DNA of 52,589 nucleotides, taken from assembly GCA_025929185.1 (NCBI GenBank), contig JAICMO010000004.1:1-52589 (forward strand), given 5' to 3'. Origin of the DNA: Pseudolabrys sp. Its GTDB lineage: Bacteria > Pseudomonadota > Alphaproteobacteria > Rhizobiales > Xanthobacteraceae. The position numbers and the translations under genes are program-made. The notes under the pieces were generated by a model. The model did not search any database. It was not told the DNA's origin and saw only the letters and a program-made list of their open reading frames with translations. Every line of letters begins with the position of its first letter. Position 1 is the stretch's first letter. This document shows positions 1 through 52,589 of this stretch, piece after piece.

Positions 1-1008
1 CAGCGTTCGCGGAGGCACGCGATTGAAAGTGAAAAGCAGCGCGGCAACGAGCGCTGCGCCGACCGTCAGCGCGATCAGTTGAACCGCCCTTGACGGGACC
101 GCGAGCGTTAGCGTCGCCAAGCCTACAAGCACGATATTCGTTGCGAAAACACGCGTAACGATCTCATATACCGTTAGGCCGGCATCCAGCGCGCGCTGGT
201 AGAAGTGGCTGCGATGCGCTGTCATGATCGACTCGCCTTTTGCGAGCCGATGTAAGAGCGTGATCGTTGCATCGAACAAGTAATAGAGCGGCAACAACAG
301 GGCCGCTGCGAAATGCCCTCTCGCGGCAAGCAGGATAAGCAGCCAGCCGAGCAATAGGCCGATTGGCAAACTTCCCACATCCCCTAAAAAAAGGCGGGCG
401 ATCGGACGATTGAACGGGGCGAAACCGATCATGGCGCCGCACAGCGCGAACGCGACGACGGTCGCCTCAGGGGGTAATGCGCCGGCGAGGCCAAAAAAAG
501 CAAGTGCAGCAGTCACAGGCACAACTTCGGCAACGGTCATCCAGTCGATACCGTCCATGAAGTTCACCAGATTGACGAACCAGAGGAGGGCGATTGCGAG
601 CAGCACGCGTTCAAGCCACCACGGAATTAGCGGTGCAATGTGCAGGTCCGACGGCAGTGCGACGAGAAGGGTGATGACGGCAACGGTCTGCACGGCGAGG
701 CGCAGAATGGCGCCGAGCGCGCGTATGTCGTCTATTGCACCAAGAAGCGCCAGGAGCAACATCGCCAGTAAGGGAAAAATTAGCGGAGGCGACGCAAAGC
801 TTGTGGGCAGAAGGGCGACAACAAGCACTGCAAGCATAACCGCAACACCGCCGCCCTGAGGTGTGGGCTTGGCATGCGACGACCGTGCATTTGGCCTCGC
901 CAATGCGTATTGCCGCCAAAACGGTTGCAGAAGCCAAATCGCTCCGCCGCATATGACTGCTGCCGATACGAAAGTCGCCGCCGGCAATACAGCGTCCGCC
1001 AGGTGCAT
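1..1008 (-). CDS. Polyprenyl-phosphate sugar-1-phosphate transferase (MraY/WecA family), 3' end outside window
   Basis: Likely starts the lipid-linked glycan by moving a HexNAc-1-phosphate onto undecaprenyl phosphate in the inner membrane. The 336 visible residues are mostly hydrophobic helices. They carry the family motifs in order: SSHAKPTPQGGG near residue 43, the Asp pair in GAIDDIRALG near 93, NLVNFMDGIDW near 147, the GDVGSLPIG segment near 209, and HRSHFYQRALDAG in the last cytoplasmic loop. The ATG at 1008 follows GAGAAG and an in-frame TGA stands just upstream. The gene runs off the left edge, so its C-terminus is unseen. It follows the GT4 gene on the same strand with a 102-nt gap. 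Family is clear; the sugar substrate (QuiNAc, FucNAc or GlcNAc) cannot be told. Confidence 0.88.
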   Translation of the reverse strand, partial: MHLADAVLPAATFVSAAVICGGAIWLLQPFWRQYALARPNARSSHAKPTPQGGGVAVMLAVLVVALLPTSFASPPLIFPLLAMLLLALLGAIDDIRALGAILRLAVQTVAVITLLVALPSDLHIAPLIPWWLERVLLAIALLWFVNLVNFMDGIDWMTVAEVVPVTAALAFFGLAGALPPEATVVAFALCGAMIGFAPFNRPIARLFLGDVGSLPIGLLLGWLLILLAARGHFAAALLLPLYYLFDATITLLHRLAKGESIMTAHRSHFYQRALDAGLTVYEIVTRVFATNIVLVGLATLTLAVPSRAVQLIALTVGAALVAALLFTFNRVPPRTL

Positions 1009-1110
1009 GAATGTCTTCTCGCGAAAGTACCGGAGTCAGTCAGCTGTCGAGTATCCGCACAGATCCGATTGCCGCAAGGCCGTTCATGTCGGTGCCGCAG
1101 CGAAGCAGCG

Positions 1111-2238
1111 TTACTGAATTTCGTGCAGAAGCCGGCGGTATAAATCCGTGGTTTCGCGGCCGACGCGCGCGGTGGAGAACTCGTTTTCGGCAAGATGACG
1201 GCTTGCCGTGCCGAAGCGGCGGCGCAACTCCGCGTCGGCTGCAAGTTCCGCGATTGCGTCGGCGAGAGCGTGCGGATCGTCCGGCGGCACCAGCAACCCA
1301 TTAAGGCCCGCACGCGCGACCTCGCGGCAACCGGGCACGTCTGTTGCGATCAAGGGCCGACCGCACGCCGCGGCTTCAAGAAGGCTCATCGGCATACCCT
1401 CGCGGCGCGACGGCAGGACCGCGATGTGCGCGCGGCGCCACACCTCTCTGATGTCGTCGACATGGCCGAGAAAAGTAACGCCGTCTATTTTCTTCCATTG
1501 GTCGAGCAACGTTTCCGGAATTGAGGCGGGATTGGCGGAATCGGGTTCACCCACGATGAGCAATTGGATCGAAATGTTCCTGGCTTGCAATTTCCGGCAG
1601 GCTGAAATCAGCGTCTTCAAACCTTTGTCGTAAAGGAGGCGCCCAACAAAGGCGGCCACGACCGGTAATGGCGGTTCGGGCAGGGTTTTAAACTTTTCGA
1701 TGTCAACGCCTGAACCCGGGATGATTATAATTTGTTCTGCTCGAATGCCGGCCGATTTGAGCGCTTCGCAATCGTCCGGATTCTGTACAAGCACCGAGGT
1801 CTTTTTGCGCCGGAGCAACCATCGCAGCAATATCGAAAGAGGCCGTCGCATTGTGCGAGCTTTCAGCCCACGGGAGCTGAAGACAAAACCCAGGCCGGCC
1901 AAAGCATTCAACTTTGCAAAAGGCAGCCCGATCGCAGCGAGCGAGCCGACGATTGTCGGCGCAATTGCAACGTGATGAACGATTGAAGGCTGCAAGGTGC
2001 GGTAGAGCTTTCGCACGTTCATTGTGATACCAACGAAGTGCAGCGGGTCCAGGCTGCCCCTTTCCCAATTGAGTGCGTGAAGGATAAATCCTTCGCGTTC
2101 GATCGCATCGCGATGGCGCGTCACACGTGTCGCCACATGCACTTCAAGGCCGGCGTCGCGTGCCGCACGGGCCATGGGCAAACGATGCGAGACGAAATAC
2201 CAGTCTTCCGTAACGAGATAGACGAGCTTGCGTGACAT
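1111..2238 (-). CDS. Glycosyltransferase family 4
   Basis: GT-B retaining glycosyltransferase of 375 residues, cytoplasmic or membrane-associated, probably adding a sugar to the polyprenyl-linked glycan. The N-terminal half opens with KLVYLVTEDWYFVSHRLP, as in WbuB/RfaB-type enzymes. The C-terminal nucleotide-sugar half has AFVGRLLYDKG near residue 195 and the E-x7-E motif in REGMPMSLLEAAACGRP near 285. It starts at ATG 2238 and is first in a minus-strand pair with the polyprenyl-phosphate transferase. Donor and acceptor cannot be read from sequence. Confidence 0.88.
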   Translation of the reverse strand: MSRKLVYLVTEDWYFVSHRLPMARAARDAGLEVHVATRVTRHRDAIEREGFILHALNWERGSLDPLHFVGITMNVRKLYRTLQPSIVHHVAIAPTIVGSLAAIGLPFAKLNALAGLGFVFSSRGLKARTMRRPLSILLRWLLRRKKTSVLVQNPDDCEALKSAGIRAEQIIIIPGSGVDIEKFKTLPEPPLPVVAAFVGRLLYDKGLKTLISACRKLQARNISIQLLIVGEPDSANPASIPETLLDQWKKIDGVTFLGHVDDIREVWRRAHIAVLPSRREGMPMSLLEAAACGRPLIATDVPGCREVARAGLNGLLVPPDDPHALADAIAELAADAELRRRFGTASRHLAENEFSTARVGRETTDLYRRLLHEIQ

Positions 2239-2419
2239 TCAGCAGGCTCGCATTGGGTTCAAGCGCCTGATCCAGGAACAAGCGACCGCATCGCGGCACT
2301 CTGCCTTGGGAGTCACACCACTTGTTTCATGTAAGAAAACAATAAGCGAACAGAGCACGCCAGCGCTGCCGAGCATTCGGGTGACACGACCCTCTCAGTC
2401 AAGGCGTGTGCAAAGTGTC

Positions 2420-2491
2420 GGGGCCTGGGCTCTGGAATGGGCTTCCTCTTGGCCCCATACAGGAGGACCTCTGGTCAGAGGTGCTACAGGC
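2420..2491 (-). promoter_or_regulatory. Hairpin-rich untranslated leader of the minus-strand glycosyltransferase pair
   Basis: Two inverted repeats are visible: GGGGCC (2420-2425) with GGCCCC (2451-2456), and ACCTCT (2467-2472) with AGAGGT (2477-2482) around a GGTC loop. GGCTTCCT occurs twice (about 2440 and 2489). Read as minus-strand RNA, the leader also contains GCCTGTAGCAC (2491-2481), a weak relative of the ops-like element at 3871. Function is unknown; a structured leader is the most that can be said. Confidence 0.35.
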
Positions 2492-2591
2492 TTCCTATGT
2501 TTGCACTTGTCCCGACCTGCCATCGCGGCACAGTAAATCCAAACCATTGATGTACAATAACAATTTCAGCAAAACTTTTGTAACAAATCGT

Positions 2592-2634
2592 GTTCACGAC
2601 GTGAACGAGAAAACTTGACGTTCATGCTGTGAAC
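2592..2634. promoter_or_regulatory. Tandem 15-bp palindromic operators upstream of the winged-helix regulator
   Basis: GTTCACGACGTGAAC (2592-2606) and GTTCATGCTGTGAAC (2620-2634) share the pattern GTTCAY-N3-GTGAAC, with centres 28 bp apart. The second lies 30 nt before the regulator start and overlaps the space after a possible -35 box TTGACG (2615-2620). Paired sites directly before a winged-helix gene and between divergent operons fit autoregulation plus control of the GT4 pair. No other copy of the palindrome was found in the window by eye. Confidence 0.65.
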
Positions 2635-2664
2635 GATCTACGGATCGTCCGTCGAGGGGCTTTC

Positions 2665-3303
2665 ATGAGCCGGTTGGCCGAGGACGAGGCGGAAACGTCA
2701 CGAATTATGCTCGGCGTTCTCGATGCCGTCGAGCAGGATCGCGTGCAATCCCAGCGGCGGCTCGCTTCTGAACTCGGCATCGCACTCGGCCTTGCCAACG
2801 CGTACCTCAAACGATGCGTCAAGAAGGGATTGGTGAAGGTGCGGCAGGCGCCGGCGCGCCGCTATGCTTATTATCTCACACCCCAAGGGTTTGCCGAAAA
2901 ATCGCGACTGACCGTCGAATATCTTTCGTATTCCTTCGGGTTTTTCCGGCAGGCTAAGACTGATTGTTTGGAAATGTTTCGCTTGGCCAGAAGCCGTGGC
3001 CTAGTCAACGTGCTGCTGATCGGGCAGTCGGACCTTGCCGAGATTGCCGCGCTCTGTGCGATGGAGCAGGGGATCGGCATTGTCGGGCTCGTGGACGGAC
3101 ACGCGGATGGCCGGTTTATCGGCGCGCCGATCTTCAAGACGATTGAGGACGTCGAGCGCGCATTCGACGCAGTGCTGATCACGGACGTTAAGGATGCGCG
3201 CGCGAGTAGCGAGGCCGCCGTCGCGCGTTTTGGAATGGAACGCGTTCTCGTGCCCGAACTTCTACACGTGCGCATCCAGCAGCGGGGCGGAGCCACAGAA
3301 TGA
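2665..3303 (+). CDS. Winged-helix regulator with Rossmann-like C-terminal domain, polysaccharide-locus type
   Basis: Protein of 212 residues in two parts. Residues about 10-95 form a winged helix like the MarR-type EPS-associated regulators (QRRLASELGIALGLANAYL, then YYLTPQGFAEKSRLT). Residues about 110-205 look like a Rossmann fold (VNVLLIGQSDLAEIAALC, GIVGLVDGHADG, DAVLITDV), similar to the N-terminal domains of PglD-like or CoA-binding proteins. The GTG at 2629 lies inside the operator, so ATG 2665, preceded by GAGGGG, is preferred. It overlaps the NusG-like gene by 4 nt (ATGA). A sensor role for the C-terminal half, perhaps of a nucleotide or nucleotide sugar, is inference. Confidence 0.75.
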   Translation: MSRLAEDEAETSRIMLGVLDAVEQDRVQSQRRLASELGIALGLANAYLKRCVKKGLVKVRQAPARRYAYYLTPQGFAEKSRLTVEYLSYSFGFFRQAKTDCLEMFRLARSRGLVNVLLIGQSDLAEIAALCAMEQGIGIVGLVDGHADGRFIGAPIFKTIEDVERAFDAVLITDVKDARASSEAAVARFGMERVLVPELLHVRIQQRGGATE

Positions 3304-3806
3304 GCGCGCAACGCTGGTACGCGGTTCAGTCGCAGCCAAATTCGGAGATCAAGGCGGTTGCCCATCTCAAACGGCAGGGCTTCGAGACCTATTTGCCGCG
3401 ATATCAGAAGCGCCGCCGGCATGCGCGACGTTTCGAAATCGTACCGGCCCCACTTTTTCCTCGCTATCTGTTTGTCCGAATTGATCTGGAGACGCAGCGC
3501 TGGCGCGCTATCTTCTCAACCATCGGCGTCTCACGTCTCGTCTGTAACGGCGACGTGCCGGCCGCCATCGATGACCGTGTCCTCGCCAGTTTGAAGAGCC
3601 GCGAAAATGAGCTGGGATTTGTCCAGCTCAATCAGCCTCCAATGTTTCAACCCGGCGATAAACTACGTGTTATCCAGGGTGTGTTCTGCGATAATCTCGG
3701 CCTATTCGAGGAAATGACTGACCAAGAGCGCGTGACGATTTTGCTCGACTTGTTAGGGCGAAAGGTCCGGGTTGTGTTAGATGCGGACCTGGTCGCTGCT
3801 GCTTAG
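3300..3806 (+). CDS. NusG-family specialised antitermination factor (RfaH/UpxY-like)
   Basis: Protein of 168 residues. The N-terminal NGN domain (RWYAVQSQPNSEIKAVAHL, then LFPRYLFVRIDLE) binds RNA polymerase. The C-terminal KOW domain starts near FQPGDKLRVIQGVF (about residue 118). Divergence from housekeeping NusG and its place at the head of a polysaccharide cluster mark it as a specialised paralog that keeps polymerase going through long operons, like RfaH, LoaP or UpxY. It is translationally coupled to the regulator by ATGA. A GGCGGTAGC element lies 65 nt after its stop codon. Confidence 0.85.
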   Translation: MSAQRWYAVQSQPNSEIKAVAHLKRQGFETYLPRYQKRRRHARRFEIVPAPLFPRYLFVRIDLETQRWRAIFSTIGVSRLVCNGDVPAAIDDRVLASLKSRENELGFVQLNQPPMFQPGDKLRVIQGVFCDNLGLFEEMTDQERVTILLDLLGRKVRVVLDADLVAAA

Positions 3807-3870
3807 CGCCGAACGGAAAACCGCAAGTCGTGCTGACCATTCCGCCCGGGCGACATCGAGTCACCCGGAT

Positions 3871-3882
3871 GGCGGTAGCACG
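3871..3882 (+). promoter_or_regulatory. ops/JUMPstart-like element in the leader of the pse operon
   Basis: GGCGGTAGCACG matches the E. coli RfaH recruitment element GGCGGTAGCGTG at 10 of 12 positions, including the first nine. The two changes (A for G, C for T) keep the pyrimidine-then-G at the pause position. It lies in the untranslated stretch between the NusG paralog and pseB, in the correct orientation. A similar 8-mer inside the RND gene (about 42423) shows that short matches occur by chance, so position is the main support. Confidence 0.5.
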
Positions 3883-3922
3883 GGAAACTCGTTTCGCAGA
3901 ACGGCCAACAACGGCCGCTCGT

Positions 3923-3955
3923 CCCGCCACGCGGGCCGCTATCTCTGATTAGAGA
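3923..3955 (+). promoter_or_regulatory. Two small hairpins between the ops-like element and pseB
   Basis: CCCGC-CAC-GCGGG (3923-3935) and TCTCT-GATT-AGAGA (3942-3955) are perfect 5-bp stems within the 95 nt between the ops-like element and the pseB ATG. No T-run follows, so they are not clear intrinsic terminators. They could be leader structures acting with the NusG paralog. Confidence 0.35.
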
Positions 3956-3977
3956 ACCCCGGAATTCGATAATAGCA

Positions 3978-5030
3978 ATGATCCAGAACACCGTTAATTT
4001 GCGCAGCTACGATGCGAAATTGTGCGACCTGAGCGGAAAGTCGATTTTGGTGACGGGCGGCACCGGCTCGTTCGGTCGCTCCTTCGTCGCAGCCGTGATC
4101 AAACGATTTCAGCCGGAGAAGCTGATTATCTTTTCGCGGGATGAGTTGAAGCAGTTCGAGATGGCCCGCGAATTTTCTGACAAGGATTATCCCGTCCTGC
4201 GCTATTTTATCGGTGATGTGCGCGATGCAGATCGGCTGGAAATGGCGATGCGCGGCGTCGACTACGTTGTTCACGCCGCGGCGCTGAAGCAGGTGCCGGC
4301 GGCCGAATATAATCCTTTCGAATGTATTCGGACGAACGTTCACGGCGCCGAAAACGTCGTACGCGCGGCCATCCGCAGCGGCGTCAAGCGCGTCATCGGC
4401 TTGTCCACCGATAAGGCGGCCAATCCCATCAATTTGTACGGTGCTAGCAAGCTTGCATCCGACAAGATCTTCGTCGCCGCCAATGCGCTCGCCGGCCGCA
4501 ACGGCACGCGTTTTGCGGTCGTGCGCTACGGAAATGTCATTGGCTCACGCGGGAGTGTGGTTCAGGTTTATCAGCACCTCATTGACAGGGGAATCGATAC
4601 GCTGCCTCTTACCGATGCGCGAATGACTCGCTTTCTGATAACATTGCAACAGGGCGTCAACGTCGTTCTTTCGTCTTTTGCGATGATGGAAGGTGGCGAG
4701 GTATTCGTGCCCAAGATCCCGAGTATCAAGATTATCGATCTTGCGGAAGCGATGTCGCCGAATGCGAAAGTTGAGGTCATCGGCGTGCGCCCCGGCGAAA
4801 AGCTCCACGAAGTGATGATCTCGGAAGACGATTCGCGGATCACACTCCAGCTAGACGACCGCTACGTCATAGAGCCGCTATTTAATTTCTGGAGTCGCAC
4901 GGCCTATGAAGAGCGCGGCGCGACGCGCGTCACCGAGGGGTTCCGTTACGCCAGCGATACCAATGACGAGTGGTTGAACGTCGAGCAGATTCGGTCCCTG
5001 CTGGCGAGCTGCGGCAGAGGCTACGCTTGA
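3978..5030 (+). CDS. pseB: UDP-GlcNAc 4,6-dehydratase (inverting), pseudaminic acid step 1
   Basis: Turns UDP-GlcNAc into UDP-2-acetamido-2,6-dideoxy-L-arabino-hexos-4-ulose in the cytoplasm. The 350-residue SDR protein has the NAD(P)-binding TGGTGSFG near residue 25, FSRDELKQFEMA, HAAALKQVPAAEYNP, the catalytic LSTDKAANPINLYGASK, and the C-terminal GVRPGEKLHEVMISEDD, all PseB signatures. It is the first gene of the long plus-strand operon. The ATG at 3978 has no strong Shine-Dalgarno site, which may mean leader-dependent translation. Its TGA overlaps the TTG start proposed for pseC. Confidence 0.92.
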   Translation: MIQNTVNLRSYDAKLCDLSGKSILVTGGTGSFGRSFVAAVIKRFQPEKLIIFSRDELKQFEMAREFSDKDYPVLRYFIGDVRDADRLEMAMRGVDYVVHAAALKQVPAAEYNPFECIRTNVHGAENVVRAAIRSGVKRVIGLSTDKAANPINLYGASKLASDKIFVAANALAGRNGTRFAVVRYGNVIGSRGSVVQVYQHLIDRGIDTLPLTDARMTRFLITLQQGVNVVLSSFAMMEGGEVFVPKIPSIKIIDLAEAMSPNAKVEVIGVRPGEKLHEVMISEDDSRITLQLDDRYVIEPLFNFWSRTAYEERGATRVTEGFRYASDTNDEWLNVEQIRSLLASCGRGYA

Positions 5031-6235
5031 CGTCCGATCTCGGCTCCTACGGCCGCCATCTCGTGGAGGATGACGACATTGCAGCCGTTGTCGAGGTTCT
5101 GCGCGGTGATCGCTTAACCACCGGTCAAACCATCGATGCGTTCGAGCGGGCATTTGCCCTGCAAGTCGGAGCGCAGCATGTCGTTGTATGCAATAGTGGC
5201 ACAGCGGCGCTATATCTAGCCGCACGCGCGGCCGGTCTCGAGCCTGGCGATGTGGCGATCGTGCCATCGATGACGTTCGCCGCCACCGCCAGCGCCAATG
5301 TTCTCGCCGGCATTGACGTGGTCTTCGCCGATGTCGACCCCGATTCCGGCCTGATGCACGTCGAGCATGCTGCGGAAGCGCTTGAACGTGCTAACGGGCA
5401 GCGTGCTAGAGCCGTCTTCCCGGTGCATCTGGCCGGCCAGGTCGCCGACCCGCCGGCGTTGAAGCGGCTTGCCGACGCACATGGCCTAGCAGTCATTGAA
5501 GACGCATGTCACGCGCTCGGCACACGTTACGGACACGAATCCGTACCCGTCGGCTCATGCTTGCACAGCCAAGCGGCCTGCTTTTCTTTTCATCCGGTGA
5601 AGGCGATTGCTATGGGCGAGGGCGGCGCCGTATCAACCCACGATGCGACATTGGCAAACCGTGCCCGGCTTCTGCGCAATCACGGCATGACCCGAGAGGC
5701 TACCGCTTTTACGAATTCCGACCTCGCGAACGGTGTGGATGGTGTCAACCCGTGGTATTATGAAATCGGCGAGATCAGTCACAATCTGCGCGTCAGCGAC
5801 ATCAATTGTGCGCTTGGTCTCAGCCAGCTTCGTAAGCTCGACCGTTTCGTAAAGGCGCGCCAAAAACTGGTAACGCGCTATCGTGCCCGCCTGTCGGAAC
5901 TGGCGCCGCTCGTTCGTGTCGTTCCGGAAACGCAGCCGGGCGAGACCGGATGGCATCTGTTCTGCGTCCTGATTGATTTCGATGCGCTCGGCATGGATCG
6001 CAAGGCCTTTATGGAGCGATTGCTGGCAAAGGGCATTGGATCGCAAGTCCATTACATCCCTGCACACCTTCATCCCTACTATCGCGCTCGCTATTCGTCG
6101 CCGGAATTGCCGGGAACGATGGCCTATTATCGGCGGATCCTCTCTTTGCCTCTGTTCGTGTCGATGACCGAAAGCGACGTCGACTATGTTGCCGACGGTT
6201 TGCAAACGATTCTGCACGAGGCTACGGGCGTATGA
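5027..6235 (+). CDS. pseC: UDP-4-amino-4,6-dideoxy-AltNAc transaminase, pseudaminic acid step 2
   Basis: PLP-dependent DegT/DnrJ family aminotransferase that adds the C4 amino group to the PseB product, using glutamate. Visible motifs are GDRLTTGQTIDAFE, CNSGTAALYLAARA, PSMTFAATASANV, IEDACHALGT and the PLP-lysine segment FSFHPVKAIAMGEGG. A TTG at 5027 overlaps the pseB stop (TTGA) and follows AGAGG by 6 nt. It gives 402 residues beginning at the usual PseC N-terminus. The GTG at 4970 would add 19 residues inside pseB and is less likely. Ends in a 4-nt overlap with hisH1. Confidence 0.9.
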   Translation: MTSDLGSYGRHLVEDDDIAAVVEVLRGDRLTTGQTIDAFERAFALQVGAQHVVVCNSGTAALYLAARAAGLEPGDVAIVPSMTFAATASANVLAGIDVVFADVDPDSGLMHVEHAAEALERANGQRARAVFPVHLAGQVADPPALKRLADAHGLAVIEDACHALGTRYGHESVPVGSCLHSQAACFSFHPVKAIAMGEGGAVSTHDATLANRARLLRNHGMTREATAFTNSDLANGVDGVNPWYYEIGEISHNLRVSDINCALGLSQLRKLDRFVKARQKLVTRYRARLSELAPLVRVVPETQPGETGWHLFCVLIDFDALGMDRKAFMERLLAKGIGSQVHYIPAHLHPYYRARYSSPELPGTMAYYRRILSLPLFVSMTESDVDYVADGLQTILHEATGV

Positions 6236-6861
6236 CGGTCGGCGTGGTCGATTACGGTGCCGGGAATTTGCGCTCGGTTCTAAACATGTTTGCATATCTC
6301 GGCGAAGACGCGACCATCCTTCGGGAACCCGAAGATGTTCTCGGCGCGGATCGTCTTGTGCTGCCCGGCGTCGGTGCGGCGGGCGAGGCGATGGATCGTT
6401 TGCGGACAAGACATCTCGACGAAGCGCTCGATGAGGCCGTGCTGGAAAAGGGTCGGCCGCTGCTCGGCATCTGCCTCGGCATGCAACTCATTTCGGAGCG
6501 GCTCTTTGAGTTCGGCGAACGTCGTGGTCTTGGCTGGATCGACGGCGACGTCATCAACATACGACATTGTACGAACGATCCCCATTTGCGGGTTCCACAT
6601 ATGGGATGGAATCAGATCGAGATTATGCCGACCGGCGAAGAGTTTCTTTCCGGGATAGGCAACAGCCAGCAGTATTATTTCGCACATTCTTTCACGCTGC
6701 GGCCGAGCGACGACAATGTCGTCGCGGCGCGAACGTCATATGGAGCGGACCTCGTCGCGGCCGTTCGTAAGGACACGATATTCGCAACGCAGTTTCATCC
6801 TGAGAAGAGTCAGGTCGCCGGTGAGCGGATGATTTCGGCATTCCTCGAGTGGAATCCGTGA
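6232..6861 (+). CDS. hisH: HisH-type glutaminase, copy 1 of the sugar amidotransferase system
   Basis: Class I glutamine amidotransferase of 209 residues that frees ammonia from glutamine. The triad is intact: Cys81 in LLGICLGMQ, and His189 and Glu191 in TQFHPEKSQ; the oxyanion segment LPGVG is kept. Place inside a pse cluster, 4-nt overlap with pseC, and no other his genes argue for a role with a PseA/WbpG-type sugar amidotransferase, as at Campylobacter Cj1314c-Cj1316c and the P. aeruginosa O5 wbpG locus. Histidine synthesis is very unlikely. Pairs with hisF1, one nucleotide downstream. Confidence 0.88.
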   Translation: MTVGVVDYGAGNLRSVLNMFAYLGEDATILREPEDVLGADRLVLPGVGAAGEAMDRLRTRHLDEALDEAVLEKGRPLLGICLGMQLISERLFEFGERRGLGWIDGDVINIRHCTNDPHLRVPHMGWNQIEIMPTGEEFLSGIGNSQQYYFAHSFTLRPSDDNVVAARTSYGADLVAAVRKDTIFATQFHPEKSQVAGERMISAFLEWNP

Positions 6862-6862
6862 C

Positions 6863-7618
6863 GTGCTGTTGCAGCGTCTCATTCCGAGTCTGCTCCTTCG
6901 GGGCGGGCGGTTGGTCAAAGGAGTCGAGTTTCAGAGCTTCCGCGATGCCGGACGGCCCGAGACGACGGCGCGGGCGCATAACGCACAGGGTGCCGACGAG
7001 ATCATTGTGCTCGACATCGATGCATCGCGAGAGAAGCGGCCGCCGGATTTCGAAGCGCTTCGTCGCGTCACTGCCGAATGCTTTATGCCAGTTACTTTCG
7101 GTGGCGGCATCCGCTCTCGCGACGATGCGGCGCGGGCGCTTGATGCTGGCGCAGACAAGCTGACATTGACGATGACCGCGCTCGAGAATCCGGGCCTGAT
7201 CGATACCCTTGCCCATTATCTTGGCTCCCAGGCGGTGGTTCTTGGAGTCGATGTGGTTCGCGTCGATGGGCGCGCCATGGTTTACGATCACCATCGCCAT
7301 GAGCCTGCCCTCGACCGGAGCGTAAAAGGATGGATCGATGAAGCGATCGATCGCGGCGCCGGAGAGATTCGCCTGATGTCGGCCGACAGGGAAGGGCGCC
7401 GGATGGGCATGGACCTTGACCTCATTGGCAAGGTCGCCGCGAGCTGCGAGGTACCGGTGGTGGCGGAAGGCGGAGCCGGTACCCTCGAACACTTGGCGGA
7501 AGCTTTGCATGCCGGCGCAAGCGGCGTCGCCGTGGGGACGATGCTGGTTTTCTCCGACAATAATCTCGTTAAAATCAAAAGCTTCCTCAAGTCGCGCGCC
7601 TGCGCCATGAGGATGTGA
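6863..7618 (+). CDS. hisF: HisF-like ammonia-channel subunit, copy 1, lacking the cyclase Asp11
   Basis: TIM-barrel protein of 251 residues, GTG start one nucleotide after hisH1. Compared with Thermotoga HisF, catalytic Asp11 is Leu (IPSLLLRGG in place of ACLDVKDG). Asp130 is present (VLGVDVVRVDG) and so are the ammonia-gate residues Arg5, Glu46, Lys99 and the Glu of RGAGEIRL. This pattern fits a barrel that passes ammonia from HisH to a partner rather than making imidazole glycerol phosphate. The PseA-like partner is not adjacent: the nearest lies 2.4 kb downstream, after the GNAT, synthase and CMP-sugar genes. Confidence 0.85.
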   Translation: MLLQRLIPSLLLRGGRLVKGVEFQSFRDAGRPETTARAHNAQGADEIIVLDIDASREKRPPDFEALRRVTAECFMPVTFGGGIRSRDDAARALDAGADKLTLTMTALENPGLIDTLAHYLGSQAVVLGVDVVRVDGRAMVYDHHRHEPALDRSVKGWIDEAIDRGAGEIRLMSADREGRRMGMDLDLIGKVAASCEVPVVAEGGAGTLEHLAEALHAGASGVAVGTMLVFSDNNLVKIKSFLKSRACAMRM

Positions 7619-8202
7619 TCGTGCGTCCGCTGCATCCGGTCGAGGGTAACCGCTTGGCGTTGTCTGGCCTCGATGTCTCCCATGCCGGGGGCCGATATCT
7701 GGGCTGGCTCCACGACCCCGAAGTGACGAGGTTTCTCGAAGCGCGTCTGGTCGACTACGATCTCGATCGTTTGAGCGCATATATCAGGGCCGAGAACGAA
7801 CGTTCGGACGCCGTACTGTTTGGCATGTTTCTGAGGCAGTCCGGACAGTTCGTCGGCACAATCAAACTGTCGAATATCCGCACGACGCACCGCAGTTGCA
7901 ATATTGCGCTGATGATCGGCGACAAGGCCTTATGGGGTCGAGGGTACGGTACCGAGGCCATTGCGCTGGCTTCAGGTTATGCGTTCGACGCTCTGAATCT
8001 GCACAAGATTCTTGCCGGATGTTACGCCAACAATCTCGCTTCCGCCGGTGCGTTTCTGAAAGCCGGTTACGGTGTCGAAGGCCGACTTACGGATGACCGG
8101 TGGGACGGCCATCGCTTTGTCGATTGCATCCTCCTCGGAAAGCTCAATCCGTCGGAAACGGATCTATCCGTGGCCCCTAATTCCCGGAAGGAAACGGAAT
8201 GA
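7615..8202 (+). CDS. GNAT N-acetyltransferase (RimJ/RimL-like)
   Basis: Acetyl-CoA-dependent transferase of 195 residues. The GNAT core is visible: FVGTIKLSNI, IALMIGDKALWGRGYGTEAI (motif A, acetyl-CoA pyrophosphate loop) and CYANNLASAGAFLKAGY. GTG 7615 overlaps the hisF1 stop. A second GNAT domain is fused to PseG at 14054, so two acylation or amidation steps on amino sugars may exist. It could acylate N4 of a nonulosonate precursor (PseH or LegH role) or another amino group of the glycan; substrate is unproven. Confidence 0.75.
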   Translation: MIVRPLHPVEGNRLALSGLDVSHAGGRYLGWLHDPEVTRFLEARLVDYDLDRLSAYIRAENERSDAVLFGMFLRQSGQFVGTIKLSNIRTTHRSCNIALMIGDKALWGRGYGTEAIALASGYAFDALNLHKILAGCYANNLASAGAFLKAGYGVEGRLTDDRWDGHRFVDCILLGKLNPSETDLSVAPNSRKETE

Positions 8203-9278
8203 ACGCGCAGCGTCGCAGCGTCAGGATCGGTCATCGCGATATCGGGGACACGTCGCCGGTATTCATCACGTTCGAAGCCGGGCCGACGCATGATGGCGTT
8301 GAAGCCGCGAAGGCGCTGGTGAGCCATGCGGCACGTGCCGGCGCCGATGGGATCAAATTCCAGATTGTCGATCCCGATCGGCTTGTTGCAGACCGCAAGC
8401 AGACAATCAGTTATGAGGTGTTGGTCGATCGAGCGAGTGGCAAGACTGAAACGATTCAGGAATCGTTGTATGAGGTTCTGGCGCGCCGAGCGCTTACGCA
8501 CGATCAATGGCGGGAGGTCAAGGCGCACAGCGACAGCCGCAATCTTGCGTTCTTTGCGACCATAGCGTTCGAGGATGAGATCAAGTTGTTGCAGGATATC
8601 GGCTGTCACTCGATCAAGATCGCCTCCGGCGACGTTAACCATCTGCCGTTTATTCGCAAGGCGGCTCGTACCGGTATGTGCATTCAACTCGATACCGGAA
8701 ACTCCACTCTCGGAGAGATTGAAGCGGCTGTGGATGTGATCCGCGGCGAGGGCAACGAGGATATCATTATCCACCAGTGTCCGTCCGGCTATCCGGCACA
8801 TCTCGACAGCATCAATCTGCGGATCATAACAACGCTGCGGCAGATGTTTCCGTATCCGATCGCGTTTTCCGATCACACCCCGGGCAACTCGATGGACATT
8901 GCCGCCGTGGCGATCGGTGCCAACCTGACGGAGAAGACGATTTCGCTCGATCGCATGACACGAAGCATCGAGCACATCATGTCGCTCGAGCCGGACGAGA
9001 TGACCGGGTTCGTAAAATCGATTCGTGATCTCGAAATAGCCCTCGGAACGTCGCGCCGCCTCCTGCATGAAGCCGAACGGAAAAGGAGGATGGCGATCCG
9101 TCGGAGCGTGTTTCTCGATGCTCCTGTCCGTGCCGGCCAGTTACTGCACGAAGCCGCCGTGGCGTTTCGCCGGCCCGGCTTCGGTCTCGCGCCGGATGCT
9201 TTCGAGGGAGTCCCGTCGGCGCGGTTCCGCCGTGATCTGCCGGCCGGCCACATGGTGACGCCGGCGGACATCGAATAG
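8199..9278 (+). CDS. Divergent NeuB-family nonulosonic acid synthase
   Basis: Protein of 359 residues with the NeuB barrel and a C-terminal SAF (antifreeze-like) domain. Family members condense PEP with a 6-carbon amino sugar to give a nonulosonic acid. Recognisable parts are ARAGADGIKFQ, CHSIKIASGDVNHLPFIRK, QCPSGYPAHLDSINLR and FSDHTPGNS (His226 kept). It differs from the second synthase at 15564: the entry motif is FITFEAGPTHDG and the metal-ligand His of EKHFTL is Thr247 (EKTISL). It overlaps the GNAT gene by 4 nt and precedes the CMP-sugar synthetase. It may make a different acid or be catalytically altered. Confidence 0.78.
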   Translation: MNAQRRSVRIGHRDIGDTSPVFITFEAGPTHDGVEAAKALVSHAARAGADGIKFQIVDPDRLVADRKQTISYEVLVDRASGKTETIQESLYEVLARRALTHDQWREVKAHSDSRNLAFFATIAFEDEIKLLQDIGCHSIKIASGDVNHLPFIRKAARTGMCIQLDTGNSTLGEIEAAVDVIRGEGNEDIIIHQCPSGYPAHLDSINLRIITTLRQMFPYPIAFSDHTPGNSMDIAAVAIGANLTEKTISLDRMTRSIEHIMSLEPDEMTGFVKSIRDLEIALGTSRRLLHEAERKRRMAIRRSVFLDAPVRAGQLLHEAAVAFRRPGFGLAPDAFEGVPSARFRRDLPAGHMVTPADIE

Positions 9279-9281
9279 CGG

Positions 9282-10004
9282 GTGTGCTTGTCAAGGCTTG
9301 CCATCATTCCGGCGCGAGGCGGGTCAAAAAGGTTGCCGCGCAAGAACGTCATCGATTTCCACGGACGTCCGATGATTGGTTACACTATCGAAGCGGCGCG
9401 CGAGAGCGGATGTTTTGACCGCGTCGTCGTGTCAACCGAGGACCCCGAGATCGCGGAAATTGCATCAAGCTTCGGCGCTGAAATCGACCACCGTTCTCCG
9501 AAACTCGCAACCGACCAGGCTAAAGTAATCGATATCTGCCTTGAGTTCCTACGCCGGGAGGCGAACGAAGGCCGTAGATGGACAGTCATGGCGTGTCTTT
9601 ACGCGACCGCGCCGATGCGATCTTCGTACGACATCAGGGCAACGGTCGATCTCTTGAAGCCGGGGCGCTGCGACTTCGCCATGGCGGTTACAGATTATGC
9701 GCTAGCACCCCATCAGGCACTGAAAAGGGAAGCTGACAATGTGCTCGTGCCGATGTGGCCGGACCTGATCGAGAAACGGGCCAGCGAACTCCCGCCGCTT
9801 GTCGTCGATAACGGCAGCACATATGCGGTCACTGTCGAGGCATTCGAGAGGCTTAAGACGTTCTACGGTCCCAATCTGCGCGGCCATGAAATGCCGCGCG
9901 ACCGGTCGATCGATATCGACACGCGCGAAGATTATAAATTTGCTCTCTGGCTGGCTGGCCGCAGCGGATTGTGCGGTGAGGACAGTCGTTCGAGCAAGGC
10001 ATAG
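9282..10004 (+). CDS. pseF: CMP-nonulosonic acid cytidylyltransferase (PseF/NeuA family)
   Basis: Activates a nonulosonic acid with CTP to the CMP-sugar donor. The 240-residue protein begins with the nucleotide-binding IIPARGGSKRLPRKN, then FHGRPMIGYTIEAARES, VVVSTEDPEIAEIA, and the substrate segment NGSTYAVTVEAFERL. GTG 9282 is used; TTG 9288 is an alternative start. It is the only CMP-sugar synthetase in the window and would have to serve both NeuB-family synthases. PseF is preferred over NeuA because the rest of the pse pathway is present. Confidence 0.85.
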   Translation: MCLSRLAIIPARGGSKRLPRKNVIDFHGRPMIGYTIEAARESGCFDRVVVSTEDPEIAEIASSFGAEIDHRSPKLATDQAKVIDICLEFLRREANEGRRWTVMACLYATAPMRSSYDIRATVDLLKPGRCDFAMAVTDYALAPHQALKREADNVLVPMWPDLIEKRASELPPLVVDNGSTYAVTVEAFERLKTFYGPNLRGHEMPRDRSIDIDTREDYKFALWLAGRSGLCGEDSRSSKA

Positions 10005-10013
10005 AACTGGAAC

Positions 10014-11237
10014 ATGCCGATGAAATACTGCACCAAATGCGTCATGCCAGAAACGGCAGAGTCCTTGAGCTTCGATGAGGCCGGCTCCTGCTCGGTTTGC
10101 CGGCAAATCGAATACAAGCGCGAGTCGATCGACTGGCCCGAGCGCCGGAAGTGGCTCGACAAACTCGCCGACAAATACCGCGGCAAATATGAATATGACT
10201 GTATCGTTCCATTCTCTGGCGGCAAGGATTCGACCTTCACGCTTTGGTATGTCGTCCGCCAACTGAAGCTGCGGCCGCTGGTCGTGCGCTTCGACCATGG
10301 TTTTCTGCGACCTACCGTTCAGGAGAATTCAATCCGTACTTTCCGCACGCTCGGCGTCGATGTCCTGCACTTCACGCCGAATTGGCAGGTGGTCCGCAAA
10401 TTGATGTTCGAATCGCTTCGTCGCCGCGGTGATTTCTGTTGGCACTGCCATACCGGCATTTTTTCTTATCCGATGTGGATTGCGCTCCGTTTCAACGTGC
10501 CGTTGATGTTCTGGGGCGAGCCCGATGCCGAATATTCGTCGTTCTATAGCTATGAGGACATCGTCGAGCACGACGATCGGCGCTTCAACCGGCTGGTTAA
10601 TCTCGGAATCAACTCCGAGGACATGCTGGGCATGCTCGACGACACGATTTCAGACTATCACGTCGATCCGCGCGACCTGAAGCCATACACATTTCCGCAA
10701 GCGGTGGAGCTTCGCAAGGCCAAGATCAAGTCGGTGTTCCTGGGCTCGTTCATTCCTTGGGACGTCAAAGAACAGGTGAAGGTGATCAAGGCGGAGCTCG
10801 GATGGAAGGGCGACGAGGTTGAAGGCATTCCGCCCGAATACGACTACGAGAAGATCGAGTGTTTCATGCAGGGCGTGCGTGATTACATCAAGTTTCTCAA
10901 GCGCGGCTTCGGACGCACGACGCATTTGACGTCGATCGACGTCCGTAATGGGCGGATGACGCGCGATGAGGCGGAAAAGCTAGTCGCCCAATACGACGGC
11001 AAACGGCCTGTTGCGCTCAACATTTTCCTCGAATTTCTCGGCATCAGCGAACAGCAGCTCATGGAGGTCGTGTCGCCACACGTGGTGTTGCCGCACGAAA
11101 TGCCGAAGCTTGACGATATCCCGCGCGCCAATCGCACGCCTTGGGACTACGACAAGTGGGTGCGGATCGTCGGCGATCGCAAGAAAGACGACGGGCAGGC
11201 GGATGCGGCTGGCGCCGCCGAACTCAAACCGCATTGA
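10014..11237 (+). CDS. N-acetyl sugar amidotransferase (PseA/WbpG family), copy 1
   Basis: Protein of 407 residues that adenylates a sugar N-acetyl group and replaces its oxygen with ammonia, giving an acetamidino group. Features are CTKC (6-9) and CSVC (26-29) Cys pairs, probably zinc-binding; the PP-loop FSGGKDST near residues 67-74; WHCHTG; and LGSFIPWD. Ammonia should come from a HisH/HisF pair, as for P. aeruginosa WbpG or Campylobacter PseA. hisH2-hisF2 follow directly. About 30 C-terminal residues are polar and poorly conserved. Which sugar is modified is not known. Confidence 0.86.
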   Translation: MPMKYCTKCVMPETAESLSFDEAGSCSVCRQIEYKRESIDWPERRKWLDKLADKYRGKYEYDCIVPFSGGKDSTFTLWYVVRQLKLRPLVVRFDHGFLRPTVQENSIRTFRTLGVDVLHFTPNWQVVRKLMFESLRRRGDFCWHCHTGIFSYPMWIALRFNVPLMFWGEPDAEYSSFYSYEDIVEHDDRRFNRLVNLGINSEDMLGMLDDTISDYHVDPRDLKPYTFPQAVELRKAKIKSVFLGSFIPWDVKEQVKVIKAELGWKGDEVEGIPPEYDYEKIECFMQGVRDYIKFLKRGFGRTTHLTSIDVRNGRMTRDEAEKLVAQYDGKRPVALNIFLEFLGISEQQLMEVVSPHVVLPHEMPKLDDIPRANRTPWDYDKWVRIVGDRKKDDGQADAAGAAELKPH

Positions 11238-11254
11238 GCGGATGACATTCGTCA

Positions 11255-11875
11255 ATGGGTCAACGCGTCGCCATTGTCGATTATGGTCTTGCTAATCTGC
11301 AATCGGTCAACAATGCGATCGAATGCTTCACGCCTGACAGCTATATCGCGGAGTGCGGCGAGGCTCTCGCGGGCGCCGACAAAATCGTGCTGCCTGGTGT
11401 CGGGCATTTCGACGAGGGCATGCGCGGCTTGCGCGACCGCGGCCACGAGGCGGCGCTTGGCAGGCTAGTGCTTGAACGGGGGATTCCGTTGCTCGGCATC
11501 TGCTTGGGATTTCAATTCCTGTTCTCCGGGAGCGAGGAGGGCTCCCAAAGGGGTCTCGGCTGGCTACCAGACCGGATCGTCCGGATTCCCCACGGCGAGG
11601 GCAACAAGGTGCCGCACATGGGCTGGAGCGAGGTTCAGCTTCGGCAGCCTTCGCGACTCCTGGCGGGCATCGAGCTGCCCGTCGAATTCTACTTCGTTCA
11701 CAGTTACTGCGCGCCCGATGCGGGCGAGGCCGCGAAATGTGCTTCTGCGCTGTGCGATTACGGCATTCCTTTCGTTGCGGCGCTTGAGCGGGACAATATA
11801 TTCGCGACGCAGTTTCATCCGGAGAAGTCGCAGCTCGCCGGAATGAAACTCCTAGAAACCTTTCTCGCGCTCTGA
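11255..11875 (+). CDS. hisH: HisH-type glutaminase, copy 2 of the sugar amidotransferase system
   Basis: Second class I glutaminase, 206 residues, clearly diverged from copy 1. Active-site residues are kept: Cys83 in LLGICLGFQ, His188 and Glu190 in TQFHPEKSQ, and LPGVG for the oxyanion strand. It lies between pseA-like copy 1 and hisF2, 17 nt after the former and 10 nt before the latter, in the classic WbpG-HisH-HisF arrangement. It supplies ammonia for amidination. Confidence 0.88.
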   Translation: MGQRVAIVDYGLANLQSVNNAIECFTPDSYIAECGEALAGADKIVLPGVGHFDEGMRGLRDRGHEAALGRLVLERGIPLLGICLGFQFLFSGSEEGSQRGLGWLPDRIVRIPHGEGNKVPHMGWSEVQLRQPSRLLAGIELPVEFYFVHSYCAPDAGEAAKCASALCDYGIPFVAALERDNIFATQFHPEKSQLAGMKLLETFLAL

Positions 11876-11885
11876 CTATCCGCAC

Positions 11886-12701
11886 ATGCCGAAGCACCGC
11901 TTGATCGCGACCCTGCTCGTCGACTCCGGACGAGTCGTCCAAACGCGCCACTTCAAGCGAACCAATATGGTCGGCAGCGCCTTCACCGCGGTCGACTTCT
12001 TCAATAGTTGGACGGTCGACGAGATCATCGTGCTCGAGATATCCAACGACACGTCTCATCTCTCACGCATGCAAGAGATTGTCGCAGAGCTCTCACGGCG
12101 ATGCTTCGTCCCGCTTTCGGTCGGCGGGAAGATTCGCGATCTCGAACTCGCGCGCCGTTATCTGCGGCTCGGGGCGGACAAGATCGTGCTGAATACGGGC
12201 GCGGTTGAGTGGCCCGAACTGATTTCGGAAATTGCATTCTTTTTCGGACGACAATGCGTCATCGTGTCGATCGACGCTAAGCCTGATGAAGGCATGCCCT
12301 CCGGCTACCGAGTCATGATCGACAATGCGCGGCGGGAGACCGACCTCGATGTGCTCGACTGGGCGCATCGCGCGGTCGACCTTGGGGCAGGCGAGTTGAT
12401 GATCAACGCGACCTCGCACGATGGGAGCAAGCAGGGCTACGACCTTGCGCTGACCAATAAGGTATCGACGTCGGTGCCGGTCCCGGTGATAGCGATGGGT
12501 GGTGTCGGCAAGCTTTCGGACTTTGTCGACGGCATAAAGCGAGGCGGCGCCGATGCTGTCGCCGCCGGCAATATCCTTCACTATTTTGAGCACAGCACAA
12601 AGAAGGCCAAGGAGGCGATGGCCGCGGCGGGGGTGCCCGTCCGCCACATTGGGTTCTACAAAGTGGCGATGCCGCGCCGGCCGAAATATCGTCCTTTCTA
12701 A
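11886..12701 (+). CDS. hisF: HisF-like ammonia-channel subunit, copy 2, lacking the cyclase Asp11
   Basis: TIM barrel of 271 residues. Position 11 is Leu (IATLLVDSG) where HisF has catalytic Asp, while Asp130 (IVSIDAK), Arg5, Glu46, Lys99 and the Glu of LGAGELMI remain. It also has a longer C-terminal tail (HIGFYKVAMPRRPKYR) that copy 1 lacks and that might contact a PseA-like partner. It is 24 nt upstream of pseA-like copy 2. Loss of the same cyclase residue in both copies supports a dedicated ammonia-channel job outside histidine synthesis. Confidence 0.87.
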   Translation: MPKHRLIATLLVDSGRVVQTRHFKRTNMVGSAFTAVDFFNSWTVDEIIVLEISNDTSHLSRMQEIVAELSRRCFVPLSVGGKIRDLELARRYLRLGADKIVLNTGAVEWPELISEIAFFFGRQCVIVSIDAKPDEGMPSGYRVMIDNARRETDLDVLDWAHRAVDLGAGELMINATSHDGSKQGYDLALTNKVSTSVPVPVIAMGGVGKLSDFVDGIKRGGADAVAAGNILHYFEHSTKKAKEAMAAAGVPVRHIGFYKVAMPRRPKYRPF

Positions 12702-12725
12702 GGTTATCGAGCGGAGACCAGGTCT

Positions 12726-14000
12726 GTGGAATATTGCAAGCGTTGCGTTTATCCGGCCAATGCCAAGCCTGGCATTGTCTTCGACGACGATGGGATTTGC
12801 TCGGGTTGCCGGACCTTTGAGCACCGCACGTTCCTCAAGCACCAAGTGGACTGGGCCTCGCGGCGGCGTATGCTCAAGGAACTGCTCGAGGAATATGCCG
12901 CACGCCAGCGCGCCAAGGGTAATCCGTTCGACTGCATTATTCCGGTATCCGGAGGCAAGGACAGCCACTATCAGGCTGGGGTGATCAAGCGCGAATTTGG
13001 TCTCAATCCGCTGCTGGTCTCCTACAATCATACGTTTAACACGCCGCTCGGTATCCGCAATCTGACCAACATGGTCGAGAAGCTCGATTGCAATCTAGTC
13101 CGCTTCACGACTGCGCCGGGCTCAGCCGTCCGCATGGCCAAATACATGCTCAAGAAGGTCGGCGACGTGACCTGGCATTATCATGCGGGAATCATGACGT
13201 TTCCGATCAAGGCGGCCGTACAGTATGACGTGCCCTTGATCGTCTGGGGCGAGGAAGGCTTCAGCGAGCTGGTCGGCATGCACAATCTCGACGATTTCGT
13301 CGAGTTCACGAAGAAGAAGCGGCAAGAGCATTCCATGCGGGGGTTCGAACCGGAAGACCTTTTGGAAGAACCGGACTGCCCACTCAACCGCTACGATCTT
13401 GCGCCGTTCTTCTACCCGACCGACGAGGATCTCGAACGCGTCGGCGTTCGTGGAATTTATCTTGGCAATTACCTGCTATGGGATGGCCGCAGTCAGACCG
13501 AGTTCGTCATCAAGGAACTCGGCTTTGAATCGGCGCAGTCGCGGGACCGCACCTTCAATATCTACGGTAAGACCGACGACATCCATGCCAATGGCCTGCA
13601 TGACTATCTGAAATATCTCAAGTTCGGGTACGGGCGAGCGACCGATGATGCGGCCAACGAAATACGTCACGGCCGCATGAGCCGTGAGCAGGGTATCGAC
13701 ATGGTCATGCGGTTCGATCATGTGCGGCCTTACGATATGGACATTTTTCTCGACAAGGCCGGAATGACCGAGGATGAACTGCTGGCGCTGGTCGAACCCA
13801 TGCGCGATCCGGCCATTTGGGAAAAACGGAATGGCGGCTGGGTCTTGCTGGATGACGTCGGCAATCACCGAAGCGACGCGGGTGTGGACCGGGCGCGCTT
13901 GCCGCACGTCGAGAACTGGCGGCCGTTTGACCCGACGCCCAGCCGCGCGTCGGAGCGCTTCCAGGAGGACGGAAAGCAAACAAGCTATGTCATTCTCTAG
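12726..14000 (+). CDS. N-acetyl sugar amidotransferase (PseA/WbpG family), copy 2
   Basis: Second sugar amidotransferase, 424 residues, GTG start. CKRC (4-7) and CSGC (25-28) Cys pairs come first, then the PP-loop VSGGKDSHY near residue 74, WHYHAGIMTFP, and LGNYLLWDG. It differs from copy 1 throughout, including WHYHAG against WHCHTG and a longer C-terminus, so the two are old paralogs rather than a fresh duplication. With hisH2-hisF2 just upstream and hisH1-hisF1 earlier, the operon can encode two full amidination machines. Substrate may be a different N-acetyl position or a different sugar from copy 1. Confidence 0.86.
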   Translation: MEYCKRCVYPANAKPGIVFDDDGICSGCRTFEHRTFLKHQVDWASRRRMLKELLEEYAARQRAKGNPFDCIIPVSGGKDSHYQAGVIKREFGLNPLLVSYNHTFNTPLGIRNLTNMVEKLDCNLVRFTTAPGSAVRMAKYMLKKVGDVTWHYHAGIMTFPIKAAVQYDVPLIVWGEEGFSELVGMHNLDDFVEFTKKKRQEHSMRGFEPEDLLEEPDCPLNRYDLAPFFYPTDEDLERVGVRGIYLGNYLLWDGRSQTEFVIKELGFESAQSRDRTFNIYGKTDDIHANGLHDYLKYLKFGYGRATDDAANEIRHGRMSREQGIDMVMRFDHVRPYDMDIFLDKAGMTEDELLALVEPMRDPAIWEKRNGGWVLLDDVGNHRSDAGVDRARLPHVENWRPFDPTPSRASERFQEDGKQTSYVIL

Positions 14001-14053
14001 GCACCGGCTTGCTCCAGGCGTCGCTTGCCGGCTTTGGCTTGGTCGAGTGAGAG

Positions 14054-15553
14054 ATGGAGCGAAGGGTTTTTTTTCGCGCTGATGCCTCGCCTCAGCTGGG
14101 GGGCGGCCATATACGCCGTTGCCTGGTGTTGGCGGACGTCTTGCGGACAGCCGGGTGGGATTGCACTTTTGCCGTGGCGGCCGGATCGGTCGCCGTCGTG
14201 CCGCTGTTGGCGCGTTCTGATCATCGGGTGATTGAAATTTCCATCCATGATTCGTGCGATCTCAGCGCGTTCGCGCTGCACGATTTCGATCTCGCGGTGA
14301 TCGATCACTATGGTCTTGGCGCGGAATTCGAACAGAAGTGCCGCGCCTGGGCAAAGCGGATTCTCGTAATCGATGATCTCGCCAACCGTCCGCATGACTG
14401 CGATATTCTGCTCGACGCGACCTTGGGCCGCACCGAGGGAGCCTATCGCTCGCTCGTGTCCGCATCGACGGCGCTGCTGCTCGGGCCTCGCTTTGCCCTT
14501 CTGGAGTCGCGCTTTTTTGCACGACGCATGACGCTGCGTGATCCGATGGAAACGGTCGGAGCGGCGTTTGTGAGCTTCGGCACAGTCGATTCGGCCGACT
14601 TGAGCAGCAAGGCCGTGATAGCCCTGAGGGCAGCCGGCATGCCGATCAAGATCGATGTGGCGGTCGGAGCGGCGAGCCCGAACATCAGGACTTTGCAGGA
14701 GATGGCGGACGATGACGTTTCTCCCGCCCGCATCGTTGTCGATAGCGACGATATGTCCGCTTTGATGGCAGCCGCAGCCATCGCGATCGGTGCGGGCGGG
14801 GTCACGAGCTGGGAGCGCTGCTGTCTCGGTCTACCTTCATTGATCGTTACGGTTGCCGACAATCAGAAAGAAGGTGCCTCGACGCTTGACCGGGCCGGTG
14901 CCGCAAAGTGGCTTGGCTCCGTGGGCTCACTATCGGATGATCAGTTGAGAGCCGCAGTCAAATCGTTGATCGAAGATCATACCGGCCGCGCCGCCATGCG
15001 GGCAGCGGCGCTGACGATAACCGACGGCCTCGGCGCCCGGCGTGTCGTTTCGGCAGTGGAAGATCCTGTAAGGGCAAAGGATGGACTGCTTGTTACCTTG
15101 CGGCCTGCTGGTCCCGATGACTGCGAAATGATGTTCGCGTGGCAGACGGCGCCTGGTGCCCGGAAATATTCGCGCAACCCGCAGCCCTTCCGGTATGAAG
15201 AGCATCGGGAGTGGTTCCGCAGAAAGCTGGCCGATCCGAAGTGCGTCTTCAACATTGCAATGCATGACGGCAAGCCGGCAGGCATCTTACGTTACGACGG
15301 GCGCGCTGAACAAGCATTTGAAGTTTCGATTCTTGTTTCGGCGGATCATCAAAGGCGAGGCATTGCATCCACGGCATTGACGTTGGGCAGGCGCCTTTTA
15401 CCGGATGCAGTTGTCACTGCGGAGGTCGATCCGGCCAATCTCGCAAGCGCGAGCCTCTTCACGAGAGCGGGCTACCGGCGCATAGACGAGCGTCGTTACA
15501 TTCTGGCACCGGGCGATGCCTCTCCGACGCATCACGGCCTGCCGGCCGCGTGA
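14054..15553 (+). CDS. pseG: PseG-PseH fusion: UDP-sugar hydrolase and N4-acetyltransferase
   Basis: Bifunctional protein of 499 residues for two pseudaminic acid steps. Residues 1 to about 340 are PseG, a GT-B-fold hydrolase releasing UDP from the diacetamido-altrose: [18 protein letters not shown] with catalytic His19, [13 protein letters not shown], and [19 protein letters not shown]. From about 345 a GNAT domain ([45 protein letters not shown]) matches PseH, which acetylates N4 before PseG acts. A run of eight T (14067-14074) falls at codons 5-7. The order PseB, PseC, PseH, PseG, PseI is complete with this gene. Confidence 0.9.
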
Positions 15554-15563
15554 AGGTTTCGTC

Positions 15564-16613
15564 ATGACGCGCGCAATATCGATCAATGGACGGGCGATCG
15601 GCCCCGATCATTCACCTTACATCATCGCTGAGCTATCGGGAAACCATAACGGCGATCTCAATCGCGCATTTGCGATTATGGAGGCGGCGGCCAGAGCCGG
15701 CGTAGACGCGATCAAATTGCAGACCTACACCGCCGATACGCTCACGATCGACTGTGACAATACTGATTTCGTGATCAAAGGCGGGCTATGGGATGGGCGC
15801 ACGCTTTATGACCTTTACCAGGAAGCTTCGACGCCTTGGGAATGGCACCACGCATTATTCGCCAAAGGACGCGAATTGGGTGTGACGGTATTTTCCACGC
15901 CGTTCGACGACACAGCGGTAGAGTTTCTTGAAGCGCTGAATGCCCCGGCCTACAAGATCGCATCGTTCGAACTGCTCGACTTGGCCTTGCTCCGTAAGGT
16001 GGCCAGGACTGGCAAGCCGGTCGTTGCTTCGACTGGGATGGCAAATCTGGAAGAGATCGGTTTGGCCGTGGAGACATTGCGTGCCGAAGGATGCCAGGAT
16101 CTCGTACTGTTCCACTGCATTAGCGGCTATCCGACCCCTCCCGAGGAATGCAATTTGCGCACCATTGCCCATATCGGTTCGACCTTCAGCACTCTCGTTG
16201 GATTGTCCGATCACACCCTCAGCAATGCAGTCGCCGTCGCAAGTGTTGCGGTCGGCGCGGTCATGATCGAAAAGCACGTTACCCTGGAGAGAACGGCCGG
16301 CGGTCCCGATGTCGCTTTCTCTCTCGAACCGGCCGAATTGGCGGCATTGGTTCGTGATTTGCGGACGGCATGGAGCGCGCTTGGGAAAGTGAACTACGAA
16401 CGGCAGCCGAGCGAAGCCGACAATGTGATATTTCGGCGCTCCATTTATGCTGTTCGCGATATCGCGGCAGGTGAAGCGTTCAGCCGGGATAACATTCGGG
16501 CTATCCGCCCGGGTTTCGGCCTCGAGCCGAGGCACCTTGACACTTTGCTGGATCGAAAGGCGGTCTGCAGGATTCCGCGCGGCACGCCGCTTCGCTGGTC
16601 GATGGTGAGTTGA
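15564..16613 (+). CDS. pseI: Pseudaminic acid synthase
   Basis: NeuB-family enzyme of 349 residues joining PEP and 6-deoxy-AltdiNAc to give pseudaminic acid. Signatures are [82 protein letters not shown] and EKHVTLER with both metal-ligand His present, then a SAF domain ([15 protein letters not shown]). ATG 15564 follows GAAGG by 7 nt, and the upstream ATG at 15516 lies inside pseG-pseH. This synthase is canonical, unlike the one at 8199. Confidence 0.93.
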
Positions 16614-17665
16614 CAGGCCGCGATGCTGAGAATGTTCACTTGAGGCTACTCGTTCTCGGAGCCGGTTCTGCGGGCGTTCGCCACGCTTTGTCGGGCCAGG
16701 TGCTCGGACTTGACGTCGGCATCATGGACGTCGACTCCGCTCGCGCGGCCGAATCGGCCGTGAAGGTTGGCGCATCGGCACACTTTAACGATCTTGACGC
16801 GGCGCTGGCCTGGAAGCCGGATGCCGTTCTCGTTGCGACGCCGCACGTGCATCACGTTTCGCAGGCTATAGCAGCATTGCGATCGAATGCCGACGTTCTC
16901 ATCGAGAAGCCGATTTCCGATCGCGTCGAGCGTGCCCAGGAATTCCTGGCCGTGGCGCGTGAATCGGGCCGCAAGGCTTTTGTCGTGTGCAATATGCGAT
17001 TCCATCCGGCCGTTGCCGTTCTGCGCGATAATCTTCATCGTGTTGGCGCGGTTCGCTATGCGCGCGCGCACTATGGGAATTATCTGCCGAATATGCGGCC
17101 CGGTGCCGATTACCGGACACTCTATTGCGCACGGGCGGAGACCGGCGGCGGCGTCATGCTCGACGCCATTCACGAGATCGACTACCTGATGTGGCTGCTC
17201 GGCCCGGCAAATGCCGTGCAAGGCGCGCACGCGCACCTGTCCGATCTCGATATCGATGTCGAAGATTTCGCCAATATTGTGCTCGCGCACAAAGGGGGCG
17301 CGCGATCAGTCATTACCCTCGACTATCTGCGTCCGTACAAGCGGCGAGGTTGCGAAATCGTCGGCGAGAAAGGCCTTCTGCTCTGGGAGAGCGAAGGAAG
17401 GAAGCCCGAGTGCTGCTCGGTCCGTTTCTATGATGCCAAGAGCGAGCACTGGGAAACGCTACTCGACGATGCCGCTCTCGATACCGACAAGCCCTACGTC
17501 GAGATGCTTGGCGACTTCGTGGGCGCCGTTCAAGGGCATTCGCACAGGCTCCAGACCGTCGCCGATGCGGTGGAGCGGCTCGCCGTTACCGTTGCTGCAC
17601 GACAGCAGTCGTTATCGTCACTTCCTCAGATGCATGTGAGCCCGGGGGGCAACGCCGATGTCTAA
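16610..17665 (+). CDS. Gfo/Idh/MocA-family oxidoreductase
   Basis: NAD(P)-dependent sugar oxidoreductase of about 351 residues. N-terminal Rossmann motif [14 protein letters not shown] near residue 14, then VATPHVHH, the conserved EKPIS with catalytic Lys, NMRFHPA and [15 protein letters not shown]. The TTG at 16610 overlaps the pseI stop; TTG 16640, ten codons later, also gives a normal N-terminus. It overlaps the class III aminotransferase by 8 nt. The pair may oxidise then aminate a sugar or a small side-chain precursor; the substrate is not known. Confidence 0.8.
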
Positions 17666-18974
17666 AGAGATCATCTCCTTCGAGGCCAGCAAGCAATGGC
17701 TCGCCCGGGCCCTCGAGCGCATTCCGACCGGCTCGCAGACCTTCTCGAAGAGCTATTTGCAATATCCGGTCGGCCATGCGCCGTTGTTTTTGGATCGTGG
17801 CCAAGGCGGAAGGGTATGGGATATCGACGGCAATGAGTTCGTCGACCTCGTCGCAGGCCTACTGCCGGTAACGCTGGGTTATCGCGATCCGGATGTCGAT
17901 AACGCTATCAAGGCTCAGCTTGAAAAAGGCATCTCGTTCAGCCTCGCCACGCGGCTGGAATTGGAGCTTGCCGAGCGGCTCGCAGAGATCGTCCCCTGTG
18001 CGGAGATGAGCCGTTTCGGTAAAGCTGGCTCTGACGCGACATCGGCGGCCGTCCGCCTGGCGCGAGCGGCGACGCGCCGGGACCGGATCGTCATCTGCGG
18101 ATATCATGGCTGGCACGATTGGTACGTCGGTTCGACTGTGCGGTCTTTGGGCGTTCCCGAGGCGGTCAGGGGACTCTCGCACCGCATTTCCTATGGCGAT
18201 ATCGACGCATTCCGCGTTGTCCTCAAAGCCCACCCTGGAGAGATCGCAGGCATCATCATGGAGCCGATGAATTCGGCTGAGCCACCGGTGGGCTATCTCG
18301 CCGACATGCGGGATCTTGCGCATGCGCATGGCGCGCTGTTCATCTTCGATGAGATCATCACCGGGTTTCGCTATGCCTTGGGCGGCGCTCAGGAGCTATT
18401 CGGCGTCACCCCGGATCTTGCCGCCTTTGGTAAAGGCATGGGCAATGGGATGCCGATCTCGGCCCTTGTCGGCAAGGCCGAAGTCATGCATCTGCTTGAC
18501 GAGGTTTTCTTCTCGGGAACGTTCGGGGGCGAAGCCCTGTCGCTCGCTGCGGCGATCGCCGTCATCGATAAAATGCGCCGCGAGCCGGTGATCGAACATC
18601 TCTATAGCTTCGGGCGTCGCCTGAATGCCCAACTCGCGGGTCTTCTCAGGCAGCACGACCTCGACGAGACCATCTTCCTCAAGGGGCAGCCGTGCTGGAC
18701 GATCCTGGTGATCGCCGATCATGCGGCGGCGACGAAGGAGGAAATCAAGACTTTCATCGTTACGCGATTGGCTCGGAACGGCGTTCTCTCGAACGTCACC
18801 CACAATATCTGCTACGCGCATAACGAGCAGGATTTGAACGACTGCGTGAGCGCTTATCAGAACGTACTCACCGAACTCGGTGATCATGTGCGGTCTGGGC
18901 CGGGCCGGCTAGGGGCCATGCTCGGATGCGACCCGGTAGCGCCCGTGTTTTCGCTTCGCAGCCACAGCCGATGA
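17658..18974 (+). CDS. Class III aminotransferase, glutamate-1-semialdehyde aminomutase-like
   Basis: PLP enzyme of 438 residues resembling HemL. Visible are FSKSYLQYPVGHAP, the cofactor loop FGKAGSDATSAAVRLAR, YHGWHDWY, IMEPMNSAEPP, FDEIITGFR and PLP-lysine AAFGKGMGNGMPI. HemL itself is a housekeeping gene elsewhere, and this copy sits in a polysaccharide operon. Similar enzymes in glycan clusters are thought to transaminate sugar or side-chain aldehydes. Acting with the preceding oxidoreductase is likely. About 30 C-terminal residues past the fold look unstructured. Confidence 0.78.
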   Translation: MSKEIISFEASKQWLARALERIPTGSQTFSKSYLQYPVGHAPLFLDRGQGGRVWDIDGNEFVDLVAGLLPVTLGYRDPDVDNAIKAQLEKGISFSLATRLELELAERLAEIVPCAEMSRFGKAGSDATSAAVRLARAATRRDRIVICGYHGWHDWYVGSTVRSLGVPEAVRGLSHRISYGDIDAFRVVLKAHPGEIAGIIMEPMNSAEPPVGYLADMRDLAHAHGALFIFDEIITGFRYALGGAQELFGVTPDLAAFGKGMGNGMPISALVGKAEVMHLLDEVFFSGTFGGEALSLAAAIAVIDKMRREPVIEHLYSFGRRLNAQLAGLLRQHDLDETIFLKGQPCWTILVIADHAAATKEEIKTFIVTRLARNGVLSNVTHNICYAHNEQDLNDCVSAYQNVLTELGDHVRSGPGRLGAMLGCDPVAPVFSLRSHSR

Positions 18975-19053
18975 CCCTCGCGGCTCCCGGATCGCACCGG
19001 CGGGGGCGGCATTACGTCCAAACTTTCTGCGGCAACGGAGGCGCCTTCTTCCG

Positions 19054-20832
19054 ATGGGTAACACCGAATTGACGTCCCGCGACAAGGGAGCGCTGTGGCT
19101 TCTTGTTCGCGACTTCGCGCTCGCCTATCCGGGCAGGACGTCGAGCATTGTCTTGAGCTATCTGGCGGCCGGCGTGCTGGAAGGTTTCAGCGTCATTGCG
19201 CTGTTGCCGTTGCTGACGATCGCCAGCCCGGCCAGTGCGGAGCCATCAACTGTGGAGACGATGCTGCGACATGTTCTCGCCGGCGTTGGGCTCGAACCGA
19301 CGCTGCGGGTCCTGATGTCCATCATCATTGTGGGAATGTTGGTCAAGGCCGCGGTCATGCTGATGGCGACGGTACAAGTCGGCTATTCGGTCGCTTCCGT
19401 CACTGCGGATCTTCGCCATCGGTTCATTCGTGCAATCGTCGCAGTGCGCTGGGATTTTTTCTTATACCGCTCGGCTGGCGCTTTTTCCAACACCATATCG
19501 AGTGAGGCCGATAGAGCCGGCCGGGCTTACGAGTCGCTATGCCAGATCGCGGCACTGTCCATCCAGGCACTGATCTATTTCGTTTTGGCGCTGCTGGTGT
19601 CGTGGAAGATTTCGCTAGCCGCATTGGCAGCCGGCGGTCTGCTCATCCTCTTGCTCGCGCGGCTTATCAAGCTGTCCCGGCAGGTGGGACATCGGCAAAC
19701 CCGGTTGATGGAGAGCATGAATGCTCAAATCGCCGATGGCCTCAATGGCATGAAGCCGCTCAAGGCGATGGCGCGCGAGGCGAAGCTCGGCACTTATCTG
19801 CATGAGGCCGTCAGTGGGCTCAATCGGGCCGCGCAGGACGCGCTGTTCTACCGTCAGGCGCTGGCCACGCTGGTCGAGCCGATCGTTGTCGTCTTCCTAG
19901 GTATCGGAGTGCTGCTAGGCGCTACCGTGTTTTCGATACCCTTGGGCACGCAGATCATTATGGGCCTGTTCTTCTTCCGGCTGGTAACGCGGATCGGCAA
20001 CATCCAGCAGCAATGGCAAAGCGTGGCTCTGGCAGAGAGTGCCTACTGGTCGATGCGAAACAGCATCGCCACGGCGGAGGCGCAGCGCGACGTTCTTTCC
20101 AGCGGCGCGAAGCCGCCTCTTCCGGCCGTCATTACCATCCAGGACGTCAGCTTCTCGCATGACGGGGCTGCGATCCTGGAGCACATCGATCTCGAACTGC
20201 GGCCGGGCGAAATCACCACGGTGATTGGTCCCTCCGGCTCGGGCAAGACTACGCTCGCCGATCTGATTGTGGGACTGCGACGGCCGAGTTCCGGACGAAT
20301 TCGCGTCGGAGCCATCGATCTGCGCGAGATCGATCTCGGCTATTGGCGATCGCATATCGGGTATGTGCCGCAGGAATTGTTTCTATTCAATCAATCGTTG
20401 CGTGACAACGTCGGTCTCGCCGATCCCGACATCGAAACGCCTCGGATCGTCGAAGCGCTGAAACAAGCGGGCGCATGGGAATTCGTCGAGCGCCTGCCGG
20501 AAGGTCTCGATACCATTGTCGGCGCGGGAGGCAGTCGATTTTCCGGCGGTCAACGCCAGCGCATTGCCATCGCGCGTGCGCTCGTTCGCGATCCGGCATT
20601 GCTCATCCTCGACGAAGCTACATCAGCGCTCGACCCGGAAGCAGAAGCCGCCATCTGCGCCACCGTCCGCAATCTCGCGTGTGCCCGCGCGGTTTTGTCC
20701 ATCACCCATCAACCTGCGTGGATTGCGCAGGCTAATACGGTCTATCGCTTCCAGGGAGGGCGTGTGACCCAGGTCGATAAAGCTGAAACGAACCGACTTG
20801 CCTCGCCGATCGGACTTTTTCGGGCAGGTTGA
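19054..20832 (+). CDS. ABC transporter, fused permease and ATPase (MsbA/PglK-type)
   Basis: Half-transporter of 592 residues, acting as a homodimer in the inner membrane. Residues about 20-330 hold six transmembrane helices. The ATPase domain has Walker A GPSGSGKTT (near 397), Q-loop YVPQELFLFN, signature FSGGQRQRIAIARAL, Walker B LLILDEATSALD and H-loop SITHQ. No Wzx, Wzy or KpsM/KpsT is visible, so this may flip the lipid-linked glycan, like PglK. It starts 79 nt after the aminotransferase gene. Lipid A or another substrate is possible. Confidence 0.83.
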   Translation: MGNTELTSRDKGALWLLVRDFALAYPGRTSSIVLSYLAAGVLEGFSVIALLPLLTIASPASAEPSTVETMLRHVLAGVGLEPTLRVLMSIIIVGMLVKAAVMLMATVQVGYSVASVTADLRHRFIRAIVAVRWDFFLYRSAGAFSNTISSEADRAGRAYESLCQIAALSIQALIYFVLALLVSWKISLAALAAGGLLILLLARLIKLSRQVGHRQTRLMESMNAQIADGLNGMKPLKAMAREAKLGTYLHEAVSGLNRAAQDALFYRQALATLVEPIVVVFLGIGVLLGATVFSIPLGTQIIMGLFFFRLVTRIGNIQQQWQSVALAESAYWSMRNSIATAEAQRDVLSSGAKPPLPAVITIQDVSFSHDGAAILEHIDLELRPGEITTVIGPSGSGKTTLADLIVGLRRPSSGRIRVGAIDLREIDLGYWRSHIGYVPQELFLFNQSLRDNVGLADPDIETPRIVEALKQAGAWEFVERLPEGLDTIVGAGGSRFSGGQRQRIAIARALVRDPALLILDEATSALDPEAEAAICATVRNLACARAVLSITHQPAWIAQANTVYRFQGGRVTQVDKAETNRLASPIGLFRAG

Positions 20833-20859
20833 GCTGGACAACGGTACGGTCGGACCGAA

Positions 20860-22407
20860 ATGTTGCAAACACAGAAGAGCATCATCTTTCAGTTTGGCAT
20901 CGAAGGACACGCCCAACTTGCTAAGGCCTGTCAGGATGAATTTCGCGTGCCGATCGCTGGCATCGTCCTGACGCAGGCGATGGAGCGATGGCTCGCGCGC
21001 TGCGAAATCTATCAGCCCGATAGACTCTATTCATTTCCGGCGTTTTACAGCGAAAATATCGCTCGGGTCGCAAAACTGCCGCTGGATGAGGTTCGCAGTC
21101 GTATTTCGTCCTACGAATCGCGCTGGAATATTCCCTCGATCGCAACCTATGTTTACTTCGACCGGTACTTTCGCCGCGAATTGAATTATCCGAAAGCGCT
21201 CCGACTCGCGCTTGTGTTCATGGAATTTGCTGATCACATCCTGAGCCATGAAGATCCATTGTGGGTGCGCGGCAATCTGGTCAATTTCTTCGGCCTTGTG
21301 CTGCAGCAGGCGTGCCTTGCGCGCGGTATACCATCGTTGAAGCCGCGCGCCGCTTGCATCAGCGGTCGCATTGAATTCATGGACGAGACGTCGAACGGCG
21401 GTCTGCGCGGCTGGTGGTCGCTCTATCAACGGCTTTGCCGTGGCGAGGAGGGGGTGCCGAAAGAGGTGGTCGAGGAAGCTCGTGACTGGCTGAAGATGTT
21501 CCAGGACCGCCCCGCGCGGCCGAAATACGCCGAGATTGCCTCCAACGTCCAATTCCGACTTGGCCGCTTCGCCCGGCAGATGCTGCACAGCGTGTCGGTG
21601 CGTTTTGACAAGAATTATTGGGATGAGCTGCTTAACTGTCGGCTCGACCGACAATTATACTTCCGGGAAAGGCCTGGACGCGCGTTTCTGGTTGAGTTTC
21701 TCGGCTATCAGCTTCGCGCGATGTGGCAGCGGCGCGCCGCATGGTTTCGAGAGCAGCCGGATCTTGACGAGCCTTTCGTCTATCTGCCGCTCCAGTACAC
21801 GCCCGAGATATCGACGCTTACGCACGGCTTGCGCTGGGAGGATCAGGCAAATCTGGTCTCGAATCTCGCCAAGTACCTGCCATCCGGGTTGCGGCTCTAT
21901 GTCAAGGAGCACACGTCGATGGTCGGACACCGCAGCGGCGCGTTCTACCGCCGGATTCAAGAGCACTATAACGTGACGCTGGTGAGCCCCAACGTCGGCA
22001 CCTTCGATCTTATCCGCAAGGCGCGGGCGGTCGCCACCGTCACGTCGACGGCCGGGTGGGAGGCGTTTGTATTGGGCAAGCCGGTGCTGGTGTTCGGCGA
22101 GGTCTTCTTTCAGGAGTTTCCCAACGTGCTGAAGCTCGGAATCGACGACGATACGCCGCAGAAGATTCGAGCCTACATCGAAGGTTTCGAGCGGGACGAG
22201 AGTGCCATCGAGAATGCCGTCATTGCTTATTTCGGTGCGACAAGTGCGGGTGAGACGGGGGATATCGGCAACGACATTGAACCTGACCAAGCGGACACCA
22301 ACGCGGCGGCCTTTGCACGGTCGGTCCGCTTTCAGCTTTCAGAATTTCCGCTGCATGTGTTGTCGGGCGTAAGCCGTGTCATTCGAAGAGATATGACCGC
22401 AGCATGA
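20860..22407 (+). CDS. Capsule polysaccharide synthesis-like transferase
   Basis: Cytosolic-looking protein of 515 residues. The C-terminal part carries a pattern seen in capsule synthesis (KpsS/KpsC/LipB-type) proteins: YLPLQYTPEISTL, LYVKEHTSMVGHRS, VTLVSPNVGTFDLIRKA, TVTSTAGWEAFVLGKPVLVFG. Such GT-B enzymes use CMP-activated keto-acid sugars (Kdo in the known cases), so this is a candidate for moving the nonulosonic acid from CMP. The N-terminal 200 residues are not recognised. It overlaps the sulfotransferase gene by 4 nt. Confidence 0.7.
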   Translation: MLQTQKSIIFQFGIEGHAQLAKACQDEFRVPIAGIVLTQAMERWLARCEIYQPDRLYSFPAFYSENIARVAKLPLDEVRSRISSYESRWNIPSIATYVYFDRYFRRELNYPKALRLALVFMEFADHILSHEDPLWVRGNLVNFFGLVLQQACLARGIPSLKPRAACISGRIEFMDETSNGGLRGWWSLYQRLCRGEEGVPKEVVEEARDWLKMFQDRPARPKYAEIASNVQFRLGRFARQMLHSVSVRFDKNYWDELLNCRLDRQLYFRERPGRAFLVEFLGYQLRAMWQRRAAWFREQPDLDEPFVYLPLQYTPEISTLTHGLRWEDQANLVSNLAKYLPSGLRLYVKEHTSMVGHRSGAFYRRIQEHYNVTLVSPNVGTFDLIRKARAVATVTSTAGWEAFVLGKPVLVFGEVFFQEFPNVLKLGIDDDTPQKIRAYIEGFERDESAIENAVIAYFGATSAGETGDIGNDIEPDQADTNAAAFARSVRFQLSEFPLHVLSGVSRVIRRDMTAA

Positions 22408-23303
22408 CAAAGCTGCCCAACTTTCTTATCGTCGGCGCCGCCAAGTCGGGCACGACCTCACTTTATGAGTATCTGCGGACGCACCCACAGATATTCATGT
22501 CTAAGCGCAAGGAACCGGCACATTTCGAACCGAAAGCGGGCGGGATCACGTCGTGGGAGGAATATTGCCGCCTCTTCGAAGGGGCCGACGGCTTCAGGCG
22601 CGTCGGCGAGGCATCCGTCAGCTACCTGATGTCGCCGGAGGCGCCGGAGCGCATCGAACGCGCGCTCGGCAAGGACCTCGACATCATCGTGCTGCTGCGC
22701 AATCCCGTCGACATGGCCTATTCCAATTGGGGCCATCAGGTTCGCGAGGGCTATGAGAAACTCGATTTCCTGGCCGCGCTGCACGATGAGGAGCGGCGCC
22801 TCAACGATTCCGATTTTTCGCAGACCGCCGGCCGATGGATCTACGACATGAGCTATGCATTCCGCGCGGCGTACTCTGCCCAGGTTCAGCGCTATCTCGA
22901 TCGATTTGGCCGCGACCGCGTGCATATCTACCTGTTCGAGGAATTCTTCCGGCCGGGTCTTGCGCTTTATCCGCAATTGCTGCGGACGCTGGGCGTGGAT
23001 CCGCACCACTGCGCGGCCGAGGAGGCACACAACAGGGCCGGCACGGTGCGCTCCGTCTTCGCCCGTCGCGTTCTCACTGAACGGATGACTTGGAAGGAGC
23101 CGTTCAAGCTGGTGATACCGGCGGCACTGCGTGCGCGGATGATGGATTCTCTTGCGCGCTTTAATCGTGTCGATCAGGCGTTGGCGCCGATGTCGATGGA
23201 GGCGCGGCGCTACTTGAAGGCCAAGCTTCGGCAGGATGTGGAGGCCCTTTCCGGCCTGCTCGGGCGTGACCTCAAAGCGATCTGGCGCTTCGATGGCAGC
23301 TGA
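22404..23303 (+). CDS. PAPS-dependent sulfotransferase
   Basis: Protein of 299 residues that moves sulfate from PAPS to a hydroxyl or amine of the glycan. The 5'-phosphosulfate loop is FLIVGAAKSGTTSLYEYL near residues 7-24. The 3'-phosphate-binding strand is IIVLLRNPVDMAYSNW near 92-107. HFEPK, typical of the heparan-type Sulfotransfer_1 group, lies between them. It sits in the glycan operon, ATGA-coupled to the preceding gene, and indicates a sulfated polysaccharide. Acceptor is unknown. Confidence 0.85.
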   Translation: MTKLPNFLIVGAAKSGTTSLYEYLRTHPQIFMSKRKEPAHFEPKAGGITSWEEYCRLFEGADGFRRVGEASVSYLMSPEAPERIERALGKDLDIIVLLRNPVDMAYSNWGHQVREGYEKLDFLAALHDEERRLNDSDFSQTAGRWIYDMSYAFRAAYSAQVQRYLDRFGRDRVHIYLFEEFFRPGLALYPQLLRTLGVDPHHCAAEEAHNRAGTVRSVFARRVLTERMTWKEPFKLVIPAALRARMMDSLARFNRVDQALAPMSMEARRYLKAKLRQDVEALSGLLGRDLKAIWRFDGS

Positions 23304-24015
23304 ATTTTCCCCGTGCGTCGAACGGCTACGGCGTAACGAAATTCGCAAGATGTTGAAGCACCTCATTCCCCAGGCGTTGGTGTCGTATCGAAACTGGCGC
23401 CGCTACAGTAAGAGTTTTCCAGATGCGTTTGTTTCGTCGGAAGCGAGCGTCGATCTCGACGCCGCGATCGAGACCGGCTGTATCGTGCGGGCGGGTTGCA
23501 CCGTGGCAAAGTCCGTTGTGCTCAGCCGCTATTCCACCCTGGGCGACAATTGCCTGCTGCGCGGGGGCGGCCGCATCGACATTGGTCCATTTTGCTCGAT
23601 CGGCCCTGAAGTCGTCATGCTCTCGGAAAACCACGAGATGGACCGGCTGACACTCTATCCGCTTGCCCTTTATGCCGGAGCGGACGATCGGCATTCGGAC
23701 TTCAGACCCGCCGATATCACGGTCGGCGCCGACGTGTGGGTCGGCCAGCGTGCAGTAGTGTTGGCTGGCGCCCGCATCGGCAGCGGATGCGTGATCGGCG
23801 CGGGCAGCGTCGTCCCGCGTGGCGAATACGAGCCCTACACCGTCTTGGCGGGTGTTCCCGCTCGCCCGATCAAGAAGCGACTCGACGAGGATACGCGCCG
23901 GGCGCTGCTCGACAGCCGATGGTGGTCGTCGTCTGCCGAGCTGATTTTCGGAGACTGGGCGACCGATCTGCAAATGTCGCGCTGGAGCGATGTCCGTCGC
24001 CTCGGGCGGAACTAG
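23293..24015 (+). CDS. Left-handed beta-helix O-acetyltransferase (CatB/WcaF-like)
   Basis: Hexapeptide-repeat acetyltransferase, about 240 residues, trimeric in this family, using acetyl-CoA. The repeat core runs from SVDLDAAIETGCIVRAGC to GARIGSGCVIGAGSVV, with the catalytic His candidate in MLSENHEMDRL and the typical ending YTVLAGVPARPIKKRL. ATG 23293 overlaps the sulfotransferase gene by 11 nt; ATG 23350 is a shorter alternative. It probably O- or N-acetylates the exported sugar. Confidence 0.78.
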   Translation: MAAEFSPCVERLRRNEIRKMLKHLIPQALVSYRNWRRYSKSFPDAFVSSEASVDLDAAIETGCIVRAGCTVAKSVVLSRYSTLGDNCLLRGGGRIDIGPFCSIGPEVVMLSENHEMDRLTLYPLALYAGADDRHSDFRPADITVGADVWVGQRAVVLAGARIGSGCVIGAGSVVPRGEYEPYTVLAGVPARPIKKRLDEDTRRALLDSRWWSSSAELIFGDWATDLQMSRWSDVRRLGRN

Positions 24016-24017
24016 CG

Positions 24018-24884
24018 GTGAGTTCGACCAAGCGATTTTTGACTATACGGGAGGCTCTACTCGAGCCCGCGGAATCGACTTCCGATGCGGTCGATATCTC
24101 CTATTTCGACAACATCCGATTGTCGAACGGAGTTTATCGCACAACCTCGCCGCGTCGTCTGGACGACATCAATGCGGCTGCCTCGCGTTATATCGCAAAG
24201 CACCATTTACCGCGTGTTTTGGATGTGGGCGCGAGTTCAGGCGTGTCGTCAGCAGAGTGGAGCGCCTCTGTGCTCGATGCGGGCATCGAGCATGATCTTT
24301 ACGTGTCCGACCTCGCAATGTGGGGCCTGCAGACGGGATTCCTGGGCGTGTCGGTTCTCTATGAGGCGTGCGAAAAGCCAAGCCTGTTGCAAGTGGATGT
24401 CGGCGGCGTCGCATTTCCGAACTCGTCCGGATCGTTTTGGCGGAATCGCATTTTCCGAGCAGTAAACGCGATGTTGCCGCACAAGCGGATTGCCGCAGCA
24501 GCGCAACCAGTGATGCTGGTCGGTCCGAGCATCAGGCGCTATGCCGCCGCTCGGCGCCGCGTTTCGTTTATTCAACTAAACATGTTTCGGATATCGTCTA
24601 GTCCAGAAGGAGCCCCGTATCAGGCGATACGCGCAGCGAACGTGCTCAATAAGGGCTATTTTCCCGATGACGAGTTGGTGGTCGCCTACAGGAACCTGCT
24701 TACGATTCTTGATGATGGCGGGGTCTTGATATTGGCCCGTACCGTCAAGGATGGCAGCAATCATGGCTCCATCTACGTTCGCTCGGGAAAGCGCCTCGAT
24801 TGCGTCGCAAAAATTGGCGGCGGCTACGAAGCCGACGAGCTTTTGCTGCGTCTTGAGCGCGACAGTATCGCGCTCCGCACTTAG
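24018..24884 (+). CDS. SAM-dependent methyltransferase-like protein
   Basis: Protein of 288 residues with a class I methyltransferase motif I, RVLDVGASSGVSSAEWS near residue 65, followed by DLYVSDLAMWGLQ (motif II region) and late segments LLTILDDGGVLILARTV and DELLLRLERDS. GTG 24018, two bases after the acetyltransferase stop and downstream of GGAACTAG, fits the start best; longer readings run into the upstream gene. It belongs to the glycan operon, suggesting sugar O- or N-methylation, but the middle part is not recognised and the target is unknown. Confidence 0.65.
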   Translation: MSSTKRFLTIREALLEPAESTSDAVDISYFDNIRLSNGVYRTTSPRRLDDINAAASRYIAKHHLPRVLDVGASSGVSSAEWSASVLDAGIEHDLYVSDLAMWGLQTGFLGVSVLYEACEKPSLLQVDVGGVAFPNSSGSFWRNRIFRAVNAMLPHKRIAAAAQPVMLVGPSIRRYAAARRRVSFIQLNMFRISSSPEGAPYQAIRAANVLNKGYFPDDELVVAYRNLLTILDDGGVLILARTVKDGSNHGSIYVRSGKRLDCVAKIGGGYEADELLLRLERDSIALRT

Positions 24885-24925
24885 TTGAATGTCGTGAGCT
24901 TGCCGCGAAAGGCTCTTATCGAACG

Positions 24926-26032
24926 ATGCGTATTCTGACTTTGATTTCGCAGCTTGGCCCCGGGGGGGCCGAGCGTGTGATGTCCTATCTGGTGACCTAC
25001 CTTTCGAGCAGGCATGAAGTAACATTAATGACCTGGGGCGACGCGTCGTCCTTTTATCCGATCCCGCCGAATGTCGCGCTGGTCGGAACCGATTTGTCCG
25101 GTTCTTCGCAAAGTTCACGGTTGATGGGCGTTGTGCGTCGCGTTGAGGCTGTGCGGCGCCAAGTGAAGGGCCTTCGCCCGCATGTGGCTTTGAGTTTCAT
25201 GGACGCCGTGAACATTGTCGCATTGTCGGCATGCGTGGGGCTGCGTGTACCCATCGTTGTTTCCGAGCGGGTCGACCCGCGTCACCACGATATCGGCCGC
25301 TTCAAGGCCGTGATGCGGCGCTTGCTGTATCCGCGCGCGCAGCGCGTGGTCGTGCAATCGAATCGGATTGCGGATTATTTCCCGAAGCGGCTCCGCAGCA
25401 GGATATCCGTCATTGCGAATCCCGTCGCCGTCCCGGATCGGATCGCAGACCCGCGCCAGCCGGGAGTGGATGGACGCTTCCGCATAGTCGCGGCAGGGCG
25501 GCTCACTTATCAGAAGGCGTTCGATGGCTTGATCGACTCCTTTGCCATGCTTGCCGATAGGTTTCCGCAATGGGACTTAACCATCTTCGGTGAAGGTGAG
25601 GACCGGAAGCGTCTCGAACAGCGCGTCGGCGAACGGCGGTTGGTCACCCGCGTGCATCTGCCGGGTCTATGTAACGGTCTCGCGGACGAACTGGCGGCGG
25701 CGCATATCATGGCCTTTCCATCGCGTTACGAGGGGTTTCCGAACGTGCTGGCGGAAGGACTGGCGGCGGGCCTTCCGGCGGTGGGTTATGCCGAGGTTAG
25801 CGGCGTCGAGGATTTGATCGTTGACGGTTGGACGGGCTTGCTCGTCAGCCCGGCACAGAACCACGTCGCGTTTGCGGAAGCGTTGGCAAAGTTGATGGCT
25901 AACGCAGGTCTGCGAGCCAGTTTGGGACAAAAGGCTCGCGACCATATGACTCAATGGTTGCCGGAGCGCGTATTGCCTTTGTGGGAAGAGGTCTTGGTTG
26001 GCGCTGCGCGGAGTAGACAGGTTGCTGCCTGA
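24926..26032 (+). CDS. Glycosyltransferase family 4
   Basis: GT-B glycosyltransferase of 368 residues. N-terminal ISQLGPGGAERVMSYLV is a PglA/PglJ-type opening. Donor-binding half: RIVAAGRLTYQKAFDGLI near 190, FGEGEDRKRLE, and E-x7-E in YEGFPNVLAEGLAAGLP. Seven G (24962-24968) fall at codons 12-15. It overlaps the next GT4 frame, so the two are probably coupled. Confidence 0.87.
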   Translation: MRILTLISQLGPGGAERVMSYLVTYLSSRHEVTLMTWGDASSFYPIPPNVALVGTDLSGSSQSSRLMGVVRRVEAVRRQVKGLRPHVALSFMDAVNIVALSACVGLRVPIVVSERVDPRHHDIGRFKAVMRRLLYPRAQRVVVQSNRIADYFPKRLRSRISVIANPVAVPDRIADPRQPGVDGRFRIVAAGRLTYQKAFDGLIDSFAMLADRFPQWDLTIFGEGEDRKRLEQRVGERRLVTRVHLPGLCNGLADELAAAHIMAFPSRYEGFPNVLAEGLAAGLPAVGYAEVSGVEDLIVDGWTGLLVSPAQNHVAFAEALAKLMANAGLRASLGQKARDHMTQWLPERVLPLWEEVLVGAARSRQVAA

Positions 26033-27311
26033 TATCCTTCCAGGAAAGCGCCACCGCTCGAACCCCGTGCGGCCGAGCGTGCCTATTCCGAATGATGGCG
26101 GTGCTGCAGGAGGGGGCCGGCCGGACATTCTTTTCGTCATTGGTCAACTCGATGTCGGCGGCACCGAAAACCACCTTAAGATGGTGGCGCCGGCATTGGT
26201 GCGAAAGGGCTGGCGCGTGGCCATCTATTCGCTGGAAGGAGGTGGCCCCCTCGGCCCAATACTCGAGGCGGGCAACGTCGAGATCATCAAACCGTCGCTC
26301 GAGAAATCCGCGCGGCGGCAGAATATCGCATTGCGCAGCTTTCGGCTTGCGCTCGTAAGCGGTCAGCTGTTGACGACGCTGATCCGGCGCAAACCGACAA
26401 TCGTTCACTTTTTTCTTCCAGCCGCCTATCTGATCGGAGCGCCACTGGCGGCGTTAGCATCGACTCCGATACGCATCATGAGTCGCCGCGGTTTGAACGC
26501 CTATCAGGTGTCGCACCCGCTACTGGCCGGTATCGAGAGGCGGCTGCACGCCGGCATGAACGCCGTACTGGGCAATTCACAAAGCGTTCTTCGCGAGCTT
26601 CTCGATCGGGAGCAGGTGCCTGCCGCGAAGCTCGGCCTCATCTACAATGGATTGGATTTGAGCCGTTTCGCGAATCCCGAGTCGCGCGCATTGGCGCGCC
26701 GCCGCCTTGGTCTTTCACCGGAGGAACTGGTCTTCGCCATAGTTGCCAATTTGATCCCGTACAAGGGACATTCCGATCTGTTCGTGGCGCTCGGCCAAGC
26801 AAGGCTTCGGTTGCCGGCCAAGTGGCGGCTGTTGGTGATCGGTCGAGACGACGGTATCGGAGCGGATTTGAAGCGTCAGAGCGTCGCGCTCGGCCTCGCC
26901 GATCACGTCAGCTTCATGGGATTGAGGAGCGATATTCCCAGGCTCTTGGCCGCCGCCGATATCGGCTTGTTGTGCTCGCACCAAGAGGGGTTTTCAAATG
27001 CGATCTTGGAAGGCATGGCCTCCGGCTTGCCGATGATAGTGACCGATGTCGGCGGCAATGCCGAGGCTGTTCAGGACGGTTCGACGGGATTGATTGTCCC
27101 GCCGAAAGATCCCGACCGGCTTGTGCATGCGTTGATTCGGCTGGCAAGCGATCCGGATTTGCGCGAGCGGTTGGGGCTCGCCGCTCGCGAGCGTGCGTTC
27201 CAGCACTTCACGCTTGAGCGCTGCGTGGACGCTTACGATGCGCTTTATCGCTCCCTGCTCGATGGCCGGTCGGCGAGCGATGTAGCCCAAATTCGAATTT
27301 TCGACCGGTAA
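25998..27311 (+). CDS. Glycosyltransferase family 4
   Basis: Second GT4 of this pair, up to 437 residues. The conserved fold starts at DILFVIGQLDVGGTENHL (about residue 43), so the leading 40 residues may be over-called. TTG 25998 or TTG 26022 overlap the previous gene, and GTG codons near 26070-26080 are alternatives. Donor half: AIVANLIPYKGHSDLF, VIGRDDGIGADLK, and SHQEGFSNAILEGMASGLP. It is the last gene of the 23-kb plus-strand run and ends at a hairpin shared with convergent asnB. Confidence 0.85.
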   Translation: MALRGVDRLLPDILPGKRHRSNPVRPSVPIPNDGGAAGGGRPDILFVIGQLDVGGTENHLKMVAPALVRKGWRVAIYSLEGGGPLGPILEAGNVEIIKPSLEKSARRQNIALRSFRLALVSGQLLTTLIRRKPTIVHFFLPAAYLIGAPLAALASTPIRIMSRRGLNAYQVSHPLLAGIERRLHAGMNAVLGNSQSVLRELLDREQVPAAKLGLIYNGLDLSRFANPESRALARRRLGLSPEELVFAIVANLIPYKGHSDLFVALGQARLRLPAKWRLLVIGRDDGIGADLKRQSVALGLADHVSFMGLRSDIPRLLAAADIGLLCSHQEGFSNAILEGMASGLPMIVTDVGGNAEAVQDGSTGLIVPPKDPDRLVHALIRLASDPDLRERLGLAARERAFQHFTLERCVDAYDALYRSLLDGRSASDVAQIRIFDR

Positions 27312-27338
27312 ACGCACCATGCGCTGCTCCGGTGCGTT
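27311..27338. terminator. Bidirectional hairpin between convergent GT4 and asnB genes
   Basis: AACGCACC (27311-27318) pairs perfectly with GGTGCGTT (27331-27338) around a 12-nt loop. It fills the 41-nt gap between two converging genes and can act on both strands. Only a weak T-rich tail follows, so it may work with Rho or by anti-collision rather than as a strong intrinsic terminator. Confidence 0.55.
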
Positions 27339-27352
27339 CGGTCTTGCTGCAT

Positions 27353-29278
27353 CTATCCCCAGCGCTCGCGCCAGGCTTCAAGCATCAGCACACCCCACAG
27401 TGGATACTGCCGATTGCGCTCACCGCTGAGATGCGCTCTCCAGGCCCGGCGCACCTGTGCGGCATCGACGAGGCCTCCCTCGTGCAGGCGCTGCTCCGAA
27501 AGCAGTGTCTCCGCCCAATCTCGCAGCGGGCCGCGCAGCCATTCCGCAAGAGGAACGCCGAATCCCATCTTGGGCCGCTCGATCAGCTCACGCGGCACAT
27601 GACGATAGAGGACTTGGTGCAACGGCCATTTGCGCACGCCGCGGACCAGCGTTGCCCGAGGAATCCGCCAGGCGAACTCCACGACGCGATGGTCGAGCAA
27701 AGGAACACGTGCTTCCAATGCCACGGCCATGCTCACGCGGTCAACTTTGGTCAGGATGTCGTCCGGCAGATAGGTGATGAGATCCAGGAACTGCATCCGT
27801 TCGAGTTGGCCGGGAAAGGTGCTGCGCAGCGACTCGTCCCATAAGGGGCCGTGCGGCTCCTCGACGCCGGGCATCACCTCGGCTGGCTCCCAGTGCGTCA
27901 CCAGCCTGCGGTAGACAGCGTCGGCATCTTTGAGCGCAAGCACGGAGGCGAGCTTGTGCAGCTTGTCGCCGGCTTGGCGCGGCCGCAAGCGCTCGGGCAC
28001 GAGCTCGAACATGTGCGACCAGCGTTCGGCGGACACTGCGGTTATGCCGTTGGCCACGCCTTGGCGAAGGCCGCGCGGCAGCATCGACAATGTTCGCCAA
28101 AATCGCTGGGCGAGCTGATAGCGGCTATAGCCGGCGAACAACTCGTCACCTCCATCGCCCGACAGCGCGACCGTGACATGCCGGCGGGTCATCGCGGATA
28201 CGAGATAAGTGGGGATTTGGGACGAGTCGGCGAACGGCTCATCGTAAATGTCTGCAAGGTGGGGAACGACCTCTAGCGCTTCTCTGGGCGTGACAGTGAG
28301 CTCGGTGTGTTCCGTGTGCAGTTGTCGCGCCACTGCGGCCGCATGTTGTGCCTCGTTGTAGCCGGCAACGTCGAAGCCGATTGAATAGGTCCGTACCGGG
28401 CTGGTGTTGCTGGCCTGCATTAGCGCGACGACGGTGGACGAATCGATGCCGCCCGACAGGAACGCGCCGACCGGCACATCGGCCACCATGCGGCGGCGCA
28501 CTGCATCCTTAAGCAGGTTCTCGAATTGATCGATCAATTCGCCATCGCTAGCGTCGAGCGGATCGTCCAGACCGGCGCGAGCGATGCAGCGGGCATCCCA
28601 GTAACGTTCGATCTGTGGCTCGCCGCCCGAAGGCAACGTGAGGATCGTGCCCGGCTCGAGCTTGCGCACGCCTTCATAGATCGTATGTGGCGCCGGGATG
28701 TAATTGTGACGCATGAAAGCCGCGACCGCCGGCCGATTTATGCGCGGGCTCCAGCCGGGGTGGGCTCGCAGCGCTTTTAGTTCCGAGCCGAATAGAAACA
28801 GCTTGTCGAACTTTGCCCAATAGAGCGGCTTAACACCAAGCCGGTCGCGGATCAGCGTGAGCGTGCGGTCCCGGCGGTCCCAAACGCCGATCGCGAACAT
28901 TCCAATGAGGCGTTTCACGGTCGACGCTATGCCGTAAGTCGAAAAAGCCTCGAGCATAACTTCGGTATCGGAATGGCCGCGAAAATTTACGCCGCGCGGT
29001 TCCAGTTCTGCTCGCATCTCCTGGAAATTGTAAATCTCTCCATTAAAAGTAATGATGAAGCGTTGGTCGGCGGACACCATCGGCTGATGTCCTGCGGGGG
29101 AAAGATCGACAATCGAAAGGCGGCGATGAGCGAGCGCAATTCCAGCATCGGTGTCGCTCCAGACTCCGTGATGGTCCGGTCCCCTGTGCGCCAAACTATC
29201 GGCCATTGCAACGGCATCGCGCGCGATCTGCCCGGCCGGACCGGCGCTGGTCGTCAGCACGCCTGCGATGCCACACAT
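27353..29278 (-). CDS. asnB: Asparagine synthase-type glutamine amidotransferase
   Basis: Two-domain AsnB enzyme of 641 residues. The class II glutaminase domain begins MCGIAGVL, and ATG 29278 is chosen because nucleophile Cys2 must be N-terminal; 29296 would add six residues. Other motifs are HRGPDHHGVW, LAHRRLSIVDLS and FNGEIYNFQEMR. The synthetase domain has PP-loop FLSGGIDSSTVVAL. In glycan loci such proteins may amidate uronic or amino acid groups, as proposed for WbpS, so its place among amidination genes is suggestive. General asparagine synthesis is also possible. It converges on the GT4 gene and stands alone on its strand. Confidence 0.87.
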   Translation of the reverse strand: MCGIAGVLTTSAGPAGQIARDAVAMADSLAHRGPDHHGVWSDTDAGIALAHRRLSIVDLSPAGHQPMVSADQRFIITFNGEIYNFQEMRAELEPRGVNFRGHSDTEVMLEAFSTYGIASTVKRLIGMFAIGVWDRRDRTLTLIRDRLGVKPLYWAKFDKLFLFGSELKALRAHPGWSPRINRPAVAAFMRHNYIPAPHTIYEGVRKLEPGTILTLPSGGEPQIERYWDARCIARAGLDDPLDASDGELIDQFENLLKDAVRRRMVADVPVGAFLSGGIDSSTVVALMQASNTSPVRTYSIGFDVAGYNEAQHAAAVARQLHTEHTELTVTPREALEVVPHLADIYDEPFADSSQIPTYLVSAMTRRHVTVALSGDGGDELFAGYSRYQLAQRFWRTLSMLPRGLRQGVANGITAVSAERWSHMFELVPERLRPRQAGDKLHKLASVLALKDADAVYRRLVTHWEPAEVMPGVEEPHGPLWDESLRSTFPGQLERMQFLDLITYLPDDILTKVDRVSMAVALEARVPLLDHRVVEFAWRIPRATLVRGVRKWPLHQVLYRHVPRELIERPKMGFGVPLAEWLRGPLRDWAETLLSEQRLHEGGLVDAAQVRRAWRAHLSGERNRQYPLWGVLMLEAWRERWG

Positions 29279-29616
29279 AGTCTCATCCTCGTGCAAAAGA
29301 CGCGTGGGTTCGCATAGGGAGTAGCGTGCAACATCTGACTAGACAACAACCAGGGTCAGTGTTGGTGAAAAAATCGAAGTCACGCGAGAGACAGACTTTG
29401 GTCTATCTCGTGAGCGAAGATTGATATTTTTTATCGCGCTGCTCGCAGCCAAGATTCCAGCTTTATACGATCACTTGCTCCGGCGGAGATCGTTCGCCTA
29501 TCCGTGATCAAGAACGGTGAGTTATGTGAAGCGCGGTTCTGGAAAGTCCATCATTACTAATATCATTGCCCGATGGGCATACCCGCGCTAGAGAACCATT
29601 CAAAAAGGGACTTCAG
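29279..29616. other. Divergent intergenic region between asnB and the TviB-type dehydrogenase
   Basis: A 338-nt non-coding stretch, visibly more AT-rich than its surroundings (for example 29420-29435). It contains an ops-like GTAGCGTGC at 29321. A TTG-initiated extension of the dehydrogenase frame back to 29566 exists but is not favoured. AAGGGA at 29604-29609 is the ribosome-binding site for TTG 29617. No confident promoter was identified. Confidence 0.55.
29317..29329 (+). promoter_or_regulatory. Second ops-like element, upstream of the uronic acid sugar operon
   Basis: GGGAGTAGCGTGC matches E. coli ops GGCGGTAGCGTGC at 11 of 13 positions, with the last nine identical. It lies 288 nt before the TTG start of the dehydrogenase, in the same orientation. 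For it to be transcribed, the plus-strand promoter would have to sit near or inside the asnB 5' end, and none was found. It could be chance. Confidence 0.35.
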
Positions 29617-30900
29617 TTGCCACACAAACGCAAAATCGCAGTTGTTGGTCTGGGCTACGTTGGCTTGCCGGTAGCAGTTGCTTTCACGCGTCTGAATACG
29701 CCGGTTATTTGTTTCGATGTTGATCGCGCCCGAATTGACGAATTGCGCGCCGGAACTGATCGCACGTGTGAAGTCGATTCTTCAGACCTTCTTCTACCAA
29801 ACTTGGTTTATACCGACGATCCCGCCCGCCTGTGTGAAGCTGACTTCTTTATAATAACTGTTCCGACGCCAATTGATCGCGCCAACAGGCCCGATCTCAG
29901 TGCCATGTTGGCGGCATCGCGGACTGTCGGAGAGGCACTCAGACGCGGGGCTATCGTGGTGTACGAATCGACGGTTTACCCCGGCGCGGTTGAAGAAGAG
30001 TGCGCGCCTGTACTTGAGATTGCTTCCCGCTTGAAGGCTGGGACTGATTTCAAGCTCGGTTACTCACCAGAACGGATAAACCCCGGCGACAAGCATCATC
30101 GGTTCGAAAGCATAACGAAGGTCGTCTCTGCACAGGACAAGGAAACGCTAGACATCGTGGCTGACGTCTACGGCTCTGTTGTTAAGGCCGGAATCCATCG
30201 AGCCCCGTCGATAAAGGTCGCCGAAGCCGCAAAGGTGATCGAAAATACGCAACGCGATCTCAACATCGCATTCATGAATGAGTTGTCGGCAATTTTCCAC
30301 AAATTAGAAATCGATACCGGCGACGTACTTGCCGCCGCAGCGACGAAATGGAATTTTCTTAATTTTCAGCCAGGCCTTGTTGGCGGACACTGTATCGGTG
30401 TCGATCCTTTCTATCTTACTTATCGCGCGGAGAAGGCTGGTTATCATCCCGAAATCATCCTTTCTGGCCGACGTATCAACGACGAGATGGGCCGCTGGAT
30501 TGCACAAGAGTGCGTGCGTAGTTTGATGGCGCGCGGCTGCGTAAAGCCGTTGGTGACGATCCTTGGAATAACGTTCAAAGAAAACGTGCCGGATATTCGC
30601 AATTCGCGGGTGGTGGACATTGTGCTCGAGCTTGAGCGGTTCGGTGTCGGCGTCCAGGTGCACGATCCAATGGCATCGGCCGATGAAGCAAACGCCGAAT
30701 ATGGCGTGACGCTTACGGCTCTTGAGGCATTGGGGCCAGCCGATGCAGTCGTATTTGCGGTGGCGCACAAGAGTTATGTGGCGGCAGGCTGGGGCTTGAT
30801 GACGCGTCTGCTCAAGGACAGTCGGGGTACCGTGATTGACGTCAAATCGAAGCTCGATCGCAGCAAGAAACCAGAGAACATCGAGTTGTGGCGCCTGTGA
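29617..30900 (+). CDS. tviB: UDP-HexNAc 6-dehydrogenase (TviB/WbpO type)
   Basis: NAD-dependent enzyme of about 428 residues that oxidises UDP-GlcNAc or UDP-GalNAc at C6 to the uronic acid. Motifs: KIAVVGLGYVGLPVAVAF, VPTPIDRANRPDL, YESTVYPGAVEEECAP, GYSPERINPGDKHH, ENTQRDLNIAFMNEL and the Cys loop GGHCIGVDPFY. This is the VipA/TviB/WbpO group rather than UDP-glucose dehydrogenase. TTG 29617 follows a strong AAGGGA site by 7 nt and gives the usual N-terminus. First gene of a new plus-strand group; it overlaps the epimerase by 4 nt. Codon use looks more AT-rich than in the pse operon. Confidence 0.87.
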   Translation: MPHKRKIAVVGLGYVGLPVAVAFTRLNTPVICFDVDRARIDELRAGTDRTCEVDSSDLLLPNLVYTDDPARLCEADFFIITVPTPIDRANRPDLSAMLAASRTVGEALRRGAIVVYESTVYPGAVEEECAPVLEIASRLKAGTDFKLGYSPERINPGDKHHRFESITKVVSAQDKETLDIVADVYGSVVKAGIHRAPSIKVAEAAKVIENTQRDLNIAFMNELSAIFHKLEIDTGDVLAAAATKWNFLNFQPGLVGGHCIGVDPFYLTYRAEKAGYHPEIILSGRRINDEMGRWIAQECVRSLMARGCVKPLVTILGITFKENVPDIRNSRVVDIVLELERFGVGVQVHDPMASADEANAEYGVTLTALEALGPADAVVFAVAHKSYVAAGWGLMTRLLKDSRGTVIDVKSKLDRSKKPENIELWRL

Positions 30901-31907
30901 ACCCCGTCTTGGTAACCGGCGCAGCCGGGTTCATCGGCTTTCATGTGGCGGAGCGGCTGCTGAAAGACCGCCGCGACGTCGTCGGCGTCGACGATCTGAA
31001 TGCTTACTACGATCCCAAGCTAAAGCATGATCGTCTGGCAGTGCTTGCGAAACGCGCGAATTTCCAATTTGTGAAGCTCAATCTGGCGGACCGCGACGGA
31101 GTCGCAGCGCTGTTTGCCTACCATCGGTTTCCTCACGTCGTGCACCTCGCCGCCCAGGCGGGAGTGCGCCATTCGCTGATCGACCCGCACGCTTACGTTG
31201 ACGCCAATCTTGTCGGATTCACAAATATTCTGGAAGGCTGCCGCCACAACGGCTGCCGCCACCTTCTCTACGCATCATCATCATCCGTTTACGGCGGCAA
31301 CACGCATATGCCTTTCTCGATTCATGACAACGTCGACCATCCGCTGAGTCTGTATGGAGCGTCGAAGAAAGCAAATGAGTTGATGGCGCACGCCTATTCA
31401 CACCTGTTCAATCTGCCGGCGACAGGATTGCGATTTTTCACGGTCTATGGTCCATGGGGGCGCCCCGATATGGCCATGTGGATTTTTGCGTCGGCGATCA
31501 TTGCAGGGCGGCCGATCAAGCTTTTCAATCACGGCAACATGCGCCGCGATTTCACCTACATCGACGATGTTGTTGAATCCGTTGTGCGCCTTGTAGACCA
31601 TGCGCCCAAGGCCAATCCGGCCCTCACGGGCGCCGAACCTGACCCAGGGTCAAGCGCCGCTCCGTGGCGCGTTTACAATATCGGCAACAACAAACCGGTT
31701 GAGCTGCTGGAAGTTGTCCGCTTGCTTGAGGAGGCGATCGGCAAAAAAGCGAAGCGTGAACTTCTGCCGATGCAGCCGGGTGACGTGCCGGCCACGTACG
31801 CGGACATCGACGATTTGATGCGTGAGGTTGATTTTAGACCGTCTACGCCGATCGCCGAGGGCATTTCGCGCTTCATCGCGTGGTATCGCGATTATCACCG
31901 ATTGTAG
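30897..31907 (+). CDS. UDP-uronic acid 4-epimerase (GalE/CapI-like SDR)
   Basis: Extended SDR of about 336 residues. NAD-binding VTGAAGFIGFHVAERL at the N-terminus, VVGVDDLNAYYDPKLK, HLAAQAGVRHSL, catalytic SSSSVYGG and YGASKKANE, and FFTVYGPWGRPDMA. These match UDP-glucuronate 4-epimerases. Next to the dehydrogenase it probably interconverts the gluco and galacto forms of the UDP-HexNAc uronic acid. GTG 30897 overlaps the previous stop (GTGA); GTG 30888 is an alternative. Confidence 0.83.
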   Translation: MNPVLVTGAAGFIGFHVAERLLKDRRDVVGVDDLNAYYDPKLKHDRLAVLAKRANFQFVKLNLADRDGVAALFAYHRFPHVVHLAAQAGVRHSLIDPHAYVDANLVGFTNILEGCRHNGCRHLLYASSSSVYGGNTHMPFSIHDNVDHPLSLYGASKKANELMAHAYSHLFNLPATGLRFFTVYGPWGRPDMAMWIFASAIIAGRPIKLFNHGNMRRDFTYIDDVVESVVRLVDHAPKANPALTGAEPDPGSSAAPWRVYNIGNNKPVELLEVVRLLEEAIGKKAKRELLPMQPGDVPATYADIDDLMREVDFRPSTPIAEGISRFIAWYRDYHRL

Positions 31908-31956
31908 ACGAGAGGGGTTCCGCGAAAAAATCGCGTGGGTTCTTTCGAGGTCAAGC

Positions 31957-31986
31957 TTGATCCATCGTGGCCGGAAGTGGGATAAC
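31957..31986 (+). promoter_or_regulatory. Candidate sigma-70-type promoter before the transaldolase gene
   Basis: TTGATC (31957-31962) and GATAAC (31981-31986) are 18 nt apart, 36 nt before ATG 32022 and within the 114-nt gap after the epimerase gene. It would start the housekeeping-like transaldolase separately from the sugar genes. Spotted by eye only. Confidence 0.4.
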
Positions 31987-32021
31987 CTCCTCCGTGGGCA
32001 AGAAATTGCCAGGTGCGCGTT

Positions 32022-32768
32022 ATGCCGAAATTATCTGATCTGAAAATCAAGCTCTTCACCGACGGCGCCGACAAGGCGCAGATCGTGGAGATGGCCAAGC
32101 AGCCGTGGATCGCCGGCTTCACGACCAATCCGTCGCTGCTCAAGAAGGCGGGCGTCAGCGACTACGAGGCCTACGGCCGCGACATGGTCGCTGCGGTTCC
32201 CGACCGGCACATTTCATTTGAAGTCTTTTCGGATGACATTGCGGAAATGATCGCGCAGGCGCGGGTCATCGCGACCTGGGGCAAGAACGTCTATGTCAAG
32301 CTCCCGGTAACGACCACGCGCGGGGAACCGCTATTTGAGGCGGTGCGTTCGCTGTCGCGCGACGGCGTCAAGATCAACATGACGGCGATCTTTACCGGCG
32401 AGCAGGTTGCGCGCGCGATTGAGGCGCTCGATGGCGGCGCGCCGGCATGCGTCTCCGTGTTTGCCGGCCGGCTTGCGGATTTTGGCCTGGATTATCGCCC
32501 GCTGATGCAGGACGCGGTTGCCCGCGCGCGCAAAACCTCGAACGTCGAGATCATCTGGGCTTCGACGCGTGAAGTCTTCAACGTCGTGGAAGCCGATGCC
32601 ATCGGATGCCATATCATCACGGCGCCCGCTGATGTTCTGAAGAAGCTGCCGGCGCTCGGCACGAAAGCGGCCGCGGAAATTTCGCTCGACGCGGTCAAGG
32701 CTTTTCGCGCCGACGCCCTGGCGGCAGGTCTGCAACTCTTCGTCCCGGCCTCGCGCGCGGCCGAGTAG
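32022..32768 (+). CDS. Transaldolase family protein, short type
   Basis: Class I aldolase-fold protein of 248 residues in the transaldolase/fructose-6-phosphate aldolase superfamily. IKLFTDGADKAQI and GFTTNPSLLKKAG open the barrel; the Schiff-base Lys is in VYVKLPVTTTRG; INMTAIFTGEQV, VSVFAGRLADFG and IWASTREVFNV follow. ATG 32022 is preferred to GTG 32013. It sits between sugar-nucleotide genes and may supply C6 or C7 sugar phosphates, or be central carbon metabolism by chance of location. Donor and acceptor are not known. Confidence 0.78.
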   Translation: MPKLSDLKIKLFTDGADKAQIVEMAKQPWIAGFTTNPSLLKKAGVSDYEAYGRDMVAAVPDRHISFEVFSDDIAEMIAQARVIATWGKNVYVKLPVTTTRGEPLFEAVRSLSRDGVKINMTAIFTGEQVARAIEALDGGAPACVSVFAGRLADFGLDYRPLMQDAVARARKTSNVEIIWASTREVFNVVEADAIGCHIITAPADVLKKLPALGTKAAAEISLDAVKAFRADALAAGLQLFVPASRAAE

Positions 32769-32819
32769 TAATTGCCCGGCTTGGGCTTGTGTTTTGCAGT
32801 AGATGGCGCCTGTAACGCT

Positions 32820-32848
32820 TTGAAGCAAAACGTGTACGCGGCTAACTG
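32820..32848 (+). promoter_or_regulatory. Weak promoter candidate before the WlbA/WbpB-like gene
   Basis: TTGAAG (32820-32825) and TAACTG (32843-32848) with a 17-nt spacer lie in the 134-nt gap between the transaldolase stop and the next gene. The match to consensus is modest. Confidence 0.25.
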
Positions 32849-32902
32849 AGCCAGCGGTCGCCATGCGACGTAGTGCATGGTAGTCCGGACCAAATCGGGG
32901 GG

Positions 32903-33922
32903 ATGGGGAACCAGCGAGGCATGGCGAATCCTGACAGAGCGGGCGAGGATCGCGCATTGCGCATTGGCGTCATCGGCGTGGGCGTTATGGGCAGCAATCA
33001 TGCCCGCGTTTTTGCCGGCTTGCCGGGCGCCCGGCTGGTCGGGGTCGCTGATCCGGACCGCAAGCAGGCGGAATTCGTCGCTGATACGCTCGGCTGTGCG
33101 GCTGTTGCCGACGTGGAGGAGTTGCTTGCGCTCGGCGTTGACGCCGTGACCATTGCGGCGCCGACGCATTTGCATCACAGCATCGCGCTGACCTGCTTTG
33201 TGGACGGCATCCATGTCATGGTGGAAAAGCCGATCGCGTCGTCAGTCGAAGAGGGGCGCGACATCATCGCCGCCGCACGCCGCGCCAAGCGGACGCTCAT
33301 GGTCGGCCACGTCGAGCGCTTCAATCCGGCGGTCGAGGCGATCAAGGACGCGGTGCGCAACGAAGATATCCTCTCGATTGCGATTACGCGCGTCGGCCCC
33401 TTTCCCCCGCGCATGTCGAACGTCGGCGTGGTGATCGATCTCGCGGTGCACGATATCGACCTCATCCGCTGGTTCACCGATTCCGACATCGTCGAGGTGC
33501 AGCCGCAACTTTCGAACGCGGTCGCCGAGCGCGAAGACATCGCGCTGTTGCAGTTCCGCACCGCCTCCGGCGTGCTTGCGCATATCAATACCAATTGGCT
33601 CACGCCGTTCAAGGCGCGCAGCGTCACGGTGGCGACGCGGGGCAAATATGTCATGGGCGATCTACTGACGCGGCAGGTGACGGAATGCTTCGGCTTTCAG
33701 CCGGACGGCAGCTACTCGATGCGCCACCTGTCGGTCGGCCACGCCGAGCCGCTCCGCGCTGAACTGCTCGCCTTCCTTCATGCCGTGCGCACCGGCGAGC
33801 CGCCCGCGGTTACGGGCGAACAGGGCGTCGCCAGCCTTGAGATCGCATCGCGCTGTCTTGCCGGACGCTCGCCCGCAGCTGCGCCCGTCGCACGTCAGGC
33901 GCCCCGCGTCGTCGTCAGCTAG
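32903..33922 (+). CDS. Gfo/Idh/MocA oxidoreductase, WlbA/WbpB-like
   Basis: NAD-dependent sugar oxidoreductase of about 339 residues. Rossmann motif IGVIGVGVMGSNHARVF, APTHLHH, catalytic-Lys EKPIASSVEEG, GHVERFNPAV and VVIDLAVHDIDLIRWF. Followed by a DegT aminotransferase, it resembles WlbA or WbpB, which oxidise C3 of a UDP-HexNAc or its uronic acid before C3 amination. The start is uncertain: ATG 32903 and ATG 32921 are both plausible, and 32873 gives a longer unconserved leader. With the TviB-type enzyme this suggests a 3-amino-HexNAc uronic acid. Confidence 0.8.
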   Translation: MGNQRGMANPDRAGEDRALRIGVIGVGVMGSNHARVFAGLPGARLVGVADPDRKQAEFVADTLGCAAVADVEELLALGVDAVTIAAPTHLHHSIALTCFVDGIHVMVEKPIASSVEEGRDIIAAARRAKRTLMVGHVERFNPAVEAIKDAVRNEDILSIAITRVGPFPPRMSNVGVVIDLAVHDIDLIRWFTDSDIVEVQPQLSNAVAEREDIALLQFRTASGVLAHINTNWLTPFKARSVTVATRGKYVMGDLLTRQVTECFGFQPDGSYSMRHLSVGHAEPLRAELLAFLHAVRTGEPPAVTGEQGVASLEIASRCLAGRSPAAAPVARQAPRVVVS

Positions 33923-33945
33923 TGAGAGCCAAGCAGAGCCCCGCG

Positions 33946-35097
33946 ATGAATCAACGAACAGCGCCCCCGCCTATTCCTTTCATCGATGTCGCCGCGCAAC
34001 GCCGCCGCCTCGGCGACGCGATCGATGCCGCGGTGGCGCGGGTGCTCGCCCACAGCCAATTCATCCTCGGACCTGAAGTACAGGCATTTGAAAAGGAGCT
34101 GGCCGCCTTCTGCGGCGCGCGTTACGCGGTCAGTTGCGCGAGCGGCACGGACGCCTTGATGCTGGTGCTGATGGCCCGCGGCATTGGGCCCGGCGATGCC
34201 GTCATTTGCCCGTCGTTTACATTCTGCGCAACCGCCGAAGTCGTGGCGCTGGTGGGCGCTACGCCGGTCTTCGTCGACATCGACGCGGATACGTTCAATA
34301 TCGACTCCAAAATGATCGGGCCGGCGGTCGCGACCGCTCGGCGGCTTGGTTTGAAGCCGAAGGCGATCGTCCCAGTCGATCTGTTCGGCCTGCCGGCCGA
34401 TTTCGATTCGGTAGAGGCGGCGGCGCGTGCCGAAGGCCTGTTCATCCTCGATGACGCCGCGCAAGCCTTTGGCGCGACATACAAGGGCCGCAAGCTCGGT
34501 GTTTTCGGCGATGCCACTACGACAAGTTTCTTCCCGGCCAAACCGCTCGGCTGCTATGGTGACGGCGGCGCCGTGCTCACCGACGATCCGGCAATGGTCG
34601 ATGTGCTCAAAAGCTTACGGGTCCACGGGCACGGTAGCGACAAATACGACAATATTCGCGTCGGCCTCACGTCGCGCCTCGACACGTTGCAAGCCGCGGT
34701 CCTTATTGAAAAGCTCAAAATTTTTCCGGACGAGATCGCCGCGCGCGGCCGCATCGCCGCGCGTTATGCCGAAGGCTTGCGCGACATCGTATCCGTGCCA
34801 AAGGAGCCGTCGGGCTGCATGTCGGTCTGGGCGCAATACACTATCCGTGTTTCCGGCGGCCGGCGCGACACGCTCGCCGCGGCGTTGAAGGCCGAAGGAA
34901 TTCCGACCGCGATCTATTATCCGATCCCGCTGCATCGCCAGCAGGCGTACAAGCATTATCCGGTCGGGGAGGGCGGCGTCGCCGTCAGCGATCGCCTGGC
35001 CGGCGAGGTCATCAGCCTGCCAATGCACGCTTATCTGGATGCTGCGACGCAGGACCGGATCATCGGCGCCGTCCGCCGCGCACTCAAGCGCGGCTGA
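33946..35097 (+). CDS. DegT/DnrJ/EryC1 sugar aminotransferase, WlbC/WbpE-like
   Basis: PLP-dependent transaminase of 383 residues, probably adding the C3 amino group to the 3-keto UDP-sugar made by the preceding enzyme. Opening IPFIDVAAQRRRLGDAI, CASGTDALMLVLMA, PSFTFCATAEVV, LDDAAQAFGATYKG, and PLP-lysine TSFFPAKPLGCYGDGG. ATG 33946 is chosen; GTG 33922 touches the previous stop. Its own stop abuts the manC stop with no spacer. An acetyltransferase of WbpD type is not adjacent; the beta-helix enzyme at 23293 or a distant gene could fill that step. Confidence 0.85.
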   Translation: MNQRTAPPPIPFIDVAAQRRRLGDAIDAAVARVLAHSQFILGPEVQAFEKELAAFCGARYAVSCASGTDALMLVLMARGIGPGDAVICPSFTFCATAEVVALVGATPVFVDIDADTFNIDSKMIGPAVATARRLGLKPKAIVPVDLFGLPADFDSVEAAARAEGLFILDDAAQAFGATYKGRKLGVFGDATTTSFFPAKPLGCYGDGGAVLTDDPAMVDVLKSLRVHGHGSDKYDNIRVGLTSRLDTLQAAVLIEKLKIFPDEIAARGRIAARYAEGLRDIVSVPKEPSGCMSVWAQYTIRVSGGRRDTLAAALKAEGIPTAIYYPIPLHRQQAYKHYPVGEGGVAVSDRLAGEVISLPMHAYLDAATQDRIIGAVRRALKRG

Positions 35098-36510
35098 TCA
35101 CGACCGCTGGTAGATATCGTCGAGCCGCACGATATCGTCCTCACCGAGGTAGCTGCCGGTCTGCACCTCGATCAGCTCGAGTGGAATTTTGCCCTGGTTG
35201 GCCAGCCGGTGAACGCTGCCGATCGGGATATAGACCGACTCGTTCTCATGCACTTCGCGGCTCTCTTTCCCGATTGTGACCTCCGCGGTGCCGCGCACGA
35301 CCACCCAGTGCTCGGCGCGATGCTGGTGCTTCTGCAGTGACAGCTTGCCGCCGGGAACGACGACGATGCGCTTGACCTGAAAGCGCTCGCCCATGTCGAT
35401 CGACTCATAGTAGCCCCAGGGTCGATGCACGCGACGATGATCGGTTGCTTCCGGCCGTTTGGCTGATTTAAGGGCGCCGACGAGCTCCCGCACCTCCTGC
35501 GCGCGCGCGCGGGGGACGACCATCACCGCATCTGCGGTGCTCACCACAACAAGATTTTCGACGCCGACGACAGCGGCGAGCCGGTCGTCGGCGTGAATGA
35601 TGCTGCCTTTGGTATCGACGACGACGGCAGGCCCGTGCACCACGTTTCCATGGGCGTCGGCCGGGAGAACGTCGGGAAAGGAGTCCCAGCTGCCAACGTC
35701 GGACCAGCGGAAATTCCCGACCACGACGACCGCGCGGTCGGTCTTTTCCATGATGGCGTAGTCAATGGATTTCTGCGGCGCGCTCGCAAATGCTTCCGGT
35801 TGCAGTCGCACAAACCCGAGATCGTTCGTGGCTCGCTCGACCGCCGTGACAACAGCGGCGGTCATATCCGGCTCAAAGCGCTGAAGCTCGGCAAGCAGCG
35901 TGGCGGCGCGGTAAAGAAAATTGCCGGAGTTCCACAGATACCCATCGCGCACGTAGCGCACCGCCGTCGCGGCGTCCGGCTTTTCGACGAATTTTTGCAG
36001 CGTGTAAACGCCGCCTTTTCCGAGCGGCTCTCCGGGTAAAATGTAGCCGTAGTTCGTTTTTGGTTCCGTGGGTTTGATCCCGAAAGTGACAATGCGCCCG
36101 TCTTCGGCAGCATCGCGCCCCGCCACGCACGTCGCCCGGAACGGCTCGACGTCCAAAATGATGTGGTCGGCGGCAAGCGCAAGCACCACAGCATTGGGGT
36201 CGCGGCTTTTGGCGACGGCGCTCGCTGCGGCGATTGCCGGTCCGGAATCGCGGCGCAACGGCTCGATCACGACAGTCGCATCGACGCCGATTTCCTCGGC
36301 CTGCCGCCGCGCAAAAAAATGAAAGTTCGGCCCGGTAATGACGATCGGCGGCGCGAACATCGGCGCCTTCACGCGCAGCAAGGTTTCCTGATAGGTCGAG
36401 CGCTCGCCGAACAGGGGCAGGAACTGCTTCGGATAGCTGTCCCGCGATACGGGCCACAATCGGGTGCCGGCGCCGCCGGCAAGCAGAACGGGGATGATCG
36501 GAGCGGGCAT
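35098..36510 (-). CDS. manC: Mannose-1-phosphate guanylyltransferase/mannose-6-phosphate isomerase
   Basis: Bifunctional AlgA/ManC-type enzyme of 470 residues making GDP-mannose from fructose-6-phosphate together with a phosphomannomutase not seen here. The nucleotidyltransferase part starts VLLAGGAGTRLWPVSRDSYPK and contains FVEKPD and SIDYAIMEKTD. From about residue 350 a cupin isomerase domain (VVPGGKLSLQKHQHRAEHW, YIPIGSVHRLANQG) carries the metal-binding His residues. It converges on the aminotransferase gene and diverges from murJ. GDP-mannose probably feeds GT4 enzymes of this locus. Confidence 0.92.
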   Translation of the reverse strand: MPAPIIPVLLAGGAGTRLWPVSRDSYPKQFLPLFGERSTYQETLLRVKAPMFAPPIVITGPNFHFFARRQAEEIGVDATVVIEPLRRDSGPAIAAASAVAKSRDPNAVVLALAADHIILDVEPFRATCVAGRDAAEDGRIVTFGIKPTEPKTNYGYILPGEPLGKGGVYTLQKFVEKPDAATAVRYVRDGYLWNSGNFLYRAATLLAELQRFEPDMTAAVVTAVERATNDLGFVRLQPEAFASAPQKSIDYAIMEKTDRAVVVVGNFRWSDVGSWDSFPDVLPADAHGNVVHGPAVVVDTKGSIIHADDRLAAVVGVENLVVVSTADAVMVVPRARAQEVRELVGALKSAKRPEATDHRRVHRPWGYYESIDMGERFQVKRIVVVPGGKLSLQKHQHRAEHWVVVRGTAEVTIGKESREVHENESVYIPIGSVHRLANQGKIPLELIEVQTGSYLGEDDIVRLDDIYQRS

Positions 36511-36647
36511 GGCTATGGCGGATAAATCCGGCGCGCTATGGTCGCTTGCAGAGTCGTTCCAGCGGTTCGTACCCGGCTATCGGTATCGCCGCTGAAGGTT
36601 CACGTCCATAGGCCGGCGCTCGAAAAATGCGCCCGGCGGGATTCGCG

Positions 36648-38186
36648 ATGATCGAACGCATCCTTACTGTCGGCGGCCTGACGCTGCTCTCGCGCGTCAC
36701 CGGATTTGTTCGCGACATAATTCTTGCGGCGATTCTCGGCGCGGGGCCGATGGCCGACGCCTTTTTTGTGGCATTGAGACTACCCAACCACTTTCGCGCC
36801 ATATTTGCCGAGGGCGCCTTCAACGCGGCGTTCGTGCCCGCCTATGCCCGCATCCGCGAGCAGGGCGGAGCGGAGCGCGCCGGCATTTTTGCCGATCGCG
36901 TTTTCACACTGCTGCTCGCGAGCCAGATCGTTCTGCTTGCCGTCGCGCTCGTTTTCACGCCGCAAGTCATCGGGATCTTGGCGCCGGGCTTTTCGAGCGA
37001 CCCCGGTCGCTTTACCCTTGCGGTCGAGCTGACGCGCATCACCTTTCCTTATTTGCTGCTGATCACACTGGTCACGCTTTACGGCGGAATTCTCAACGCG
37101 CTCCACCGTTTTGCTGCTGCTGCTGCTGCGCCTGTCCTGCTCAATCTTTCCATTATCGTGGTCTTGCTCCTGGCATGGCTGTTTCCGACCGCCGGCCACG
37201 CCGCGGCGTGGGGCGTGCTGATCTCCGGTATCCTGCAAGCGCTGCTTGTCGGTGGCGACACCTGGCGAGCCGGCGCGCTGGCGATGCTCCGTCGTCCGAC
37301 TCTTGATGCCGACGTTCGCAGTTTCTTTCGCGCGCTCGGTCCGGCGACTGTTGGCTCGGGCGGCGTTCAACTCGCGTTGTTTGCCGACACGATCATCGCG
37401 AGCTTCCTGCCCACCGGCGCGATTTCCGCGCTGTATTATGCCGACCGCATCAACCAGCTGCCGATTGGCGTGATCGGCATCGCGGCCGGCACCGTCGTGC
37501 TGCCCGAAATGGCGCGGCGCATCGCTGCCGGCGACGAAACGGGCGCGGCGCACGCGCAGAGCCGCGCGCTCGAATTTGCGTTGTTCCTGTCGATCCCGTG
37601 CGTCGCAGCGTTCTTCACGATTCCGGATCTCATCATGCGCGCGCTGTTCATGCACGGCGCATTCACCGCTGCCGACGCGGTTGCAGCCGGCAACACGTTG
37701 ATGGCCTATGCGTTTGGCCTGCTTCCGTTCGTGATGATCCGCAGCACGGTCGCAACGTTTTTCGCCCGCGGCGACACGGCGACACCGGTGAAGGCGGCGC
37801 TTATCGCTGCCGCCGTCAACATTGCGTTCAAGGTGATCCTCATGGGGCCGCTCGCGCAAGTCGGTCTTGCCCTGGCGACATCGATCGGCGCCTGGATCAA
37901 TCTGGCGCTGGTGATGTGGTTCGCACAGCGCGCCAAACTCGACCGCCTCGACCGACGCCTACGCGAGTCGGCGCTGAAGCTTGCGCTCGCGGGGGTGGCG
38001 CTCGGCGCAGCCCTGTGGCTCTGCCGCGCGCCATTGTCAAATTTCGCTGATGGCCTGCATCGTTTTCGTGAATTGTCCGTGCTCGCAATGCTCGGCGTTG
38101 TCGGGCTTGGCGTGTACGGCGCGGTTGTGTTGGCGTTTTTTGGGCAAAGCTGGATAGCGGCGTTTCGCGCACGCTCGCGTATTTGA
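36648..38186 (+). CDS. murJ: Lipid II flippase MurJ
   Basis: Inner-membrane MOP-superfamily protein of about 512 residues with some 14 hydrophobic helices, moving lipid II for peptidoglycan. Typical opening MIERILTVGGLTLLSRVTGF with VRDIILAAILGAGPMADAFF and FRAIFAEGAFNAAFVPAY, and later ALYYADRINQLPIG. ATG 36648 follows GGCGGGA; 36627 adds seven residues. A GCT-repeat (37113-37129) encodes an Ala run. It could be read as a Wzx, but the MurJ signatures are clear. Confidence 0.9.
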   Translation: MIERILTVGGLTLLSRVTGFVRDIILAAILGAGPMADAFFVALRLPNHFRAIFAEGAFNAAFVPAYARIREQGGAERAGIFADRVFTLLLASQIVLLAVALVFTPQVIGILAPGFSSDPGRFTLAVELTRITFPYLLLITLVTLYGGILNALHRFAAAAAAPVLLNLSIIVVLLLAWLFPTAGHAAAWGVLISGILQALLVGGDTWRAGALAMLRRPTLDADVRSFFRALGPATVGSGGVQLALFADTIIASFLPTGAISALYYADRINQLPIGVIGIAAGTVVLPEMARRIAAGDETGAAHAQSRALEFALFLSIPCVAAFFTIPDLIMRALFMHGAFTAADAVAAGNTLMAYAFGLLPFVMIRSTVATFFARGDTATPVKAALIAAAVNIAFKVILMGPLAQVGLALATSIGAWINLALVMWFAQRAKLDRLDRRLRESALKLALAGVALGAALWLCRAPLSNFADGLHRFRELSVLAMLGVVGLGVYGAVVLAFFGQSWIAAFRARSRI

Positions 38187-38283
38187 GCCCAAATTCATTG
38201 AGCGCGGTAGACATCTCAGGCTGCCGCGGCTATTGGGACTGGTTCGCCAGCAACCCGGCGCGCCGGTAATTCGTGACTCGCAC

Positions 38284-39486
38284 ATGGAACACCCGCCTTT
38301 GCCGCTCATTCGCGCCGCGCGAGGCATCGCCGTCTCCGTGTCGGCCGCTGCGCTTCTCGCCGCTTGCGGGCAGCGCGAACAGCAGGCGAGCGCCCCGCCG
38401 CCGCCAACGGTGACCGTCGCAACGCCGGTGAAGCGCACGATCGTCGATTACGATGAGTATGTCGGACGCTTTGTTGCCGTCGATTCGGTCGAAATCCGCG
38501 CGCGGGTATCCGGGTATCTGGACAGCGTCGATTTCAAGGACGGACAGATCGTCAAGCAGGGCGACCTTCTGTTCACCATCGACAAGCGGCCGTTCCAGAA
38601 TACGCTTGATCAGGCCCGCGCAAACCTGGAGCAGGCGAAATCCAACGTCACCTTTACCAAAGCCGATCTTGATCGCGGCCAGCAGCTCGTGCGCGACAAG
38701 ACCATCACCGCCCAGATATTCGAGCAGCGGACGCAAGCTTATCGCAATGCGCAGGCGTCGGTGAGCGCCAATGAAGCGGCAGTCCGTCAGGCCGAACTCG
38801 ACGTCGAATTTACCGAATTGCGTGCGCCGATCACGGGCCGCATCGGCGATCGGCGCGTGTCGCCGGGCAATCTGGTGACCGGCGGCGCGGGCGGCAACAC
38901 GACGCTGCTTGCAACCATTGTCTCGACCGATCCGATAAGGTTCGAATTCACATTCGATGAAGCTTCATATCTGCGCTACGAGCGCCTCGCCAAAAACGGC
39001 CACGATATCGCCAGCCGCGGCGGCGGCGTGCCGGTCGCGTTAAAACTTATCGACGAGAATGACTTCGATCACGCTGGCCGGATGGATTTCGTCGATAACG
39101 TGATCGATCGCGCCACTGGCACTATTCGCGGCCGCGCTGTGTTCGACAATCCCAACGGCATTTTTACGCCGGGCATGTTCGCGCGCATCCGTGTGCCCGG
39201 CACGTCGCCCTATGAAGCCTTGCTTGTCCCGGACTCGGCGGTCGGCACCGAGCAGACGCGAAAGTACGTTCTCGTGATCGGTCCCGATAACAAAGCGGTC
39301 AACCATTACGTTACGCTCGGCCAGACCACCTCGGACGGCCTGCGAGTCATCAAAACCGGACTCGGACCGGACGACCGCGTCGTCGTCAACGGCTTGATGC
39401 GGGCTCGCGCCGGGCAGGCGGTTACGCCGCAAGAGGAGGGCAGCGCTGCGGCGGAGAAGGTGAGCCAACAGCAGAAGCAGCAGTAG
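38284..39486 (+). CDS. RND efflux periplasmic adaptor (membrane fusion lipoprotein)
   Basis: AcrA/MexA-type adaptor of about 400 residues, anchored to the inner membrane by lipid at Cys28 of the lipobox LLAACGQ when ATG 38284 is used. Barrel-sandwich (VEIRARVSGYLDSVDFKDGQIVKQ), alpha-hairpin (NLEQAKSNVTFTKADLDRG) and beta-barrel/MP domains (IRFEFTFDEASYL; GMFARIRVPG) are in order. It ends in a Gln-rich tail encoded by an 18-bp duplicated repeat that includes the stop. The pump gene starts 33 nt later. No outer-membrane TolC gene is in the window. Confidence 0.9.
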   Translation: MEHPPLPLIRAARGIAVSVSAAALLAACGQREQQASAPPPPTVTVATPVKRTIVDYDEYVGRFVAVDSVEIRARVSGYLDSVDFKDGQIVKQGDLLFTIDKRPFQNTLDQARANLEQAKSNVTFTKADLDRGQQLVRDKTITAQIFEQRTQAYRNAQASVSANEAAVRQAELDVEFTELRAPITGRIGDRRVSPGNLVTGGAGGNTTLLATIVSTDPIRFEFTFDEASYLRYERLAKNGHDIASRGGGVPVALKLIDENDFDHAGRMDFVDNVIDRATGTIRGRAVFDNPNGIFTPGMFARIRVPGTSPYEALLVPDSAVGTEQTRKYVLVIGPDNKAVNHYVTLGQTTSDGLRVIKTGLGPDDRVVVNGLMRARAGQAVTPQEEGSAAAEKVSQQQKQQ

Positions 39487-39504
39487 CAGCAGAAGCAGCA
39501 GTAG
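39469..39504 (+). repeat. Perfect 18-bp tandem duplication spanning the adaptor stop codon
   Basis: CAGCAGAAGCAGCAGTAG occurs at 39469-39486 and again at 39487-39504. The first copy encodes the last residues (QQKQQ) and the TAG stop of the RND adaptor; the second is untranslated and reaches to 15 nt before the pump ATG. It looks like slippage in a CAG/AAG-rich tract. Confidence 0.9.
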
Positions 39505-39519
39505 CAGCGGTTGTGACCG

Positions 39520-42500
39520 ATGCGCATTTCGCATTTTTTCATCGACCGGCCGATCTTTGCGGCGGTTGTTTCGATTATCATCGTCATCCTCGGCGCGGTC
39601 GCCTTCTGGCGCCTGCCGGTCGCGCAATATCCCGAGATCGCCCCCCCCGTGATCAACGTCAGCGGGCAATATCCGGGCGCCAGCGCCGACGTCGTCGCCA
39701 CGACCGTGGTCGCTCCGATCGAGGAGCAGATCAACGGCGTCGAGAACATGCTTTATGTATCGTCGAACTCGACCGCCGACGGCCGCTTCTCCATCGCGGT
39801 GACCTTCGACATCGGCACCAACCTCGATATCGCGCAGGTGCAGGTGCAGAACCGCGTCGCCATCGCGACGCCGCGGCTCCCGGCCGACGTGCGCAACATC
39901 GGCGTCACGGTGACCAAAAGCTCGCCCGACCTGATGATGGTCGTGCATCTCTTCTCGCCCGACAAATCACGCGACCCGCTGTACATCTCGAATTACGCCA
40001 CGCTGGAGATCAAGGACGAGCTCACGCGCGTCGATGGCGTCGGCTCGCTCATCGTGTTCGGCAGCCGCGACTATGCCATGCGGATTTGGCTCGATCCGGA
40101 CCGGCTGCAGTCGCTCGGACTGACCGCGGGAGACGTGGTCAATGCCTTGCAGGCGCAGAACGTGCAGGTCGCCTCGGGCACGCTCGACCAGCCGCCGGTC
40201 GCGCATCCTGGCGCGTTCCAGATCGCCGTGCAGACGCTCGGACGGCTGAACAACCCTGACGAATTCTCAAACATTGTCATCAAACAGACGCCGACGGCGG
40301 TCGTGCGGCTGAAGGACGTGGCGCGCATCGAGCTTGCGGCGCAGGATTATTCTTCGAATTCCTATCTCAATCTCGATCCGGCGGTGGCGATCGCGGTGTT
40401 TCAGCGGCCCGGCTCGAATGCGCTGACGACCGCGAAAGCCATTCGCACGACGATGGCGGAATTGTCGAAGCGCTTTCCGCCGGGCGTCAAGTACGACATC
40501 GTCTACGATCCTACGCAATTCATTCAACAGTCCGTCGACGCAGTGGAGGAGACGATCGGTGAGGCCACCATCCTGGTGGTGCTGGTCATCATCATGTTCC
40601 TGCAAACCTGGCGGGCAGCCGTCATTCCGCTCATCGCGATTCCCGTTTCGCTGGTCGGTACGTTTTTCGTCATGTCGTTGTTCGGTTTTACGCTGAACAC
40701 GCTCTCTTTATTTGGTCTCGTCCTCGCCGTGGGAATCGTGGTCGACGACGCTATCGTCGTCGTCGAGAACGTCGAGCGCAATATCGCGGCGGGCCTTAAT
40801 CCGCGTGAGGCCTCGATCAAGAGCATGGATGAGGTCGGCGCCGCGCTGATCGCGATCGCGCTGGTGTTGTCGGCAGTGTTCGTGCCATCGGCGTTCATCA
40901 CCGGCATATCGGGGCAGTTTTACCGGCAGTTCGCACTGACCATCGCCGGTGCGACGATCATCTCGCTGACGTGTTCGCTAACGTTGTCGCCGGCGCTCTG
41001 CGCGCTGCTGCTCAAGCCGCACGGCGAGCAACATCAGGGCCGCTGGTGGCAGAGGCCGTTCGGCTTGTTTTTCGGCGGTTTCAACAAAGGCTTCGACTGG
41101 ATTGCCGCGAATTACGGCAAGCTGACGGCCCGAACCGTTCGCATCGCCGGCGTCATGCTGATCGTCTATGCCGCCGTACTGGCCTTCGGGTTCAACGAGT
41201 TCCGCAAGACGCCGGTCGGCTTCATTCCGCAGGTCGACGCCGGCTACCTCATCACCGTCGTGCAATTGCCGCCGGGCGCTTCGCTCGACCGCACCGACGC
41301 GGTCAACCGCCGCGTGGTCGAGAAGGCGTTGAAAATTCCGGGCGTCCTGGGCGCCGTGAACATCGTCGGCTTTTCCGGCGCGACGTTCACCAACGCGCCG
41401 AACTCGGGCGCAATCTTCCTCGTGCTCGCGCCGTTCGAGGAGCGCGCCAAGCATGCGGACCAGTCCGCCGCGGCAATTCAGGCCAAGCTGTTCGCGCAGG
41501 TCGCCTCCATCCAGGAGGCTCTGATCGTGGTCGTCACGCCGCCGCCGGTGCGCGGTGTCGGCAACGCGGGCGGCTTCCGCATGATGATCGAGGACCGCGC
41601 CGGCCGCGGGCCTGAGGCTTTGCAAGCCGCCGCCTACGCCATGATGGCGCGCTCCGCGAAAACGCCGGGCCTCGAGCACGTCTTCTCGCTGTTCGAAACC
41701 TCGACGCCGCAGCTTTACCTCGACATCGACCGCACCAAGGCGCAATTGCTCGGTGTCAACGTGCAGGACGTCTTCTCGGCCCTGCAAATCTATCTCGGCT
41801 CATCCTACGTCAACGACTTCAATCTGTTCGGCCGCACATTCCGCGTGGTCGCGCAGGCGGACAGCCAGTACCGCAACACGACGCGCGACGTGCTGAATAT
41901 TCGCGTGCGCAACGCGAGCGGCGAGACCGTGCCGCTCGGCGCATTCACGACCGTGCGCGACATCTCCGGACCCTATCGCGTGCCGCGCTACAACCTCTAT
42001 CCGGCGGCCGAACTCGACGGCAATGCGGCACCGAGCTACAGCCAGGGGCAGGCGATCGGCATCATGGAGAAGCTCGCGGCTGAGACGCTGCCGGAAGGCT
42101 TCGGCTACGAATGGACGACGCTCGCCTTTCAGCAGATCCGCGCCGGCAACACCGCGATCTTCGCCTTCGTGCTGGCGGTCGTGTTCGTGTTCCTGGTGCT
42201 TGCCGCCCAGTTCGAAAGCCTGACGCTGCCGCTTGCGGTGATCCTCATCGTGCCGATGTGTCTCGTCGCGTCCATCGTCGGCGTCGTGCTCCGCGGGCAG
42301 GACAACAACATTCTCACGCAAGTCGGATTCGTCGTGCTGATCGGCCTTGCGGCGAAGAACGCCATCCTGATCGTGGAATTCGCCAAGCAAATCGAGGATC
42401 GCGACAACGACCGTTTCAAGGCGGCGGTAGAAGCCGCCCGGCTTCGGTTCCGGCCCATTCTGATGACCTCGCTTTCGTTTATCTTCGGCGTGTCGCCGCT

Positions 42501-42681
42501 GGTTTGGGCGGTGGGCGCGGGTGCGGAACTGCGGCAGACGCTGGGCACCGCGGTCTTTTCCGGCATGATCGGGGTCACCGCTTTCGGCCTGATCTTCACC
42601 CCGGTATTCTATGTCGTGTCGCGCTGGGCGGCGTCGCGGGCGAAAAAGCGGGCGGCGCCCGCCTCGCAGCCCGCGGAGTAA
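39520..42681 (+). CDS. RND efflux pump inner-membrane transporter (HAE-1/AcrB type)
   Basis: Proton-driven trimeric exporter of 1053 residues with 12 transmembrane helices and two large periplasmic loops. It opens with ISHFFIDRPIFAAVVSIII. The proton-relay Asp pair is in VLAVGIVVDDAIVVVEN near residue 406, and GQFYRQFALTIAGATI and LTQVGFVVLIGLAAKNAILI are typical. Operon with the adaptor. A run of eight C (39641-39648) is at about codon 41. Substrates are likely hydrophobic drugs or solvents but cannot be predicted. Confidence 0.93.
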   Translation: MRISHFFIDRPIFAAVVSIIIVILGAVAFWRLPVAQYPEIAPPVINVSGQYPGASADVVATTVVAPIEEQINGVENMLYVSSNSTADGRFSIAVTFDIGTNLDIAQVQVQNRVAIATPRLPADVRNIGVTVTKSSPDLMMVVHLFSPDKSRDPLYISNYATLEIKDELTRVDGVGSLIVFGSRDYAMRIWLDPDRLQSLGLTAGDVVNALQAQNVQVASGTLDQPPVAHPGAFQIAVQTLGRLNNPDEFSNIVIKQTPTAVVRLKDVARIELAAQDYSSNSYLNLDPAVAIAVFQRPGSNALTTAKAIRTTMAELSKRFPPGVKYDIVYDPTQFIQQSVDAVEETIGEATILVVLVIIMFLQTWRAAVIPLIAIPVSLVGTFFVMSLFGFTLNTLSLFGLVLAVGIVVDDAIVVVENVERNIAAGLNPREASIKSMDEVGAALIAIALVLSAVFVPSAFITGISGQFYRQFALTIAGATIISLTCSLTLSPALCALLLKPHGEQHQGRWWQRPFGLFFGGFNKGFDWIAANYGKLTARTVRIAGVMLIVYAAVLAFGFNEFRKTPVGFIPQVDAGYLITVVQLPPGASLDRTDAVNRRVVEKALKIPGVLGAVNIVGFSGATFTNAPNSGAIFLVLAPFEERAKHADQSAAAIQAKLFAQVASIQEALIVVVTPPPVRGVGNAGGFRMMIEDRAGRGPEALQAAAYAMMARSAKTPGLEHVFSLFETSTPQLYLDIDRTKAQLLGVNVQDVFSALQIYLGSSYVNDFNLFGRTFRVVAQADSQYRNTTRDVLNIRVRNASGETVPLGAFTTVRDISGPYRVPRYNLYPAAELDGNAAPSYSQGQAIGIMEKLAAETLPEGFGYEWTTLAFQQIRAGNTAIFAFVLAVVFVFLVLAAQFESLTLPLAVILIVPMCLVASIVGVVLRGQDNNILTQVGFVVLIGLAAKNAILIVEFAKQIEDRDNDRFKAAVEAARLRFRPILMTSLSFIFGVSPLVWAVGAGAELRQTLGTAVFSGMIGVTAFGLIFTPVFYVVSRWAASRAKKRAAPASQPAE

Positions 42682-42705
42682 CGCGCTGAAATTGGGGTGG
42701 CGTCC

Positions 42706-45009
42706 ATGCCCCCGCTCAAATTCGGCTTCGGACAGGCGGTCACACGCAAGGAAGACGATCCGCTCTTGCGCGGCGCGGGCCGCTATATCGCCGACGCCGT
42801 CCCGGCCGGCGCGCTGCGTGCGGTTGTGCTGCGCTCGCCACATCCGCACGCCCGCTTTCGGATCGCTGATCTCGGCAAGGCGCGGGCCATGCCCGGCGTG
42901 CGGCTGATCCTGACCGCCGAGGATATTGGCGATCTAGGCAACATGCCCTGCGAAGGGTTGATCCCGGATGTTTCAATCGCGATTCCGCCTTACCCGGTGC
43001 TGGCGCGCGAGACCGTGCGTCACGTCGGCGATGCGATTGCTTTTGTGGTCGCGGACGATGTGGATCTCGCTCAGGACGCCGCCGAAGCCATCCCGGTCGA
43101 ATGGGAGCCGCTGCCGCACGTCATCGGTGCGATGGCCGCCCTTGCGCCGGGCGCGCCGCAGGTCTGGCCGGACCGTCCCGGCAATGTTGCGTTCGAAGTT
43201 GCGGTTGGTGACGCGCAAGCGACGCGTGAGGCTTTCGATAGCGCCGCACGGGCCGTTTCGATCGACCTCGTCAACCAGCGGGTCGTCACGAACTATATCG
43301 ACACGCGCGGGGTCATCGCGGAATACGACGGCGAGCGTTACACGCTGACCCTTGGCAGTCAGGGCAGCCACGCCATTCGTGACTCGCTCTGCGAGGCTGT
43401 GCTGCGGATTCCGCCGGAGCAGATGCGCGTCATCACGCCGGATGTGGGCGGCGGTTTCGGCACAAAATTGTTTCCCTTCCGGGAATATCCGCTTGCCGCA
43501 GTCGCCGCCGAATGGTTGCGCCGGCCGGTTGCCTGGCTGTGCAGCCGCAGCGAGCACTTCCTCGCCGACAGCCAGGGAAGAGACAACATCACGACAGCGC
43601 GACTTGCGCTCGACGCCAAGGGCCGATTTCTTGCGCTCGACATCGACATCATCGCCGACATGGGCGCTTATCTCTCGTGCTATGCGCCTTACATTCCGTG
43701 GCTCGGCGTCGGCATGGCCCCCGGCCTCTACGACATTCCCGTTTGCCATGTGCGCTTGCGCGGTGCGTACACGAACACCGTGCCGGTCGATGCTTATCGT
43801 GGCGCGGGGCGGCCGGAGGCGTCTTACGTCATCGAGCGACTCGTCGATGCCGCTGCGCATGATCTCGACATCGCGCCAGACATGCTGCGCCGGCGAAATT
43901 TCATTCGCTCAAGCGAAATGCCTTATAGAACGCAGACCGGGAAGATTTATGACTCCGGCGATTTCGCCGCGCATCTCAAGCGCGCGCAGGAAATCGCGGA
44001 CTGGGATGGCTTCAAGAAGCGCGCCGCGGCTTCGAGACGGGCAGGGCGCCTGCGCGGCATCGGGCTTTCGACATACATCGAAGGCTGCGGCGGCAACGGG
44101 CCGGAGACGGCAACCGTACGGCTCGAGCGCGACGGCGGCCTCACTGTTCTGATCGGTTCGCAATCGAGCGGACAAGGACACGCCACCGCTTTTGCTCAGG
44201 TCGTCGCGGATCAACTTGGCCTGCCGCCCGAAAAAGTGCGTGTCGTGCAGGGCGACACCGATGTGATTGCGACTGGCGCCGGCACCGGCGGCTCGAGTTC
44301 GATACCGGTCGGCGGCGTGGCGCTCGAAGGCGCGAGCCGCAAGCTCGCAGAGCGCATCAAGCGGCTGGCGGCCGAGGCCCTCGAAGCCGCGCCCGCCGAT
44401 CTGGAAATCGATGGCGGAGCCGTGCGGGTCGCCGGGACGGATCGCTTAATCTCTCTTGCCGATCTGGCCGCGCGTGAGGGGATCGAGCGAGAGCAATTGA
44501 CTGCGAGCGACACGTTCGCTCCCGATCTGCCGACGTTCCCGAACGGCACGCACCTTGCGGAGGTCGAGGTCGATCCGGATACCGGCGCGGTGACGGTCAT
44601 CAATTACGTGGTGGTGGACGACTTCGGCGCAACGCTCAATCCCGCGTTGCTGGAAGGCCAGGTGCATGGCGGCACGGTGCAGGGCATCGGTCAGGCGCTG
44701 ATGGAGAACACTGTGTATGATCCGGCATCTGGTCAACTGCTGACTGCAAGCCTGATGGACTATCCATTGCCGCGTGCGGCCGACGCGCCGTCGTTCACTT
44801 TCGAGACACGCAATGTGCCGTGCAAGAACAACCCGTTGGGAATCAAGGGAGCGGGCGAGGCCGGCGCGATCGGTTCATGTCCGGCAGTCTTGAATGCCAT
44901 TGTTGATGCTCTCTGGCGCGCGTATCGCATCCGCGACATCGACATGCCGGCGACGCCGCAACGCGTTTGGGCGGCGATCGAAAAGGCCCGAAAAGCCGCC
45001 GCTACTTGA
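42706..45009 (+). CDS. Molybdenum hydroxylase large subunit (xanthine dehydrogenase family)
   Basis: Mo-cofactor binding subunit of about 767 residues. N-terminal FGFGQAVTRKEDDPLLRGAGRYIAD, then VVTNYIDTRGVIAEYD, PDVGGGFGTKLFPFREY, VDAYRGAGRPEA, IGSQSSGQGHATAFAQ and the catalytic-Glu loop KGAGEAGAIGSCPAV. The loop AYRGAGRPEA lacks the Cys of true CO dehydrogenase (AYRCSFR), so it is an aldehyde/aromatic hydroxylase type. No FeS or FAD subunit gene adjoins, but two cytochromes c follow and may accept electrons. ATG 42706 preferred; GTG 42697 adds three residues. Confidence 0.85.
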   Translation: MPPLKFGFGQAVTRKEDDPLLRGAGRYIADAVPAGALRAVVLRSPHPHARFRIADLGKARAMPGVRLILTAEDIGDLGNMPCEGLIPDVSIAIPPYPVLARETVRHVGDAIAFVVADDVDLAQDAAEAIPVEWEPLPHVIGAMAALAPGAPQVWPDRPGNVAFEVAVGDAQATREAFDSAARAVSIDLVNQRVVTNYIDTRGVIAEYDGERYTLTLGSQGSHAIRDSLCEAVLRIPPEQMRVITPDVGGGFGTKLFPFREYPLAAVAAEWLRRPVAWLCSRSEHFLADSQGRDNITTARLALDAKGRFLALDIDIIADMGAYLSCYAPYIPWLGVGMAPGLYDIPVCHVRLRGAYTNTVPVDAYRGAGRPEASYVIERLVDAAAHDLDIAPDMLRRRNFIRSSEMPYRTQTGKIYDSGDFAAHLKRAQEIADWDGFKKRAAASRRAGRLRGIGLSTYIEGCGGNGPETATVRLERDGGLTVLIGSQSSGQGHATAFAQVVADQLGLPPEKVRVVQGDTDVIATGAGTGGSSSIPVGGVALEGASRKLAERIKRLAAEALEAAPADLEIDGGAVRVAGTDRLISLADLAAREGIEREQLTASDTFAPDLPTFPNGTHLAEVEVDPDTGAVTVINYVVVDDFGATLNPALLEGQVHGGTVQGIGQALMENTVYDPASGQLLTASLMDYPLPRAADAPSFTFETRNVPCKNNPLGIKGAGEAGAIGSCPAVLNAIVDALWRAYRIRDIDMPATPQRVWAAIEKARKAAAT

Positions 45010-45132
45010 TTTTTTTGCATTCACGAGTTCGTGATCGCCGCGGCGCCTGCGACGTTTCCGCTGCGGCAGGAATAAGCCCAACAGGGTGGTGTTTGCTGAG
45101 GGTCGGACAAACCGATCCAACGGGGGAATTTC

Positions 45133-45576
45133 ATGAAAGTTGCTACGATCGTGGTGGCCGTTGCCGCCGTCGCTCTGGGCGTAACCTCTGTCCTGGCGCA
45201 GCAAGATCCGATTGCGGCCCGTCAGAAGCTGATGAAGGCGAATGGCGCGGAGGCCAAGATTGGCGTCGCCATGACCAAGGGAGAAACCCCGTTTGACCTC
45301 GCAAAGGCGAAAAAGATTTTCGTGACGTTCGAGGAAGCAGCGGACAAGATGCCTAATCTTTTCCCGGAAAATTCCAAGACCGGAGAAAAGACGAGAGCGT
45401 CGCCGAAAATTTGGGAGAACATGGCTGACGTCAAAGCCAAGTTCGAGAAACTCGGCAATGATGCGAAAGCCGCTGAAGCTTCGGTCAAGGACCTGGCGAC
45501 CTTCAAGACCGCATTCGCCGAAATCGGCAAAGATTGTGGAGGGTGCCATAAAGCGTACCGCTTAGAGAAGAAGTAA
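45133..45576 (+). CDS. Cytochrome c' (class II)
   Basis: Periplasmic heme protein, 147-residue precursor with a signal peptide (about 1-22, MKVATIVVAVAAVALGV, cleavage after VLAQ). The four-helix type has its CGGCH heme motif close to the C-terminus (CGGCHKAYR, about residue 135), as in cytochrome c'. Roles in the family include NO binding and electron transfer. ATG 45133 follows a G-rich site. It lies between the Mo hydroxylase and a diheme cytochrome and is followed by a terminator hairpin. Confidence 0.88.
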   Translation: MKVATIVVAVAAVALGVTSVLAQQDPIAARQKLMKANGAEAKIGVAMTKGETPFDLAKAKKIFVTFEEAADKMPNLFPENSKTGEKTRASPKIWENMADVKAKFEKLGNDAKAAEASVKDLATFKTAFAEIGKDCGGCHKAYRLEKK

Positions 45577-45604
45577 CTTTTCGCCTGAACAGCGGCAAAG
45601 TTTG

Positions 45605-45647
45605 GCTGGGCGGCCATCCGACGGGGATGCGTCGCCCAGCGGCTTTT
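45605..45647 (+). terminator. Intrinsic terminator after cytochrome c'
   Basis: GCTGGGCG (45605-45612) pairs with CGCCCAGC (45633-45640). An inner CATCC/GGATG stem strengthens it, and TTTT follows at 45644-45647. It separates cytochrome c' from the diheme cytochrome gene. Confidence 0.6.
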
Positions 45648-45694
45648 CGGGGGTGCTTTGAATGAATAGGATTGCGCGCCATTCGGGAGGATTG

Positions 45695-46666
45695 ATGATG
45701 TTGCGCAAGGTGATCGTCGCTGCGGTCATCGTGGTGATTGTCGGGCTTGGCGCATTTTGGGTTCTCACAATCCCATCGACCGTGTCGGCGAGCGCGCTTT
45801 CGCCCCACACGCCGGATCTCACCAACGGCAAGGAGATGTTCTTTGCCGGCGGATGTGCATCCTGCCACGCCATACCGAAGCAGAAAGATCACACGAGGCT
45901 GGGCGGCGGCCTGGCACTGCGCTCGCCTTTCGGCACGTTCTACGTGCCGAACATTTCGCCCGACATGAAGGATGGCATCGGGTCTTGGACCGAAGTGCAA
46001 TTTGTTACGGCTGTGACCAAAGGTACGTCGCCGCAAGGCCACCATCTTTACCCGGCCTTTCCCTATACGTCCTACCAGCGCATGCGCGTTGATGACGTGC
46101 GCGATCTCTTCGCCTACATCAAGACGCTGCCGCCCGTTTCAGGCCGCGCGCGCGATCACGACCTGCCGTTTCCGTTCGACATCCGGCGCACGATTGGAAT
46201 CTGGAAGCTGCTCTTTCTCGACGGCAAACCCTTCAAGCCGGATCCGACGAAATCGGCGGAATGGAATAGAGGCGCTTACCTCGTCAACGGACCGGGACAC
46301 TGCGCTGAGTGTCATTCACCGCGTAATGCATTAGGCGCGATCATCCCGGACAAGCGCTTCACCGGCGGACCGAGTCCCGACGGACAAGGCGGCGTTCCCA
46401 ACATCACGCAATTCAAGCTGAAGGACTGGTCGATATCGGATATCGCGGAAACGCTGAAAAGCGGCTTCACGCCCGACGCCGACAGCGTGGGTGGCAGCAT
46501 GGTCGAGGTCGTGGACAATACCTCGAAGCTGACCGACGCCGATCGCAAAGCGATGGCGACCTACATCAAATCGTTGCCGCCGGTTGAGGGGCAACCGACA
46601 CCGAAGCAGAAGCAGGACGAAGAGAATGAGGAGGAAAATCAGGACGATGAAAATGAAAATAAATGA
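45695..46666 (+). CDS. Membrane-anchored diheme cytochrome c
   Basis: About 323 residues. An N-terminal hydrophobic anchor (VIVAAVIVVIVGLGAFWVL) is followed by two cytochrome c domains with CASCH (54-58) and CAECH (about 203-207). It resembles cytochrome subunits that take electrons from alcohol, gluconate or Mo-hydroxylase dehydrogenases, and may partner the Mo subunit 0.7 kb upstream. The ATG at 45695 has GGGAGG just upstream; 45662 is weaker. The C-terminus is an acidic, Asn-rich tail (EENEEENQDDENENK) not typical of the family. Confidence 0.83.
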   Translation: MMLRKVIVAAVIVVIVGLGAFWVLTIPSTVSASALSPHTPDLTNGKEMFFAGGCASCHAIPKQKDHTRLGGGLALRSPFGTFYVPNISPDMKDGIGSWTEVQFVTAVTKGTSPQGHHLYPAFPYTSYQRMRVDDVRDLFAYIKTLPPVSGRARDHDLPFPFDIRRTIGIWKLLFLDGKPFKPDPTKSAEWNRGAYLVNGPGHCAECHSPRNALGAIIPDKRFTGGPSPDGQGGVPNITQFKLKDWSISDIAETLKSGFTPDADSVGGSMVEVVDNTSKLTDADRKAMATYIKSLPPVEGQPTPKQKQDEENEEENQDDENENK

Positions 46667-46669
46667 ATC

Positions 46670-46912
46670 TCACGCCTGAAACGCCTTGAAAGTGATGATC
46701 GTGCGCGTGTCCTGGATGCCCGGAATCGTCTGCACCTGCTCGTTGACGAAGTGGCCGATATCGGTGCCGGGCTCGACATAGAATTTCACCAGCAGGTCGA
46801 AGTCGCCCGCCGTCGAATAGATTTCGGAAGCGATTTCGGACTCGGCGAGTTTGTTCGCCACGTCATAGGATTTGCCGAGCTGGCATTTGATCTGCACGAA
46901 AAAGGGGGTCAT
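46670..46912 (-). CDS. Stand-alone Lrp/AsnC ligand-binding (RAM) domain protein
   Basis: Small protein of 80 residues equal to the effector-binding domain of Lrp/AsnC regulators without a helix-turn-helix: VQIKCQLGKSYDVANKL, YSTAGDFDLLVKFYV, IPGIQDTRTIITFKAF. ATG 46912 follows GGAGG; longer readings run into the repeat. Stand-alone members form ring oligomers that bind amino acids. Convergent with the diheme cytochrome gene, whose stop is 3 nt away. Function here unknown. Confidence 0.83.
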   Translation of the reverse strand: MTPFFVQIKCQLGKSYDVANKLAESEIASEIYSTAGDFDLLVKFYVEPGTDIGHFVNEQVQTIPGIQDTRTIITFKAFQA

Positions 46913-46976
46913 CGCGGCCTCCGGTTTATTGTCAATCCAGCAAAAACGCCTCTCTATGGCAAGGCGCCAAGTTTCC

Positions 46977-47070
46977 GTCATTCCGGGGCGCTCGCGCAGC
47001 GAGCGAACCCGAAATCCAGTGCGATCTTCTGGATTCGGGTCCGGCACCTTCGGTGCCGTCCCGGAATGAC
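46977..47070. repeat. Cloverleaf-like palindromic intergenic repeat of the Bradyrhizobium-relative type
   Basis: GTCATTCCGGG (46977) and CCCGGAATGAC (47060-47070) form an 11-bp closing stem. Inside are three hairpins: CGCTCG/CGAGCG, ATCCAG/CTGGAT and CGGCACC-TTC-GGTGCCG. The layout is a three-armed cloverleaf of 94 bp. Elements starting CATTCCGGGGC are frequent between genes in Bradyrhizobiaceae and relatives, which supports the taxonomic guess. Only one copy is in this window. Confidence 0.75.
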
Positions 47071-47130
47071 GCTGAGGGTACTTTCTCGCGCTTGCGTTGA
47101 GCATCCGCGCGGAATATCTACGGTCCGGCA

Positions 47131-47219
47131 ATCTCGTGGGGTGTCCGGCATTGGCCGGGCTGAGAGGCTTTTGAAGCCAACCCAACGAACCTGATCCGGG
47201 TCATGCCGGCGGAGGGAGA
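47131..47219 (+). ncRNA. TPP riboswitch (THI element)
   Basis: Conserved THI-box pieces appear in order: GGGGTG at 47137, CTGAGAGG at 47160, ACCC at 47180, GAACCTGATCCGGGT at 47187 and ATGCCGGCGGAGGGA at 47203. A short P1 can form between TCTC (47132) and GAGA (47216). The Shine-Dalgarno GGAGGGAG (47211-47218) lies in the 3' side of P1, 5 nt before the thiM ATG. TPP binding should therefore hide the ribosome site and lower translation of thiMED. Confidence 0.95.
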
Positions 47220-47223
47220 AGAG

Positions 47224-48006
47224 ATGCACGCTCCTGAAGGTTCTCGGTCGGCCGAGCTGCCGCACATGGCCGCAGACGTTCTGGCGCGCCTGCGCGCGCG
47301 GGCGCCGCGCGTGCATTGCATCACCAACGGCGTGGCGCAGAATTTCACCGCCAACATGCTGCTCGCGGCCGGCGCCGCGCCGTCGATGACCATCTCACCG
47401 GAGGAGATCGCGCAGTTTGTCGCAGGCGCCGATGCGCTGCTGGTCAATCTCGGCACTCTCGATCGCGAGCGCCGCGAGGCGGTGGAAATCGCGGTTGCTG
47501 CGGCTTCACAAGCCGGCAAGCGCTGGGTTCTCGATCCGGTGTTCATCGATCGTGCGCCCAAGCGCGCCGGTTTTGCCCGCGCGTTGATGAACAAGCATCC
47601 CACGGCATTGCGTCTCAACGGCGCGGAGTTTCTGGCGCTGTCAGGCGCGGGCGACGATCGCGAGGCGCTCATGGACTATGCGCGCGTGCATTCCGTCGTG
47701 GTCGCGCTCTCCGGCAAGACCGACCTCGTTGGCGACGGTGCGCGCATCGCGGCGATTTCCAACGGCGATCCGCTGATGGCGCGCGTGACCGCTATGGGCT
47801 GCGCGGCTTCCGCGCTCGTCGCGGCCTGTGTCGCGGTCGAAAACGACGCGTGGCGCGCCTGTGCCGCCGCGCTTTTGATTCTTGGCGTGGCGGGCGAAAT
47901 TGCCGCGGCGGAGGCGAAAGGGCCGGGAAGTTTCGGCGCGGCGATCGTCGATGCGGTTTTCGCACTCGACGGCGAGACGCTCATGCAACGCGCAAAGGTT
48001 TCGTGA
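47224..48006 (+). CDS. thiM: Hydroxyethylthiazole kinase
   Basis: Salvage enzyme of 260 residues that phosphorylates 4-methyl-5-(2-hydroxyethyl)thiazole for thiamine synthesis. Motifs are VHCITNGVAQNFTANMLLA, GAAPSMTISPEEI, NLGTLD, WVLDPVFI and the ATP/substrate-site MGCAASALVAAC where the catalytic Cys lies. ATG 47224 directly follows the riboswitch. Its stop overlaps the thiE ATG (TGATG). Confidence 0.92.
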   Translation: MHAPEGSRSAELPHMAADVLARLRARAPRVHCITNGVAQNFTANMLLAAGAAPSMTISPEEIAQFVAGADALLVNLGTLDRERREAVEIAVAAASQAGKRWVLDPVFIDRAPKRAGFARALMNKHPTALRLNGAEFLALSGAGDDREALMDYARVHSVVVALSGKTDLVGDGARIAAISNGDPLMARVTAMGCAASALVAACVAVENDAWRACAAALLILGVAGEIAAAEAKGPGSFGAAIVDAVFALDGETLMQRAKVS

Positions 48007-48668
48007 TGACCGTCGACGTCCGTCTTTATGCCATTGTCGATCCGGAGCATACCGGCGGGCGCGATCTCGCCGACCTTGCGAAAGAGCTCGCGTTAGGCGG
48101 CGCAACGCTGGTGCAGTTGCGGGACAAGAAAGGTTCGACGCGCGAGATGATCGAACGCGCCCGGACCTTGGCGCATGTGCTCGCGCCGACCCATGTGCCG
48201 CTCCTTGTCAACGATCGTGTCGACGTCGCACTTGCCGTCGAGGCCGATGGCGTGCACATCGGTCAGGACGACATGCCGGCTGCGGACGCGCGGCTGCTGC
48301 TTGGCCGTCAGGCCATCATCGGCCTCAGCGTGAAGACGCTTGAGCAGGCGGCTAACGCGCCGCTCGACCACCTCGACTACGTCGCCATCGGCGGCGTGTT
48401 TGCGACGACATCGAAGCACAATACTTCGCGGCCGATCGGTCTCGACGGTTTGCGCGCGATTGCGCAGGCGGTCCGGTCGCGCGCGCCGAATTTTCCGATT
48501 TGTGCGATCGCGGGAATCAATGAAGAAAACGCGGCAAACGTCATCGAGGCCGGCGCCGATGGTGTTTCCGTTATCTCAGCTCTTTCGCTCGCGGCCGATC
48601 CGCGTCTGGCAACACAACAGTTGCGCGAGATTGTCGATGAATCTCTGAAAAGGCGAGGGCGGCTATGA
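48006..48668 (+). CDS. thiE: Thiamine phosphate synthase
   Basis: TIM-barrel enzyme of 220 residues joining HMP-PP and thiazole phosphate. [73 protein letters not shown] and [12 protein letters not shown] are the expected motifs. ATG 48006 overlaps the thiM stop; the gene overlaps thiD by 4 nt. Confidence 0.93.
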
Positions 48669-49471
48669 CCGCAATCGCCCTGACCATCGCCGGATCGGAT
48701 TCGAGCGGCGGCGCCGGCATCCAGGCCGATCTCAAGACGTTTGCCGCGCTCGGCGTTTATGGGGCGTCGATCATTACGGCGCTGACGGCGCAAAACACGC
48801 GCGGCGTTGCCGGCATCCACGACGTGCCGCCGGATTTCGTCGCGGCACAGATGAGTGCCGTGTTTTCCGACTTGAAAGTGGATGCGGTGAAAATCGGCAT
48901 GCTGTCAAATCGCGCGATCATCGAAACGGTGGCGACGGGACTCGATCGCCATCGCGCGAAAAACATCGTGCTCGATCCGGTGATGGTCGCAACCTCGGGC
49001 GACCATCTGCTTGCGGCCGATGCTGTGGAAGCGCTGCGTGCTCAGCTCATTCCGCGCGCTTTGATCGTCACGCCTAATCTGCCGGAAGCTGCCGCACTGA
49101 CCGATAGGCCGCTCGCTGGCAACGAAAAGGAGATGGAAACGCAGGCGCGAGCGATCCTTCGTCTCGGCCCCGCGTACGTGCTTATCAAAGGCGGCCACGG
49201 CGACGGCGCGGAGAGCATCGATCTGCTGGTGGGGCAGAGTGATGTCGTCGGTCTGAAGGCGAAACGCATCGATACGACGAACACGCATGGAACCGGCTGT
49301 ACGCTGTCCTCGGCCGTCGCTGCCGGCGTTGCGAAGGGTCTCGAACTCGTTACCGCGGTGCAAGAGGCCAAGACCTTCGTCACTTACGCCATTGCCGCCG
49401 CCGATCGCCTCAACGTCGGCTCCGGCCACGGCCCGCTGCATCATTTTCACGATTACTGGAAAGCGCCATGA
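48665..49471 (+). CDS. thiD: Hydroxymethylpyrimidine/phosphomethylpyrimidine kinase
   Basis: Ribokinase-fold enzyme of 268 residues phosphorylating HMP and [63 protein letters not shown] and the catalytic [15 protein letters not shown] are present. Last of the riboswitch-controlled salvage trio. The 3' end carries a 13-bp duplication that includes the stop. Confidence 0.93.
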
Positions 49472-49488
49472 ACCTGAAAGCGCCATGA
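49459..49488 (+). repeat. 13-bp direct repeat at the thiD stop codon
   Basis: GAAAGCGCCATGA occurs at 49459-49471 and 49476-49488, offset by 17 bp. The first copy contains the thiD TGA stop; the second is non-coding. Small local duplication, probably slippage. Confidence 0.8.
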
Positions 49489-49522
49489 GCGTGACACTGT
49501 TTGCATCTGTTGGAGGATACGC

Positions 49523-50587
49523 ATGACCACACGCCGCACTTTCATCGCTACTGTCGCCACGGGGGCGCTTGCCGCGGCGGCGATCGCACGCGCCGACACG
49601 AAGAAATGGCGCATGGTCACCTCCTGGCCGAAGCGGCTGCCGGGCCCCGGCATGTCGGCCGAGCGCGTCGCCTCGCGCATCCGCGCGCTCTCCGGCGGAC
49701 GGCTCGACATCAGCGTTCACGCAGCGGGCGAACTCGTTCCCGCCTTCGGCGTGCTCGACGCCGTCGGCAACGGCGTCGCCGAGATCGGGCACACCGCCTC
49801 GTTTTACTGGCAGGGCAAGATGCCGGCCGCCGCCTTCTTCACCACCGTGCCGTTCGGCCTCACGCCGAACGAGCACGTATCATGGGTCGACGTTGGCGGC
49901 GGGCAGGCGTTGTGGGATGAGCTTTACAAGCCGTTCGGCGTCAAGCCCTTCATGGGTGGTAACACCGGCGTGTGCATGGGCGGCTGGTTTCGCCGCGAGA
50001 TCAAGAGTCTCGTCGACGTCCGCGGCCTCAAGCTGCGCTCGCTTGGACTCGGCGGCGAAATCTATCGCCGGCTCGGCGCCACGCCGCAGACCATGGCGCC
50101 GTCGCAAATTCTGCCGAGCCTGCAATCCGGCGTCATCGAGGCCGCCGAATTCGTCGGCCCCGGCTCCGACATCGCGCTCGGGCTCTACCGCGTGGCCTCG
50201 TTCTACTACTACCCCGGCTTCAACAAGCCGAACGGCACCGGCGAGTGCATCGTCGCACGCAAGGAATGGGAGACGCTCGACTCCGAGCTGAAGGCAATCG
50301 TCGCGCACGCTTGCGCCGCGGAGGCTTCCTACGCGCTCGCCGAGATGGAGCGGCTCGATGCGGAAGCGCTCGCCGCGCTCACCGGGGAGCATCACGTCAA
50401 GCTGCGCGCGTTCCCGTCCGATTTCGTCGCCGCCGCGCGCAAGCAATCGGTCGACGTGCTCGGCGAAGTGGCCGCGCGCGACGCCATCGGCAACAAAGTG
50501 CACGGCTCCTACATCGCATTCCGCGACCGCACGGCCAACTGGTCGCGCGTGTCGATCGAGGCGGTGCTGGGGGCGAGGGGAGTCTAG
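49523..50587 (+). CDS. TRAP transporter solute-binding protein (DctP/TakP-like)
   Basis: Periplasmic binding protein of 354 residues with a Tat signal (TTRRTFIATVATGALAAAA, cleavage after ARA). KKWRMVTSWPKRLPGPG, AGELVPAFGVLDAVGNG, FFTTVPFGLTPNEH, VDVRGLKLRSLGLGGE and AEFVGPGSDIALGLY match the 2-keto acid binding group, in which the Arg of LKLRS meets the carboxylate. No DctQ or DctM membrane genes adjoin, so its transporter is encoded elsewhere. Confidence 0.88.
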   Translation: MTTRRTFIATVATGALAAAAIARADTKKWRMVTSWPKRLPGPGMSAERVASRIRALSGGRLDISVHAAGELVPAFGVLDAVGNGVAEIGHTASFYWQGKMPAAAFFTTVPFGLTPNEHVSWVDVGGGQALWDELYKPFGVKPFMGGNTGVCMGGWFRREIKSLVDVRGLKLRSLGLGGEIYRRLGATPQTMAPSQILPSLQSGVIEAAEFVGPGSDIALGLYRVASFYYYPGFNKPNGTGECIVARKEWETLDSELKAIVAHACAAEASYALAEMERLDAEALAALTGEHHVKLRAFPSDFVAAARKQSVDVLGEVAARDAIGNKVHGSYIAFRDRTANWSRVSIEAVLGARGV

Positions 50588-50652
50588 ACCTGCCCGCGCG
50601 CCATCCGCCACGGGCCTGTCAGCATGATAGACTGCGCGTAGGTGGACGCCAC

Positions 50653-50874
50653 ATGGATTATCGAAGCATCATCACCATTGAGCCCGGCAAGCGGGGCGGC
50701 CGGCCCTGCATTCGCGGTATGCGTATCGCGGTTAGCGACGTACTCGGCTGGCTCGCAGTCGGCATGTCGCACGCCGAGATTCTCGCCGACTATCCGGAAT
50801 TGACCGACGAAGACATCCGCGCGTCCCTTGCGTATGCAGCCGATCGCGAGCGGCGCCTGATCACCGCTCAATGA
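50653..50874 (+). CDS. DUF433-type antitoxin
   Basis: Small helix-turn-helix protein of 73 residues: IITIEPGKRGGRPCIRGMRI, VSDVLGWLAVGMSHAEILADYPELT, IRASLAYAADRE. DUF433 proteins are usually antitoxins for a DUF5615 PIN-like toxin. Its stop overlaps the ATG of the next frame (ATGA), the usual pair layout. The toxin frame downstream is broken, so this may now be an orphan antitoxin. Confidence 0.83.
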   Translation: MDYRSIITIEPGKRGGRPCIRGMRIAVSDVLGWLAVGMSHAEILADYPELTDEDIRASLAYAADRERRLITAQ

Positions 50875-51198
50875 AGCTGCTGTTCGATCAGAATCTGAGC
50901 TTTAAACTCTGTGGACGCCTCGCCGATCTATTTCCCGGGTCCAGTCACGTGCGGTTGCTTGAACTGCACCAAGCGGACGATCGGGCGATTTGGATACGCG
51001 AAGGATAATGGTTTCGTGCTGGTCTCACTTGACGCTGATTTTGCGGAGATGGCGGCGCTGTTTAATCAGCCGCCCAAGGTGATCTGGCTGCGCCGCGGCA
51101 ATCAGACAACATCGGCCATTGAAGGCTTGCTGCGCAGTCATGCGGAGATGATCGCTGCATTCGAGCACGATGATACCGCATGCATGGAGCTCTATTGA
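50871..51198 (+). pseudogene. DUF5615 PIN-like toxin, frameshifted
   Basis: ATG 50871 gives MKLLFDQNLSFKLCGRLADL and continues to DDRAIWIREG, then meets TAA at 51006-51008. The rest of the family sequence (YAKDNGFVLVSLDADFAEM, PPKVIWLRRGNQTTSAIEGLL) is in the next frame and ends at 51196-51198. Lining up with the usual IW-x-YA-x-NGF spacing implies two bases lost, or one gained, near 50992-50997. The Asp residues of the PIN-like site are split between frames. A sequencing error is possible. Confidence 0.8.
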
Positions 51199-51279
51199 GC
51201 TGACCGCGGCCGCGCGCAAACATTCCGCTTAATGCGATTGCAAACCCGTAAGTCGCCTGCTCACTAAAACCTCGTCCGC

Positions 51280-51462
51280 TCAACCGAAATCGCCGTGTTT
51301 TTCGCGCCATTTCGGCCCGGGCCCGCGCATGTAGTGCCGCTCGGGCCGATAGCGTCGCTCATGTTCCGGCCAGCAGGAGAAAATGGCGGTCCGCAGCGTC
51401 CGAACCAGGCTCCACCAACGACTCCTGTGAGACAAAGCTGACATTCCGGTGTGTGAGCGCAT
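51280..51462 (-). CDS. Small uncharacterised protein
   Basis: A 60-residue frame, SLVRTLRTAIFSCWPEHERRY near the middle and HYMRGPGPKWREKHGDFG at the end, basic and Trp-rich. It is not recognised. AAGGAG stands 6 nt before ATG 51462 and the previous minus-strand gene ends 15 nt upstream, so it looks like a translated second gene of a pair. Divergent from the TetR gene, likely under the same operators. Confidence 0.5.
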   Translation of the reverse strand: MRSHTGMSALSHRSRWWSLVRTLRTAIFSCWPEHERRYRPERHYMRGPGPKWREKHGDFG

Positions 51463-51477
51463 GCGACACTCCTTACG

Positions 51478-51786
51478 TTAGCGAACTTCTGGGCCGCCTT
51501 CGGCAGCTTTTGCGATTTCGCGGGAGAGACGGTTCGGCGCAAACGCCGCATGATCGCGGCTGAAGCGATCCGCCTTCATTTGCCCCTGATCGAAAAGCCC
51601 GACCGTCGCTTCAATCTGGCGGGGCGGAGATGCCGCGTCGGGAGCAGCCGCGGTCATCGTATTGAACACCCTCGGCAATACGACAACCGCGGCCAGCGCC
51701 AGAAGCAGATACGGCAGTTGTTCCAGAACGAACCGGGACGTGAGCCTCAGCACGACAGACCCTGCAAAATCGTGGACCGGCTTCAT
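51478..51786 (-). CDS. Small membrane-associated protein of unknown function
   Basis: A 102-residue frame with one hydrophobic segment (LPYLLLALAAVVVLPRVF, about residues 25-42) and a polar C-terminal part. No family recognised. It is the first gene divergent from the TetR regulator; the 51820-51837 palindrome is about 35 nt upstream. The Shine-Dalgarno site is weak, but its place before the well-initiated 60-residue frame supports it. Confidence 0.5.
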   Translation of the reverse strand: MKPVHDFAGSVVLRLTSRFVLEQLPYLLLALAAVVVLPRVFNTMTAAAPDAASPPRQIEATVGLFDQGQMKADRFSRDHAAFAPNRLSREIAKAAEGGPEVR

Positions 51787-51819
51787 GTGCGAACGCTCAT
51801 TTCAAACGCTACATCGTAA

Positions 51820-51837
51820 TTCAAACGATTGTTTGAG
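51820..51837. promoter_or_regulatory. TetR-type operator, distal copy
   Basis: TTCAAACGATTGTTTGAG is nearly the same inverted repeat (TCAAAC-N4-GTTTGA) as the site at 51916. A further half site TTCAAACG is at 51801. It lies next to the minus-strand small genes and probably controls them. Confidence 0.65.
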
Positions 51838-51915
51838 GCGGAATGATGACCGGCTGAAAAGCATTACTTTGCAGGAAAACTTTGCGATTTGCGCCGGAAC
51901 AAGCTAGAAATTCAG

Positions 51916-51933
51916 TTCAAACAGCTGTTTGAA
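51916..51933. promoter_or_regulatory. TetR-type operator, proximal copy
   Basis: TTCAAACAGCTGTTTGAA is a perfect 18-bp palindrome, 11 nt before the TetR start codon. Its closeness to the ATG suggests that bound regulator blocks its own transcription or initiation. Confidence 0.75.
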
Positions 51934-51944
51934 TTGGGAAACCG

Positions 51945-52589
51945 ATGACCCGCCCCGCCGAGCACACGCGCAACCTGATCATCAAGGCAGCGGTCTCGCT
52001 GTTCGCCGAAAAGGGCTTCGAGCGCACGAGCGTGCGCGACATCGTCACCAAAGCCCGGGTCAACCAGGCGGCCATCAATTATCATTTCAAGGGCAAGGAT
52101 GGTTTGTATTCCGAAGTTCTCAAAATGGCCTTTGAACGGCTAACAGAGAGTGCGGGAGTCGATGCGGAAGAACTCAAATCGCTTTCACGCGAACAGGCTT
52201 TACAACGCTTCGTGCATCACCAGCTGCGGCCACTGCTTTTTAAGGATGAGATGAGTCGTTACATCCACATGTTCGCCTGGGAAAGCGCGCATCCATCAAA
52301 GGTCTTTCGAAAATTCATCGCGACCAATACAACCTCGTATCTTTCGGCCGCGGTCGACATTGTGCGGCGTTTCCTGCCGCCAAACACGCACGAGCGGGCC
52401 GCGCTCTGCGTAGCCATAGGTTTGATGGGGCAATGCAGCGTTTTCGTGCGAAACCGCGATCTGTTTGCGCAGGATCCGTTTCGCATGGCGATCGACGAAC
52501 GGTTTGTCGATGAATTGACCGATCTCATTACCAGGGTGGCGATCGGCGGGCTGCCGCATGTGAACGGCGCCAACTTGAATACAGCCTAG
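51945..52589 (+). CDS. TetR/AcrR-family transcriptional regulator
   Basis: DNA-binding repressor of 214 residues; the stop codon is the last triplet of the window. Helix-turn-helix: RNLIIKAAVSLFAEKGFERTS, VRDIVTKARVNQAAINYHFKGKDGLY at residues about 10-55. The C-terminal ligand domain (IHMFAWESAHPSKVFRKFI) resembles CecR-type regulators, which often control efflux or HlyD-type genes, perhaps located beyond 52589. The two palindromes upstream are its likely sites. Confidence 0.88.
   Translation: MTRPAEHTRNLIIKAAVSLFAEKGFERTSVRDIVTKARVNQAAINYHFKGKDGLYSEVLKMAFERLTESAGVDAEELKSLSREQALQRFVHHQLRPLLFKDEMSRYIHMFAWESAHPSKVFRKFIATNTTSYLSAAVDIVRRFLPPNTHERAALCVAIGLMGQCSVFVRNRDLFAQDPFRMAIDERFVDELTDLITRVAIGGLPHVNGANLNTA

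Follow-up and report, generated by a model that had tools for sequence, protein, structure and literature searches.

The window analysed here is a stretch of 52,589 nucleotides from Pseudolabrys sp. (GCA_025929185.1, contig JAICMO010000004.1, positions 1-52,589, forward strand). It harbours a pseudaminic acid (Pse) operon on the forward strand, with genes for a PseB-like UDP-GlcNAc 4,6-dehydratase (3978..5030; PF02719, 336.7 bits), homologues of which occur in many of the relatives' loci, and for the aminotransferase PseC (4970..6235), which would install the future N7. Nine genes follow between 6232 and 14000, all with open frames on one strand and at the positions given by a first-pass annotation of this DNA. 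They code for a HisH glutaminase (hisH1, 6232..6861), a HisF-like protein presumed to be an ammonia channel (hisF1, 6863..7618), a GNAT N-acyltransferase (7615..8202; PF13302, 79.7 bits), a divergent NeuB-family protein that we call NeuB1 (8199..9278), a PseF-like CMP-nonulosonic acid synthetase (9282..10004), a putative N-acetyl sugar amidotransferase (wbuX1, 10014..11237), and a second glutaminase, presumed ammonia channel and putative amidotransferase (hisH2, 11255..11875; hisF2, 11886..12701; wbuX2, 12726..14000). We refer to hisH1, hisF1 and wbuX1 as set A, and to hisH2-hisF2-wbuX2 as set B. The annotation placed these nine genes correctly but omitted the downstream part of the operon, namely pseG (14054..15553), whose hydrolase product is fused to a GNAT domain (PF13302 at residues 347-475) with presumed PseH activity, the pseudaminic acid synthase gene pseI (15516..16613), and the genes of a Gfo/Idh/MocA oxidoreductase (16610..17665; PF01408 and PF22725) and of a class III aminotransferase (17658..18974; PF00202, 178.5 bits). 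The last two enzymes would presumably oxidise a hydroxyl and then, by transamination, introduce a third amino group. Their grouping is not fortuitous, since it is also seen in other genomes.

Curated-profile scores and motifs agree with the initial description of two intact HisH/HisF/WbuX sets between 6232 and 14000. WbuX1 and WbuX2 score 348.2 and 330.3 bits with TIGR03573, over its curated cut-off of 203.2, and each has the PP-loop motif SGGKDS and two CxxC pairs (CTKC/CSVC in WbuX1, CKRC/CSGC in WbuX2). They are thus predicted to be N-acetyl sugar amidotransferases, converting N-acetyl into acetamidino groups. The PP-loop pattern gave no match in 9 of the 89 WbuX rows. HisH1 (208.7 bits) and HisH2 (205.0 bits) are both over the TIGR01855 cut-off of 105.4, and both contain the motifs GICLG and FHPEK, which we take to hold the catalytic Cys and His-Glu of HisH. 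As for HisF1 and HisF2, WbuZ (TIGR03572) is among their top-scoring families, with 227.8 and 247.4 bits, below the cut-off of 299.7; the same holds for NF038364, the AglZ-HisF2 family of acetamidino HisF proteins (219.1 and 209.0 bits; cut-off 310). With the histidine-pathway family TIGR00735 they score 199-217 bits (cut-off 294.55). They are HisF-like partners, not certified WbuZ members. Among solved structures, at E<=0.01, the only relative of wbuX2 found was LpNASAT (PDB 8WEX), with 147 bits.

We also considered that the two sets might be the histidine biosynthesis genes of the cell. This was ruled out by another contig, C221, which carries a HisF at full score (353.1 bits) together with a glutaminase of the HisH type and another, weaker match to HisF that may be HisA, and by the absence from HisF1 and HisF2 of the Asp residue of CLDVKDG, present in the genome's own histidine-type HisF. 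In most relatives hisH1 lies next to wbuX1, and hisF1 is 47-61% identical to the HisF genes adjacent to wbuX1 relatives of 61-70% identity. The hisH2 gene lies next to hisF2-wbuX2 in loci L191, L194 and L263, and hisF2 is 60-67% identical in double-set relatives. In loci with set B only, HisH matches HisH1 and HisH2 about equally.

The two sets were proposed to be diverged, and the WbuX phylogeny concurs. WbuX1 belongs to clade A (21 rows, SH-aLRT 100) and WbuX2 to clade B (30 rows, SH-aLRT 99), in trees obtained by quick searches with support given by SH-aLRT only; a second tree was built after dropping four rows (three long branches and one near-copy) and adding six. Since WbuX1 and WbuX2 are 33% identical and fall into separate, well-supported clades, a recent duplication is ruled out. 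The follow-up searches covered 80 of the 91 genomes with a WbuX match.

Of the pseudaminic acid pathway, PseC (TIGR03588, 435 bits, cut-off 423.5), PseG (TIGR03590, 240.1 bits, cut-off 153.55) and PseI (TIGR03586, 493.4 bits, cut-off 340.25) are all over equivalog cut-offs, and PseF is slightly under (TIGR03584, 192.3 bits, cut-off 205.7). The GNAT protein encoded at 7615 scores 33.3 bits with the PseH profile, whose cut-off is 93.1. The operon has a single pseB, pseC, pseG and pseF, but two enzymes that would install amines, PseC and the class III aminotransferase, and two GNAT domains to match them. Genome-wide, in an assembly that is 90% complete, a single CTP_transf_3 match outscores PseF, and it is perhaps a Kdo-type enzyme. 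NeuB1 is under both synthase cut-offs (242.3 versus 399.65 bits for TIGR03569, and 202.1 versus 340.25 for the PseI profile). In its clade, EKH is replaced by EKT in 80 of 81 members and STG by DTG in all 81; with these conserved residues replaced, NeuB1 may not be a PEP-dependent synthase. Our NeuB1 survey comprised 80 of 86 confirmed relatives. In 18 of 80 loci, found with NeuB1 as the query, hisH comes directly after NeuB1, which links the latter to set B, and 48 of 81 NeuB1 loci have neither set by the cut-offs used. NeuB1 is a widespread NeuB paralogue, whose role our best model does not explain.

The genomic contexts of the two lineages differ. The usual order in the clade-A lineage is wbuX1-hisH1-hisF1-GNAT, the GNAT gene following hisF1 in G508, G425, G411, G375, G620, G352, G496, L194 and L208. 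A class III aminotransferase was found in 19 of the 20 clade-A genomes, two of them with weak or broken matches: that of G425 is weak (33%, not above 150 bits), and that of L106, a 37 kb plasmid stretch, is broken. Similarly, 18 of the 20 have a Gfo/Idh or an aldo/keto reductase; an aldo/keto reductase is present in eight of the ten that lack gfo (G375, G520, G425, G508, G453, G411, G496 and L263), and G617 and L106 have neither. In the 14 kb examined, G617 has neither aminotransferase nor oxidoreductase. Of 81 NeuB1 loci, 25 carry the set-B lineage but not set A; most of them are pseudaminic operons, with PseI at no less than 48% in 18 and pseB in 18. None of these 25 stretches, several of which end at contig ends, carries a class III aminotransferase. 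An aminotransferase, Gfo/Idh or aldo/keto reductase gene is present in 6 of 8 set-A loci versus 1 of 25 B-only loci (Fisher p=1.7e-4), with set B defined by at least 50% identity, so that L199, just under 50%, was counted as having neither set although the tree puts it in clade B, and with L196 counted as B-only within its contig, clade-A copies lying elsewhere in its genome. The two set-A loci without those genes, L197 and L252, carry them elsewhere in the genome. When stretches of up to 20 kb are compared, the class III aminotransferase is found in 7 of 13 from clade A, two of which come from G453, versus 1 of 28 with other NulO-type WbuX (p=5e-4), the latter including L102-L104, from the sister group of clade A, and L089, whose genome also gives a clade-A stretch.

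Nevertheless, the aminotransferase is not exclusive to set A, since it is also found in 12 of the 48 NeuB1 loci that lack both sets. Nor is set A tied to pseudaminic acid alone, as the stretches examined show no PseI above 38% in G352, G453, G617, L106 and L249, five of the 20 genomes of clade A. Of five long aminotransferase forms that we tested, four, from four relatives, carry a fused cytidylyltransferase domain, and this fusion puts the aminotransferase close to the CMP-NulO stage (NulO, nonulosonic acid). Both lineages are found together in seven genomes, the present one and six others, including those of Hwanghaeella, Tagaea, in which the aminotransferase and wbuX1 genes lie on different contigs, and a Pseudodesulfovibrio MAG. 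The gene set is common in whole or large part to seven genomes, of two phyla by their names. Near-identical or seemingly near-identical loci appear under different organism names (L221/L222, L239/L240, L254/L255), and thus neither MAG names nor phylum counts can be relied on.

Two diverged, intact sets make two acetamidino groups the natural expectation. We propose, with a probability of roughly 0.4, that the operon builds a pseudaminic-type, 5,7,8-triamino NulO with two acetamidino groups, each introduced by a dedicated amidination machine; we infer that both would reside on one product rather than on two. In each set, HisH would release ammonia from glutamine and HisF would convey it to WbuX, which would activate the carbonyl of an N-acetyl group with ATP, such that ammonia is exchanged for the oxygen to yield the acetamidino group. 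Set B would modify one of the standard N-acetyl groups, at N5 or N7. The Gfo/Idh enzyme would oxidise a free hydroxyl, probably that of C8, and the class III aminotransferase would turn the resulting ketone into an amine, to be acetylated by the GNAT enzyme encoded at 7615 and then amidinated by WbuX1. It is tempting to assign NeuB1 to a new step of this pathway, away from PEP-dependent synthase chemistry, but that this holds together with a triamino sugar carrying both acetamidino groups, for this operon and for the gene set common to the seven genomes, appears doubtful. The open-access literature searched yielded no sugar with two acetamidino groups, and no 8-amino NulO together with an aminotransferase.

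Known amidination systems share parts of this arrangement. In Campylobacter, a single HisH/HisF pair serves both PseA and PtmG, within one locus. WbpG-HisH2-HisF2 of Pseudomonas aeruginosa and WbuX-WbuY-WbuZ of Escherichia coli consist of a glutaminase, a HisF-like protein and an ATP-PPase, the same three parts as in the window, where TIGR03573 and WbuZ come out as the top families. According to the accessible parts of the reports, PseA and PtmG amidinate Pse and Leg, respectively (PMC13317340, PMC3766260). They are described there as acting on CMP-activated NulOs and, like the WbuX proteins of the window by family, are of the NASAT type; Campylobacter has two amidotransferases for two NulOs, whereas the window has two full sets in one pseudaminic operon, a comparison based on enzyme roles and gene content. 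This precedent, together with the presence of at least two WbuX1 matches (E<=1e-20), some of them fragments, in 22 of the 72 genomes of the class that have any such match, makes the initial statement that known loci carry one set too strong. The substrates of WbpG and WbuX are given as ManNAc3NAcA and L-FucNAc in the part of the source available (PMC10607449). The same excerpt describes LpNASAT of Legionella pneumophila (PDB 8WEX), which has a PP-loop and a tetracysteine zinc site, as in the WbuX proteins of the window, but is a single enzyme, unlike the two sets found here; no test of its substrate is given in this excerpt (PMC10607449). In Acinetobacter prophages, EpaA, a cytidylyltransferase-aldo/keto reductase fusion, and EpaB are reported to epimerise C8 of Pse; the fusion can be compared with the cytidylyltransferase-aminotransferase fusions, and with the aldo/keto reductases, that accompany set A, but the product is the 8-epimer, not an amine, and the available portion of the article does not describe amidination (PMC12053666). 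Our placing of the extra amino group at C8 follows by analogy with EpaA, and the aldo/keto reductase family is broad. Finally, an 8-amino NulO, in which C5, C7 and C8 all bear nitrogen, was described from Flexibacter maritimus, with no acetamidino group named in the accessible text (PMC3210612); this comparison is of the sugars.

Other readings must be weighed against a single triamino product. Two NulOs might be made, one via PseI and the other via NeuB1, with a separate set for the amidination of each. This is suggested by the two NeuB-family proteins of the operon, the tie of NeuB1 to set B through the adjacent hisH in 18 of 80 loci, and the Campylobacter precedent of separate enzymes for Pse (PseA) and Leg (PtmG), as far as the excerpts go (PMC13317340, PMC3766260). 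However, pseB, pseC, pseG and pseF are each present once in the operon, with a single stronger CTP_transf_3 match genome-wide, the EKT and DTG replacements suggest that NeuB1 may not be a PEP-dependent synthase, and 48 of 81 NeuB1 loci have neither set; we thus regard this reading as unlikely, if worth keeping in mind. The amidination of ordinary Pse at both N5 and N7, already put forward in the first-pass annotation, retains some standing, in that di-N-acetyl Pse bears exactly two N-acetyl groups and both WbuX proteins belong to clades of NulO operons. Yet this proposal gives no part to three companions of set A in relatives, namely the class III aminotransferase, the oxidoreductase and the second GNAT, and would have the aminotransferase pair serve something else. 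The aminotransferase and oxidoreductase are statistically linked to set A, not to set B alone, and set A provides the only WbuX in the aminotransferase-bearing Pse loci G508, G411 and G496, which makes a bis-acetamidino Pse rather improbable.

The annotation had also envisaged that one set might amidinate a 2,3-diamino uronic acid that the genes at 29-35 kb would produce. A UDP-sugar dehydrogenase (29566), a Gfo/Idh protein (32873) and a DegT aminotransferase (33922) are indeed encoded there, and P. aeruginosa WbpG offers a precedent in the excerpted source (PMC10607449). The phylogeny disfavours this idea, because six WbuX proteins of other contexts, three of them encoded next to uronate-type genes, group by themselves (SH-aLRT 100, though flagged for long branches) and with neither WbuX1 nor WbuX2, in a tree without WbpG itself. 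Their PP-loop reads SGG[VIT]DS instead of SGGKDS, and no NulO synthase was found in the five of their six stretches that were checked; the sixth, L045, shows none either, although a NulO synthase is encoded some 15 kb from it, beside another WbuX. Clade A and B loci are mostly devoid of those uronate genes in the stretches examined, and amidination of the uronic acid is thus very improbable indeed. There is little to recommend the view that the sets are redundant, or that one of them lacks activity or serves a different purpose: paralogous sets can act as mutual back-ups, but no frame or motif is broken in any of the six proteins, the WbuX proteins are 33% identical, and both lineages occur together in seven genomes.

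Acetamidino groups carry a positive charge, and hence an acidic, sialic-acid-like sugar would become positive in net charge if it bore two. The triamino reading also yields a genome-based rule, by which set B alone would predict one acetamidino group, and set A with the aminotransferase and oxidoreductase a third nitrogen bearing an amidine. Named organisms that carry both lineages are Hwanghaeella grinnelliae Gri0909 (locus L194) and a Tagaea sp. assembly.

The plus-strand gene run at 3978-18974 of the window comprises, in order, pseB, pseC, hisH1, hisF1, a GNAT gene, NeuB1 (a divergent NeuB-family protein, 8199-9278), pseF, wbuX1, hisH2, hisF2, wbuX2, a pseG-GNAT fusion, pseI, a Gfo/Idh oxidoreductase gene and a class III aminotransferase gene. 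The window is one entire contig (GC 0.60) of a 3.63-Mb assembly in 281 contigs, about 90% complete. In profile searches, PseC, PseG, PseI, both WbuX and both HisH pass curated cut-offs, and PseF and both HisF miss theirs. The motifs are intact in set A (hisH1, hisF1 and wbuX1, usually with the GNAT) and in set B (hisH2-hisF2-wbuX2). An Asp of the genome's own histidine-type HisF, which is encoded with a HisH-type glutaminase on contig C221, is absent from both HisF1 and HisF2. The presence of two amidination sets, as reported in the first-pass annotation, is thus borne out, but its gene list overlooked pseI and the oxidoreductase-aminotransferase pair. Immediately upstream, at 2629-3806, are genes for a winged-helix and a NusG-family protein, which may provide antitermination specific to this long operon. 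Downstream come genes for an ABC half-transporter and, at 20860-22407, for a roughly 500-residue protein with a weak match to a capsule-synthesis family (PF05159). The latter recurs in many nonulosonic acid (NulO) loci of relatives and is a candidate for the sugar's glycosyltransferase.

Relatives of wbuX1 (61-70% identical) usually adjoin hisH1 (42-56%) and hisF1 (47-61%), the latter in two pieces in genome G620. A GNAT gene lies 3' of this block in genomes G508, G425, G411, G375, G620, G352 and G496 and in loci L194 and L208. wbuX1 is separated from hisH1-hisF1 in G520, and in the window NeuB1 and pseF interrupt the block. Both complete sets are found within one stretch in the window, L191 (a Hyphomicrobiales MAG), L194 (Hwanghaeella) and L263 (a Pseudodesulfovibrio MAG), with hisH2-hisF2-wbuX2 kept together in the last three. 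In Hwanghaeella grinnelliae, the order is pseB-pseC-wbuX1-hisH1-hisF1-gnat-NeuB1-pseF-gfo-hisH2-hisF2-wbuX2-x-pseI, with an aminotransferase gene about 5.6 kb past wbuX2. Other genomes carry the genes in scattered form. In Tagaea (L197), the two wbuX share one stretch and hisH2-hisF2 is on another contig, beside gfo and an aminotransferase gene; in G634, to which L196 belongs, one contig holds hisH2-hisF2-wbuX1-hisH1-hisF1 and wbuX2 is found on others. In G470, wbuX1-hisH1-hisF1 is on one contig and NeuB1, gfo, an aminotransferase gene, hisH2 and a cut wbuX2 are on another; a hisF2 of this genome was not seen. Thus, the A+B pair, with such gene content, recurs as a defined type. Matches to WbuX1 at E<=1e-20 occur in 72 of 385 genomes of the class, and two amidotransferases per genome are not rare, as 22 of those 72 have at least two; multiple sets of different composition are found, for example, in G375, G620, G431 and G453.

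In a quick-search tree of 89 WbuX sequences, none of them a characterised enzyme, WbuX1 falls into clade A (21 rows, SH-aLRT 100) and WbuX2 into clade B (30 rows, 99), where it forms a six-row subclade (support 100) with those of L191, L194, L197, L263 and L196. A second tree, likewise with no characterised enzyme, omitted four of these rows and added six WbuX from other contexts. The six form one separate clade (support 100, with a program warning of long branches), and SGG[VIT]DS replaces in them the SGGKDS of 79 of the 89 first-tree rows (SGGRDS in one, no match in nine). Uronate-type genes adjoin three of the six (L052, L055, L056), and no NulO synthase was found in the five stretches checked. 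This separate branching, the different PP-loop and the lack of a synthase there argue, for either WbuX copy, against the earlier proposal that one set modifies a uronic acid made by the 29-35 kb genes.

To see what set A travels with, we compared 81 NeuB1 loci, i.e. the window and 80 of 86 confirmed relatives. An aminotransferase, Gfo/Idh or aldo/keto reductase gene is present in 6/8 loci with set A, 1/25 with set B only (p=1.7e-4) and 14/48 with neither. Among stretches of about 20 kb chosen without regard to NeuB1, a fairer test since clade-A genomes were searched more deeply than others, a class III aminotransferase gene occurs in 7/13 with clade A vs 1/28 others (p=5e-4). We also tallied all examined stretches plus a genome-wide search for 20 clade-A genomes or records (the window, G620, G508, G425, G411, G470, G375, G520, G352, G496, G453, G617, the plasmid record L106, and the genomes of L191, L194, L196, L197, L208, L249 and L263). 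Nineteen have the aminotransferase, 17 at >=190 bits, with a weak match in G425 and two broken pieces in L106. Eighteen have an oxidoreductase (Gfo/Idh in 10, aldo/keto reductase in 8); four of seven reductases in stitched genomes were checked by Pfam, and that of L263 separately. None of the three enzymes was found in the examined stretch of G617, nor either oxidoreductase in L106. PseI at >=49% identity is present in 15 and was not found in G352, G453, G617, L106 and L249. G620, G496, G411 and G508 encode the aminotransferase as a fusion with a CTP_transf_3 domain; none was detected in the long form of G375.

Each chemical step of the scheme that follows is one we infer. Apart from the anomeric one, the free hydroxyls of the pseudaminic acid (Pse) ring form are at C4 and C8, and for this reason C8 is the most likely site of action for the oxidoreductase and aminotransferase found with set A, close to the CMP stage. 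Acetylation of the new amine would fall to the GNAT, and set A would next amidinate this acetylated third nitrogen. Set B, which many Pse operons carry on its own, would act at N5 or N7. Published accounts offer precedents: N-acetyl sugar amidotransferases contain a PP-loop as well as a zinc site, and they probably convert ATP to AMP and PPi (PMC10607449); PtmG takes a CMP-activated substrate, since it converts CMP-Leg5Ac7Ac to CMP-Leg5Am7Ac (PMC3766260); EpaB and EpaA, a cytidylyltransferase plus an aldo/keto reductase, invert C8 of Pse (PMC12053666); and an 8-amino NulO exists (PMC3210612). The component parts and protein families are already known. In the open-access literature, which excludes most subscription journals, we found neither paired, co-occurring amidination machines in one pseudaminic operon nor the predicted doubly amidinated product.

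Amidination of plain Pse at both N5 and N7 is possible, but it leaves the oxidoreductase and aminotransferase linked to set A unexplained. The main rival to a third, amidinated nitrogen is that the operon makes two NulOs, each amidinated by one set. In its favour, NeuB1 is a second NeuB-family protein besides PseI and shows a link to set B, a hisH gene being directly 3' of it in 18/80 loci; yet there is a single pseB, pseC, pseG and pseF, and NeuB1 has altered motifs. Its clade has the motifs FEAGPTH and EKT, with Thr for the His of EKH in 80/81 sequences and Asp for the Ser of STG in 81/81. Both residues are kept in all 50 PseI sequences at least 50% identical to, and including, that of the window, and EKH is kept in three aligned PDB relatives. 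No NCBIfam equivalog covers the four NeuB1-clade members tested. NeuB1 is usually found in pseudaminic-type operons, with pseC directly upstream in 41/80 loci and a second synthase alongside in 40/43 full-length ones.

L221/L222, L239/L240 and L254/L255 are near-identical pairs under different organism names (e.g. Alphaproteobacteria and Anaerolineae), a sign that some MAGs may have been misbinned. The genome of L191 (G632, C6:14748-56704) has four N-acetyl sugar amidotransferase genes above the family cut-off in about 42 kb, and L105 of G431 has a tandem wbuX-hisH-hisF-wbuX-hisH-hisF-wbuX array, i.e. three amidotransferases with two HisH/HisF pairs. Finally, plasmid pSC52_3 of Rhodobacteraceae bacterium SC52 (L106) carries a clade-A wbuX-hisH-hisF beside a cytidylyltransferase gene and a class III aminotransferase gene that is split between two reading frames.
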